Below are positions 1-64,000 of a DNA stretch of 64,000 nucleotides, piece by piece. Every line of letters starts with the position of its first letter. Position 1 is the first letter of the stretch. Source of the stretch: Nautilus pompilius (Eukaryota > Mollusca > Cephalopoda > Nautilida > Nautilidae); NCBI GenBank assembly GCA_018389105.1, contig JACATO010000321.1:740501-804500 (forward strand). Direction: 5' to 3'. The notes below the pieces were generated by a model. That model saw only the letters and a program-made list of their open reading frames with translations, was not told where the DNA came from and ran no database searches. Made by a program: the position numbers and the translations under genes.

Positions 1-1427
1 TTTTTTCATGCATTACAAGAATTCAACATTCCCTTTTCAATGGTTTTTGTAATTTTCTAATGTCAGGTGCTGAAGCATCGAAATAGTTATCAGTCACATC
101 ACATCCAAATAGTTGGAGAGAGTATTCAAAACATGGACAAACAGGATTAAAGGAACCATTACTAAAAATGACAACTATGTAGAAGTGTAAGGATTCATAT
201 ATGTGTACATCTCTCAAAAACTAATCATATGGCTTTGTAACTATTTTTGTTCTATCTCATGTAGATACACACTAAAATCCTTCAAAGACTTTATTAACAG
301 CATGCATTGTTCAATTACACCTGAAATAATCCTTTACACTGTTTAAGAATAATACTATCAGCCATAAGGGTTTCCCAAGCTGCACATAGTATATAAATTA
401 GTATGCTCCATTGTTAGTCTAGTTCATTTTCTCTCCCTCCCACAACTTCTTCAAGTTAACCCCTAAGGTCAAATCTGCAAGAAAATAACATTAAATGTTT
501 CTTTTCATGCTACCACTCAATATGTTTATCATAATACAGAAGTTTATTGTGCACACAGCCCAAGAATTTCTAAAACAAGCATGGCGCATCAGACAAGTTT
601 TAGAATTGAAATTAGATGATGGTAGGTCAGGGTTGGCACTAAACAGAAATGCACAAATGCAGTCAGTGTTGGTCAGATTGCCCTAAGACTTTATTCTGTT
701 TGTTTGACCAATTCCAGAAAAGTTAACCATAAATCCTTGATACTCTTTATAATAATTATTAAAAAAAAAACTCAGAATATGCAGGATAATTTTACAACTT
801 CTAAATAACTGCAAATCAAACTGCTACCTCATGGTAGTATCTTTTAAAGTTGACACCATTAAAAGTATTAAAATTAACATGTGGCATACCAAGACTTTTA
901 TAACATACAGCTAATTTTACAAGCCAGAATTCTGTTTACCACACCCACTGGTCACCAGAATTTATAAGGGCCATCAATAAACTTAAAAGCCTTAGTTTTC
1001 AAAGATAATTAATGTTGTTTTTTTTTTCATTTGTACACACACACACACATTAATATTTATCAATGGCTGTAAACTATTAAAGTCAAAAGGACAGCAGCAG
1101 TAACATAGGAATTACACTTAGAACACCTAGCATTTGTACTGGCTGACCTAACAACTTAATAAAGTCAGTTATTTCCTCAGCGTTCTAAATGCATGAAATA
1201 AAATGTGATGTGTAAATAACTCGTGTGTCATGTGGGAGTCTTTTTCACACAGCAATACTAACTTCATCATCATAAGCACAAAGTAGATAAGAAAATTCAC
1301 ATTCACAATTTATTCTGTTCATAAGAAAACAAACTGATATTAACCCTATCACTGTCAAATATTTAGCACAAAAACTTTTGTTTTCTAGCTATAGCATACA
1401 TAAAATGAACAAAACCAAAGCACTTAC
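1..1427. other. Intron or unassigned sequence of the SMP gene
   Basis: AT-rich sequence with no exon that I can join to the SMP-domain gene, whose minus-strand exon 2 ends at 1428 in phase 1. A short (CA)n run lies near 1036-1049. The next coding exon of that gene is probably beyond the left edge. Short open frames on either strand here have no recognisable family features. Confidence 0.4.
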
Positions 1428-1513
1428 TTAGAAATGAAGGTTTGATTTCCAAAAGCCTATCATCAAGTCTTTTTTTAACCAGGTTTTCTATTGTACTGGA
1501 GCTGAAAACCCAC
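1428..1513 (-). CDS. SMP-domain (extended synaptotagmin-like) protein, exon 2
   Basis: An 86-base minus-strand exon with acceptor TTTTGTAG|G (AG at 1515-1514) and a strong donor A|GTAAGTG (GT at 1427-1426). It enters in phase 2, completing the Trp codon split after TG at 8767, and leaves in phase 1. The peptide continues exon 1 as R-W-W-V-F-S-S-S-T-I-E-N-L, then a Lys/Arg-rich stretch ending K-P-S-F-L. An Asn-Arg-Trp-Trp followed by an amphipathic helix and KPSFL is what the start of an SMP lipid-transfer domain looks like in extended synaptotagmin, tricalbin and plant NTMC2-type proteins. The exact match of phase and protein logic across 7.3 kb is the main support. The rest of the SMP domain and any C2 domains are not in the window. 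Confidence 0.75.
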
Positions 1514-4500
1514 CTACAAAATAAAGTTTACATTCTTGCAAACAATGGCGGATAATTTTTTTTATTTTTTATTAAGAACAAATTCACATTCTTTCGTAAA
1601 GAATACAAGATTGGTTGAAAATCCCAACATCTGAGGCACAATTAGAACAAAAGGATATAAATGCAGTTTATCTAAATCAGTTGTAGAGTCACAAAATACA
1701 AGGCATCCCAAAAATATGTAGACTTTCATACACTGCCATATAAAAGCAATTTGACTTGTAACAGTAAAACATTTCATTTAGAAGCTTACAGATGGTGGTA
1801 CCATGCATTGCAATGGCATAATTCTGATGTGTTTTCAGGGTGTGGCTGAACAACCTACCGGGAAGTAGATGGGATGATGCAAATTAGTTTAATACCTGCC
1901 ATGTTATCCTGATGTCTCAAAACTAGATTTTTCCCCCAACTGGGCATATTAAGGGATAAAGTGTTTGTCACAAACATCAGAAAGATGTTGGTGCTTCAAT
2001 AGCTATTCCTGTGAAAATCCAAGCCAGTGTCACTCTACTATACATCTTTGATTACTAGATTATAAAAAAGAGAATGCTTAATCTTTTTGGGAACCCTGTA
2101 TTTTCAATTTTCTAAGCATTAACAAATTCTGAAACTTTTCTACCCATTCATTTAGATTTATTATGAAATAATTAAAGTGTGTGGAGGGAAGGGAAATTTT
2201 AATATATGGCTACACATTATTTGCTAAAGGGGGCTTTAAATATTAAGATCATCTTTAAAATTGCTGTTCTCAAGCGTCTGGGTCTGACAGTCTGCATGGC
2301 TGGAGGGTGTGAAAGTTATCAAAAATTCACAAAATACATGCTAAACAAAATGTTGTGTCTCACAAAAAATGATTTAAAGAAAACAACAAAGCAAAACTTG
2401 ATTTTGTTCGCTATCAGTTGCTAAACCACCACACACAGATTAACCAATCACATTATTATTATTAGGTTTGCTTTTGAATGTATACAGATGAAAGGCTGCT
2501 AAAACAAATGACAGAATCTATGATCGACCTGCTATAATTCAAACACTACACATTCCATACACATACAAGATGCATGTGCATAAAATAACTGTTCACAATG
2601 TAATTTCCAGTATTTCCTAGGAGCACCTCGTGCACCATGTAAAACTTGTAGATGTCAACACAAGAAATCTATCTATCAGCACCGACTTGATCCAGGTTTA
2701 TACCACCAAGGTTCAGAGAATGTCCTTCCTTCATCTTGTAAGTTGATTATTTGCTTTTAGTTGAGAACAGAAAATTATTCGTGATGTGCTATTTATAAAA
2801 GGTGAAAAGTTAGTCCAGCTATTTCCCAACACCTGATATTAACCAATAATAAAGAGAAGCATGTAACCTATTTTATATGGGTGATGTTGTTTGAGCATGC
2901 GATACATCAGATGTACAATATTCCATTAAACCATACCATGTAGATGTACAGTAAATCAAAAAAGTATGCAACTGCCTTGGATAATCAGTCTTTTGACAAA
3001 GCTGATTGCTGAGATGTACTTAACTGTAAAGTGTATGTTGGTTTTCAGGTCTAACAAATATAATAGAGAATAGTTTTATAAATATTTTCCACTTTTACAT
3101 GTTAATTATATTATTTGTGTGTCAATGATCAGCTACCTAACAACATTCACCCAAATTTGTACATGAAAGAAGAAAAAAAAGAGGACTTTGATTGGATGCT
3201 AAGTCTGTTATGAAAGAGTTGACAGAAGTGTCCAACAAGTGACCTGAGATAACAGATAACAGCTCTGAGAAACAAAATGATTTTTGGAGAGAAAAGTGAG
3301 AGCAACAATGCAATTAACCGAATCACACAGTATCAGTGTGAAGTTCAGAGTAATTAAGAGTATGAAAAGCCTTGAAATGTTTGTCGCTGCACAAATTTCC
3401 AAAGTGAGGCAAGAGCAGAGAAGCCATTACTAGTCACCAAACAGTAAGAAGCAGACCAAATGATGGTGAATTACATGGAAGAGTAGCCCTCATTAGTAAA
3501 AATAAGAGTGCAAAACAACAACACTGGAAATAAGGAATGTAAAAAGTCCTTAAGTGTTCTGGAATAAAGTTTAATAGATGATAGTGGAATAAACCACTTC
3601 TATTCATCAGATGCTATAACTTGGTTAGGAGTCTGATGAGAAATCAAAATGGTCCGTTCTAGAGTTGCTTGATTACAAAAGGATTTGAAATTATGAGATG
3701 AAACTTTCTACAAATCTGAATTCTCAACTACATATTGATGTAGGTTTTGATAAGTCTGTTAAAAAATACTAAGTCAACCTCTACCAAGTGTTGTAGGAAT
3801 ATTGTTTCTTCTATGTAAGCACATTTGAAAATTGTTACGGCTAAAGTTAGCTGTACCAAATATTAAGAGTGAAAGTGTGAACACATATACACATCAGCGT
3901 TCTGAAGGTTTTAAAAACGGGTTGAATTGTTTTGTAGTAATTTTTATGCTGTGTAAAATAACTCACACTAGGAACATTGCTATTTCAGCTGAGTTTTATT
4001 CGATCACTTAAATGATATCCTGCCAGATTTTATTAGTAGTGTCCCTAGTTATATGAAGGTGGGGGTATTTAGAACATTTTTCCATTGTACATGTTATATA
4101 TGAAAGTATCAGATGATATACATACTTTTATGTAAACAATTCAGCTACAACCTTCAAAAGACTGGTTATTCTGAAATGGCTAATACAGTACCAGTTTAAT
4201 TCACAGTATTTGGTACTTTTTTGTATTAAACATTCTATATAACTATTGATCATTATTTCCATGTTTCCATACATAATAGCAGCAATAACTTTTCATATAT
4301 AGCATCAGGAATATTTATGGTAATCAGCGATGAGAAAAACAATCATCCAACATTTACTGTCCAGTAGATACAAGATACATGCAAAGTTCTCGTTTGTAGA
4401 CTATAACCACTTAGATAATTGTCTTCCTATTCTAAGTCACAGTTACGTACCAGATGCTTGGCCAAGAGTAAAAGAAACAAAAGAAAAACAGAAAGGCTGG

Positions 4501-6059
4501 GGTGTCATACTTATGATCTGACATTATATGGTGGAAATAGAGGCTGGTTAAAAGGCAGGAAAAGTTAAGCCAGCCCACAAACGTGACTTTTACTAGTAAA
4601 TGTGCTCAGAACTAAAGAAAAAAGTAGATTATAACATTATCCTTGGTTAATTTGTTGAAACCTGCAGGTCACTTCTATAATTTGTCAAGCAATTTTGCTT
4701 CTAAAATTGCTGTTTAACCAGTTTTTTTTTTAAAAAATTTACGTAAATTTCCAGCTCATAGAAAATTTGGCTGAAAACACAACCAGATGTCAGGAATAGG
4801 CTACCCAAAAGATCAGATATAGCAGAAGCTGAATTCAGTACAATTTCTTTACAGAGTTTTGTTGTAATAATATACAATCATGCAAGACTGAAAGAAGTCC
4901 AGGCATGGTCTACCTCTACTTCGTAAACAAAAGCATACAGAAAAGAATTTCTTCCTTTTTCTATTGGTCAGCTACTACCTACACTTACATTACAGTCACT
5001 ACTAAGGGAAGGTGAGCAGTCAAATGCTGCTTCTGAAAGCAGATGCAATTCCATGGTCTCCAGACTAAACCCTCATCTGGTTTAGAGCAGCTGCACCCAT
5101 AGAATGTTTACAAAGATAGGTGCAATAATCAGTCATAGATAGAAGTAATAAAAAATCTAAAGCCTCCCATGACACTACAAACAAATACTTCTGGTCACTT
5201 CAACACTTAGTGTCAAACATGATTTAAAACGAAATTTAAATAGCAAATGCATGCTTGTTATTTACTAAATATAAGAGAATCAAAACAAAACAATTAAAAT
5301 CATGATTACATGAATTTATTTTAAATTCTGCCTTAACCTTCCCTAGGATCTTAAAACAACTATAAGCTTTTGTAAATAATACTGTTTCTGATTTCTCTCA
5401 TAAGAAACTAGAGATAAATCGAGAATCTACATAGAGATGCTAAATGCTGGCTTCTTTGTTTTTCTGCATGTCTGTAGCTTGTCAGCTTAATAAACTACAA
5501 CAAACATTTATTATGCTAAAAAAAAAAGAAAGAACTTAATGTAACATTGGTATTTTACGTACATGTCATGTGGGTTTAAGAAAATATTATCTATTAAATA
5601 ATTTTTAACACACCCACCCACAAATGTAGATAAGCATCATCTGCATGAACGCACTGGTAGCTATTTGCAGATTCATCAATGAATGATCCTAGAAAGATAT
5701 TTTGAGAATAGAATAATAAGATCTGTAACAGGTTTTGGCATGTATATATTTTCTAACAATCATATGCTAATATACTATGGATGTATACATAAATAGATTG
5801 ATTATGCATGAACAGTATTTCACTGGTGTGTCCACAATAATGACAACTGTCAAAGAACAGGTTTGCAGCTCAGCCCAGAAAAGAAGTAGAGCAGCAGAAA
5901 ACTAAAATGAACTAGTTTGTCCTAGACATACTTAATGCCTAGTCATTGATCGATATATTTTCCTGACAGACAGGTTGTTAAATTTACTACAGTATAAAAT
6001 GAAGAAACCAATGACTTTTTTTTCTTCCGATTATTAAATTATTATATATTTAAAAAATA

Positions 6060-6099
<40 letters not shown>

Positions 6100-8766
6100 A
6101 TGCCCCGTGGGTGTTAGAGTCAAGCGCAAACAAACAGTCTGAATTAATTAAGGCAGAGGATGATGGGTAACAGTTGAAACTGCCATAGCAACTTGAGATA
6201 CATATAGGTTTTAGTTCTGGAATCAGAAATGAATGGAAACTCGTTTATTTAGAATCCACCAAGACACTATTTAAGTGTGATGAGTTGACATCTGGTTTCA
6301 CTTAACCAAGAGAGCAGAAACAAAAAAGAAACTTTAGGTGTAGAGTCAGAAACCGCCAGTTCTGATGATTACCCACCCTTATAAAGCTCACGTTTATCCC
6401 AATAACGAAGGTCACATGTGCACAGGTTGGAAAGTGCATGAAATCATTTGCTTCAAACAGAACAAAGTGCATATTTAAAGTAAATTTACTGCAATTTTCT
6501 CTTCCATCAAATTTTGACTTTAGTTACTATTTTATGAAGTTTTCTGAGAAGTTTCATTTGAGGTTTAGGTAGGAAATTTTACCAAAACAAGTCTGGCTCC
6601 TGGATTTAAAAAAAACAACAAAACAAACAAGCAAAACAGGTAGACTTGCGCTTTAGGGGATATTAACACCTGTATAAACCAGTAAAACTGGTCAGATTAG
6701 ATTTTAGCGAAGCAACAATGACAATACCTAAGTACTGAACCTAGAAAGCCTTTTGAAAGAAATCTTGGTTTTTTTGTTTTTTTTTCCTTTCTATATACAC
6801 AAGATGGCATCATTCCAGCTGAGTATTTAACCCCAAACTACACCAGATACTATCAAATTAATTTTTGAAAAATAGATAAAGATGCAATTGTATTTCCTTC
6901 CCAGTTAAAGTTATGATGGCACTTATCTGCAATAATATATGAATTATTAAAGAAATTAAAAAAAAATAATTCAGCCCATGATATTCTGCAGTAATTTTAC
7001 TTAGAGCAAAATGTGTAAAAGGAAAGCAGAAATGTTTTCAGCTCATTTGTATTTATTCCTTAAATAACAAATATATTTCTCACGCCAACCAAAAATTAAA
7101 TCTAAATCTTCATATGCTCTATAAAAAACTGAAACAGCTGCTGCTGAGTTTTCATGAAGAACTGGTGTTTCAGGCAAAAACATTGTACATCTTTCAGGTG
7201 AGACTTCTATAGGTTCAATTCATTTATTTGCTTTAAAAATACTCAGTTATCGTAAAACACCTGTTTGTCTGGTCTACCATGTGACAGCAAAGTAGCCTGC
7301 AGTAAACAACAAATTGGCATTAATCTTTTAGCTATTCAAATGTTTCCTATCCCAGATGCTGACAATTTCGAGAAACAGAACATTTTTATAATCACCCAAA
7401 TACTCCAACAAACACTTTGCCTAAAGCACAACAATTTTTAAAAAAGAATCAATACGGTGCCTTGGCAACTCTCTTCCATGATGTAATTAAAAATATAATT
7501 TTCGATGTAACATGAAACTGAAAAAAAAAAAAAAAATAGTTTTGCATTTGCATCTGATGTTAGCAGCAGGGATCTGAGTTTCAGTAGCACAATGAAAGAA
7601 AAGAAATTATCTTGTAAAATGTGACGTTCAGTACATTTAAAGCTATTGTCACCTGGATTTAAACCAGGCAGAACAACTTTGGAATAAACAAGGAAAGCGC
7701 GCAAGAGGAGGAATTGTCCTGTTCAGGATTTTGCTGAGAGGACACCATAGGCATCTTCAATGTCTTGTAAGCATCATGAACAGTCTATGTGAGGAACTCC
7801 TAAAAACACTCATATGACACATCTAACACCATGCAGCAACTAGACCTTTTTTTCAACAGCTGGTTTTCTACTTTTTCTCTGCAACTTTAAAGTACGGCGT
7901 AGCACTAGTAAATGAATTATATCACTTAACCCTTTTCACATGCACAAACTGACTTGCCCCCCCCCTTTATTTTTCTTCTTCTGCTGCTGCCAAATTCGTT
8001 AATAATCCGAGTCTCCTAGCAGAGAGCTTGCTGACAAGAATACAGGCCACAACAGCCAGGTGGTGCAGACCAGGGAGAGACACTGTATCCAAAACAGCTA
8101 GCAATAGAGGGCATTTAAGGGAATTATTTGCACGTCCTCTTTTCATATTACCCAAAAGATAATCCGTGGAACCTCTTGGTTTCCTTAAATATAAGAAAAA
8201 ATTACAAGAAGTGTACAACTGAGTGATTAACCACATTCAGTGGAACAGAGATAGGGAATAGTCAGTAGCTGATGCATGGGGAGGTGGGATGCCCATCATC
8301 TACCTTCTCCCGATGTAGGGGGAAAGCAGGAACTGTACTTAATGGTCTGTGTGTTGGAGCATGACGATGGACTAAGCCTAACCAACCACCGGAGACAGAC
8401 AGACAGGCGCCCTTCACAGATAAAGATGGGTCAGCCGTTAAAACTTGGTCGCCGTAACTGCAGGAGGCCGGCGATGCCCGGGGGGGGGGGGGACCTTTTG
8501 TTTACAGGGGCCCACACCCAGCCAACTCCTCCCTCACCTACCGCCCGTTCGACTGGTGATCCCATAACTAAGCACCGCGAGACATGTCGACGACAAACGA
8601 ATAAGAACTGGTTCGCTCAGCCGGGGATTCTAACCTCAGCTGGGCATAGGGCGGCTCGACGTGAACGGTGGGGGGGGGGGCAGAACGATATCAGTCGGAT
8701 TTTCCAGCGGCTAAGCGAGCAAGACCGACGCCGGCCGTAAGATGATGACACCTGCAGGAGACCTAC
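1514..8766 (-). other. Intron 1 of the SMP-domain gene
   Basis: A 7.25-kb intron between the donor TG|GTAGGT at 8766 and the acceptor at 1514. It is AT-rich and carries a (TG)19 microsatellite and several homopolymer runs, including C runs near 7957. I recognise no other exon or intact mobile element in it. From about 8240 rightwards CpG density rises as it enters the promoter island, and long G runs occur at about 8480-8492 and 8670-8680. Confidence 0.6.
6061..6098. repeat. (TG)19 dinucleotide microsatellite
   Basis: Uninterrupted TG repeat of 38 bases inside intron 1 of the SMP gene. It is likely length-polymorphic. Confidence 0.98.
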
Positions 8767-9122
8767 CATCGGTTGAGGAGGAAGTTCGCCCATTCGACCG
8801 ACTCGCACTGCCTCAGCGCCCGCTTCCTGAGCACCAGCATATGCTGCAGGTTCACCTGTCTCTTCAGCAGCCTGGCGAACTTGGTCCGCCACACGAGGAA
8901 CAGCAGGGCGGCCAGGCAGAAAACCCAGTAGAAGCTGAAGCCGAAGGCGCCGGCAGCCCAAGACAGCGTCACCACGGCGGCGACGAACAGGTAGAAAAAT
9001 CCCATCTGGTTGTTCAGCACCCGCTGCTGCTCTGGGCCGATGTCCGTCTTCATCGTCCGCGGGAAGCCGGTGTCCGACAGGTAAATGGTGGGTTCCACGT
9101 TAGCCGGCGAGGCCACGCCCAT
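8767..9122 (-). CDS. SMP-domain (extended synaptotagmin-like) membrane protein, exon 1
   Basis: The first coding exon, 118 codons plus two bases, starts at ATG 9122-9120 and ends at donor TG|GTAGGT. The open frame runs further upstream, but only through low-complexity promoter sequence, so I take the Met of M-G-V-A-S-P-A-N-V. Residues about 40-80 form a long hydrophobic stretch (two closely spaced helices, residues about 41-60 and 63-78), followed by a basic W-R-T-K-F-A-R-L-L-K-R segment and then E-S-V-E-W-A-N-F-L-L-N-R at 108-118. A membrane hairpin, then a basic linker, then a glutamate-x-x-W-x-N motif opening an SMP domain is the layout of extended synaptotagmins and tricalbins, which tether ER to other membranes and move lipids. 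The family is inferred from layout and motif. I cannot name an orthologue. The gene is divergent with NUSAP1, their start codons being 884 bases apart. Confidence 0.75.
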
Positions 9123-10006
9123 AGCTCGGCGGCGAGCTGCTAAATATAGACGACCTTGACACACCCCCCCCCCGCCCAGCCGAATTAACGAACCGGGAAG
9201 CCACACAAGCAAACAGACAGCGGCACCTGGTGGGCGGGGCTCGTGCTCCCGGCTGCCAGGTGACGTACTCCATTTAATTTTTATTAATAATAATAATAAT
9301 AACAACAACAACAACAAACAGTAGCAACATGAGCTGCTGCTGCTGTTACTATGTCGGAGGCAACATCTTGGTAAGGTTAAGGAGAAGGGGACACTGAGAA
9401 CCAGATGAGATGTGCCATTGTTGTGGCAACGTGTTAGGTAATGTCTCGTAACTTTCTGGAAAGAGATGACAGACTGATGAATACGCTCTGATAATTTGAA
9501 GACACACACACACACACACGGCCGCTTGTTGTTGTGCTGCTCTGCTTGCTTGCTGTGACCGGTTTTCGGAGGATGCGCCCCCCCCCCCAGTGCCCTGTAC
9601 CAACGATGCCCCAGTGAGCTCCAAGGAGAGAGGAAGCAGACAGACATGTAGACTGCAGCCATGATATAAAGAAATAAAAAAGGCAAAATTTATACCCACA
9701 AGAAGCTGTGTCAATTAACCTTTTACTTGCCACCTAAAAGTTTAGAGCCTTTTTTTTATTTTATTTTTTAAATTGATGTAACTGTAAGTTATGTGGAGTT
9801 ATCTTTCCTTTATATAGAGAGCGCGAGTTGGATTTGTTTATCATCAAAAACTCGTATGTAGAGGGCGCTGTTCAGCAAACCCCTCCGTTAACAGGGAGGG
9901 AGCCAATCGTAGACGTCGGTACAAAATTTAAATGTACGCTGAGGTTTGCGCGCAAATGAAGAAAAAGATATAGTTGTAGAGATCAGTGATCGCGTACCCG
10001 AGCAGG
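9123..10006. promoter_or_regulatory. Shared divergent promoter, SMP gene / NUSAP1
   Basis: The 884 bases between two divergent start codons. The half near the SMP gene is CpG- and C-rich, with C runs at about 9164-9174 and 9579-9588. The half near NUSAP1 has a CCAAT box (9903-9907), a GACGTC core (9912-9917), a TTTAAA element (9927-9932) 20 bases beyond the CCAAT box, and a perfect palindrome TTTGCGCGCAAA (9945-9956). CCAAT plus a nearby TTTRAA element is the usual layout of cell-cycle promoters bound by NF-Y and the DREAM/MuvB complex, which fits a mitotic gene. Simple repeats occur at 9283-9318 (AAT/AAC) and 9502-9519 (CA). Start sites are not determined. Confidence 0.6.
9502..9519. repeat. 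(CA)9 microsatellite in the divergent promoter
   Basis: Uninterrupted CA repeat of 18 bases. Confidence 0.9.
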
Positions 10007-10087
10007 ATGGAAGAGAATCTGGACACCATGAAATATTCGGAATTAAGACAAATGGCCAAGAGTTTTGGAATTAAAAGAAGAGGAAAA
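10007..10087 (+). CDS. nusap1: NUSAP1 exon 1 (start codon, first half of SAP domain)
   Basis: Codes for 27 residues from ATG 10007-10009 to the donor AAA|GTAAGT, phase 0. It includes K-Y-S-E-L-R-Q-M-A-K-S-F-G-I-K, the first helix of the SAP motif. The ATG follows directly on the CCAAT-containing promoter. Confidence 0.85.
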
Positions 10088-13000
10088 GTAAGTACAGATA
10101 CCGCGTGCTGATTGCGGCTTCCCCTTGTATACATCACTTAAGAAATCGTCGATCGTCATTCGATGTCTGTAGCCTTATTATGTTATAGATGTTGGCATTA
10201 ACGAGCATCCATCCTCGCTGAATCTGATAACACGGCCGAGTGGGTGCTGTACAGGTAACTAACTGCCTCAACGTGGGGGTGGTATGCAAACCGAGCGAGT
10301 GCTGTACAGGTAACTAACTGCCTCAACGTGGGGGTGGTATGCAAACCGAGCGAGTGCTGTACAGGTAACTAACTGCCTTAACGTGGGGGTGGTATGCAAA
10401 CCGAGTGAGTGGAATTCTGGCTTAATACAGACCCTCAACCCCAAATGCTTCGTGTTTGAGACCCTTCAGGATGCCTCTATCAAACTCGAGAGCTCGGTAT
10501 TTGTAGCTCCGCCGGGTTTTATACTAACAGAGAACCCCAACTGCGAAATCTGTGTTGACTAAATCCGCGAGTAATTGGACAGATTTAGCTTTGAAATGAT
10601 TTATCCATCAATAAATTGTTCGATGTGTGTGATTTCTAGCTTTTATACTGTGTAAGGCTGCTGGATATAAAAATGAGATCGTATGTGCCCTTTATATTTT
10701 TTTTGGAATTTGATAATCTTACACTAATTTTAGATAAGTTTTTAATACTTTTATGGGTATAAAACATTTGTATTTTTAAAGTAAATATATGTTTTTCATA
10801 TCTAACAATAAATTTAGGCAAAATATCATCAGCTAACTGCACAGGTATATTTATATTGCTAATAACGAAGTTGTTAAAGTTTTCATATTTTTAAATAAAG
10901 TTGGCAAAAATAAATTTTTATAAAATTCTCGCTAGTATCAACTTTTAATATTATTGGGCATTGGTAGGTTTACCAACAGGAAAACAAAATTATTGGAGTT
11001 TGAAATGCATAACATGAATAACAATGTTACACAAATGATGCCTGTGCATGTCTGCCCTAAAATGCCTACAGTCTTATCATGAAATAAATTACTACTATAT
11101 TTCTTGATTCTTGCCAAGATTCTTATCTGTATATTTGAGAGTGACACCCCTTGACTAATTTTTATGGCTAATGTTTGATGTTAGCACATGGTTTGAATCC
11201 ATGATATATTACAACTCATCAACAGAAAAATCAAGTGGCATTGCATTAAGTTAACAAGATTTTATAGTAATTGAATACGCTCATAGAATACTAGTTTGTC
11301 TCTTACACCAGATATAATTTAAATTACATTCTAACAACGATAAGTCTTTGAGATTTGTTTTCTTCTACTTTTCTTGTCTGCTAAATATTACATTCATTAA
11401 AATCTAGTTTGTTTTGCTGTTTAAGATTTTATAATTTAACATTTTTACTATTTTGGGGTGGGGAATTTTGTTTTTTTAAATGAATAAAAGGTATTTGATT
11501 CCACAGATTTACACTGTCTGGTGCTGAATAGCAACATCACTTCTGTCAGCAGCTTAAAGTGGAAGGGAAACTTGATGAACATTTTAGAAAGATGGCTGCA
11601 GCATCAAAGGCATCTTGGAATGTCATGTTACTAAATGTTGCCAGAAAAACAGACAAACGGAATGCAGCAGCAAAAAAAATTGGTGGCTTCATTAGTGCTT
11701 TGGCTTTTTGCAAGGGTCAGAGCAGGGCAAGCAGTGAATCTGGTGCTGCCCTGGAGTCCTTGGTGTCAGATTGTGGTAAATAAGAGGTCAAACCCAAAGC
11801 TAGTCCTAGCTCTTGCAGTTTGAAACTTATATTTGCAAGAAGATATCAGTTACCAAACTAAGCTTCTGGCCAAAAAGATCTGGCTCATTTTTTTAACTGC
11901 TACCTTCTTCACGTTTAGGAAATGCAATATTTTACATGCACAAACATTCAGGCAATTTCCAAGATGGCTGTATTGCACCTAACTGATTTAAATGATAAAA
12001 TAATAACATTAATAAGTCATGAAATGTCTCGGATAGCACTAATGATTTAGAACACAATTTCATAGTCTTGATAAAAATGGAATATGTTCAGAAAATGAAA
12101 GGAAAAATCTAATTCGTGGTACAGAAAATAAAAATGTAGAGTAAAATTAGCTGACTCTTGTCACAGGTGCCAATACTGATTCAATTTCTTGAATCGCCTT
12201 ACTGTCATTACTTTTGACACTAAATCTGTTATCTTCACTCCAAAATCCTCAATGAACTGCACAGACTTAGTTACATTTATCACTACATATACTTTCATCT
12301 TCTCTTGTGGTGTTCACTTAGGTGTTATCAGTTCTTGGTCTGTGTGGTGTAGCATTTGGACTCAGTTACATGTGGAAGAAATCTGATATCAGCTAGAAGA
12401 AGAAAGAAATCCACTGGCCTCACCTCATAAGAGACATTAATCTTTTGGGCTGACAGATTGCTGAAGGTGACTTGAAACTTCATCTGTCCCACCAACTGAA
12501 TGATGAGATCCAAGGTATGCAGACTTGAGACCTCAACAATACCAGAGGGCAGCAGGAAAGCATTCCCTGTAGGATTCCATCATACATATATGATGATGAC
12601 AATGCATTAGGTAATCCAAGACCCTAATGCCAGTAGCTTGACTAGCAAAGTGGCTTTTGCAGGAAAACTGAAGGGATATCTTAAGTGACTTTTCATTTCC
12701 CAGCCATTTTGAAAGGGAAAGGATTATACAAGCTCTCATGTTTTTTTGAGTTGAATTTCTGAAAAATACTACTTAAAAGCACAACTAGTGTAACCACAGC
12801 CTAATATAAGTTGTGGTTACTTCTGGTTAAAATTTTTTCACATAAATGGTACTGTACTGTTTTTAAATAAAATAAAACTTTAATTAATATGATAAATAAT
12901 ATTTAAAAGATAAAACACACAAGATAGTTAAAAAAAAAAAAAAACTTGCTTATTGAGGGCCTTCTGGGTGAGTAGAATTCTACAGACCAAGAGACACATA

Positions 13001-16000
13001 AGTTGTCCGCCTCTTCATTTAAGGTTTAAACTAGGTCATCTTCCTTCCTCTTGAATAATACACCAAGAATCTGATCTGCATTCTCTGTCTGGATCATTAT
13101 TGGTGAAGATAGCTATGACCTTGCCTTTGTACTGGAAGGTCTCAGGCAATTTGTGGGGGTAAAGTATCTTCTTTCTTCACCTTAGTAGACATTGGCTGTG
13201 CATGGGACTCACCACCTCTATTGGAATCCTCAAGGTCATCAAACCAAACTTGAAAGGTCACCCCAAACGATGTTGTGTCGAACCTCTCCTACACACTTTT
13301 CAAGCCCTCAGAATCCATTGGCACATTCAAGCCTGTAGCTGCACTAAACATTTTTTTTTTTTTTTTTTTTTTACTGTTGACACTGCTTTCCACAAATCCC
13401 TGATATTATCAGTAGCATTCATAATACTGTTTAATGCTTGGATGAGTTTCCTGAATATATGTTGTAAATATACTCCTTAACAGTGGCTATGACCTGGTCC
13501 ATTGACTGCAGCAACAGACTGGTTTTGGAGGCCAAAAAGTGACTTGAACATGTTCCAATAAATCGCCAAGATTTACTGGATGACCTGGGACATTATCCAG
13601 GGCAAGCAATGCCTTCTGGGCAATATTCCTTTTCTGCAGGACAAAAGTGTACACTGAAGATAGCCTGATTTACCCAAGTTCTCCTATTGAAGTGCAAAAT
13701 GACAGGAAGATGTGGTTTAGAATAACCCTTCAAAACCCTGGGATTTTCAGAGTGATACATAAACATTGGTTTTACCTTACAATCTTCTCAAGCTGAAGGT
13801 TAGATGTTCTTGGAAATATCAAAGCCAGGTGCAAATTTTTCATCTTTGAAATGGTGTGTCTTGTTGGGCATATGTTTTCAGTAGAGCCCAGTCTTGTCCA
13901 TATTGAATTGTAGCCACTTCCAACTATTCCTTTCAAAATAGGTGGACAACGTTCAGCAGCTCCTCTTTGTCAGCTCTCACTCTTTCACAAGACGCTTTCA
14001 AGTTATGATAATAGTGGGGCTGCTTGAACTTGTCAAACCATCCACGGATAGCTGCAAAAGGTTCCACTTCAAAACCTTTACCTTGATCTTGCTTCAGGTC
14101 CTCATAAAGGTTCAGAGCTTATATCTGAATTCCCTCCCCTAGCTTAGATTTGGAATCATGTTGCTTCATATCATCCATGTCACTATGGTGCCTAGTAATG
14201 ATGTGAAACTTTCAGCACTTTTCTTGAATTGATCTTGCTTTTGTCAGCAGCAGGCCTCGTTCCTCTTTTCACAGCGCCTTAAGCTACCACTTGCTGAACG
14301 TTTAGAACTCATTTTGCCAGTGTTTAATATTGTTAGTGCTGAAATCTTCGGCTTGCCCAACACATTACCGTTGTCACACCATCTGCTTACAAAAGCTGGG
14401 TACTTGACAATAGCAAGAGTAGTTTAAAGGTAGCACATTTTTACAATATGCGAAATATTTTCTTAATTTATTACTATTGTTTTGTTTTTTTGTTGATGGC
14501 AAAAAAGTGAAATAATGAGACAGCAAAAAGCAAAGACGGTCTACAGTGGCTCTTTGTTTAAGGATGAAAATTTTCAAATTAAGATGGGAAATCAAAATTT
14601 GCAGATTTTCATCCACCTCATGTTTTGTTATCGAGTAAATTACCCGTTAGTGTTCACCTGTTGTATTCATTAAAATTCTATTCAGGTCATAAATTCTCTT
14701 CATAAAGCTATTTCAGACTTTTCATCTTCTCTGGTAGGCCAACATTTAATGTGTTCTGATCCCACATGATTGCTAGAGATGCGTAATAACATTCACGATT
14801 CCAAAATGTATTTGATGATAATGATGGGCATCCAGTGTCTCTGTATGTATGGGGGCTGGTGGTTGATGAGAATAAACTAAGTTACAGAGAAGAGGTACAG
14901 GGGCGATCTGATAAGAGACATCCTGAGTAGACTCCCAGAATCTGTTTAGCATTGTTGTTAAGGATAATGCAAAGCAGCTAAAATGGGTTCCCAAATTTTC
15001 AAGCCTTTTGCAAGTTGATTTTTCTGAAAACTTGTGTTGATCAAAATGAACTGCAATCAGCTTGTTGGAGTCTTTTATTTCTACAACTTTATGACACTAG
15101 CATACTACATACTATTATTTCGAGCAGGGATAATTTAACATATACAAAAGAGACTTATTTCCTTCATTAGAATTCTTTTAAAGGAATTACCTCAGCATGT
15201 GCCTGAACTGAATGTGTAGTCAGCTAGACTAAGCTCCTGGTGTAAACTGCTTTATAGAAACCTGTCTTGATCTACTTCTGGTAAAGGGTCAGTAGGTGGG
15301 ATGGGAGAGTTCAGTCAAATGCTATATTTGGGGAAAAAGCGAACTTTTAATTATTTGTTTGTGTGTGTGTACATTCCGTTTGTACAACATTCCAAATCAG
15401 CAGGTTATCTTTTATTTTTATAAACCTTAACTTTGTTATTAAAATGTACATATACAGCAATCAATACCTCGTGTTCCTGGAGAAGAGAGCTTTCAACAGG
15501 GTCATTATAACACTTGATTTGGAGGTACATTCCTAGCTGTTTAGTTTTCTGATTTTTCTTCATTCATAAATAAGTTAATTTGGGGTATGAGATGAGGCTG
15601 AGGCTGGATCAACTAAGTTAGTTAGCCAAACTTTCAACCAGTCAGAACAATACATCAGATCCTTCATAGCATTGTTGCATAACATTACTGTTTCTGGTAC
15701 TTCCAGTTTAGTGAATATTAATGAGCTGTTTGCGAATATCCTTGAAATTCTTTGTGAGACGATCTTCCACATAAATGGGTGTTGAAATAGTTTTTCAGTT
15801 TGTTTGTAATCATGGAGAGATATTTGAAATAAACTGCAATCATCATCATTTCTGGTATCAAAAGCCAGTGTCATTTGCACCGTGTAGAATTGCTTGCTTT
15901 AAAAAGTCAAACATGTCACTTTTTTATATCCTTGATGTTTATTTGATTTTTAAATATTGCAGCACGACTACATTCAGTCAAGTTTCAAGTTGTCCAACAT

Positions 16001-19000
16001 TTGCGATTCTCAACTAGGTGAATGCTGTACACCAGCGATCATTGTTTGCAATTTGCTTGGCCCTTAGTCTCAACTGTACAGTACTAAGTCACAAGGTGTG
16101 TTGGGTCAGCACACATTCCTCCCACTTATCTTCAATGTTAGTCTGCCTCCCTTCGCTGCTGTGATTTGGTTATGAAAATAAAAATGGTCTGGGCATAGAT
16201 TTCGACGTATGTGTAACACGAATAACGTATTTTTAAAACTCATTTAGCCCTGATCCTGCTTGAATCCGTGATATCTTGAGCCTTATCACTTGGGCTGAAT
16301 GAGTTAATCAGAAACTATGGCCATGACGTTAAAACACGTGTGCCTTGTAATGCCAGGGTGTTTTCTCTTTACAACTATGTCATAGACTTTACTTTGCTAT
16401 TCATAGTTTAGGTAGAATTAGTTTAAAAGTAGAAGCAAAGAAAAATAAATGTTCTGTTTTTGTAAAACAAATAAAAAAGGCAGCAACCTGTTATAAAATA
16501 AAGTCTGATCAAACAGCTGTGCTTGCTATTATATATTGGCAGCCATAGCTAGAGCTGACATGCAGCAGGATTATCTTATTTGTTAGTGTAGTTTGTGCAT
16601 TGGAACAAAATTACGACATTCTGTAACTGGATGCAGTCTGATTGTGCAAATATGAGAGTTAAACATTGAAACATTAAATGTGATCATGCAAGATGGGAAA
16701 AAAGTCTGGTTTGTGTTGTGGGCATTTCAAGTTTTCTAATAGTAACTTTTGAAAGTACATGGGCAAGGAAGATGCAAAGAATGTCCATTAATTGAGTTTC
16801 AGTTTAACCACACTTGATATTGAAATGGAGGTGCTTGGCTGAAGGTACTGGAACTATCCGTCTGACCGTGCAGGGTGACTTCACAAATGGGATGAACATT
16901 GTGTAATTGTCGTATCTTTTCAGATCGGCACATTGTTGAAAGCTGTGAAAAAGCACCTTGATCAGGAGGCAGCAAAAATGAGTGAACAAAAGGTATATAT
17001 GCTTGTTTAGTCAGTTTCTTTTTCTCTCCTGATGGTCTGTCTGTCTGTTCTCTTGGTCTAATTTAAAAATTTGTTTGGGTAAAAACCCACAAACCCAAAG
17101 ACATGCATCAGAATGCTGTCCTGAACAGCATATGCGATGGATGGATTGAGAGAGAGTCAGGAAAGGTGCAGCTGAATGTGTTTGCATGAAGATTTACATG
17201 TGCGCGCATACTACAAATTTGGTATTTTTTTTCTTTTAAGTTTTTTTGGTGGTGGTTTTTCCATATTTTTTAAAAAGCTAACTGAACTGTAATTTCATGA
17301 AGTAAGGAGAGCTTAATTAAGAATTTTCTCTCTCTCTCTCCGTCAAAGGTTAAAGCAGAGAAGTCTGCTGATGATGTTGGTAATACAGACACACGTGATG
17401 TGGATGATCTCGCTGGAATTGTTCCTCTACAGTTTTGTAGTGACGATGTTCCTTCGCAGAACTCTCACAAAGCGGACAGTGATACCTTAGAAAGATGCAG
17501 AAAGAATGATGTGAATAATGCAGGGGAATCACAGGGCACTACTCACGAGCCTGCAGCAGAACACACTCACATTTCTGTGGACCCAGGAATAGCTGGAAGT
17601 GAGCAGACTGCTTTCTTTTAATTATGTTCGGTTTAAAGCATTTATAAATATTGACACATTTTACATTTTTAGCATGAAATCTTAGACTGTTATCATTTTA
17701 TAATAGATAAACAAGAGTCTACATCACAGAGAAGGAATAAGACTGAGACCAAGAGGAGGGTGAACAGCAAAATACCCAGATTAGATCTTGACATGAAGTC
17801 TTCACAGAAAGAAACCAGTAAGTTTGTTGTTTGTTTGTTTGTTTTTCAATTCTTTAAGAAATCTTTAATCTAGAAGCACCTCTATGATTAATTATGATTG
17901 ACAGGCCACAAAAAGAAATTCTTACACCTGAGTGTGAGCAGGCTGACACCTGACCAGCTGCCGCCATCAGGAGTGTGCATGCTAAACTTCCTTTCCTGGG
18001 TGTCCTGGTTTCTGGGAAAGATGGCAGACTGATTACCAGTATATACAGGAAGAAGATGCTTGCTTTGACTCCAATTGAGTGACGCAAGAAAGAAATAGGG
18101 AAATGGCTTTGAGCAAGAGCAGAAAGAAGAATGTCATGGTGGAGAACTAACATCAAATATCCAGCTCTAAGAAGAGTGACTGACTGCTCTCTGCAGTTTA
18201 TCAGAGAAACCAAGATCGAACAGATATTTCTGAATGCTTGTGCCAACTCTGCAGTGACCTTAACATTGTCAAAGTCATCCACAAAAGTGCCATAAGATTA
18301 AGAGATCTGCTAACAGCTGTACCCAAACCAAAAGCTCGTTTTCAATCAAAAGTGCCATTTAGTCTATTTCCTGTGGCCATGATAAAACAGTGACGCCTGG
18401 TGTCACAATGAATTAATGTTGATGTCAGATCGCAGGGCTTGGAGACCAGATCGAGGTATTTGAACATTCCTCTCCAAACAAGCACCCACTGCAAAAATAA
18501 CTAGATTGCAGGCAAAAGAAAAACAAAGGCAACAAGGAAAGACGTCTAAAACGTAGGTTCATCATCTAATTGTATTACTACTACTACTAAGGTTTTGGCA
18601 AAAATCCAAACTAATCCACTAGGTGCTTATTTGGTAATTCTAATTATTTTCTCTCCCTCAGAGTTCCAGTATGCCTACATTAAAAGTTAAATTACTGTGA
18701 CAAAATATATTCATCCAAGCATACACATTGTACAAAGGTGGTGGTATGGAGGTATTATTTAGTAGTTGAAAATGAAAATAACAGTTGCTTAAGTATTTAT
18801 ATATTTTTAAAAAAATAATGAAAATTAGTGGGAGTGGAATAAAAACTGTTGGGAAACCAGTCATTGATAGTATCCATTTGCTTTTATTCTTGTTAATAGA
18901 GTAAAACTTTGTACTAACGACACACATGCGGGTGAGTGGAGTCTAAAGAGAAGTAAACTTACTGTGCAGTCAGGTTGGCGTGAGCAACAAGCAGGCTTGT

Positions 19001-22000
19001 GATAGAAGACTATCACTGCCCAATTTAAGGTTATAAATATATATTTATTTTTGGTGAAATACTGACTTGTTGCTTCAATTTTCTAATGCTTATCGGGTAA
19101 GTTTTACCAGGGAGGAAAACCTAACTAACCATGATTTTAAAAAAGGATGAATGACTCCATTTTCATGGGTTTTTATTTCAGAAGCAAAACAGTGGGATAA
19201 AATCCATCAACAACAATTTGATCAGTTTGATTCAATTGATGATTATCTTAAAAAGAAAAGGAAGAGGATGCTGAGGCTGTGCACCCCAAAAGCAAGAAAG
19301 AATGCAGAGATGTGCCAGACTCCACAATCTCTTGTGGTAATTTCTTGGCTTTTAAAACTGCCTTTGTGTATTTAAAATTTGTGATGGCTATCATAGAGAT
19401 CTTCAGTGCTCTGCTGAATCAGAAATTGGAAGGAGATAGAATATATAATGGATTTGATTGGAAAGTAGGGGAGGTAACTTGTACAACTGGAACTAGTAAT
19501 TGTTTAAACTAGAATAAAGGAAGAGAGATGATGACACAGAATGAAAGATCAACAAACAATTTCAATATCAGGATTTAAATCACAAAACCATAATTAGATT
19601 TAAGACAAGATAGCATTTAAGAACTGGAGCACCAAAGAAATAAGATTGCATTTAAAAAAAAACTTTCAGTGGCATGTAAGATTTTAGGTTTTTCTCAATA
19701 TCTGAAAGTGTTAATTTCCAATTTTTACATTCATTCAGAGTTAACAGTTCTAATAAGTTAACAACCTCACCAAAACAAAATGTTTATTTTTGTATCCAAC
19801 TCTTTTCTGGTAAGTCTTGATGTGCACATGAGTGAGGATTTTTTAACACGCCCCTCATGAGCCAGGTGCTCACTGTATCGCTGGTACAAAACCCCAGGTC
19901 ACTGCGGAAAAAGAGATTTCATTTTTATTCTTTGTTTGAGAAGTTCTGCGGGCTGAGAGAAGCCGTTTGTTGCCCTCTATTTCATTTTCGGTGCAACACG
20001 TGAAAAATTATTGGAAAATCTCTTCCCCAGCTTCGTAGGTAGAAACTCTAGTGGAGCGTTAATAATGTCTGGTAAAAGGAAAGTAGTATTTCGAATTACT
20101 ATGCAATCAGTCCCGTGGCAGCGCTGGTGTTGTTCAAGGAAGACAGTCAGTCAGGTGAGCAGCTTTCCTACCGATGAAGAAGCTAACAGCTTTGTCAGTT
20201 CATGAAGCTGGAGCACAGGAGGCAGCGCACAGCAGGTGGTCAGAATTGATCATCCATGCCGTACTGCCTCGGGACTATATCTGCACACTTCAGTATACAT
20301 TTGTACTGTGTGCTACTGAAAATTCAAATGCTTTTAATATTTCCGTTTTTGACCCGAAAGATGTTTTGAAATCTTATGCAATACATTCAAATATCACCAT
20401 TATGGATGCTTCTGCAATGGCGACCTAGGGGGAATGTCAACCACCTCATAGTAAACAGTGGCTACCTGGCTTGTGAGGGACGGGTTAAAAAAAAAAAAGG
20501 AAATTATCCTAGACATTTCAGAATAATAATAATTTTATTTGTTTGGAAGAAATTGTACTGATGGAATAAAGACAAAATCCTTAATTCAAAATTTAAAAAA
20601 AATTACCACAAATAGTAGTATTTTAGGATTGATTGACTGGCCTTAATACTAACTTAAAAAACTAATTGAATGTACAACAAAGCCCAAGTTCTATGAAGTT
20701 GGAATTTTATAACAAACAGCTGACAAAACAAAAACATGGGTAGTAAACAATTGAGTCTCTTTTACTTTTATAATTCTGAGTAATATTCTTATTTGCCTTT
20801 CCATTGTCAGCCTGACAGTATTGGATAGTTGGTCTTCACTCTTCCAAAAAAATGGATCTTTAGTGAAAGATACAAAACTAAAATGAAATTTTGAAATATC
20901 TAAATTCTTTGAATTAAAATGTCTTAAATAGGATTAATATTATAAAATTAATGATAGACAAAGTAGTTATTCTAATAATAGTGACATAAATGATCTGTCA
21001 TTATTCCACGATATGCACCAATAATTCTGATCCTTGTAAGTGGTGGTCTCTTACAAAAAGTACTGGTATAATGCGCTCTCTATTTTTGTATAAGCTCATC
21101 TGATAGGTGTAATACATGTTGCTGAATTTAATTAGATAAAATGTTTGTGGTGTGTGTGATTTGTTGTTCTTTTCCAGAAGAGCAATCCATTATCTAGAAA
21201 ATCATCTTTTGAAAAGAAATACCCTTTAATAAGGAGTGCTATCCCAGGAATCACTGCTGAGAATCAACGCAGACAACTTTCTGGGGTTGACACAAACAAA
21301 AAATCTAGTGTGATGAGGTCAGCTTCAAAGCAATTATGTAGTATGTATTGTTATGTCATTTGTTTGATTGTAAAAGAAGTTACACATGTATCTAGTAGCA
21401 TGAAAGTGGTTATTTTTTTTTTAACCTTTGCATCACATTTAAATGAAGTCATAAATAATAAGTCTGAAATTAATAGATATTTAAACAAGCAGAAAATCAT
21501 TTCCAAACTTATAGACTGATTTAAAAACATGCCACCAGTTTTCAAGTTGTGTACAGTGTGAACAATTTATCTAAACCATTTGCAACAGTAAAATGCCATA
21601 ATAAAAGCAAGCTTGACTTTCACCTGAGGTGGTGCACCCTTACATTGTCAACTCTGGCTCTTGTCTGTAATGATGACATTCTTTCACATTAAGTGGGACA
21701 ATTGCACATATGCTGCTGCACCCATTGAGACTACAAGGCACGGTGCCCTGATGACAGAATAAGTCTGACACGTGAACATCTTGTAGACACCTGTATCTCA
21801 TAAATGATTATGCTCATTATCTAGGTCCACTGGGTCATATCTGTCTTTGAGCTGGAGCTGCTGCTGTGACTGTCACGGGCAGGAACTTGTTCCTTAGATT
21901 TGTATTGCAAATGCAGCAGTCTTTTTTTTACAGCAGCTGTCACTTGGTTATCTGCCACATGCAGTCGGAAGTCAAACATCTCAATATTCTAACCCACAGC

Positions 22001-25000
22001 CAAACAATGGTGATACGGTAACCGTTTTTTAGTCTTGCACCTTGCCTTGTTGATTGACCCACTTGAATTGTTCCTATAGCAGTTCTTTCCTTAAGATAAC
22101 TTAATGTTGGCATTGTTACTCAGATAGAAAAGGTGTGTGGTTTGTGGAAAAGAGAAGTGAATGTAATGGGAGTTTTGTGGTGGTAATCCCATTTATGGCA
22201 AATGTAGATCAGTGGTGCGGCTGAGCTGCGTTCGTTGTGGCGTTTCCAGTTTTATGACAGTTGTTGTTTTCCTTCACTTGATAAAAAACAAAGGGTTCAG
22301 CTGCAGTTTGTAAAATGTAGCAGACTGGTGAAAGGGTTGCTGAATCTATAAAATAATGCATGTAAAACTGATGTTTGTTTGTTTGTTAGCAGCACCGTTC
22401 ACACCCATGAGCGACAGGACACGTGCTGCCCTGAAGTCGGAGAAGAAGTTTGATTTGCTAGCCAGCTTGAGTCAGCCCCTGACATGGCAGCCGCACAAAG
22501 GGAAGTTGAAACCTTTTAATTCTCACAAATCACAGTACATGAAAAGTGGATTCGGTAAATGGAATGCAGAGGTTCAAAACAAAGAAAGGTAAATGACAAT
22601 AGCGTTGTAACTATGGTATTTCACACGTGCTTTTTATCGTTCACTGCCTTTGCGTACATGGTTTTGGTGATAGGACAAGTTTGGCAGGTGATAGAAGTGC
22701 AGTGTCAAATATTTATGTTTTATAGGTGTTTAAAATATTGAAAAAAAAGCAATATTGGAAATTGATAATTGTCAATGGATGACATTAACTGTGCAAATCA
22801 CATTCAGAAATGTATTAGATTAAACTATGAAAAAAAATTACTGTAAGGTGGGACTCAACTACTCCATCCCTTTAAGCTAATCCGTCTTGTATTGTTTCTG
22901 GTAACTTTAGATAGAAATGAAAAAGTATCGAAAATAGGAAGTAGCTTTACATTGGAATTTTTGTAAATACAACTTTCTTCCTTTGCATTAGTTTTACATA
23001 TAAATCAAATTGAGATATTAGGGTTCTTGGAAGGAAGAAACACACACACTAAAATTTTGTATATAATGGGCATGGGTCACTGTGTGTACAAGTTAAACAA
23101 AACAGGCAGAAGATCCAATGTTTGTTTAATATAATGTGCCTTACCATCAATACATTTGCTCCTTTTATCCTTCAAACTGTCTGCCAATTAGAAGTTGCTG
23201 ACTGCTTCAGCAGCCATGCCTCAGTATCCCTGATGTCTGACAATCATTTGCCATAGAGATGGTATTTAAGTTTCAGAACAAATAATGGTCATGAAGCCAA
23301 TCTGGACCATAAGTTAAGATTCATCTGCTTGAAGGTACATCCAGTTCATAGACTCAGGTTTACTATTGGGATGAATCTACATTTCAAGTTACCTAGTGAG
23401 AACAGAAATCTTGATTCAGACTGTTGGCATGGATTCTGAGCATCAAGGCACCCTGGACACCTAGTACAATTATGAATGATTGTCAGAATGATTCCATAAG
23501 ATGCACCAACTTCTGCTACAATGTCCTCAAACTTCATTCAGTAATCCTGTATTAACAATATGTGGATGATTGTTTCTTGGTTGATGGCAGTTGAAAGTTA
23601 CCTGGACCCTTGGTTTGGACTTGCAACTAGGCTTGAACTGAAACCATTTAGCTACTGTAAGAAGCAACATCAGTATACATGATTGTGGACTTTCTTTTTC
23701 TTATGCTCAGAAATAAGAAAATATTAAAAGCAAAGTTGTAGGTTTCATTTTATCCAAAAGCCATGGTTTTATGTAAAATTTAATTACTATGTTTCTGCAA
23801 ACTTAACTACTGCTCTCTAGTATTTCAAAATTTGATTTTATTCCAGATTTTTTTTTTGATGGAGATAAGTTTTGCATTTTTGCCTCAAATGAAAGCAGCA
23901 CACCTGTTAGCTATTATTTTAAAGACAGTTAATTAAAACAGAAGGTGCTACTTTTCTCAATTCTGTTATAGCCCATTGAATCCTGCTGGTTTACCAACCC
24001 CTGCCTCACCAGCTGCTGAATTAAGAGAAGTAAATATACCAGCAAAAAACTAAGTTTAACTTTGGGTTGAAATTACAAATCTATAAAAATGGGAGAGGTT
24101 TTGAAATGTTGCTAGGGGAGGGTATGGTTTATCGTTTACAGGTAAGAAACCTAATACAGGTGTTATATATTTAACATTCTAACAGATCAAATAGTCATTT
24201 TGACCTTGTTAATTTTACATTTAATATCAGAAACAAACAAACAAACACCAATGTGAAATCATGCTGCCTTCATGGTGGGGAACATACAGACAGTAGACAC
24301 AGTGCTACCTAAACCAAGAGCTGCCTGTTGACAGGTGATCGTGATACCAAATTGATATTCAGGTTACACTGGAAGTGAAAAGACTGACCCAAGACCTCCA
24401 TGGGTCATACCAATTTGCCTGGGTGAAGGTTTATGGACAGCTACTAAAAATCTCAATAAAAGTGATCATTTGCTCAGGGAATATAGGACCACAATATACT
24501 TCAAAAAACAATGAGCTATTATCACCAAGCCTATCCAGAGATGAATTCATGGAACAGTGGACAGGATCTAAGTTTTTAAAAACCAACCTGGGGACACCTG
24601 CTGTAACGATTGTGAGGTGTGGGGGTGTATGTTCCCTAGACTAGCAGTGGAGAACAGACAGTACGAGTCCAAGAAGGCCAAATTTTGAGTCTCTCTGGCA
24701 GTACCAAAGTTGAGGTCAGTAGGTGCATTAGGAAGTGTCTGAAATGGACTCTTCAGATGGCAATTTGCAATAACATCTGAGATGGAGTGAAATTTTGGAC
24801 CTGATAGTTGTAGGTGAGATGACAGCATGCCTAGGTTAAGTACCTTCTCTCCCCTGTTTTACCACCATAAGTAATGCCCACTAGTTGTAAACATGGCATA
24901 GGCATGCTAGTTTATTTTAAATGTCCAGCCCAAATAACATTTATCTTAAAACTCGGGTACTTGGCTTGATTTAGGTACCCAACATTCAGAAGGAATGATG

Positions 25001-26950
25001 ATGTATAGTTCTTTGATAACCTTAAAGTTATCATAATAGACAGGTACTTTAACTCCATTCCCAATAACAAGCTTGGTTACTAATAGGGCACATTCGTGTG
25101 AACAGGTGAAGCTGCAAAATTTGTACATAGTTTTAAAAAGTACTTGACCTCACAGATACTAAGTACCTTGAAGTTAAATTGTACACCCATTATTTGAATG
25201 GGTAAAGTGTAGGTACTTGGATAGACATAATGTACCTTAGCAATAAACTTATTCTGCTCCTCTGGGATATAACTTACAAGGTTATTTCCTGCGTTGATCA
25301 CTTCCAAATTAAAATCATCCTTAGGTTCTGATAGGCAAAGTATGATTTTAAAAAAACTAGATTTACAGACCCTCTTTTATGGTGGAAATTAGTAAAAGAA
25401 AACTAAAGGAAATCAGATAGAATACTGCCAGGTGTGAAAATCATTTCGGAAAACTAGAGAGCAGTCCATAATCTCTGATTTAAAAGCAAAATTCCATAAT
25501 ATATCATTAGGTGCTCTCAGTGTAGAGAAAACTAGGAGATATAAACACTAGAAAAGCAGGCATTATGGCCAGGCTGTAGAGGATGAGGGTTACCAAAGCC
25601 TTCTATGGACTAAGAAAATGGAGCTGGCTATAAAATGATGTATAGCCTAAAAACCTGGAGAGTGTGAAACCACCAGAGATGATGAGGGATATACTTAGGG
25701 TGGAAGCTCAACAGCATGAAGAATTATCCAATAGTAAAGAGATGTCAGGGTGCTCAGGACTAGTTACTAAGGAAGTTAAGCAGTACACAAGATCGTTTAG
25801 AGGCTGAGCTTTGACAAAGTCATTTAAACATCCAAGAAATAAAGTCTATCGGGGAACAAAATAAAGATAGAACCCCAGTAAGTGACAGCCTTAATTCTAT
25901 AAACAGCTTTGAAGATCTGACACAGGTAATTGACTTTACATTTGAAATAGGCCTTCTTACTCAGCATAGCACCACATTCCAATTCCTCTGCCTCATAAGA
26001 CAAGTGAAAGGGAATCACTTATGTTCAGAGAAATCTTGCACAAAGTAGACAAGGACAACTCCTGTACAGCCTTCCTCTAAGACCAGATCAGCCAGACTTA
26101 GTCTGTTCAAGTCTGGCTGAATAATTGGGCTGGCAAGTAATTTGGGGTTGTCACAAAGCTATAGGGGTGGAAAATCCACCCCATCTGATTGGTTTGAAAG
26201 CAATATTTGTGAAAGACGTGGCAAAATTATGCACTTGAGAATATCGGTGCCAATGGCTGAAACAATTTTTCAGCTTGCTGGACAATCAGCAACAAGTTAA
26301 GCCGCCCCATTGCCCACGCTAAACTAGTTCTGCAGTCAGGGTTAGGAGATGTTAATGTTTTACTCTTTCAGAACATGACACAGCACTGGAAACCACTGCG
26401 AGAACTATTGGAGTTTCTCCAACATTCGAGAAATTTAAAAATATTTTTCCTTACAGCTCATAGGAAACTCTTCCCGGGGCAAGCACCTGGATAAAGGGCA
26501 CTTCTCATGCCCGAAGCTGGCTAGCTGCCTCACTTATAAATAGACATAAAGACCAAAAATGGAACACCCAGGTTCTAATTTTCATGTCACTGATAGATCT
26601 TTCATTGTAAAATAAAATTACTTTGGCAACACCCTAAAAAGAAAGAAAAGAATTTTTTGTCCTTTAGTTCCCCTTTTGCTGTGCATTTGTGTTGTCTTGG
26701 TTACTGAAGCAAGGCTTGCAAGTCTCTAAACAATGAGGGGGGAACAGCCACCATGCTACTATCCTGTTTCAGTGTCATAAACTAACAATCAAATAATGAT
26801 GACCATCTGTTACTGAAGTACACTATTTTGGTCTGAATATGAAATTTTATTCTTTTTAGGGAAACTAGAAGAAAAGCAGTTGCGGAAACTAGAAGTGGAA
26901 AGAAAGAGAACGTACTGATGTGCAGGCGGAGAATAGTGCCGAAGACTTGA
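10007..26950 (+). CDS. nusap1: NUSAP1, nucleolar and spindle-associated protein (eight exons)
   Basis: Mitotic protein that in known animals binds microtubules and chromatin and organises the spindle. Exons 10007-10087, 16924-16992, 17349-17598, 17707-17817, 19182-19336, 21178-21340, 22390-22588 and 26860-26950 all have GT-AG borders and matching phases (0,0,1,1,0,1,2). They total 1119 bases, or about 372 residues, against about 440 in human. Residues about 5-45 form the SAP DNA-binding motif (K-Y-S-E-L-R-Q-M-A-K-S-F-G). Residues about 172-200 carry Q-W-D-K-I-H and D-S-I-D-D-Y, matching the family's K-x-H-E-A-H-F/S-I-D-Q-Y helix. Exon 7 has F-D-L-L-A-S-L-S-Q-P-L and H-K-G-K-L-K-P-F, and exon 8 ends V-L-M-C-R-R-R-I-V, both family hallmarks. 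A K-E-N tripeptide at residues 358-360 could be an APC/C degron. Identification is confident. Exon borders are inferred without transcripts. Confidence 0.9.
10244..10408. repeat. 55-bp tandem repeat, three copies
   Basis: Three near-identical 55-base units with starts at 10244, 10299 and 10354. The third differs by a single C-to-T change early in the unit. Each unit contains ACAG|GTAACT, which reads as a consensus 5' splice site, and a CGTGGGGGTGG block. It lies 160 bases into NUSAP1 intron 1. Confidence 0.95.
12790..12820. repeat. Short perfect inverted repeat
   Basis: GTAACCACA at 12790-12798 is matched by TGTGGTTAC at 12812-12820, giving 9-base arms and a 13-base loop. It lies just left of the Tigger remnant and could be part of a terminal structure or chance. 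Confidence 0.5.
13000..14312 (-). mobile_element. Decayed Tigger (pogo-type) DNA transposon
   Basis: Read on the minus strand in shifting frames, this is a Tigger transposase. It begins near ATG 14312-14310 with M-S-S-K-R-S-A-S-G-S, the usual Tigger opening. Further on come F-N-M-D-K-T-G-L-Y-W (13870-13920, the first DDE aspartate region), Y-H-S-E-N-P-R followed by L-K-G-Y-S-K near 13700-13760, a degraded P-G-x-C-P-R-S stretch near 13590, and L-L-L-Q-S-M-D-Q-V-I-A-T near 13490-13530. Many stops and frameshifts show it is long dead. I did not find convincing terminal inverted repeats, so both limits are approximate. It sits in NUSAP1 intron 1, antisense to the gene. Confidence 0.85.
16924..16992 (+). 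CDS. nusap1: NUSAP1 exon 2 (second half of SAP domain)
   Basis: Codes for 23 residues beginning I-G-T-L-L-K-A-V-K-K-H-L, the second SAP helix. Acceptor CTTTTCAG|ATC and donor AAG|GTATAT, both phase 0. Confidence 0.85.
17349..17598 (+). CDS. nusap1: NUSAP1 exon 3 (acidic linker)
   Basis: A 250-base exon from CAAAG|GTT to donor GGAA|GTGAGC, leaving in phase 1. It codes for an acidic, Ser/Thr/Asp-rich linker with no fold, as expected between the SAP motif and the basic centre. A (TC)n tract at 17328-17340 serves as the polypyrimidine tract. The frame stays open past the donor to a TAA at about 17620, so intron retention would end the protein there. Confidence 0.75.
17707..17817 (+). CDS. nusap1: NUSAP1 exon 4 (basic segment)
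   Basis: A 111-base exon, phase 1 in and phase 1 out, acceptor AATAG|AT and donor ACCA|GTAAGT. It is rich in Lys/Arg (T-K-R-R-V-N-S-K-I-P-R) and leads into the W-D-K-I-H exon. Confidence 0.75.
17818..19181 (+). other. NUSAP1 intron 4
   Basis: A 1.36-kb intron between the donor at 17818 and the acceptor TTTCAG at 19181. The minus-strand open frame at 17854-18282 has no family features. I see no other feature. Confidence 0.5.
19182..19336 (+). CDS. nusap1: NUSAP1 exon 5 (W-D-K-I-H / D-S-I-D-D-Y helix)
   Basis: A 155-base exon with acceptor TATTTCAG|AA and donor CTTGTG|GTAATT, phase 1 in and phase 0 out. It codes for Q-W-D-K-I-H-Q-Q-Q-F-D-Q-F-D-S-I-D-D-Y followed by a run of Lys/Arg. This matches the conserved helix of NUSAP1 and is the exon shared with the paralog at 35678 and 37839. 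Confidence 0.9.
19337..21177 (+). other. NUSAP1 intron 5
   Basis: A 1.84-kb intron. The left part is AT-rich. The middle contains a CpG-retaining block at about 19838-20480 annotated separately. The right part is AT-rich with nothing recognisable. Confidence 0.5.
19838..20480. other. CpG-retaining block of unknown origin in NUSAP1 intron 5
   Basis: About 640 bases with many more CpG sites than the surrounding intron. It includes a plus-strand open frame at 20011-20205 and an overlapping one at 20174-20428. Neither matches a family I recognise. The block may be a young insertion not yet depleted of CpG, or a regulatory element. I see no terminal repeats. Confidence 0.35.
21178..21340 (+). CDS. 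nusap1: NUSAP1 exon 6
   Basis: A 163-base exon with acceptor CTTTTCCAG|AAG and donor TGTA|GTATGT, phase 0 in and phase 1 out. It codes for a basic serine-rich segment starting K-S-N-P-L-S-R-K and containing K-K-Y-P-L-I-R-S. The earlier GT at 21318 (ATGAG|GTCAGC) is a possible donor, but using it would break the frame with exon 7. The paralog has a counterpart at 43194. Confidence 0.8.
22390..22588 (+). CDS. nusap1: NUSAP1 exon 7 (NUSAP core motif)
   Basis: A 199-base exon with acceptor TTTGTTAG|CA and donor AAAG|GTAAAT, phase 1 in and phase 2 out. It codes for P-F-T-P-M-S, then K-K-F-D-L-L-A-S-L-S-Q-P-L-T-W, then P-H-K-G-K-L-K-P-F. These are the most conserved motifs of the NUSAP family. Confidence 0.92.
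22589..26859 (+). other. NUSAP1 intron 7
   Basis: A 4.27-kb intron. It contains a phase-compatible alternative terminal exon at 23972-24053, a minus-strand frame at 23346-23537 faintly like a mariner helix-turn-helix, and a 24.1-26.5 kb stretch with several weak open frames and moderate GC. That stretch may be an old mobile element I cannot classify. Confidence 0.5.
23972..24053 (+). CDS. nusap1: Possible alternative terminal exon of NUSAP1
   Basis: Acceptor CTGTTATAG|C is followed by a frame that joins exon 7 in the right phase (AG|C) and reads P-L-N-P-A-G-L-P-T-P-A-S-P-A-A-E-L-R-E before stopping at TAA 24051-24053. Using it would replace the basic V-L-M-C-R-R-R tail. A donor-like GAA|GTAAAT also lies inside, but leaves phase 0 and cannot join exon 8. 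There is no transcript evidence, so this is a candidate only. Confidence 0.3.
26860..26950 (+). CDS. nusap1: NUSAP1 exon 8 (C-terminal tail and stop)
   Basis: Acceptor TTCTTTTTAG|G completes the Arg codon left by exon 7. The exon codes for 29 further residues, E-T-R-R-K-A-V-A through V-P-K-T, and stops at TGA 26948-26950. The K-K-E-N-V-L-M-C-R-R-R stretch matches the family's terminal K-V-L-G-M-R-R. Shifting the acceptor by one base gives another open frame, but the family match favours this one. Confidence 0.88.
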
Positions 26951-28787
26951 GATTCTGTTACATTATACGTTATGCAGTTTTTTTGCTTTATTAAACAAGT
27001 CTTTATCAGAAGTGTTTATACATCTTATAAATTACATATAGGGAAGATTTGCATCTGATTATTTTGAAAAAAACAAATTGAATGCCGCTTTTACGGTTTA
27101 ATCAAAATGTTAACTTATGGTCTTATGGAAATTTCTTTATGTAATTAAAATTTCTACTCTTCTCAAAATTAAATTCTTATTTGTTTAATGTTCGGCTTGT
27201 TTTAAATTTTAAAACACCAGTCATATTAATCCTGGTTTTGAACTGTTTCATCAGATTTTTAAAAATTCATCCATTTTATTATAATTTACTAGCTGAAATG
27301 GACCTAAATAAGTGAGCATGGAGAAGAAAACTTTATAGAGTCTTTCTGATGAAATGGTTTAATATTAGTCCTCCATTATAACATCCTTGCATCTTTACAC
27401 TGGTTTGTTTGTAGTAGTCTGAACTTATATCAGCAATATCCAGAACTTGTTTTTGCATGCAATAATTATTGTGTATACATATTTTTAATGTTGTCTGATG
27501 TTAAAAAGCCACAACATTGGTTAATGCAGAAATCTGGAGCTGGGGGGGGGTGTAAAGTAACACTGCAAGCAAAAGATATTAGCCCAATTTTTGACAGTTG
27601 TGACATAGGTGGTGCATGGAATCTGCACTGTTTATTTGTGGTGGTGAGCTGACCCCCATCGCTTCACATTATCCTGCACATGCAGACCCATTGTGTGTGT
27701 GTGTGCATATAGCTGTGGGGCCACTAGTACAGAATTGTTTTTTTTTTTTACCCCTACCCTCTCCATGGCAGTTTTCAACCCCTGGGTTTGGGTTTAACCT
27801 TAAAACACAACAGTTCCCAATTTTTTTCCTCAGTGTGACCCCATTAACCCTGACAAATTCTAGCTGTGGAGTAATTGTATCTCGAGGTGTCATTGTGAGG
27901 CTGTATGCATGTTGTATAGGCAGTACACTGGTATGGATTATACCATGGAAAATGTATACACAACTTACTCTCAATAACTCAAATGTTGCAGGGATCATCC
28001 AAATTTTGACTTAGTGATTCTTAACAGTGTGACAAATTTTAATCAAGATCAATTATCCAATGTCAATTGACTAATTTTGATTTATGAAGAGAAATTAATG
28101 TAATTGCTCTTCGAGGGTCTAAAATAGTTGCAAGTTCTAGTTATCCTTAATTTTTATGATGGGAGAGAGTCGTTCTGTCAGGACTTGTGTTCAACTGATT
28201 TAATGTCTGTCTGTGTCTGTGTGTGCGTACATCAGTCATGATACTGGCCAAGTTTGGGAACTGTTGTTATAACATGTAAATAAATGATTTTCCTGATGCT
28301 TACAAATTGCTATTATTTTGGTAATGTGACAAATTGTAGTCTTCTAGCTGTATTAATCGTTTTTCCACACTTTATAAATATTTATGAATAAAAACTTCTT
28401 CTTTTTTTTTTCCATTTTGCAGTTTTTATTTTTTTAAAAAGCCAATTAAAATTGCTACTTAGACAAATGGAAAGGTGTATAGTAAACCCGGGGAAACTGC
28501 TATTTTAAAACAAAGTATGCGCAACTGCTTAAATCTTATCTACAGTTCTCATAATTAACAAGACAAAAATTCAGACCTATGGCTACAAAGGTTACACCAT
28601 CTCCAAGATTGCTAACGCATGTGGACTGCCTGCCTCCTAACCAGCGTAACAACAGGTAGCCATAACATCCAATGCTATATTCATTGGGGGGAGGGGTTCA
28701 TGTTAGTTAGTATAATCTCTTAAAATGGGAATAAGATACTCCTAGGCACCTGTGATCTGTTGCGATTTTTTTTTTAAAAGAAAATCC
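26951..28787. other. NUSAP1 3' flank, intergenic
   Basis: AT-rich sequence with a G run at 27541-27549 and a GT run near 27692. The 132-codon plus-strand frame at 27616-28014 overlaps a similar minus-strand frame, is hydrophobic without pattern and has no recognisable family. I do not call it a gene. Confidence 0.5.
26990..26995 (+). terminator. Probable poly(A) signal of NUSAP1 (ATTAAA)
   Basis: ATTAAA lies 40 bases beyond the stop codon. A further AATAAA occurs near 28387, so a longer 3'UTR is possible. Confidence 0.5.
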
Positions 28788-29060
28788 TTAACTTGATTTG
28801 CTCATTGCGCTATCAGGGGCACCTGACCAGAGATACTTGGTGGGATGGCAGGTAAACAGGGTCCTTCCCACCCGATGGGGAGAGTTGTAGAATAAACCAC
28901 GTGGAAATGCTGTTGGCTGACATCCTTCTGTTTCTACTCCACCATAGACGGAACCAGTTACGCTGTTGTCGGCGAATAGTGAGCTTCGCTCAATGATTTC
29001 TTGACTTTTCGAAGGGCAGTTAAGACTATTTCTCAACTCCATGGATTTGAGTGGAGCCAA
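28788..29060 (-). CDS. Unidentified minus-strand coding-like segment
   Basis: An open minus-strand frame of 90 codons with several preserved CpG sites, unlike the flanking AT-rich DNA. It contains S-Q-E-I-I-E-R-S-S-L-F-A and ends A-M-S-K-S-S before TAA. An AG at about 29029 (CCATGGAG|TTG) would enter it in phase 0 and could join the candidate phase-0 exons at 29762-29803 or 29917-29961. The polypyrimidine tract there is weak, so the join is speculative. No family recognised. Confidence 0.3.
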   Translation of the reverse strand: MAPLKSMELRNSLNCPSKSQEIIERSSLFADNSVTGSVYGGVETEGCQPTAFPRGLFYNSPHRVGRTLFTCHPTKYLWSGAPDSAMSKSS

Positions 29061-29561
29061 AAATGCAAGTTAAGGTGACAGTGTCTCCTTATTTGCACCT
29101 GGGTAGGCAGTACCTTTAAAAAGGGGTTGGTGACAGCTGCCCACCTCAGCAGAGAATTTTGATTGCTCAGTCATTTTAAGAAGGTGTCGGCAATGTTAGG
29201 TCACTTTCTGGGGCTTAATGACAACTTCATACACGAAAAATTACACCCATATCCGGCTACAGTCTTCTAAAGATGCCTCAGTGGATAAACCCTACCCCCA
29301 CCTTATAAACTGCGCGAACAGAGGGGGGGGTTCGATTACAGCTGGTAACCACGGACACGGTATTAACAGAGCTCGAACTAGTGCCAACCATCGAAACACG
29401 AGTACAGGTAAACATGGCTCGCCTACAGCCAGGGCCGGCTCCGCTCCGCTCCTGTGCAGCGAGCATTGCTACTACTGGGGCGGCCATGATGTTCGGGCCG
29501 ATGCTGGATGAACGAGGGGGAGTCGGAGCCGATCCTGGCGGCGCCTGTCCAGTTGACTCAC

Positions 29562-29733
29562 CGAAACTGCAGAGGGATCTTTTCCCCAGAAGCGGGCGGC
29601 CCCTTCCAGTCTCCATCACTTCGAAATCCTCCTCGCCACCGTCCCCCTGGACGATGTCAAGCGCACCGCGAGTCAGCCTTCCGCCATAAACTCGCGGCGT
29701 GTCGTCTGCGCGTTCCCCCCGCCACGCCACCAT
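29562..29733 (-). CDS. Candidate first coding exon of an unidentified minus-strand gene
   Basis: ATG 29733-29731 in the context CCCGCAATGG opens 57 codons that end at a strong donor TTTCG|GTGAGT in phase 1. The peptide begins M-V-A-W-R-G-E-R-A-D-D, has an acidic G-D-G-G-E-E-D-F-E-V-M and ends L-L-G-K-R-S-L-C-S-F. Start, composition and donor together look like a real exon. I found no matching phase-1 acceptor to its left with confidence, and I do not recognise the family. It competes with the alternative model at 29762-29961. Confidence 0.4.
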
Positions 29734-29761
29734 TGCGGGTAGCAGCACACCGACCGCTTAC

Positions 29762-29803
29762 CCCTTCTACAGTTCTTCGAATGAAATTAAAATATTCATA
29801 ATT
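29762..29803 (-). CDS. Candidate 14-codon minus-strand exon
   Basis: On the minus strand, a long T tract ending GGTAG is followed by 14 open codons (N-Y-E-Y-F-N-F-I-R-R-T-V-E-G) and the donor GGG|GTAAGC, phase 0 both ends. It joins in frame to the candidate start exon at 29917-29961. An alternative view is that the T run is a simple repeat. Confidence 0.3.
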
Positions 29804-29916
29804 CTACCAAAAAAAAAAAAAAAGCATCTTATCGCTCTTCGCCAGAACGATTCCTCGCCACTCCGAAGCTTATTTAAGGAAAGAAATGCCCTCCAGGATC
29901 GGAGGCCCCCACCTAC

Positions 29917-29961
29917 CATTGAAAAATGGTCGCCTGGTACTTCCGTCCCGGAATCACCCAT
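29917..29961 (-). CDS. Candidate minus-strand start exon
   Basis: ATG 29961-29959 followed by 14 codons (M-G-D-S-G-T-E-V-P-G-D-H-F-S-M) to a strong donor ATG|GTAGGTG, phase 0. It lies in the CpG island and would pair with the 29762-29803 exon across a 113-base intron. No family recognised. Confidence 0.3.
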
Positions 29962-30059
29962 CAATCGACTAACTACTTATCGCTCTCGCAGACAGGCACC
30001 ACGGAAATCTTATGGCTGCGAAATTTGCATAAGAAGAACCCGACCAAAGACCAGCTGTT

Positions 30060-30114
30060 AAATCGTACCGACGGCCCCGCGCCGCCGTCCAGAAGCTCGG
30101 GATATCGTTGCTAG
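30060..30114 (+). other. Probable 5'UTR exon end of the NUSAP1-like gene
   Basis: A consensus donor CTAG|GTAAGT lies at 30114/30115 on the plus strand in the CpG island, with no useful open frame before it. The next plus-strand coding exon begins with an ATG at 33959, so I infer a non-coding first exon and a 3.8-kb first intron interrupted by the hAT element. The exon's start is not determined; 30060 is nominal. Confidence 0.4.
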
Positions 30115-30840
30115 GTAAGTTGTTAGGGGTCTCTCCACGTTCTGGAAACTGGCTCTGCTGGTGTTAGTTATGACCCTTTTATTCCCCGTCCCCTCCTGCG
30201 GGACCCTGTGGTGGCTTCTACGCCCAGTTCTCTTACCGGAGGAGCTTCAGCGGGCGGCAGGGTCCGTTCAATCGACGGGACTTTGGTATCCGACCACTAA
30301 GGTGCTAATTCGCCACCACCTTTTAACCCCTTAAAGGCCCAAGCCGTACCGTGTTTCGGATTCATCGCCAGAACTCGAGACACCTGGCGAATGGCCCCCG
30401 TTGAGAGCAAGCATCCAGACCTGCCATCGTCTGAAGAACTCTTCGGTTGGTGGCTGCTTCTACGGTTACTTCCCGCGCTGGGGGGGGGTGTGGAATTACA
30501 CCTGTCGACAGGTGTAAAGTGGCCGAGTGCTGCTGGTTGTCTCGGAAGTTAATTTCTTCTGTACGGATTTTACTTCATTTTGTAGTTTTTTTTTCGCCGC
30601 TTACATACGATCGGCTGAAGAGAGATGGCTGGGTTCTCGGGTCAGCTGGTCCTTCCCATGGGCGGACCACTCTGGTGTGGTGTAGTGTAGGGTTAACACG
30701 ATCATACCCTAGTACGGGGAGAGGAGAAACCAGATTTTTACCTAGGAACTCGGTTCCAGATCAAATTTACCAGAAGAAGAAAGCACATGCCATCCACTCT
30801 AGTAGATCTATCGATCAGCCAGGAATAGAAGTGTCTAAGG

Positions 30841-33812
30841 CAGTGCTTCTTAAACTGGTGAATGACATTGTTTTGGGGGTCAATGAAGGGTGTTATGCAA
30901 TACACAGCTCAGACCAGACATTCTGATAGCTAGGCCCAGCTGATCAAACCGAATGAGTCACCAGCCTGGACAGACTACTGACACCAGTGATGTAATCCCG
31001 TCTGGCCCACAAGGCTATAAATGCCCAGTATTTTGTCTGCCTGGAGACTGTCCCCCCTCCATACTGATGGACCAGGACAGAGGGAACCTGTTACAACAAA
31101 GGGTGAATGACTTAATTTACTCTGATAGATATTTATATTTTTTTTATATTTAAAAAGTTATTTGCTATGTATATTTGAATGTCTGTAGGCTAAACAAGCC
31201 TTGGTTTAATTGCTTTAAAAGTTACCACAGTTTGTGTGAAAGTCAGTTCAATTATTTATATACAAAATAATTTTAAAAAAATTATTTGCTACGTTTATTT
31301 GTTTGGAAGAAGCTAATCCAAATTATCAATTGCTTTAAAAGTCACCATGTCTTTGTTGAAGTACCTAAAGAAACCAGCTCTAGAGGAAGAGTTTGCAGAA
31401 GGAAGTAGTTCATTTCTGAAAGAAAGTGGAACAAACAGGACTCAAGAAGAGATTTGTTCAGGAGACAAGTCACTTGTGAAGGGTGACAAGGAAACTGAGG
31501 ATAAGGAGCTTAAAAATGTAGCTAACCATATGTTACAGATGATGACTCTGTTAATGATACTGGCAAGGAAAAATTTAATCTCAAGAGCAAATACAAAGAC
31601 CAAAGTACCCTCTCCTCAAAACTTGAAAGAAATTGGAATGAAGAATATATCAACTATGGCTTTTTCCTTCCCCAAGATGAACTAACAAGCCCTACTCCCA
31701 GAGCTCAGTGCATGTTTTGCAGTGTAAAATGTAGCAACCAGTGCCTGGCTCCTTCAAAATTAGACTCATTTACGAACAAAGCATAGCAATCATCAAAATA
31801 AGTCCATACAGTTTTTCTAAAACACTTGAGCATTTGTGGAAGCAGCAAAATTTCTTCCAATTGATGGTAAAGAAAGACTGACTAAAAAAAACTTCTTCTT
31901 GCCTCTTTACAAATAGCACGTGTGCTCATGAAAGAAAAAAAGCCATACACAGAGGCTGAGAAAGTTGTCAAACCATGTTTGAAATTGTTACCACCAATCT
32001 ATTACATGGTGGAAAGCAAGCAGTCAATATAGTAGTGCAAATTCCTTTGTCCAATGACGCAATGAAACTTCGATCTACTATGATTGCTGAAGATTTGAAG
32101 CATTAGCTGATGGCAAAACTGTTGGAAGCACCATTTTTTGCTCTGCAGTTTGATGAAACCACAGACATTGGGAATGATGCACACAACTCATTGTGTATTG
32201 TTGTTTCCTGGATCAAAGCTTGGGAAAAATTGTTGAGCATATCTCTCTTGTTTGCCTGTCAGAGAGCAAACTACAGTTGAATTTATTTTCTCCAAGGTTG
32301 ACAAATTCATGGAAAATGAAAGTCTACCTTGGAGCAAATGTGTTGCTGTGACTACAGGTGGTGCTGCAGCCATGGTGGGGAAGCATAAAGGAGCCACCGC
32401 TTGCATCAAAGAAAAATTCCAGAATTACGCCTTTTTACACTGTTTACATTGGGAAGTGCTGGTTGCCAAGAAACTGAACACTTGTTGCAATGATCAGAAA
32501 AATGAATTGGAATAATTGTTGCAAGATATGGTGAAAACTGTCAACACTATTCGCCAACAAGCGCAAAAATGTCGGTTGTTTTCAGAGCTATGCAAGGACA
32601 TGTCTGCAGATCAAATGATTCTCCTCCTGCATTCTGAGGTTTGATGGTTGTCATGTGGAAGAGTTCTTGAAAGAATACTGTTCCTGAAGAATGAACTGTC
32701 TATTTTTACTGAACTAGGTGACGTGAAAGCAATGCATTTCAACAATGATTTTTGGCTGGCCAAATTGTACTACACGACTTCCATTTTTGAACATTTCAAT
32801 CGGCTCAACTTGTCACTTCAAGGTAAAGGAGGTGACATTTTCGATGTCCTTGCAAAAATAGAAGCCATAAAAATGAAGATCACCATGTGGCATAGTAACA
32901 TTTGGAAAGCTTCCTCAAAGAATGTGAATGGGAAGAAAAACAACCTGATTTGGAGAAAACACTGAAGGACATTTCTAACCATCTGCAGTTGCTGTCTAGA
33001 AATTTTAAAACTTATTTTCCTCAGAAGCATCTGCAGGACTTGGAAAATCAGATGTGGATAGTTAATCCTTTGAGCACCAGCCACATCAAGCGTGCAGATG
33101 TTGGGGAAATGTCAGAAGTGTTGATGGAGCTTCATTATGACTTCACTCAAAAATCATCTTTTGAGATGTACTCCTACTATGGAAACTATTGGGTTGGATT
33201 ACTTGCTTTCCCTGAATAAAAATCATTTGCCTTGAAGGCCCTTTAACCAGTAGTCATGACGACGACAACTTTCCTGTCTGAACAAGGATTATCGACCTTG
33301 GTAGAATTGAAAAACGAAATTCACTTCACTATGTTGATTCGGTAATGCAGGTTGCTTTGGAGAAGGAAATTGAACCTCGGTTCGAGAAGCTTGTCACAGG
33401 AGTACAGGAACATCCCAGTCACTGATGATGAAAAACACATGCACATGTAGAAGTATACTGCTTGTCAATTTTTTTGGTAAACATACACAATAAGAAAACA
33501 GTTCCTAAGAATCTAATAATGACACTGTTTACTAACTTAATTCTAATAGTTTTTCTGTGTTAATTTTTTTTGTCACTCCAAGTTTTCTCTATATATTTTT
33601 AGGATGTTGAAAAACTTGAATAAAATAAACGCTTAAGAAATGAGTTAATTTGTTTTTTGCTCATGTGACAAAATGAATTATATATAAAATTATACACAAG
33701 GGAGAGTAAGACTAAAATTACCAAAAACATAAGGAAATTTAGTTGTGGGTGAATGAAATTTTGTGATAAAGACTCGAGGGTGAACGACACTGAAATAGTT
33801 TAAGAAGCACTG
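30841..33812 (+). mobile_element. hAT transposon (ZBED5/SCAND3-like), decayed but with both ends
   Basis: The element is 2972 bases long, bounded by a perfect 16-base terminal inverted repeat CAGTGCTTCTTAAACT at 30841-30856 and its complement at 33797-33812, a classic hAT end. The flanking octamers GTCTAAGG and TTAATAAG no longer match well. Transposase pieces lie in order on the plus strand: an N-terminal leader (31347-31640); a BED-type zinc finger region with G-F-S-F then C-M-F-C (31640-31760); P-F-F-A-L-Q-F-D-E-T-T-D near 32130-32165 with the first catalytic Asp; C-V-A-V-T-T-G-G-A-A-A-M-V-G-K-H (32335-32390); two middle frames (32648-32965, 32902-33219); and the C-terminal dimerisation motif L-S-E-Q-G-L-S (33268-33290). 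Stops and frameshifts separate these pieces, so it cannot make transposase. Confidence 0.92.
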
Positions 33813-33958
33813 TTAATAAGAACAGATTTAGTTCTAAGATGTACCACGAGAAACCAAGTTGTCAATAAAAATTTCTCCAATTTTTGTTTTAACTTTACAT
33901 CAAGCAAGTAATTTTAAATTTTGGAATTTAAAGAGCACTACTGATTGTCAGTTGAAAT

Positions 33959-34071
33959 ATGAATGAGCAGAGTTCAGCACCAATGTCAACCGCCACCGTC
34001 AGTGTAGATCTAGAAAATGCAATGCAGCCTGTTGTCTGTGGGTGGATTGAAGAATCGACCCTTTCAGAAAA
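33959..34071 (+). CDS. NUSAP1-like exon 1
   Basis: ATG 33959-33961 starts 37 codons plus two bases (M-N-E-Q-S-S-A-P-M-S) to donor GAAAA|GTAAGT. A Met at codon 9 is an alternative start. An acceptor-like ATTGTCAG ends just upstream at about 33952. The peptide is acidic and has no SAP motif. Confidence 0.5.
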
Positions 34072-34233
34072 GTAAGTTAAGCTGGAGTTTCGTGCATAAA
34101 CCAAGTTGGCAAGATGACTAATATTTTTTTTTTTTTTTTTAAGGGAAAGAAAATTGATTTTTTTATTATACTGCCAGTTTACCCGGTAATTTAGTTAAAC
34201 AGTCCTAAAAAGCCTCTTTGGAGAAAAATAAAG

Positions 34234-34324
34234 ATACAATGCAGAAGTTGCACATGCCCATTCCATTATAAGAAAGACTGTGGAAAAAGGTCAGGAAATA
34301 TGTGGATCTGAAGATTCAACACAG
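34234..34324 (+). CDS. NUSAP1-like exon 2
   Basis: Open in the phase left by exon 1, ending at donor ACACAG|GTAAAT in phase 0. It codes for 30 residues including I-I-R-K-T-V-E-K-G-Q-E-I. The acceptor (AAATAAAG) has a poor polypyrimidine tract, which lowers confidence. Confidence 0.4.
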
Positions 34325-35101
34325 GTAAATTCCTGTATTTCATCCTTAAATATCTTTCAATCAGTTGTTTAATAAGATTGTGAATGATTCCTTGTGATGG
34401 CTTTCTTCAGCTTTGTCAATAACATTCCATAATGTTCATGAATTTGGTTGAAAATCAATTTTGTGGTTATTCTATAATTACTAGTTAGTAGTAATTCTAA
34501 CACCAAGGGATATTTTGGAACCAGTCAAAATCTGACTTATCAGACAATTGGTTTTTCTAAAGTTATCAAAGACACTTAAAATAGCAGAATCATGTGAATC
34601 TAATTTTAAACTTTTTCTGCCAAAAAAGGGATATTAAGAATGAATTTATCTTTTCATAAGAGGTTTTCAGAAGACTTCCTTCGATACATTATTTAATAAT
34701 TAATGTCAAGGTAAATCTTTCCAACACTAGACTATGCTGAGAACCAGATATCACAAGACAATGGCTGTTTCTATCCATGTGCTAACTGGATGTGATTAAG
34801 TAGACAGAAGATGGAAAAAAAATTTTTTTAGTGGTTAGTGGGAGAACAGAGAATCACTTAACTTCTATTCCATTCTCCTAAGCAATTTCATGAATATGGT
34901 ATTCTAAGGTATTAATCATATTATGGTACCTGCTGTTTTTTCAGCTGGATGACCTGCAAAGTGCAGTGTCAAAAAATTAATCTCAGTTGAATATGTAAAT
35001 ATTATTGACCAATTATTTAAAAAATTGTCTATAAAGTGCAAATATAAAAAATCTCTCAGTGCATTCAAACAAGTGCTATCATTAAATTAATAAAAACTTC
35101 C

Positions 35102-35302
35102 TCAAATACTACTTAGAAATGAGTAATTTCCTTCTGCATGTTCTGTGAACTCGAGGATATCATAGAGATCATGGGAGTTGTAAACCAAATTTGCATATCT
35201 TGAATTTGATAAGTAGCTCAACCTTTGGTTTGAATTACCAGATTTAACAGAACCACTTTTTCGACATTGCTTTTGACTATGAATGACTTCAGAAGTGTAC
35301 AC
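35102..35302 (-). CDS. Antisense coding-like frame, copy A
   Basis: A 66-codon minus-strand frame from Met. The frame is also open about 20 codons further upstream (reading R-P-I-G-H-N-K-T-I-Q-W-L-Q-V). It ends near F-L-S-S-I before TGA. It contains R-L-S-Y-L-S-N-S-R-Y-A-N and Y-D-I-L-E-F-T-E-H-A-E, which look like real protein sequence. I do not recognise the family. It may be the end of an unrelated gene or a retrocopy caught in a NUSAP1-like intron. Confidence 0.35.
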   Translation of the reverse strand: MYTSEVIHSQKQCRKSGSVKSGNSNQRLSYLSNSRYANLVYNSHDLYDILEFTEHAEGNYSFLSSI

Positions 35303-35449
35303 TTGTAACCATTGAATTGTTTTGTTATGACCTATTGGTCTTATATTTTATAGCTGTTTTGGCTGAACAGCAATGCATTGTAGGGTGATCTTAGATTCTG
35401 GTAACCATCTGCAGGTTTTTCTTGTCTGCTAATGTTTTTCTCTTTCCAG

Positions 35450-35504
35450 AAAAAACGGGTTACAACAGATGAAAGAGTGAAAAAATTTCATTACAAAAAT
35501 ACTG
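35450..35504 (+). CDS. NUSAP1-like exon 3, copy A
   Basis: A 55-base exon with acceptor TTTCCAG|AAA and donor ACTG|GTAATG, phase 0 in and phase 1 out. It codes for a basic segment starting K-K-R-V-T-T-D-E-R-V, comparable to NUSAP1 exon 4, and keeps the same phase-1 junction to the next exon. Confidence 0.6.
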
Positions 35505-35677
35505 GTAATGACCGATTTTCAAAATCTAATGCAATAACTTCTACTTAACACATCTTAGCAGCGAATGAGTTAATTTGTATTCAGTGTTTAATAATACTAA
35601 CTTTTTGTCCTAACTAAACATTAATTCTAAAACTTTTGTATGAACCTAAGAGTAACCAACAGAAAAATTTTTTGTAG

Positions 35678-35896
35678 GAGAAAACAGATGGGATAAAATT
35701 CATCAGAATCTTTTCAATGACTACTGGGAAAGGAGGAAGATGAGAATGCAGAAGTTTCACTTGCCAGTTCCACAGAGAAAGCAAAATACCAAAAAGCTGG
35801 GAAATCTGAACTCTGTAGTCAGACTCTGCAAAAATACGGATAGAAGTGAACATGAAAATGACCCTGATTCTTCTAAATCTGAGGAAAGAAAGTTAG
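35678..35896 (+). CDS. NUSAP1-like exon 4, copy A (helix partly deleted)
   Basis: Acceptor TTTTTGTAG|GA and donor TTAG|GTAAAT, phase 1 to phase 1. It codes for G-E-N-R-W-D-K-I-H-Q-N-L-F, then N-D-Y-W-E-R-R-K-M-R. Compared with copy B it has lost 18 bases, removing six residues of the Q-F-D-S-I-D helix in frame. The rest of the 72-codon exon is nearly the same as copy B. Confidence 0.7.
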
Positions 35897-36468
35897 GTAA
35901 ATATCCATTTCACTTCATCAATGTATTTGGCATCTGAAAATCGGGTGAAATTACAAAATAAACCTTGAAATATGCTTGGATGGTGCTGTAGCTCTCTTGC
36001 TAGGAAGACTAGAAACAACTTTGCATGTCTTGGCTGCACAGAATGTTGTCAGAACCTATAGATCACTATTAATTTTTCCTCTAATTTCATTAGAAGTAAA
36101 AAAGAAAATCTCAAAAGGTATAGAATTGTCTTGTCATGATTGTGTTTAAAATTTAATCAGTGTCACAAATTCTATTGAAAAAATAAATGAAAACTTTCCA
36201 TATTGTACTTTTGATGGTGAGGTTTTGACAGTTTGTGCTGTACTTATAAAATCAGAATATTAAATGCTGTGCCTAATTTGAAAACTAGTTTGCATTTTTA
36301 TGAATTTATAACCTTTCCTACAAAGACTTTTCTGAATTACCCTGTACAATTTTTTTTGCATCAACTAAAAAACCTAATCATTTTTCAACTTATGAAAATG
36401 AAGCAGAATCTGTGCCTGTGAGTAAAGAATATCACCAAGATTACATGCTACATTTCTAAAACTAAATC

Positions 36469-36995
36469 CCCCTGAATTAATTTCTTAACGTCTTCTGCAT
36501 TTAAATTAGAAGATGCCAGCCAAAACTTAATGCTCAACAGGCATTAAAAATTCTGTGTATGTGAAAATGTTTCTCTTTGAAGATGATCCAGATGAAATGT
36601 GTATGAACTCTCCTGTTACAGATAAAAAAGGGGACGATGGTTCATTTCAACCTAAATTACCTGGTCAGAATAGAAAGGTAATTGAAAATGATGACTTTTG
36701 TGAGAAATCTTGCTGAAGGAATAATTTTTCTTATTTTATGTTGAAGCTTCAAAATGCTGTATTATGCTCTTCTGAACCACTAACTTTTGTTTGTGTTTTG
36801 TGACCCAACCAACGGTTCAGTGGCTCGGTCGTGTGCATGACGTTCAGAAGTCATTTGAAGAGTGACACAGGTTAGTTGTAACACGAGACTATATAGATTA
36901 CAAGTAATACATCTAAGAACTAGGGTAAAATGACCTAACTTTCAATTTCTTGGCATTTTAAAATTACTGAAGCATTTGGACTTTTCATAATTAAA
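36469..36995. repeat. Direct duplication, copy A (right part)
   Basis: About 527 bases matching 42577-43085 with more divergence and small deletions than the left part. It contains NUSAP1-like exon 5. It follows copy A (left) by only 18 bases, while its partner is 3.9 kb from copy B. Confidence 0.85.
36583..36677 (+). CDS. NUSAP1-like exon 5, copy A
   Basis: A 95-base exon with acceptor TCTTTGAAG|AT and donor AGAAAG|GTAATT, phase 1 in and phase 0 out. It codes for D-D-P-D-E-M-C-M-N-S-P-V and a basic end. It has no counterpart in the NUSAP1 model. Confidence 0.55.
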
Positions 36996-37262
36996 GACTG
37001 ATTAAGGCTGTCAGTTTGAGAAAAATGTAGGATATAAAAGGATCCTTTCAAATAACTTTGCTTCATTATGTCCAATGAGAGTTTTTTTTTAAATAGTATT
37101 GGAAATCATTTAATATCTGTATAGAAATATATGTAGCAGCTGCTGCTTTTAAATATGTCTTTTTATTGGCTTGGCTTAACCAAAATTGTCTATAAAGTGC
37201 AAATATAAAAAATCTCTCAGCACATTCAAACAAGTGCTATCATCAAATTAATAAAAACTTCC

Positions 37263-37466
37263 TCAAATACTACTTAGAAATGAGTAATTTCCTTCTTCTG
37301 CATGTTCTGTGAACTCAAGGATATCATAGAGATCATGGGAGTTGTAAACCGAATTTGCATATCTTGAATTTGATAAGTAGCTCAACCTTTGGTTTGAATT
37401 ACCAGATTTAACAGAACCACTTTTTCGACATTGCTTTTGACTATGAATGACTTCAGAAGTGTACAC
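37263..37466 (-). CDS. Antisense coding-like frame, copy B
   Basis: Copy of the frame at 35102-35302, 67 codons. It differs by one inserted Glu codon, one Leu/Ser change and a silent change, so the frame survived in both copies. No family recognised. Confidence 0.35.
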   Translation of the reverse strand: MYTSEVIHSQKQCRKSGSVKSGNSNQRLSYLSNSRYANSVYNSHDLYDILEFTEHAEEGNYSFLSSI

Positions 37467-37611
37467 TTGTAACCATTGAATTGTTTTGTTATGACCTATT
37501 GGTCTTATATTTTATAGCTGTTTTGGCTGAACAGCAATGCATTGTAGGGTGATCTTAGATTCTGGTAACCATCTGCAGGTTTTTCTTGTCTGCTAATGTT
37601 TTTCTCTTTCC

Positions 37612-37666
37612 AGAAAAAACGGGTTACAATAGATGAAAGAGTGAAAATATTTCATTACAAAAATAC
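37612..37666 (+). CDS. NUSAP1-like exon 3, copy B
   Basis: Same exon as 35450-35504 with two amino-acid changes (T-to-I and K-to-I); splice signals and frame are intact. It enters in phase 0, so it can follow exon 5 copy A directly. Confidence 0.5.
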
Positions 37667-37839
37667 TGGTAATGACCGATTTTCAAAATCTAATGCAATA
37701 ACTTCTACTTAACACATCTTAGCAGCGAATGAGTTAATTTGTATTCAGTGTTTAATAATACTAACTTTTTGTCCTAACTAAACATTAATTCTAAAACTTT
37801 TGTATGAACCTAAGAGTAACCAACAGAAAAATTTTTTGT

Positions 37840-38076
37840 AGGAGAAAACAGATGGGATAAAATTCATCAGAATCTTTTCAAACAGTTTGACTCAATTGAT
37901 GACTACTGGGAAAGGAGGAAGATGAGAATGCAGAAGTTTCACTTGCCAGTTCCACAGAGAAAGCAAAATACCAAAAAGCTGGGAAATCTGAACTCTGTAG
38001 TCAGACTCTGCAAAAATACGGATAGAAGTGAACATGAAAATGACCCTGATTCTTCTAAATCTGAGGAAAGAAAGTT
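37840..38076 (+). CDS. NUSAP1-like exon 4, copy B (full helix)
   Basis: Same exon as 35678-35896 but with the complete F-K-Q-F-D-S-I-D-D-Y-W-E-R-R helix, which aligns with NUSAP1 exon 5. Donor TTAG|GTAAAT and phases are kept. This is the ancestral form; copy A has the deletion. Confidence 0.65.
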
Positions 38077-39389
38077 AGGTAAATATCCATTTCACTTCAT
38101 CAATGTATTGGCATCTGAAAATCGGGTGAAATTACAAAATAAACCTTGAAATATGCTTGGATGGTGCTGTAGCTCTCTTGCTAGGAAGACTAGAAACAAC
38201 TTTGCATGTCTTGGCTGCACAGAATGTTGTCAGAACCTATAGATCACTATTAATTTTTCCTCTAATTTCATTAGAAGTAAAAAAGAAAATCTCAAAAGGT
38301 ATAGAATTGTCTTGTCATGATTGTGTTTAAAATTTAATCAGTGTCACAAATTCTATTGAAAAAATAAATGAAACAATTATTTTTAAAAATCTTTTTTTTT
38401 TTAACTGCCTTGTGAAACTTTCCATATTGTACTTTTGATGGTGAGGTTTTGACATTTTGTGCCGTACTTATAAAATCAGAATATTAAATGCTGTGCCTAA
38501 TTTGAAAACTAGTTTGCTGTTTTATGAATTCATAACCTTTCCTACAAAGACTTTTCTGAATTACCCTGTACAATTTTTTTTGCATCAACTAAAAAACCTA
38601 ATCATTTTTCAACTTATGAAAATGAAGCAGAATCTGTGCCTGTGAGTAAAGAATATCACCAAGATTGCATGCTATGTTATAGATGTTGTATTTCTATAAT
38701 AAATAAAACTTCTATTTCATTTTACCTTGTTTACAATTCTGTGACTACTACTTTCCTAACATTTAAGTTACCAGCTGGAAGTGATATATTTGATAAGTTG
38801 CATAGTTTGCTTGCATTGTAAATGTCTCATAAATTGACACATCAAATATCTATTTGTAGATTATCAAACAATTATATATTGACATATTTTAACAATCTGA
38901 TATCCAAGATCTACTTCCTGAAACCTTTTAAAGTGTTATACTGCTGTTCATAATACCACTTTGTCATATTTCTTCATTTTGGAGAGGTCATGTGACTCTA
39001 GCATTGTGAAATTTCAAGGTCACATGACTAAGCACGCATTTCTTAAAGCTGCTGTGATGACTGACACTGATCATGTCATGAATGGGATATCACAGAAAAC
39101 TAGTAAGTATATTTTTAATACATCTAAAATAAATTAGAATTGATATTAATAAATTTAATCTATGCTGTTGAATGATTATAATAACCATTTGAATGAAATG
39201 CCTATTCAAACAGTCCCTTAGAATGTGAAAGGCAGTATTCATTCTTATGTACATAAATCCAAAATTAATTAATTCTGTTTAAAAAGTTTTTTTTTTTTTT
39301 TAAATTATTTCTGTAGCAGAATGTTATTTTCATTTTCTTTCTGTTTTAGGTTGGTGTTGTAGAGTTGCAAAGCTAAATTCAGTAATGAC

Positions 39390-39540
39390 ATGAGGAAAAT
39401 GTATGCTAAAGGAAGAGGAACTAAATTGTGTAGACTGAAAGAAATTACAGAAAAGAGGAAAAGGCTTAACCAGATGCTAACACCAATACCATCTTCTGAA
39501 AAGTGGTTTGAGCCCCTCAATCTCTGGAGAGAGCTGTGAA
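39390..39540 (+). pseudogene. Coding-like fragment, unidentified
   Basis: After an acceptor-like TGTTTTAG at about 39349, a plus-strand frame from ATG 39390 reads M-R-K-M-Y-A-K-G-R-G-T-K and continues through R-L-K-E-I-T-E-K-R-K-R-L to a TGA near 39538. It looks like protein rather than random sequence, but is too short to assign. Confidence 0.3.
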
Positions 39541-39964
39541 AAGAATAACCATCTTTCTGCATTGCTTTCAAAATAAGGTCAAGTCATACAGGGAATCATC
39601 TTGTTTCTCCTCCAGCTAGAAAATAAAATGACCAATAATACGAGTCATAAGAACAGTCTCTGCTGAAACTGGAACTTGTAAAAGATATCTATTCTGAAGA
39701 AAATTTTGTATAATTGCATCTAGGAAAAATGCAGTAATGACAGTGTGAAAGTAAAGATCAGAAATAATACCTAACACTTCTGGGGGAAGTTTACTGCCTG
39801 TTCAAAGATGTTCATCTTGACATTACACTAATATTAGATTCTCTAAGCTTGTCTCTTAAGCCACGATCAACCAGCTTATCAATGTAAATGTCAAAAAAAC
39901 AGGATAATTTTATTCTGAGACTAAAAGCAATGAGTGTTGCTTGCACCAAAGATTTCTTGCTAAT

Positions 39965-40084
39965 GAATCTGTGAGAGATAATCCCAATCATAGTTGCCAG
40001 AGTAGAATCTGTGAGAGATAATCCCAATCATAGTTGCCAGAGTAGAATCTGTGAGAGATAATCCCAATCATAGTTGCCAGAGTA
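39965..40084. repeat. 40-bp tandem repeat, three copies
   Basis: Three identical 40-base units starting at 39965, 40005 and 40045, beginning GAATCTGTGAGAGATAATCC. Confidence 0.97.
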
Positions 40085-41373
40085 GAATGTGAGGAGTGCA
40101 AGAATGGTAGGAATTTTGTTCAGAGTATAGAAACTGAAAACATTTGGAAATTTTGGTCCAAGGATGGTTGGAACTAAAAGTGAGTGTTTGGAGTGAGATT
40201 GTTAAAGTAATCACTTATGATTTTTGCGTATTTCAAGAGCATGTAAGGGATTAGTCTAATGCTCTTTCATTAGAGACTAATTTATTGCCAGTGTAAGTGT
40301 GCTTCAATGCAACTTTGCTGTGGCTTACAGCTGCTAATAAATACCAAGTGAGATGCGTTATGGACACAAAATAGTTCACACCTTGACAGATCATGTAAAT
40401 CATATTTGATAGTGACTGATAGCCAGGACAAGGAAAGAATAGTATTTACTTTTTGCATGAACTACTTCCTACTGTAGATCCAGCTAGTTTGTATGAGGAT
40501 CTCACCAACACTGATGGCCCATCTGAATTGATGCAGAACATCTCAGTACACCAACCTAGACTGAGATTGGTGATTTCTTTGAGAGACAAACCCCTGGTCA
40601 AGTGTCCAAGATATAGTAGGCATCAGCGGAATACATTACATGCGATGTTGTGAGAAGGGCACCGTAAAGTTTTGCAAGAAAGGTAGAGGCATAAAAAGTT
40701 GTATTGCTTAATATTGTACATTGAAGAATGGGCAGAATGTTGTAGTAGTGGATTGGGCTGCTGTTGATTGACTGGAAACACTATCCAGGCGAAGTGACAG
40801 GTAACTGAAAATGGTCAGATCATGAGAATAAAATATTCCACCAATGAATGGGTTTCTCAAGAAAATTAGTCCACTAATCTCAGCTGGTTCATGCAGACAG
40901 TTCAGATTTGCTGTTGAAATTTAATTTTAAACTGTATATTTTATTTTAGGAAACTGTAGGACATCAGGTAATTATGGTTTTCATTATTTTCTTACTATTG
41001 TAAGAAATATATTTTATGATTATCATAGAGATGCATTTCTATGATAATGTAAGTTGTTACTTCATCTGGACAGAAAAGTGAATCTAACACAAGAGGTATG
41101 TAATGTTAAGCATTACTTTTGCCAGGACCATGAACAATTCACTGATTCCACTTGATACTGATTTTCTTGCTTTGATGATGTTTATCTGCTTCAGGTTTTA
41201 GTGATATGAATATTTTAGACTTTTGTTACAACCATTTTGTTGCATTTTGATTTCTTTCTAATGGCTATACTGTGCCAAACTCAGTTTGAGTGTTTACAAT
41301 TCAGAGTATTTCAAAATCTGAAACTGGTTGTAAAATTCCTTGCTTATTTTCTGTCTTGCAGTAGCATTTGATA

Positions 41374-42436
41374 TTAAGTTGTTTCAAAGGTTTTGTTAGC
41401 TTTTTTTACAGCAACAATGAGACTTCATGTCATTTCTGAACACTAAGTTCCATTACAATCCATACACTTCTGCCAACAAGTTACAAGTGCATTTATACCA
41501 AACTGTTGGAAGACTGTTCCAATTGTTTGGTTGGTGAAGGATTTCATTTGGAGGAAGCTGTCGATTCACCAATTCCAGCTGTTGTTGGGTGATTTTCTGA
41601 TCAACAACATTTAATTCACAATGGTTTTGCCAGGCTGCAAGAAGTTGTAGTGGATGACACCAGTTGCAATCCACCAGACAGTAACCATGACCTTATTTGG
41701 GTGGCGGCTGGGTTTTGGAATGTGGTTAGGAACCTTGTTTCTCTCAAGCCACTGTACTGTGCCGATTGTTTGCAATTGTCATAAAGGATCCATTTTATCA
41801 CAATGATTTGGTCAAGAAATGGATAGTTTGTTTGTTTTGACAAATGAAGAGCAGATCTCCAATTAATGATTCTGTTGTTCATTCAACTCGCGAGGCACCC
41901 ACTTGTCGAGCCTTTTCACCTTTGCTGATTGCGTCAAGATGCTGGGAAACAGTTGCAGTGCTCACGTCAAGCTCTCCAGCAATTTCACGCACTGTTTTTC
42001 CTGGATCAGCTTCAACTGTGGCTTTCGGATGGTCATCATAGGTGGAAGGACATCTGTTACATTCCTTACCTTCAAGGCTCACATTTGATCGAAACTTTGA
42101 AAATCATTGTTGTACCATGCACTCATTTGCTGTGTCCTTGCCCCGTGGTCCCTTAATGTTTTGAGTTGCCTCCTCACTCTGTGGCCTGGTTTGAACTCGT
42201 GAAGCAAAATGGCACAAAAAACTTTTCTATCCCTGCTTCACTCAGAACCCTGAAACAAATATCCATTTGATGATTTTTAAAAAGGGAGGTTTTGCATAAT
42301 GTATGCCAAAGCACACTACAAAACAATATATATATATATATATAATTTATCCACATACACCTTCACAAGCATGCTAAAAATGTACCCCAAATTAACATAA
42401 TATATAAAAACCAAGAAAACTTTTGTAACAACCTAA
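41374..42436 (-). mobile_element. Mariner (SETMAR-type) transposon, decayed, with both ends
   Basis: The right end reads inward TTAGGTTGTTACAAAAG and the left end reads TTAAGTTGTTTCAAAGG, imperfect inverted repeats of the mariner type. Each end is flanked by TA (41372-41373 and 42437-42438), as expected. Minus-strand transposase pieces, in shifting frames, include the helix-turn-helix (V-R-E-I-A-G-E-L-D-V-S-T-A-T-V-S), W-V-P-R-E-L, K-W-I-L-Y-D-N, P-N-K-V-M-V-T-V-W-W and E-S-T-A-S-S. The C-D-E preceding K-W-I-L-Y-D is lost, so a catalytic Asp is missing. At 1063 bases it is shorter than a full 1.3-kb mariner. Confidence 0.9.
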
Positions 42437-42576
42437 TATTGTTGTTCATGATAGTACTCTAGGATATTTTGGCACCCATTAACAAGTTTCATGAAACAAA
42501 CAATGACTGAGTTTGATTAATATAGTTTAATAAAATTGTGATTTTTCTTTGTCCTTTGAGCCGTTTCTCAATGAAT

Positions 42577-43085
42577 GGCCCTGAATGAATTTGTCTTAAC
42601 GTCTTTTGCATTTAAATTAGAAGATGCCAGCCAAAACTTAATACTCAACAGGCATTACAAATTCTTTACATGTATGTGAAAATGTTTCTCTTTGAAGATG
42701 ATCCAGATAAGAAAGGACGATGGTTCACATTCAACCTAAAACACCTGGACAGAATAGAATAGAAAGGTAATTGAAAATTTATGAAAATGATGATTTTTGT
42801 GAGAAATCTTGCTGAAGGAATAATTTTTTATGTTGAAGCTTCAAAATGCTGTATTGTGCTCTTCTGAACCACTAACTTTTGTTTTTGTTTTGTGGCCTTC
42901 CAACTGTTCAGTGGCTCAGTTGTGTGCACAACATTCAGAAGTCATTTGAAGAGAGACCCATTAGTTGTAACACGAGACAATATAGAGATTATAGGTAATA
43001 CATCTAAGAACTGGGGTAAAATTACCTACCTTTCAATTTCTTGGCATTATAAATTATTGAAGCATTTGGAGTTTCATAATTAATC
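42577..43085. repeat. Direct duplication, copy B (right part)
   Basis: Partner of 36469-36995, with small deletions. It holds the broken copy of NUSAP1-like exon 5. Confidence 0.85.
42699..42766 (+). pseudogene. NUSAP1-like exon 5, copy B, frameshifted
   Basis: Acceptor TTTGAAG and donor AAAG|GTAATT remain, but relative to copy A it has a deletion of about 27 bases plus further indels that shift the frame. In the incoming phase it meets TAG before the donor. A transcript using it would end here. Confidence 0.65.
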
Positions 43086-43193
43086 TTTGGATATGTATCA
43101 GTTTATGAAAACATCATCTATTGACAAGGATCATTAAAATTTTTATTCTGGTTAGGGCCTAATGGCAAGATGTTTTTTTTATCTATTTTTTAG

Positions 43194-43334
43194 AAATGTA
43201 ACCCAAAGCTGCTGCTTGTGGATGAGTGTCTTGGTAGGCCAGTGAGAAGCAAATCTAATAGTAAATATCCAAAGAGTATTAAAAAGATGGTGCCAAGATT
43301 TACATCAACTGCTAAAAGTTTAAGATTACTTTAA
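43194..43334 (+). CDS. NUSAP1-like exon 6, terminal
   Basis: Acceptor CTATTTTTTAG|AAA enters in phase 0, the phase left by exon 5 copy A. It codes for 46 residues (K-C-N-P-K-L-L-L-V-D-E, later S-K-Y-P-K-S-I-K-K-M-V-P-R-F-T) and stops at TAA 43332-43334. It resembles NUSAP1 exon 6 in position, phase, opening K-x-N-P and K-Y-P motif. Nothing like NUSAP1 exons 7 or 8 follows. Confidence 0.55.
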   Translation, partial: KCNPKLLLVDECLGRPVRSKSNSKYPKSIKKMVPRFTSTAKSLRLL

Positions 43335-46300
43335 TAAGATACCAATGCTGCATTATCTGATGCACTAAAAACTAAATTCTATTCAAAGAAATCTGGTTTT
43401 TGTAGTCTAGTTCATTTGGATTGTTTGGAGAAAATATTCTAAGTATAAATGCATTAAAAATTAATCTAGTGGCACTAGCTACAAATAGTACGGAATTAGT
43501 AGGTTCTGTGCATATTAACAGAAATAATTTTCCTAAAGATGAATTGTAGTTTCAAATAATTGTGCTGATTATCAAAATGGCTGATTTAGTAAAATTTCTG
43601 ACAAAATGTAAGTTTAAAGGGACAGATGTGTGCACAAAAGTTAATGTCCAAATTTTATTTGATTAAATTTAAGAATTTTGGCAATTTGCTAATGAAATTT
43701 AAGGATAAAAATGCCCTGAATAATGATTATTCACAAACAGAATGTATACATGTTTAAGATGACTTAAATCAGATTATGGCAATGAATGCCTGTATTGCAC
43801 TGCATTGTTGGAATCTTCTCTTGCAGTTTGTATTTTTGTAGAACAGTTTTGGTTATGGAACATGCATTTTTGCATCTTCTAGTATAAACAAACAGTATAA
43901 CATCACAGGTTTTTCTGTATCATAAAAATCACCTTTTTTTTTTTTTTTTTTGCCTAATTCTTGGCTGATCAGGAATTGCTAATTCAAGTAATTTTCCTTT
44001 AAAATATCAACAAGTTGAAGATGAAGCTGCCATTGTGGTCCTTTTTTTTCCTTCTTATGGACAGTACCTAATCCAGGAACCTTGTGCAGTATAAGAGATG
44101 ATTGCTGGGAGTGTACTGTGATAAGAACCACGTGGTTTCTACCTAGGTAGAGAGAACAGTTCTTACTGTGGCTGAAGTTGATAATTGCAGCAACCTTTGT
44201 TAGTGGCACTTCAGTTCAATTAATCGATAGAACTGCAGCAGGCTAACAACTATTGCACTGTCCATTTCTGGATAAGTGCCTGGGCATAGATATTTTAGAG
44301 GTAGTGATGTTTTCAAAAAAGCTTTGTATGGAATTAGTGACTCGGAAAGATTCCATTAAAGCTTAAATGCAAACTTTGCAATTAAGAAATCTCCAAGGTG
44401 GAAAAAAACCACCAGCGTGATAAACCATTTAAAGGTAAATCATGCTGCAAAATACAATGAATGCAGAAATGCTTCAGGAGAAAGAAACTACTGCTATTGC
44501 TGCAAAAAGAAAACTTGAACTCTGGCTAGGCTATAGTAAACAAATGACTATGGAAGAATCCTTCAATAAGAAGAGATTCTAGGACTGGATTTGAATGGGA
44601 GAAACAATTGCTGCTAATTTACAACCTTACTTTAGGAGGCTACAAGAAGAGAAAAATGTTAAGTAAAGCATTAACTAGTACTGCTGGAACTACACTTCTT
44701 AGTATTGATTGGCTATTAGGCATTCTAAAATTTCCATTTCCATTATCACTCGGCTGACCACATCAGTGAGTCCATTTTGGTTGGTTTAAATACTACCAGG
44801 TAGCCTTTGGCCCTTAGGATTGATGTTGCTAATCTGGTTGGATTTCTCAAAACCAAATTACCATTACTATCTTGTTTTATCAATACTCTTAAGCTTTGCA
44901 TTAATGATGGCATATTTATTTTGTTGAGAGAAGATAGGTGGGCATTTCCACCATTCTTCTGTTGCCTTAAAAAAACAAAGAGCAAGCTGAGACCTTCAGA
45001 ACAACTAAAGATCCTCAGAGGCTTCCACCTGTTGGAACAGTTCATATTAGATACCAGAACATACTGAACTAAGATGCCCATTTGTGGCAAATGCAATGAA
45101 CTATAATATTCCAAATCTAATTAAGATCAATGGAGTTTAGCTGAGAATTTTCTTTTTAAAGTCTGAGATCACAAAAGTTGCTAGTCAGAATGCAGCAGCA
45201 CCTATTATAATATCATCAATTTTAGCTCTAGGAATTTTTCTAGACAAAGGTGCCACAAATACTACAATTGAAGGCATCTTGGAAACTGCATCAGCTAAAA
45301 GGAACTGCAAAAGATGTTTACATAAGTGTTTGGCAAATAAGAAACTTTGTATTTCCACCTTAAACTATCACTTCAAACTGAATTTCCAAAGGAGAAATTG
45401 AAGGAAAAAAGTGGAGGGGAGAAAGACAGGAAAAGTTCCCAAGAGAAATATAATGAAATATAATTAATGATCCATGCATACCATAAACATTAGCTGAGCT
45501 GCTAAATCAATACTGACAGTTCTTAGATTTTGAGATGACTGAATAAATTGCAAGAAAAACTGTCAATTCTTCTACAGAAAAGAAAACTACAAATCCTTAA
45601 AACAGAAAAACCCTGCTTTTACAGAGAAAAATCTTAACTTGTTCCTGTCCACCAAGGCATGAAGATCCTTTGTTATAGTAGAAAGAAAATATTCCATTTC
45701 AAAAGGCTGACAAAGGTGCATTTATGTGTATTTCCATTCATGGTTAGCAGCTTTTTTAGCACTGGTGGACATGTATCAGCCAAGAAGAAGCTGCATCAAT
45801 CCAGAAACCAACTTAAGTTATGCTTCTGACACTTTGTCATTGTTTCCAGATGGTGGTAGTATGAATACTTAGGCTTTCACATAGTTATGTACTAATCTGG
45901 ATTTGGAAGTTATTTTAACACACAACCAAAAGCTTTTGATTTCAAGTAAGAAATTTTCATAAGTGTGTTAAATTTTACAAGTCAAGCATTAATTGGAATT
46001 TGGACCAATCTGTATTGGTCAGTCAGATTGTTTTGTCTAGTATGAAATTCTTTTAAAGTTTATCGAAGTCTCGAATTTTAAATTGTTTTGGCCTTTACCA
46101 AGTTAGCAGAGGGGTGTCTATTCTGGTGGGGGGATGGGATGGGATGGGAAGTCTGAGGAGACCATTTGTGCTAAAATGTTTGTAGGCTATACCTGAGGAA
46201 AGGTGATTGAATGAATGCTTAAGAGATTTGCCATCTTTTACCTTCCTTCAAACTTGAAGCCAGATTAACAAAGAAGAATCAATCTGGAAAAACTGGTTTG

Positions 46301-46658
46301 TTTATGAAAATTGATATAATATGGAAGCCAGCAATATTCCACTTCAGGCTGGGGGAGAGTTAGTCAGACTTTTCTAATAATTGGCCATCTAGGCAAATTA
46401 TTAATTATCTGCTGATTAATCAGCACATACCTATTTTTGAAGATGAATTTAGTTAGTAGTAAATAGCAATTTTTTCAAATCAGATTGTTAGGTGGAAATA
46501 AGTTTAGCTATGTTTTTGAAGTATTTTAAAATGAGAAATTGTAATTTTCTGCTGCTACAGCGCTTTTTGTGGATTAACTAGTTTCTATCATGGTCTGATC
46601 CATTAAAGGTTGAGCTTCCTTTAATCTCATATTGATGGGATATGCATGGATTGCTGTC
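43335..46658. other. Gene-poor stretch with decayed coding fragments
   Basis: AT-rich DNA with protein-like pieces broken by stops. Examples on the plus strand are a frame near 44462-44580 (M-N-A-E-M-L-Q-E-K-E-T-T-A) and one near 45160-45340 with P-I-I-I-S-S-I-L-A-L-G. A pair of overlapping frames on both strands spans 44746-45114. These may be one old mobile element. A T17 run sits at about 43935-43952, and a GGGAT repeat at 46131-46149. Confidence 0.4.
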
Positions 46659-46669
46659 AATTGATATTC

Positions 46670-46992
46670 TTCTTCGATCACTCATTTCATAAGAGTGAGA
46701 TGTGTTGCACTGTCATCAGGTGTATTCTGGCCCAGTGCATCAGTCTTCAGTGGTTTATTCTTCTGACTTTTCCTTGTCATAGGAGACTTGCCTCTGTCAT
46801 GGTTCTAGAGCATCTCCTGCCCTTGTTTCCTGTCTGAGTGCCTACACAGGCCACTCCCAGCAGCAACTGGAGCAATGCCAGTAAAGTACCTTGCTCAAGG
46901 GTCACAGCAATGTGCCAGCAGCGCGGGAATTGAACCCAGGACACTTAGGTCCTGAAGCCAACACACTCACCACTGAGCCACATTGCCTGGTT
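46670..46992 (-). mobile_element. tRNA-derived SINE with target-site duplications
   Basis: A 323-base element on the minus strand flanked by an 11-base direct repeat AATTGATATTC (46659-46669 and 46993-47003). Its 5' end carries an RNA polymerase III A box TGGCTCAGTGG (about 46982-46972) and a B box GGTTCAATTCC (about 46937-46927), the two internal promoter parts of a tRNA. The body includes TGACCCTTGAGCAAGGTAC, a motif common in animal tRNA-SINEs. The matching flanks show a fairly recent insertion. Confidence 0.9.
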
Positions 46993-47003
46993 AATTGATA
47001 TTC

Positions 47004-48085
47004 AAAATGCTTATAGGTGATAGACAGAATTTTCATTATCAGGATTTTGGAGTATGAAGAGAAGAGTGCCTGGATTTCTCTTCCAAACTATAGTTAGATA
47101 CGTGGCATGGAACACATTTCTCAGAATCTTGTTATGCCTTATTGGTGAGATGGTAGATACCTTTTAAAATGACAATATTAAGCAGAATTGAGACATTCTT
47201 GACAAACACCATGACATTTCTGCTTCCATGGTTTAAAGGCCTTTGCTAGGTCTTCTCCAAACCCAGGTGTAGCTTTCAGATAGAAAAGCCCAGATTTCAG
47301 CAATTCATGAGATGTATAGGCTGATACTAGATGGTCTTACCAGTCCTTTCAAAGTGTTTGATTGGGCAGTAGGGTCATGTTCCATACAACCTTTGTAGCC
47401 TTTGGCTCATCTGCTGCATACATGAGGGTAAATATGGACATACCATGTTCTTATTGTCATTAGTCAAATGCTGCTTTACTACAGCAGTGACACTTGCCCC
47501 AACTTTGTGATATTGACCACAGATTCGCTTTAGAAACTGATCATTGGCAATCTAACATTGACTCTAGACTGACCTAATACACAACCTTGGATAAATGGTA
47601 TTTTTTCCTGGATTTTTTAGCAGCCCTAAGCCATTCAATATCTTTTAGACATTGAGTCTGCATTATTAAAGTCATCTTCAATGACTTATCTGATTATTAA
47701 ACCAGTGAAATAAAGGTGGCTATCTTATACAATCTAGTAATTTGTAACCTGCTATAGCATCAGACATTTGTTAAACTTACCATATATATTAGAAAATTGT
47801 TTTATTCAAAAATATGTAGATGCATCATTAGATTCTCAACAAATCTTCATAGCCAATATGATCAGATCATAAATTATGGTAATGAAGGAACTGATTTTGC
47901 AGTATTTAGTCATTTGTTAATCCCAATGCCTTAACCATTTTAAAATGATTTACACAAGTATAAAGTTTTTAGTGAAACTATGAAGTGATGTTTTTATGCA
48001 AAATATTCTAATCCTTAAACTTTTCTTCTCTATTCCAAACAGTTTTTATAGGCAAGTTTTAGGACCTGGACAGTGCAAGCAGATC
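47004..48085. other. No recognised feature
   Basis: About 1.1 kb of AT-rich intergenic DNA. I see no open frame, repeat or RNA gene. Confidence 0.5.
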
Positions 48086-48384
48086 ACACTTTCGGATATT
48101 TGGCATTTCAAAGTTTGCACACAATTTCAGTTGTAATTCATGGTGAAGGCAAGCTATCATTTCATTGGTCGTGTGAACACTTTCGGATATTTGGCATTTC
48201 AAAGTTTGCACACAATTTCAGTTGTAATTCATGGTGAAGGCAAGCTATCATTTCATTGGTCGTGTGAACACTTTCGGATATTTGGCATTTCAAAGTTTGC
48301 ACACAATTTCAGTTGTAATTCATGGTGAAGGCAAGCTATCATTTCATTGGTCGTGTGAACACTTTCGGATATTTGGCATTTCAA
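48086..48384. repeat. 91-bp tandem repeat, 3.3 copies
   Basis: Units start at 48086, 48177, 48268 and a partial one at 48359; each begins ACACTTTCGGATATTTGGC. Copies are nearly identical. Because 91 is not a multiple of three, each unit is read in a different frame, which explains the repetitive open frames here. Confidence 0.97.
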
Positions 48385-50410
48385 TACGTGAATTACACTT
48401 GAAGAAACTTTTATTGCAAATAAACTAATGTAAATTATGTCAAGGAAGCTTCTAATTTTTCTTTGATTTTACATAAAATAAAGATGTTTGTAGTCTAATT
48501 ATTTTAAAATGCATTTAAACAGGAATGCAATAGAGATGTAATTTAATTGTAGGAAACAGGGAAAACATTTGGTTTGTACACCATAATTTGACAATTCATA
48601 ACTAATTGGTCATTGCCTTTTACTGGTCTGATTATTTTTGTGTTAATTAATGCACAAAGGTCTGGACAGTGAGATTATCTATGAAGGTAAACTGATCATT
48701 CTAACTTTAAAAAAAAAATGTTGACAACTAAGCATTACACCTTGATTGCTATAAATGTTAGATCCTTGATTCATTTACCATTTTCTAACTGGTTGTAAGC
48801 ATAATGTTGGTTCTTCCCAAAACAGAGCCTTAGTCCATACTGGTCTTGTTTCATGGTATTGGCAATTCAAAACAAATCAGCTGCTGGCAGCTAGTCCATG
48901 GACAAGTTTATCCAAAATTGGCTAAGAATTTTATTTTGAATGCTTGTTTCTCTAACAAATATTACTTCTTTTTTTTAAGTCGTTAAATCAGAATGTGCGC
49001 ACAGAAAACAGAGCTTACAGGTAGAAGCTGGATTAACCAGACAAAAATTCTGAATTAAGATAATCAAAAAGATGTGAACCTGTACTCAAATTGCATTAGA
49101 GAAGCATACATATATAAATTATCAAGGTTGCTGATAGTTACCTCAGCCAATGTAGATGCTATTTTAGTCTGAATACTACACAATACAAAATAAGATGTAT
49201 TGTGTAGTATTCAATCAGGATTTCCATGCATTTCTCACCACCAATGAAATGCTTTGATTCATAAGATTCAGCAGCACATCCCATATTTATTCTGGAAGAA
49301 TGAAACATCCTGTGCTGAGATTTTTATTTTAGTTTGAAAGTATAAATGCTGATCTTTTGTTGTACAGCAATTTATTGAACCAAATCATGAACAGTAAGAT
49401 TACAACACAAATCTATCTAATAATGTAAAATACAAGTACATTTGACAGCTTATTGATTTAGCAGTTTAAGTTTTCAAACAGCACCGATTTAATCAAAATT
49501 CTTAATTTGCTTATAGCTGTAAATATTTTCTAAGAGAAACAAAAGTTTCTCTTTGCAGAATCCAGCTGCATGGAAAGACCTTTCTTTGAATTGCACGAGG
49601 TGGAGAAAAAAAATTAGAAACGAAAGCTAATAGATGGTTCATTAAATAAGCAGCACCTAATCCAATTACCTACTATGGGAGATGAACTTTTAACTTATTT
49701 GGTGCTTCATAAATAAGTTGAGGCGAGAAGTTTATGATCTATAAGCCCTTTGAGGTGACCTGACAAAATTGGTCATTTCAGAACATTTAGTAACAAAAGT
49801 AAATTGTATATTCATAAACGACAGAACCACAAGGAAGTGGAAAAACAAGCGACTATATTCATCTAAAATAAAAGGAAATGTCTGAAATAAGAGAGTTTGC
49901 AAATGCAATCAACAGTAAGTTAGTTTAATGGTCATCTTCAAGCCAACAACAGAAAAATTTTAAATGTATATAAAAATTATATTAGATGGATTTCCATTTT
50001 AAGAACCTTTGGTAATTCTTTGCTTACCAAAAAGAGAAAATCTAATCTTTAAAAAAATAAACATTTCATTTACTCACCAATCCTTTTAAAGGTTAAGCAT
50101 GTTGAAAATGATGTTTATTATATAAATTGTGCAATTTGAAAATGTTAGATTTCATTATTGCAAGGTTAGCATTATCTTCTGTTTTAAAATTTGAAGATTC
50201 TAGGAAAATGACTTGCGACTAAATAGCATTGTACAAACAATCTCAGACTTGAGTTTTTAAAAAAGGGGTCGTTCTCTGAACTTAATCATGATGCAGTCCA
50301 TTTCTTATACTATGCACAGTATTAATGATGTGTGTGCTCGCCCATTTGCAAAAATGTAAAAAAATATACAATTCTCAAAAGTATCATGCATATAGTTAAT
50401 AGGTAAACAA
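48385..50410. other. Intergenic, with a perfect hairpin
   Basis: AT-rich DNA. The only structure I see is the inverted repeat at 49171-49212. The 3'UTR of the small membrane protein gene A probably extends into the right end. Confidence 0.5.
49171..49212. repeat. Perfect 16-bp inverted repeat (hairpin)
   Basis: GAATACTACACAATAC at 49171-49186 and its exact complement at 49197-49212, with a 10-base AT-rich loop. It could be a palindromic transposon core or a small RNA hairpin. It is short for a microRNA precursor. Confidence 0.9.
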
Positions 50411-50502
50411 CTATCCATGCCAGGGCATTGTCACTTTAAGTTTTCCTAAAATCTCAGCATTTAAGCAGCAGCAGATTTTGATGAAACACACAGGACCCTG
50501 AC

Positions 50503-50721
50503 TCAGCATGGTGATTTTCCTATGACCATGTTTTGAGCACATGTCAAAGGTAGTTTCACACCTCTTTCTAGTAGATTGACGATTTCGTGGCAACAATTGC
50601 AGCAAGCTGCGAAAGGGCTGATGAGAACGTAGAGTATGGCACAAAAGAAGCCTATAGGCCAGCCAAAGATGAGAAGAACTAGAAACCAAATCAGGCTCCA
50701 AAACCAACCACAGTTTGCCAT
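50503..50721 (-). CDS. Small cysteine-rich membrane protein, copy A
   Basis: A 72-residue protein in one coding exon, starting M-A-N-C-G-W. Residues about 7-35 are strongly hydrophobic with an F-G-W-P-I-G-F turn in the middle, suggesting a re-entrant loop or two short membrane helices. A C-C-N-C-C cluster at 40-44 could be palmitoylated. The tail has G-V-K-L-P-L-T-C then N-M-V. It is about 64% identical (46 of 72) to the copy at 61591-61809 on the same strand. A conserved acceptor TTTTTCAG lies 34 bases before the ATG, so a 5'UTR exon exists further right. I do not recognise a named family. Conservation between the copies shows it is a real gene. Function unknown. Confidence 0.85.
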   Translation of the reverse strand: MANCGWFWSLIWFLVLLIFGWPIGFFCAILYVLISPFAACCNCCHEIVNLLERGVKLPLTCAQNMVIGKSPC

Positions 50722-50755
50722 CTTCTGAAGCTTCTCTTAGCAACCAGTGATGGAA
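50722..50755 (-). other. 5'UTR part of the coding exon, copy A
   Basis: 34 bases between the acceptor CTGTTTTTCAG|TTCC and the start codon. It shares GCTAAGA and CAGAAGATG with the same place in copy B, so the spliced leader predates the duplication. Confidence 0.7.
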
Positions 50756-52442
50756 CTGAAAAACAGAAAATACTATTTAAACTCGTAGTAAAGCTATTCC
50801 TTAAAATGGGTATAGTTGGTTCGGCTAATTTTGACTCTAAATCTTTGCATGTCCAAAAATGTCCCAGGAGATCCCAGCAAAATTATTTTTTCTTTAAAAA
50901 CAAATTAAACTAAACTTGTGCTGGACTCGTTTTGATGGTACTAACTTAATACTTTTGTTTGTACTCCTAATATAATTCATCAGTAAACAGATGTCATATT
51001 TTCTCATGAATGATTGATATAAACCACATTAGTTTAGATAGTGACAAAAGAATCAGTGGATTTGGTGTACAAAATGGTATAACAACTTCATCACACTCTA
51101 GGTATTGGCATTTGTAATACTGATATGACTCACTGTAGTTGTAGAATCTCTAAATACAAAAACATGGCCAATAACCATTTCAAGATGGCAGCATCATGTA
51201 GTGTCTTATATAATACATCCAAAATAACTAATTTAAAATTATTTAGTTTGGATTTTTACAACTTTGTTCTTATCTACAGTTTACTTTTCAGCCAGTAAAA
51301 AGGTAATCGAGATAATAATGAAAATTCCTAATGCATTTGAAAGGATCGTGCATTATGTAAAAATGTCTCAGATAATGTTAGTGACATAAAATAAGTTTAA
51401 AAATTTAATCTCTAAATTGAAATCTTAAAAATATAAGTGCTAAAGATATCAAAAAGTAATTGTGAATAAAGAAAAATGTTGGCTATATCAAATATGTTTG
51501 CATTAATTGCATAATCAGAATAAGAGCTCAAATTTCAACCAATTAAATATATGATTTAAATATTGTGATAGCTAAAATGTTTTAAATTACTTTTCCAGCA
51601 CAGAACTTTCACAATGAAGTAAACAGAACCAACAATTACAATGCAATCCATACTTTTCTAAAGTTTCATAATGCAAAGTACAGAACAAATAAACAGAGGG
51701 TATGATCACAATCACAACAAAATGTCTAATTTTCAGTTTGATTTTACTTTCTAAGTAAAACAAACCAAGTACAGAACATGGATGGTATGATTAAAGTCAC
51801 AAGGAAATTACTCTAATATTCATAATGCTGTAGGGCATCCTAACATTTTTCTGAGAATATTAGAAATTCTAGAATTTATGTAGCTATTTTGTTTAATTCT
51901 TAATTATAAAATGTGTTGTTTCATATGAATGAAAGAATTACATTTTTTTTAACATCTATTTTTTCAATGAAAAGTTTAAAACTCTGCAAATTATAATAGG
52001 TCCTTAGATATTCTAGTCTATAACCCATCTTAAAAATTCTTGGATTTTGGAGACATGCTAAAAATCAAGTTGACAGCCAACGTTAATTTTTGCTACTCTG
52101 ACCATCTCGTTGCTTCTCCACACTTGAATCCCTGGGATGAGCTTGATAACTACGTCGCCAGCCAGTGTCAGATACATTAGGAACTTTTGACAGAAAGTGT
52201 GGAGAAATGTGAGCACACGAGATGCAATGCTAGTCCATAAAGCACGGTGGTTTCATCTCTGACTTACTTATCACACAATGTAACATCTACACACATTTAT
52301 AAGAGAACTTTCCAGCAAATATATTAAACATGGTTGATGTAAGTTCTTTTGAAGAATGTGTGCATGTGGGGCCAAGGCTGCAATCATTAATGAAACAGTC
52401 CAACATTGCATCTTGTGCTTCCACAGCATACTAAAAAGGACT
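50756..52442. other. 5' intron or flank of small membrane gene A
   Basis: AT-rich sequence upstream of the gene A acceptor. I cannot identify the first exon or promoter. No other feature seen. Confidence 0.4.
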
Positions 52443-52960
52443 AACAACCACAACTGAACTCCTAGTCTACAAAGAGGTTATCATTTGCATCCTGCTGTAT
52501 GGCTGTGAGACCTGGGATAACAACCACAACTGAACTCCTAGTCTACAAAGAGGTTATCATTTGCATCCTGCTGTATGGCTGTGAGACCTGGGATAAAACC
52601 TCTTAAATATTTTCATCCACACATACTGTATTCATTGGAAAGACCATAAAACAAATGTCAACATCCTCTTAGTAATCAGATGTACCAGCAATGATGCGTT
52701 AGTCATCAAAGCACAATTGTGCTGGATTAGCCATGTTGTATGCAGACTCCTGGCTCCTAAAGCAGTTCTTTTTCAAATTGAGTGTTGGTCAGCAAAGAGG
52801 TTTACAGACATCCTTAAGACCACCTTGATAACAAAGAAGAGACCACCCATTCTGGATATCCACCACTTCTATGAAGTCTGGGTGCAATTGCAGTTAAAGG
52901 ATTGGACTTCTGAGCCATCTGAAGATGCTCACTAACAAATGTAGCTATCCAACCCACCAC
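52270..52960 (+). mobile_element. LINE remnant (reverse transcriptase C-terminal region)
   Basis: Plus-strand fragments in broken frames read V-Y-K-E-V-I-I-C-I-L-L-Y-G-C-E-T-W (52470-52515), a motif at the end of many non-LTR reverse transcriptases. They are followed near 52690-52790 by a degraded counterpart of the usual L-R-W-x-G-H-V segment and a Lys-rich R-F-x-D-x-L-K-T-T-L. The L-L-Y-G-C-E-T-W part is itself duplicated. Clade not assigned. Left limit is approximate. Confidence 0.75.
52443..52594. repeat. 76-bp direct duplication inside the LINE remnant
   Basis: Two identical 76-base units, 52443-52518 and 52519-52594, each containing the L-L-Y-G-C-E-T-W codons. Confidence 0.95.
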
Positions 52961-55900
52961 TATCAACATCTGGATTTTCCTTGCTGGAATGACATTCATA
53001 CTTAAAAACAAGAGATGGACCAACACCATTAAATGTAACATGACGATCAAGATTATTTAACTGATTGATTAATTTGCATTTTAGCCTTATATTAGATATT
53101 GATTAATCAATAACTATATTAAGACTGTGTGCATGTGTGACAAAGTTTTTAGAACTGTGACAGCAGAATGAAACAGTACACCATTAAAGTTGTTGTTGTA
53201 CAACTGAATGTAAAACAGAATAAGTTGATAATGGCCAACAACATCAGAGGCATATAACTTTACCATTTGCTGTTTTAAACATAATGTATGACTCAATAAT
53301 ACAGCTTCCATTAGTCCTCTCTAACTTTCTGGAAACTCAAGTTATTCCAAAGTGTTGATCAGCTGTTTTGTACTACAATATTCTCCAATAAGTACAAAAG
53401 CAACAACTTATTTACATAAAGTGAAAAAGTACTTGGATTTCTGCTCATTATAAACGTAAATTCATTGACCCTGTGACATATTATAGTCAAATATGATCAG
53501 GGCACTTTGGTAGTCAATTTTAGTTGTGAGATACTATTATTATTGCCTAAAACTCTTAGAAAATTAAATGTAAGTCACTAGGGTTAACCTATTTGGGTTC
53601 AAACATCAACAAGCCCTTCCTTATCTGTGTAGTTCTAGATCTTCAGAAACATTTTCTATAGAAAATTTTTAAAAAAATATAATATTCTGACTACCTTCTA
53701 TACAAAATGCCAACTTTGACTCCAATCTACTGATTAGCTAAAACCAAGATGGTAGTCTATTTGCAGCTAATCAAATTATCCCCATTGCTGATATTTCTTT
53801 CATTAGCCAAAATACAAACTACAGCTATGGCCAGATGTTTTTCATCACCCTAGAATGTTCTGATTGTTCTTAATAAAGTAGAATTAAACCTGTTGAATTT
53901 GTATAATAATGTTACATTAACACAATGAAGTGCATATTGCTTTGTAATTTTCTACATACTTAATGGTAAAATAACCAAAATTGAAAGTGATAATTTGAAG
54001 TCTAACATTCAAATACATGATTTCAAAAAGACCTTATAAATAATGACGACAAGTGTGACTACACAACTAGAAATATTCAAAACCAAATATTTAGAAGTGA
54101 TAATGAATACAGTATGAAGTCTGAAGTTAGATTATTTCTAGGGTGATGACCATGACTATAATTTTATTCCACAATTTGTCAGCTTGTATAAACAGATTAA
54201 CTGACTTGGCAAACTGAAGAAATCAGAAATAATTTCTTCTTCTTATGAATAAAAAGGTCATAAAACATATCTCTGTTATTATTTTTTTTAAAAATTCTAA
54301 TAATTCTTATTTAGTGTCTGTAATATTTATGCCAATGCAGATAATTTTTGTTCACTTTGCATGGGGTAAAGTTTGAGGACAATTTTTATCAGTAACTACT
54401 AAGGTAGCATCTAAAGCAGGTAACAGGTTTTGCAATAATTTCTGCAGTAGTAGAGAAAATTTAAAAGAAAAGCATTTATAAGGAAGTCAGAGAAATCTGG
54501 ATAGAACAATGTAAATAATTTGTTCCAATGTTTTACATCTTGAGTGAAGAAAGCAACAACAACTTACACTAAATCAATTTTAAAAAAACCAAACAGCAAA
54601 ATTTCACAGCACAGAAATTAATTATGCTATTTTGGTTATTGATTAGTAAAAGCTAAAGTAGTCCTTAGAAAATGAAGCTAGTGGAAGACATCAAGATATA
54701 GTCTGCGTACAAAGATGTTTAACTAAGGTACACTTTACCTTTAAAAGAACAGCTTTGGTTTTCTTGCACCAATTAGGATAACCTGCTATCATTCGCAATA
54801 GTTTTTTGATAATACAGTATATATAGTTTTCTTTTTTGGTAAAATTAAAGTGAACAAGAACCAGCGTGGTAATCAAGTGTTATAAAACAAATAGTAGGAC
54901 TATTTCTTCCACTTTTTCTATTTTTTTCCCAAATTTTTAAACAAATACAGTTGACGGTAAAGTTATCTGAAGCGGTAACCTTTGTATGCCACTGATTAAC
55001 AAGAGAAAGAGAATTTTAAAAAAAGAGGAAGAAAACAATCATACATTAAATCACATAGTTTCAGAAATATTTTGGTATACAAATCTTACATCATTTCAGA
55101 TTTTCCAATAACATTCATTAACTAGCAAATCACAAAATAATTCTTTTCATAAAAGCTAACGGTACACCAGATCACCAGAAGTCGTGTATGTATAAGAAAA
55201 TTAAAGACAGCTAACTCTTGGTCGAATAGTTGACCTTCAAGGCAAGTGAGGAAATACTTTGCCAAGGCAGACACGTCAATTTAAATTAAAGAGAGAGTAA
55301 TTTTATATTCATTATAAAAAGTTAGTGTACATTCTAAAACCTTTAAAATAATAAATGATGGTGGATCAACAGCCACAACTTATTTGAATTTATTGTAATA
55401 AAGCAAGCAAAGTGTGATTTAAATCATTTGCAATAAACACTGGTAAAGATTTAAATACTGCTAACACAATATTTAAAATCAGTGAACTGTGGAAGTGTTA
55501 CTATTTCAAGTGTATAGAGACTTGATATGGCCATTTAAGTCAAGTTACTATTAAAACTGTTCTATTTTAAAATTCTGTCAAGCTGAGTAGCAATCCTACT
55601 ACTGTGCAGGTTATTGTGATAACACGGTCCAAAAAGGATCTGCTGCTAACTTCATTGAAGATAGATAATGCTTTTTAGAATTATGAAAATGTAAATGTTT
55701 TACAAATGGGAAAAACTCTTATTTAAAAGATATTCATAAACATTAACTAGAACTATTAAATTACATAATACGGGATACTTCATTATTTCAAATATATGGT
55801 AAATCATTAGGAGTCATAAAAATGGCTGTATTAGCAAAAAGTATAAAATGAACAACTTTTGCTTCATGTATGTCTTACATCATTATTGAAAATAAAAATG

Positions 55901-58330
55901 AGTCTACCTTTCAGAATGCCAACAAAAAAGGTATGTTTTTGAAGATTTCATGTTTGAACTATCAAATGCTTTGGTTTGCTTAAAATAAGAAGTTGACTTT
56001 GTTCCATCACACTGTCATCTACTAGTTTTAGCAATGCAAACCCAACGGTACACTGATAATGTCAGCCATACTAGCTAGGAAAAACAACACTGCACAATGA
56101 TGACATGTTGACAGTGTGCTGTTTTCCAGTACGGTGTTTAGAAAAATGTAGAGATTCTGCATATAAATTAGAAAAAGCAAGCTCATAGGAACAAGTAATA
56201 AATTAAGACAGTTCTCAATAATAAAAAGGAAATTGGGTAAGCAATACTATCAAGTTAACATCAGTAACAGAAACAGAGAGATGAGGATGCTAGAATTTTA
56301 ATAAACTGAATCTAAGCAAACAGCGCCAGTCGTCTCATACCTGTTACCAGTGAAACTACCTACATACAACACTTTACAGAATTATCCGCACATAGCACAG
56401 ACAACTCGTGTCCTGGTTAAATCTATCTGCAGCTACATTTATATTACAGTATTCTTTATATCCCAAAAAATAACAAAGCCCAGCCCCAAAGTGATCCATA
56501 CAAATTTAACAATGATGCTAATTACTCCTCTTCTAACAACAACAACAACAACAAAAAACTGCATGGTTGCATTTCAAAAAAACTGCACTAGGTGGTGAGA
56601 AATGCATTACATTTTCAGGAGTCTCCTGAAAAAATTGAGAGATTTTGAAGTTTCCTAAAGTAAAATGATATTTTAGAAAAAGTTAAGAATAAAAAAAGCA
56701 TTGATATCACTCTTTTACCATAAATCTCTCATTTTTAAAATAGGCATAACATTCAACCACGAAACTTCCCTAATTACTCTTAGTTAAAAAGGTCTTACCA
56801 AGGGGGTTAAAGTTAAGAACTCTTTTCAATGAAGTGCCTTGGAATTTGTAATTTTAAAAAGAAAGAAAGAAAAACTATTCAAGGTCATTTAAAATAAAAG
56901 TTAAGTGTCTTTCTGTAGCTGGATGCAATCCCTGACGCCATCCTTATTTCTCCACACAGGGCCATTAGTATTGCTCCAGAAACTGAAAACTTTCATCTCT
57001 GCTTTCCAGCAAATTAACCCATTTTTAAAGGCAAAAAAAAAATCTAAAAATTTCACATTCCACTTGTAACAATGACTTTATACATGTGCAAAAATATCCA
57101 ATATCCCTTTAATATCCAGACAGAAGACAAATCTTTATTTGTTAAATTCAGGACGCATGTAATATTAAGGAGTCACTAGCTTTTATATCAAATCAGGGTG
57201 CTGGGAACAGTGAGAAAGTGTGTTCTTCGGTCTTTACTGCTGGTCCACCCTGGACTTGGTGCAGTTCCTCTTTCCAGCAACTTAACAACATTCTATGAGA
57301 ATTTCTCAAGGTATAAACAAGTTTCACACCAAGGTTTTTATTACCTTTATAAGTAACCAGACAATACCCCTGAATTTCAATGAAAAAGCATTTTGTACTT
57401 CTGTCAGAAATGTACAGCTGAAAGGGTTAAAATAAAAATTTAGGAAGCATACACCAATTTGAAAAAGTTTGACAGTAATTTATGCATTCAATTTTCCACA
57501 AAATACAGTATCAAAATTTAAAATATAAGTTGAATTGTTTTCCTGTGATTTGCACAATGCTAAATTTAAAAACAACCAGATACAGCTCTCCTATGTACAT
57601 CTATACAGCAATTGTTATCACTGACATCCTGTCAGCCTTGCTGTGATAGTACAAAATGGTGGTGGTAAAATATCAGATATTCCACACCCAAGTGAAAGAG
57701 GTTTGTGCTGATAGTGAGAACCAGGAACTTATTTGTAGAATGTGATGAAAAGTTCATATAAGCTAGCATGCTTCTCCAGATTAAAGACCAAAAGGGGAAA
57801 AAATGGTCTCAAGGAAATGGAGAGGGGTGACATGAAAACAGGTCACTAAGGGTGGTATAATGGATATCCAGTCAATGTTTTAGGAATTCGCTTAAAGAGG
57901 AATAAAATGAATTTATATAATTTTACAATTTCCATTCACTGGTGTTTTATAATTCTAGGATTTAACTGTTTATAAGATATAAAACCACTGTTCTTTAGAA
58001 AAAGAACTCTGCAGCTTTTCAAATAATTTTAAAGGAAAAATGTGAATGAAGCACAAACCAATGAATTACATTTTTATTGGCTTTCATTCTGCTTATCACT
58101 GATCTTGGTGTGCAAATATGATAACAACCATTAGAATAATATTTAAAAATTAATATATTTAAAAGTTGCAAGAGGGCAATTATTGTGGTCAAAATCTGCT
58201 GAAAACTGAAACCCAAACATCCATACAGTTGGCGATTGTCATTTGGAGATAGATGATGCATGGCTAACACTACAATGAACACACATGACAGACAGCATAG
58301 ATATACATGTAATTAAAGAATTTAAACTTC
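52961..58330. other. Long AT-rich stretch without recognised genes
   Basis: 5.4 kb with only short open frames. A (AAC)n run lies at about 56537-56556. This could be part of a long 5' intron of small membrane gene A, or simply intergenic. Confidence 0.5.
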
Positions 58331-58337
58331 ACTGAGT

Positions 58338-58800
58338 ACTGTAGACTGTGGTTCTAGAAACTCATCCTTGATGTTGTCTAGATGCTTCTCACACTGTGCC
58401 TGATATTTTGCAATCCTATCACATGATTTCTGAGAGCTCAAGTTCATCTTTGCCCGAGTCAGAATCCATGTTCCATAACATCATCTTTTGAGCCATCTAG
58501 AGCACTGTATATCCCTGTCATCTTGAAACTTTTCCTGATCACTTTGGGAAACAAAGAATTCTGTGCATTCTCGGCTGAGTAAAGGTTGTGGTATGACTCT
58601 GCCTCTCTCTTGTGCTGCTCTTCGTGTATTATCCAGTTGTTCCATTTCCAATTCTGGGATACATCTGCTAGTTGTAGTTAACTACTGTAACCATAAAATC
58701 TTTGCAATGAGTTACAACCACTCCTGCATATGCTTGTTCACCAACTCTGACAAACCCATGTTTAGCAGCCACTTAAGTTTAATGTCTTCATTTAGCCATC
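58338..58800 (-). pseudogene. Decayed coding fragment, unidentified
   Basis: On the minus strand a frame ending at 58331 reads N-L-S-S-Q-K-S-C-D-R-I-A-K-Y, then C-E-K-H-L-D-N-I-K-D-E-F-L and L-S-E-V before a stop. Just upstream, in another frame, is A-E-S-Y-H-N-L-Y-S-A-E-N, then I-Y-S-A-L-D-G-S-K-D-D-V-M. The two frames look like one protein broken by a frameshift near 58480, perhaps a processed pseudogene. Family not recognised. Confidence 0.4.
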
Positions 58801-60320
58801 CATTTGAGATTACAACAAATTACTGCAGATGACAAAACGTACTTTGTATGATGTTAATAGGTGAAAAGTATAACTTATTTTGGCTTTTTCATACTCCATC
58901 ATCTGATTAAGATAGTTTTCTCACTAAAGTGGTGTAGTTTTGTTGTCCCACACCCCCCCCCCTGTCTCATTCACATTTCTGATATTTGGTATGAATATTT
59001 TTTTTTTTTCCACTTTTACTTCCTAATGGTGAAGCAGATTTTACACATTGTGTCACAGGGACAATATGGCATTTCATCTATATAGAGCTATCCAGTACTT
59101 GCACAGAAATTTGTGAACAATAGAGATAAAGATATGATGCACCTCCAGTTTCATCTGTTTTCTTGCAATTTGTATATGATTATCATATTTGAAAAAAAAC
59201 AAAAAACTGATGATTTGTTTCAGCATCTCAATTTTCAACCACCTCTTAGGTAGCTGCTTTCTCATCTTGGGCAGGTCCATGATTAAGTTATTGTATGTGC
59301 TCTTGACCTCAAGGTAGCAAGCTACAAGATCAAAAATGCTTGCTTTGATGATTTCGAATGAGTGAATGTGTGGCAAAGAAATGGTGTGGTGTGGTATGGT
59401 AGGCAATACAATCACTGGGCACACACCACTTAAATACAGAGCATCCAAAAAAAAAAAATTTTAAAAATGCAATATTCAGTGAACACAACACCAAAGTACA
59501 GAAGTAGAGAGGGGTGCCAACAAGCAATACAAACAATCTCTGTTTATCTCTGGGATGGATACTTCAATGATAAAGTGAACTATGAACTAGAAGGCTACAA
59601 CTGATTCAATCTGAGTTGGTTAATTTTCATTTATCATCTGTAAATGGAATGATCAAGGGTCATCAGGTCTGCAAAGTAAATACAATGACAGACAATACTG
59701 ATGTGCTGAAAATTCCTAAAGAAAGTATGTTTGTTAAAGTTATTTATAAATGCAGTTTTTTTTTAGCATTTGGGGACTGAATAGGGGAAATGGATGTTTA
59801 GTGGAGTAAGGGCAGGAATTAGAACCAGTATTTGTAATTATTTCACATTTTCTGATTTTAAAAAAATAAAATTTTAACTTGTAATCAGAAAATAACTATA
59901 TAAAAAAAATTGTACTTTTTGCTATTTTTGAAAAAATGTGAAACAGCTACAAAAATATTTGAGATATGATTAAGTTTTATGAATTTCATAACATTTTAGT
60001 ATATCACAATCTTTTTGATTTTCTTAATTTCACATGCACCTTACTGATGCTAGTGGAGTTTTTTCATTTACATTTTTTTAAAAAAAACATGGACCTGTTA
60101 AAACCATTATAAAATCGCAGTTTCAAAGATCTACTTTAATAGTTATTACTGTCAGAAAAAAATTTCTGAATGATCAGATAACAATATTTATCATGAGGGA
60201 AAAATCAAATGAAAACCAGAAAGTTGCTATAAAATATGAACAATGTTGATATAAATTATTTTCTTCATAGTTCCATTCCCTATTCATGTACTTGAAACAG
60301 TAAGAAGCTGGATAAACTCA
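58801..60320. other. AT-rich stretch with a weak antisense frame
   Basis: Contains a C10 run near 58951-58960. A 124-codon minus-strand frame at 59074-59448 includes L-P-K-R-W-L-K-I-E-M-L-K-Q-I-I and could be part of an old mobile element. I cannot classify it. Confidence 0.35.
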
Positions 60321-60329
60321 AAACCACAA

Positions 60330-60830
60330 ATGTGGTGGTTTCCAATGTCCTGGTATCAGTTTCTGGGTACACATTCTTTGCTTGCATACCCACCAACCAC
60401 TTATAACAGACGATAACTCGGTATGCTATGATATGGACAGCTCATAACAGGAGGGTCTTTAGAGAAAATCTGCGAAAGTCAGGCTGAACAGGTCCCAAAA
60501 AACTAAGCATGACCTCCCCTCTTGCAGACTACTATATCTTGAATTTTCTGCTTGGAAGAGAATTCATATGGCTCCATACCTATACTATCACATTTGCTCT
60601 CAGATACAGAATAATGAACTCAAGATTCATCACCAGTCAATTCACTTCAGAAAATCTCCAAAATGCCCCAAGATTTTGTAGGCACACTGCTCATTAAATG
60701 TAATTTTTGTTGTTTTGATAATGGTTTCACTTCCTCAATAGGTTGAACCTGGACACTGACTTTTTTGTGGCAGAACAGAATCATTAAGTGATCCACCAAA
60801 ACTATTACCCTTTCATAAAATACTGCCAAT
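60330..60830 (-). mobile_element. Mariner transposase remnant
   Basis: Minus-strand translation in broken frames gives L-T-G-D-E-S-x-V-H-Y (60615-60645), then S-E-S-K-C-D-S-I-G-M-E-P and a Lys-rich stretch. This matches the mariner V-T-G-D-E-T-W-V-H-Y / E-S-K-R-Q-S-M-E-W block around the first catalytic Asp. The Trp of the motif is now a stop. No terminal repeats found. It is a different family from the mariner at 41.4 kb. Confidence 0.7.
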
Positions 60831-61590
60831 CTGTCTATATACCAGCTTCAGTCTCTTGTAAACCATTAATATTTTCTGTAGTGAGAAATTCAATAACACT
60901 TCTCTCTTCCCTTGTGCAAGTCTGAGGTGCAGAGCTATTTCGATTGATGTAATCCCAAAATTTCCTGTAGGATATAGCATGACAGAGTTAGCTAATCTAA
61001 GAAATTCCACATGTACAGCCCAAATTTTGTTTAGAGTGGATAATTTAAAAAGTGGCAACACTTTTCCAGTTTTCATTTGATATCTCGCTTATTTAGACAG
61101 AATTTTTAGACCACAATAAAAGAATTTAAGTGATGATTTAAAGTGCAATTAGAGTAATTAATATTTCTTGCAATTCAATACAGAAATTTAGTATTATTAA
61201 AATTAATGATCAAGCAAGACATCTTGCTTGAAGAGAAATAATCTATAAAATTTCATGTGGTATAAAACCATTTTATTTCAAAGAAAATCAATGTTGTAAA
61301 CAGCACAATTCAGCTAAAAACTATTTCAACATTCTAAGTGGTTACATTACCCACCCCCAGTGTATAGCTCTGTTAATCAAAAATTGAAGCACATCCTAAA
61401 TACAAGTCAAACATTCAAAAATCATGGAAATTCAATAACATGTTAGGATTTGATACATGAAGAGCTACATGAAAAAGAAAAACAAGGAAACTCTCTGTGG
61501 CAATGTATCATCACTTAAAGTTTGATTCAAAAACCAGTTTTAGCATGCACTAAACATCACCAGCAGATTTCATTAACATTTATTCTCCAC

Positions 61591-61809
61591 TTAACAGGGA
61601 GCTTTTGATGACACCATATTTTCAGAGCAGGTCAAAGGTAGTTTTACTCCCTTTTCCAGCACATTAACTACTTCAGTACAAGCACCACAGCAAGGTCCAA
61701 AAGGGCACAGAAGCACATAAAATACCACACAGATGAATCCTATAGGCCATCCAAAAAACAGGAGAGCAATAAGCCACAGTATGCTCCAAAGCCAACCACA
61801 GTTCGCCAT
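61591..61809 (-). CDS. Small cysteine-rich membrane protein, copy B
   Basis: A 72-residue paralog of the protein at 50503-50721, same strand, 11 kb away. It keeps M-A-N-C-G-W, the F-G-W-P-I-G-F turn in the hydrophobic segment, three of the four clustered Cys (C-C-G-A-C), E-V-V-N-V-L-E-K, G-V-K-L-P-L-T-C, N-M-V and the final P-C. Most differences in the membrane part are hydrophobic swaps (I/L/V/F), as expected under selection. An AATAAA lies about 10 bases past the stop codon and could be its poly(A) signal. Function unknown; a membrane or trafficking role is inferred from hydrophobicity only. Confidence 0.87.
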   Translation of the reverse strand: MANCGWLWSILWLIALLFFGWPIGFICVVFYVLLCPFGPCCGACTEVVNVLEKGVKLPLTCSENMVSSKAPC

Positions 61810-61840
61810 CTTCTGAGGTTTTTCTTAGCACAAAGGAGAA
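61810..61840 (-). other. 5'UTR part of the coding exon, copy B
   Basis: 31 bases between acceptor TATTTTTCAG|TTCT and the start codon, matching the leader of copy A. Confidence 0.7.
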
Positions 61841-61905
61841 CTGAAAAATACTTTTAAAAAGAGGAATACATTTAAGAAAAAATGTGATGTAAAAATGAAA
61901 AAACT

Positions 61906-62150
61906 GTCGATGGCTAAGTGGTATGGGCACTGGGCTTCCATGTCAGATTTTACCATTCTGAAATGACAAGGTCCCCAAAATTTAAGAACAAGTTACATGC
62001 TTTTCTATTGGTTGAGGCTTTAGGGAGACCCTACTGTGGCACTGCTGCTTACTGCTAAACTTCCCTGTTATGTAGAACACTCCTGCCATAGATAATAAGC
62101 AGCCATTCTAGATCCTCCTTTGAGTGTTGCATTGAAGAAAAAAATTGTAT
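61906..62150 (+). mobile_element. Possible decayed tRNA-derived SINE
   Basis: GATGGCTAAGTGGTATGGGC at about 61909-61928 looks like a tRNA 5' end with an A box (TGGCTAAGTGG), followed by a tRNA-like anticodon-arm stretch. A recognisable B box is missing. It lies in the 5' intron or flank of small membrane gene B. No flanking duplication found. Confidence 0.35.
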
Positions 62151-64000
62151 GCAGAATAAAACCTGCTGGATGTTTGGGAAAATAAAAAACACACAAAAAT
62201 CATTTTAACCCAACAAGTAATAATAAAATCCAGATTATTAACAGATTATTTAGAGTTAACTAATATAAATGGGAGGAAACAATTAGATATTTGCATTGAG
62301 AATTTTAACACAATACAAAAAATGTGGATTCTATTAAGGGAATTAGTAGAGACAATGAGCACATTACTTAATACTGGTGGTAAGGAAGAAAAAACAACAA
62401 TCAAAATCACAACTTAAAAAACATGTGAAGATGCTATTCCACCAGCCCCTTATACTAGTCATTTGTTTAATGGGAAAAAAGTCTTTATGAATTCACCACA
62501 GTACCACCACAGAGTTCAGAAGTGACAGACCGAATAAAGGCTCTGTAGTACAGTTATCTATAATGTGCTGAATCTAATCTATATACGATATTAAATAGAC
62601 TGACTAAATACAAACAAAATTCACTGGCAGAATACATTTTAGAGAAAAATAAGGAAAAGTTTGTGAATAATTTGTTACCAAAAAAATAGCAACATAAATA
62701 AGATAATGTAGAAAATACCAAAAACCAGAAGCTTTAAAATTATAAATGCTTACAAATTGAAGAGAGAAATCATGTACCATCACATCTCACTATTAATTGG
62801 GAGGCTGGCCTACTGTATCTAATGCCATATAAACTTGGCTAAGCATTATGAGTCTTGTTTAGCGGGGCACTCAAGGCATATATCATCAACACCCCCTTTC
62901 ACTTAGAGTACTGCAAACATGAGGCCAGGAGTAATACACCAGCTTTCTCTATATGGCTTTCAGTCTCATTAAGCAATTGTAATCAAATCTGACTTAGAAT
63001 ATAATAAGATAATGCACTGTTGCACCACTTTAGGATGTAAACTGATGATCCCTGTCTGGCCAATAAAAGAAAATTTTCATTAAATAAGCCTTCTTGCTTC
63101 CCTTCTCTTGACATTTCAATGAGTCTTCTGAAAAATATTTAACTCTGGCATTTAAAACCAACTTAGAAAAGTTGTTTAGTATTCAACCAAAGATATGGGT
63201 TCACAACTTTTTATTGTATAGTTACTATGGCAACATTGCAAGATCCTTTATTTTCCAAAAACACTATTTCTGATAGAGACTTGAGAAAATCATAAGTAAT
63301 TCTCGTTTTAATTTGATGACCTTTAAATGCAATGACGGACATTTTTTTTTTATTACATTTTTTGCTTGCTTAATTTTTAGGCATTTTCTTAATTAGTGAT
63401 TTTAAAAAATGGCAAAATGACATTTACCCAAAATTTACAATTTAATAAAAATAAAGTTTTCCTGTGCATTTGATGGAGAACTAGAAAGTTATGTATACCA
63501 GAAAATGATGTACACTAGAAACATTCAACCTGGTTGGATATGATTATGAAAATTGTTCTATCTGAGGTGAGTTTTATTTAAATGTTCCTTATACTTTAAA
63601 ATACCATATTTTTAAAAAAAAAGATCAATGATATACAAACCATATTAAATAATTTGAAAATATTTCCTGTTAGATGAGAAAAAAAATAATTTGAAAATTC
63701 TATATTTCAATCCCAGGCAGCACGTGTTTTGTGACTTTACCTGTTTAATATTTAATATTTTGTGCTTCTAGCCTATCCAGCTAAAGTGTCTCAGTTACAT
63801 CCTGAATATAAAACAGAATTAACTGAAAACTTCTTGCAATCAATTCTCTTTAATGGAACAAAGATTTTGAAAAAAAAAAAAAACAACCTTTTAGTATTTC
63901 AGTAATTTTATTGTAAAAACCAAGAGAATAAATTTACAGTTGTGACTAGGAATACATAAGGTTTATTTTCTCCTCTTTATATTAATCTTTGATTCTTTAA
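62151..64000. other. Right end, no recognised genes
   Basis: AT-rich DNA upstream of small membrane gene B. I cannot identify its first exon or promoter. There are homopolymer A and T runs and nothing else that I can support. Confidence 0.5.

Follow-up and report, generated by a model that had tools for sequence, protein, structure and literature searches.

The region downstream of NUSAP1 in Nautilus pompilius is best explained as a decaying cluster of NUSAP1-derived pseudogenes that probably has no present function, a reading to which we assign a probability of roughly 0.6. The window analyzed was a 64,000-nt stretch of contig JACATO010000321.1 (positions 740,501 to 804,500), and all coordinates below refer to it. 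A single truncated paralog had originally been predicted at 33959-43334. Its placement beside the parent gene was confirmed, with the upstream gene found about 7 kb away and a second WDKIH-type exon matching PF16006, and its origin from NUSAP1 and its missing ends also stood. The single-gene model did not, as it passes over a second, near-identical copy, relies on the one whose motif is broken, and begins with two exons that have no homology support. It is a mosaic in which the coordinates are those of copy A and the motif is that of copy B.

RESULTS

NUSAP1 and its surroundings

NUSAP1 lies between 10.0 and about 27 kb on the + strand, and those of its exon borders that have no splice score were read by eye from the sequence. 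The first coding exon (10007-10087, +) encodes the N-terminal half of the SAP domain; it was located by tblastn with human NUSAP1 (E 0.007) and scored below the Pfam SAP cut-off (16.1 versus 23.9 bits). The WDKIH/DSIDDY exon (19182-19336, +) was assigned from its splice sites and from a PF16006 match of 29.2 bits (cut-off 26). It is followed by an exon starting at 21178 (+), by the core NUSAP exon (FDLLASLSQPL...PHKGKLKP; 22390-22588, +, borders approximate), which matched PF16006 at 46.5 bits, and by a tail exon near 26.86 kb (+). The window is CpG-poor (G+C 35%, CpG observed/expected 0.32). A CpG-rich stretch at 8.5-10.2 kb overlies the start of NUSAP1 with a ratio of 0.90, compared to 0.36 at the supposed 5' end of the downstream copy. 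Low CpG overall with such an island would suggest vertebrate DNA.

A frame in a NUSAP1 intron (11532-11780, +) carries a faint echo of the downstream part of the WDKIH exon (scan score 43 at 11670; tblastn E 0.46) and had no match in one Pfam scan. Head-to-head with NUSAP1 lies a frame with hydrophobic stretches (8763-9689, -), probably a neighboring gene, in which Pfam identified nothing. Scans of the window returned zero Rfam families at the gathering score and zero tRNA.

Duplicated blocks downstream of NUSAP1

Self-comparison showed that 35021-36450 is repeated at 37182-38674 (block X, both +) and that 36453-36994 is repeated at 42564-43083 (block Y, +). Copy A of block X, as delimited by alignment with copy B, comprises flanking sequence, exons A1 and A2, and introns. 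Aligned over 1,429 sites, the two X copies show 13 differences (0.91%), and 4 gap events account for 65 columns. The two Y copies show 43 differences over 496 sites (8.7%), and their 12 gap events span 70 columns; the contrast in divergence is highly significant (Fisher P 7e-16). About 746 consecutive nt of block X are free of substitutions (P 0.0009 if substitutions were placed uniformly), and its homology stops at the start of a 3.9-kb stretch (38675-42563) that separates exon B2 from exon Y2. Both features are compatible with gene conversion.

The 3.9-kb stretch holds degenerate mariner-type frames. Those at 41446-42237 (-) are fragmented and are presumed to be of the mariner/SETMAR type. 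One of the four pieces scanned with Pfam matched a generic helix-turn-helix model, barely over the cut-off (HTH_5, 22.7 versus 22 bits), and no transposase family reached the cut-off in any of the four. A tandem array with a 40-bp unit (39965-40088; 3.1 copies, 100% matches) lies within the same stretch. Upstream of the blocks, degenerate frames at 31300-33450 (+) are taken to be hAT-like transposases (ZBED/SCAND3 type), and none of the five pieces scanned passed a Pfam cut-off. Elsewhere in the window, a second tandem array with a 91-bp unit was observed at 48086-48384 (3.3 copies, 100% matches), as was a repeat in two diverged copies (50525-50763 and 61613-61848; 72.8%) with related minus-strand frames that had no Pfam match.

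Two copies of the WDKIH/DSIDDY exon

The WDKIH/DSIDDY exon was predicted to be kept in the paralog. It is intact in exon B2 (37842-38078, +), which is absent from the earlier model, whereas the exon named there, A2 (35678-35896, +), lacks DSID (WDKIHQNLF-NDYW). Copy A2 reads WDKIHQNLFNDYW and copy B2 reads WDKIHQNLFKQFDSIDDYW. B2 is 42% identical to the NUSAP1 exon and scores as a member of the NUSAP family (PF16006, 27.7 bits, E 2.9e-6, cut-off 26); the Pfam scan of A2 gave no NUSAP match. Since the longer form is common to B2 and NUSAP1, it was deduced that 18 nt were lost in A2. This deletion preserves the frame, and the two copies otherwise show 0 substitutions over 219 aligned sites.

The phases of this exon match NUSAP1 only in part. 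The copies and NUSAP1 share a 5' border in phase 1, but the 3' end is in phase 0 in NUSAP1 (19336) and in phase 1 in the copies, where the added exon Y1 restores phase 0. The suggestion that the central helix is kept is doubtful for A2. The structure of B2 predicted by AlphaFold2 from a three-row alignment, which is of low confidence (mean pLDDT 64.4, pTM 0.31), places helices at 4-14, 19-32, and 50-63; in that prediction the stretch that A2 has lost (residues 14-19 of B2) forms the first turn and its edges. Searched against solved structures, copy B gave no match with an E value of 1 or below.

Flanking and terminal exons

Splice scores were built on consensus frequencies. By these scores A1 and the last exon have good acceptors, and A2 and Y1 middling ones. 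Exon A1 (35450-35504, +; KKRVTTDERVKKFHYKNT) runs from phase 0 to phase 1 and has an acceptor in the best 1.2%. Between it and its partner B1 (37614-37668, +) there are two substitutions, both of which alter residues. The added exon Y1 (36583-36677, +; DDPDEMC...GQNRK) runs from phase 1 to phase 0 and is open; it had no Pfam match and no further tblastn match of note. Its copy Y2 (42698-42766, +) is broken, with bases lost and gained, a shifted frame, and, in the B2 frame, a TAG only 4 bases short of its end. The Y exon copies differ at 9 of 64 sites, compared to 34 of 432 in the flanks (P 0.15), and the exon has a further 33 gap columns, so that there is no sign of coding constraint between the copies.

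The proposed last exon (43194-43334, +) is open for 46 codons and ends in TAA. It had been matched to the exon that follows the WDKIH exon in NUSAP1, with which it shares the starting phase and K-x-N-P. However, its local score against the exon at 21178 was reached by 87 of 1,000 shuffles, and its derivation from NUSAP1 is unsupported.

At the proposed 5' end, exon 1 (33959-34071, +) is an open frame whose donor scores well (best 2.3% of 3,369 GT sites), with no homology found in the self-comparison and no Pfam match. Counted by a simple rule, the interval 43.4-64 kb has 1 open stretch from ATG to donor on one strand and 2 on the other, versus 2.0 per strand in resamples, and stretches like exon 1 are, by that rule, no rarer than by chance. 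Exon 2 (34234-34324) has a donor in the best 1.3% of the 3,369 GT sites, and its acceptor is poor, being equalled or beaten by 79.8% of 3,983 AG sites.

Exon 2 also overlaps what is probably an older, degraded piece of the WDKIH exon (34221-34324, +), detected by six-frame peptide scan as EKNKDTMQKLHMPIPL followed by a stop and ER. Exon 2 reads this scrap in another frame, while the homologous frame carries the stop. The scrap was the top match outside the copies in the ungapped 24-residue six-frame scan (score 52, followed by 43 and 30) and gave a tblastn E of 0.083. It is graded as probable because the nucleotide signal is weak, with a local score of 40 that 2 of 606 control windows also attained and 42 of 72 matches compared to 39 at the next site.

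The predicted absence of the SAP domain, core, and tail downstream was upheld to the extent that tblastn gave no convincing copy. For SAP the best match had an E of 2.0, the half-SAP exon of the window being the one SAP exon used as a separate query. The core motif (FDLxASLSxPL...PHKGKLKP) was found only in NUSAP1, with the next downstream match at E 0.91 and on the opposite strand. The tail query, which is very short and comes from an exon read in a provisional frame, gave a best E of 0.85.

Coding history

Divergence from NUSAP1 was estimated by Nei-Gojobori counts. Over the first 30 codons, pS was 0.84 and pN was 0.22 (bootstrap pN/pS 0.12-0.56), which points to past constraint. The values were 0.88 and 0.33 over all 50 aligned codons (bootstrap pN/pS 0.24-0.57), 0.90 and 0.46 over codons 23-50, and 0.89 and 0.12 over the 18-codon W-to-Y core, which was picked for being conserved. 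Synonymous sites are saturated and the helical core is conserved; this pattern shows constraint on both lineages jointly and mostly in the past, and does not bear on the copy today. As regards present selection, the A and B copies were too similar to each other, the Y exon was no more conserved than its flank, and the comparison with NUSAP1 speaks for the past alone.

The full proposed spliced chain is open over 714 nt (237 aa), and the chain of four exons A1-A2-Y1-last runs for 169 codons without a stop. Under simulated substitution-only drift (1,000 runs at each rate), the chain stayed open in 49% of runs at 0.02 per site, 19% at 0.05, 5.4% at 0.09, and 0.7% at 0.2. If the chain is dead, its death was therefore probably recent. 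Candidate disabling changes are the frame break in Y2 and the stop in the 34.2-kb scrap, whereas the A1-A2-Y1-last chain is open. The paralog was probably coding for a long time and lost its constraint recently.

DISCUSSION

From the observed copies, deletion, frame break, and divergences we infer the following history, together with past coding and a present lack of function. An old duplication would have carried part of NUSAP1, at a minimum its WDKIH exon, to a position downstream, and this copy may have evolved its own neighboring exons during a long coding life. A three-exon unit (A1, A2, and Y) would later have been duplicated in tandem, and the 3.9-kb stretch with its mariner-type element would have arrived between B2 and Y2. 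The X blocks were probably homogenized recently via gene conversion, or may alternatively stem from a recent separate duplication of X, and the A2 deletion would be younger than the homogenization. The outcome would be the present state, with part of the motif lost in A, a broken frame in Y2, and a probable older scrap at 34.2 kb.

That the locus is decaying was deduced from the A2 deletion, the higher divergence of block Y than of block X, and a Y exon no better conserved than its flanks. It is further supported by the residue changes between A1 and B1, the 746-nt run, the lack of a convincing SAP, core, or tail copy, the poor acceptor of exon 2, and the past constraint seen in the comparison with NUSAP1. 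Counting against decay are the 169-codon open chain, the frame-keeping deletion and absence of substitutions between A2 and B2, the good acceptors of A1 and the last exon, and the good donors of exons 1 and 2. Of these, the open chain, the frame-keeping deletion, and the good acceptors also fit the main rival, a living, lineage-specific truncated gene in which A1-A2-Y1-43194, with the proposed or other 5' exons, would encode a putative short NUSAP-like protein, perhaps one that binds a partner of the helical segment in competition with NUSAP1. The compatible phases of its four exons and the core conserved against NUSAP1 also speak for such a gene. We nevertheless consider it rather unlikely, as the motif is damaged in the very copy used, the first exons have no homology support, the last exon has no demonstrable homology, and the CpG ratio at the 5' end is well below that at the NUSAP1 start, although it is still compatible with a promoter. 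A putative lineage-specific, NUSAP-like mini-protein with one or two WDKIH segments and without the known binding regions, which would be expressed, regulate NUSAP1 or serve as its decoy, and be maintained by gene conversion between A and B, appears improbable.

An even smaller chance is given to a gene that carries its module twice, with A1-A2-Y1-B1-B2-Y2 in one transcript, where the second module would supply the intact motif and the stop would lie in Y2. All six exons are phase-compatible and open up to the TAG near the end of Y2, but this compatibility is automatic when the duplicated unit both starts and ends in phase 0, Y2 is broken, and nothing supports the join of Y1 to B1. Least credible, if by little, is that assembly error partly accounts for blocks A and B, in which case two haplotypes were placed end to end and one exon copy is polymorphic for the deletion. 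Heterozygosity can attain a divergence of about 0.91%. However, the Y part follows A directly but not B, the partner Y block lies 3.9 kb off and is far more diverged, and the window contains zero N.

The favored reading of decay places the locus among unprocessed tandem-duplicate pseudogenes, which retain introns and a partial exon set, carry indels and transposon remnants, and lie beside the parent gene. The downstream copies resemble these in every one of those respects; they differ in that one chain is open and two copies were probably homogenized recently. They share with NUSAP1 the WDKIH/DSIDDY exon and the phase of its 5' border, and copy B matches the family in Pfam, but no convincing SAP, core, or tail exon accompanies them. 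No literature was found on a NUSAP1 paralog arising by tandem duplication, and such a paralog was also absent from the broader literature among the matches listed. In one scan of prokaryote contigs for relatives, 46 sequences matched the pattern and none of them was confirmed, which is the expected outcome for a gene of animals. A parallel exists in Astyanax/Psalidodon fish, where nusap1 is listed among the genes on B chromosomes in the excerpts of PMC7976721 and PMC9454733; the likeness lies in nusap1 sequence beyond the ordinary locus in an animal genome, and the difference is that nusap1 is B-linked there, whereas here an old local fragment would lie beside its parent gene.

As to what such a fragment could do, the domain map in PMC10093842 gives human NUSAP1 a SAP domain and assigns microtubule binding to residues 243-367 and a charged helical domain to 407-432, and by that map even a living product would be without all three. 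Such a product, provided that it is expressed, would set apart a conserved piece of NUSAP that none of the domains on that map covers. In the human protein, the segment matching the WDKIH exon begins at residue 187 and its helical part ends near 215, outside both 243-367 and 407-432. As a remnant, the locus would be an ordinary case of a tandem duplicate breaking up, in which homogenized and freely diverging parts contrast visibly.
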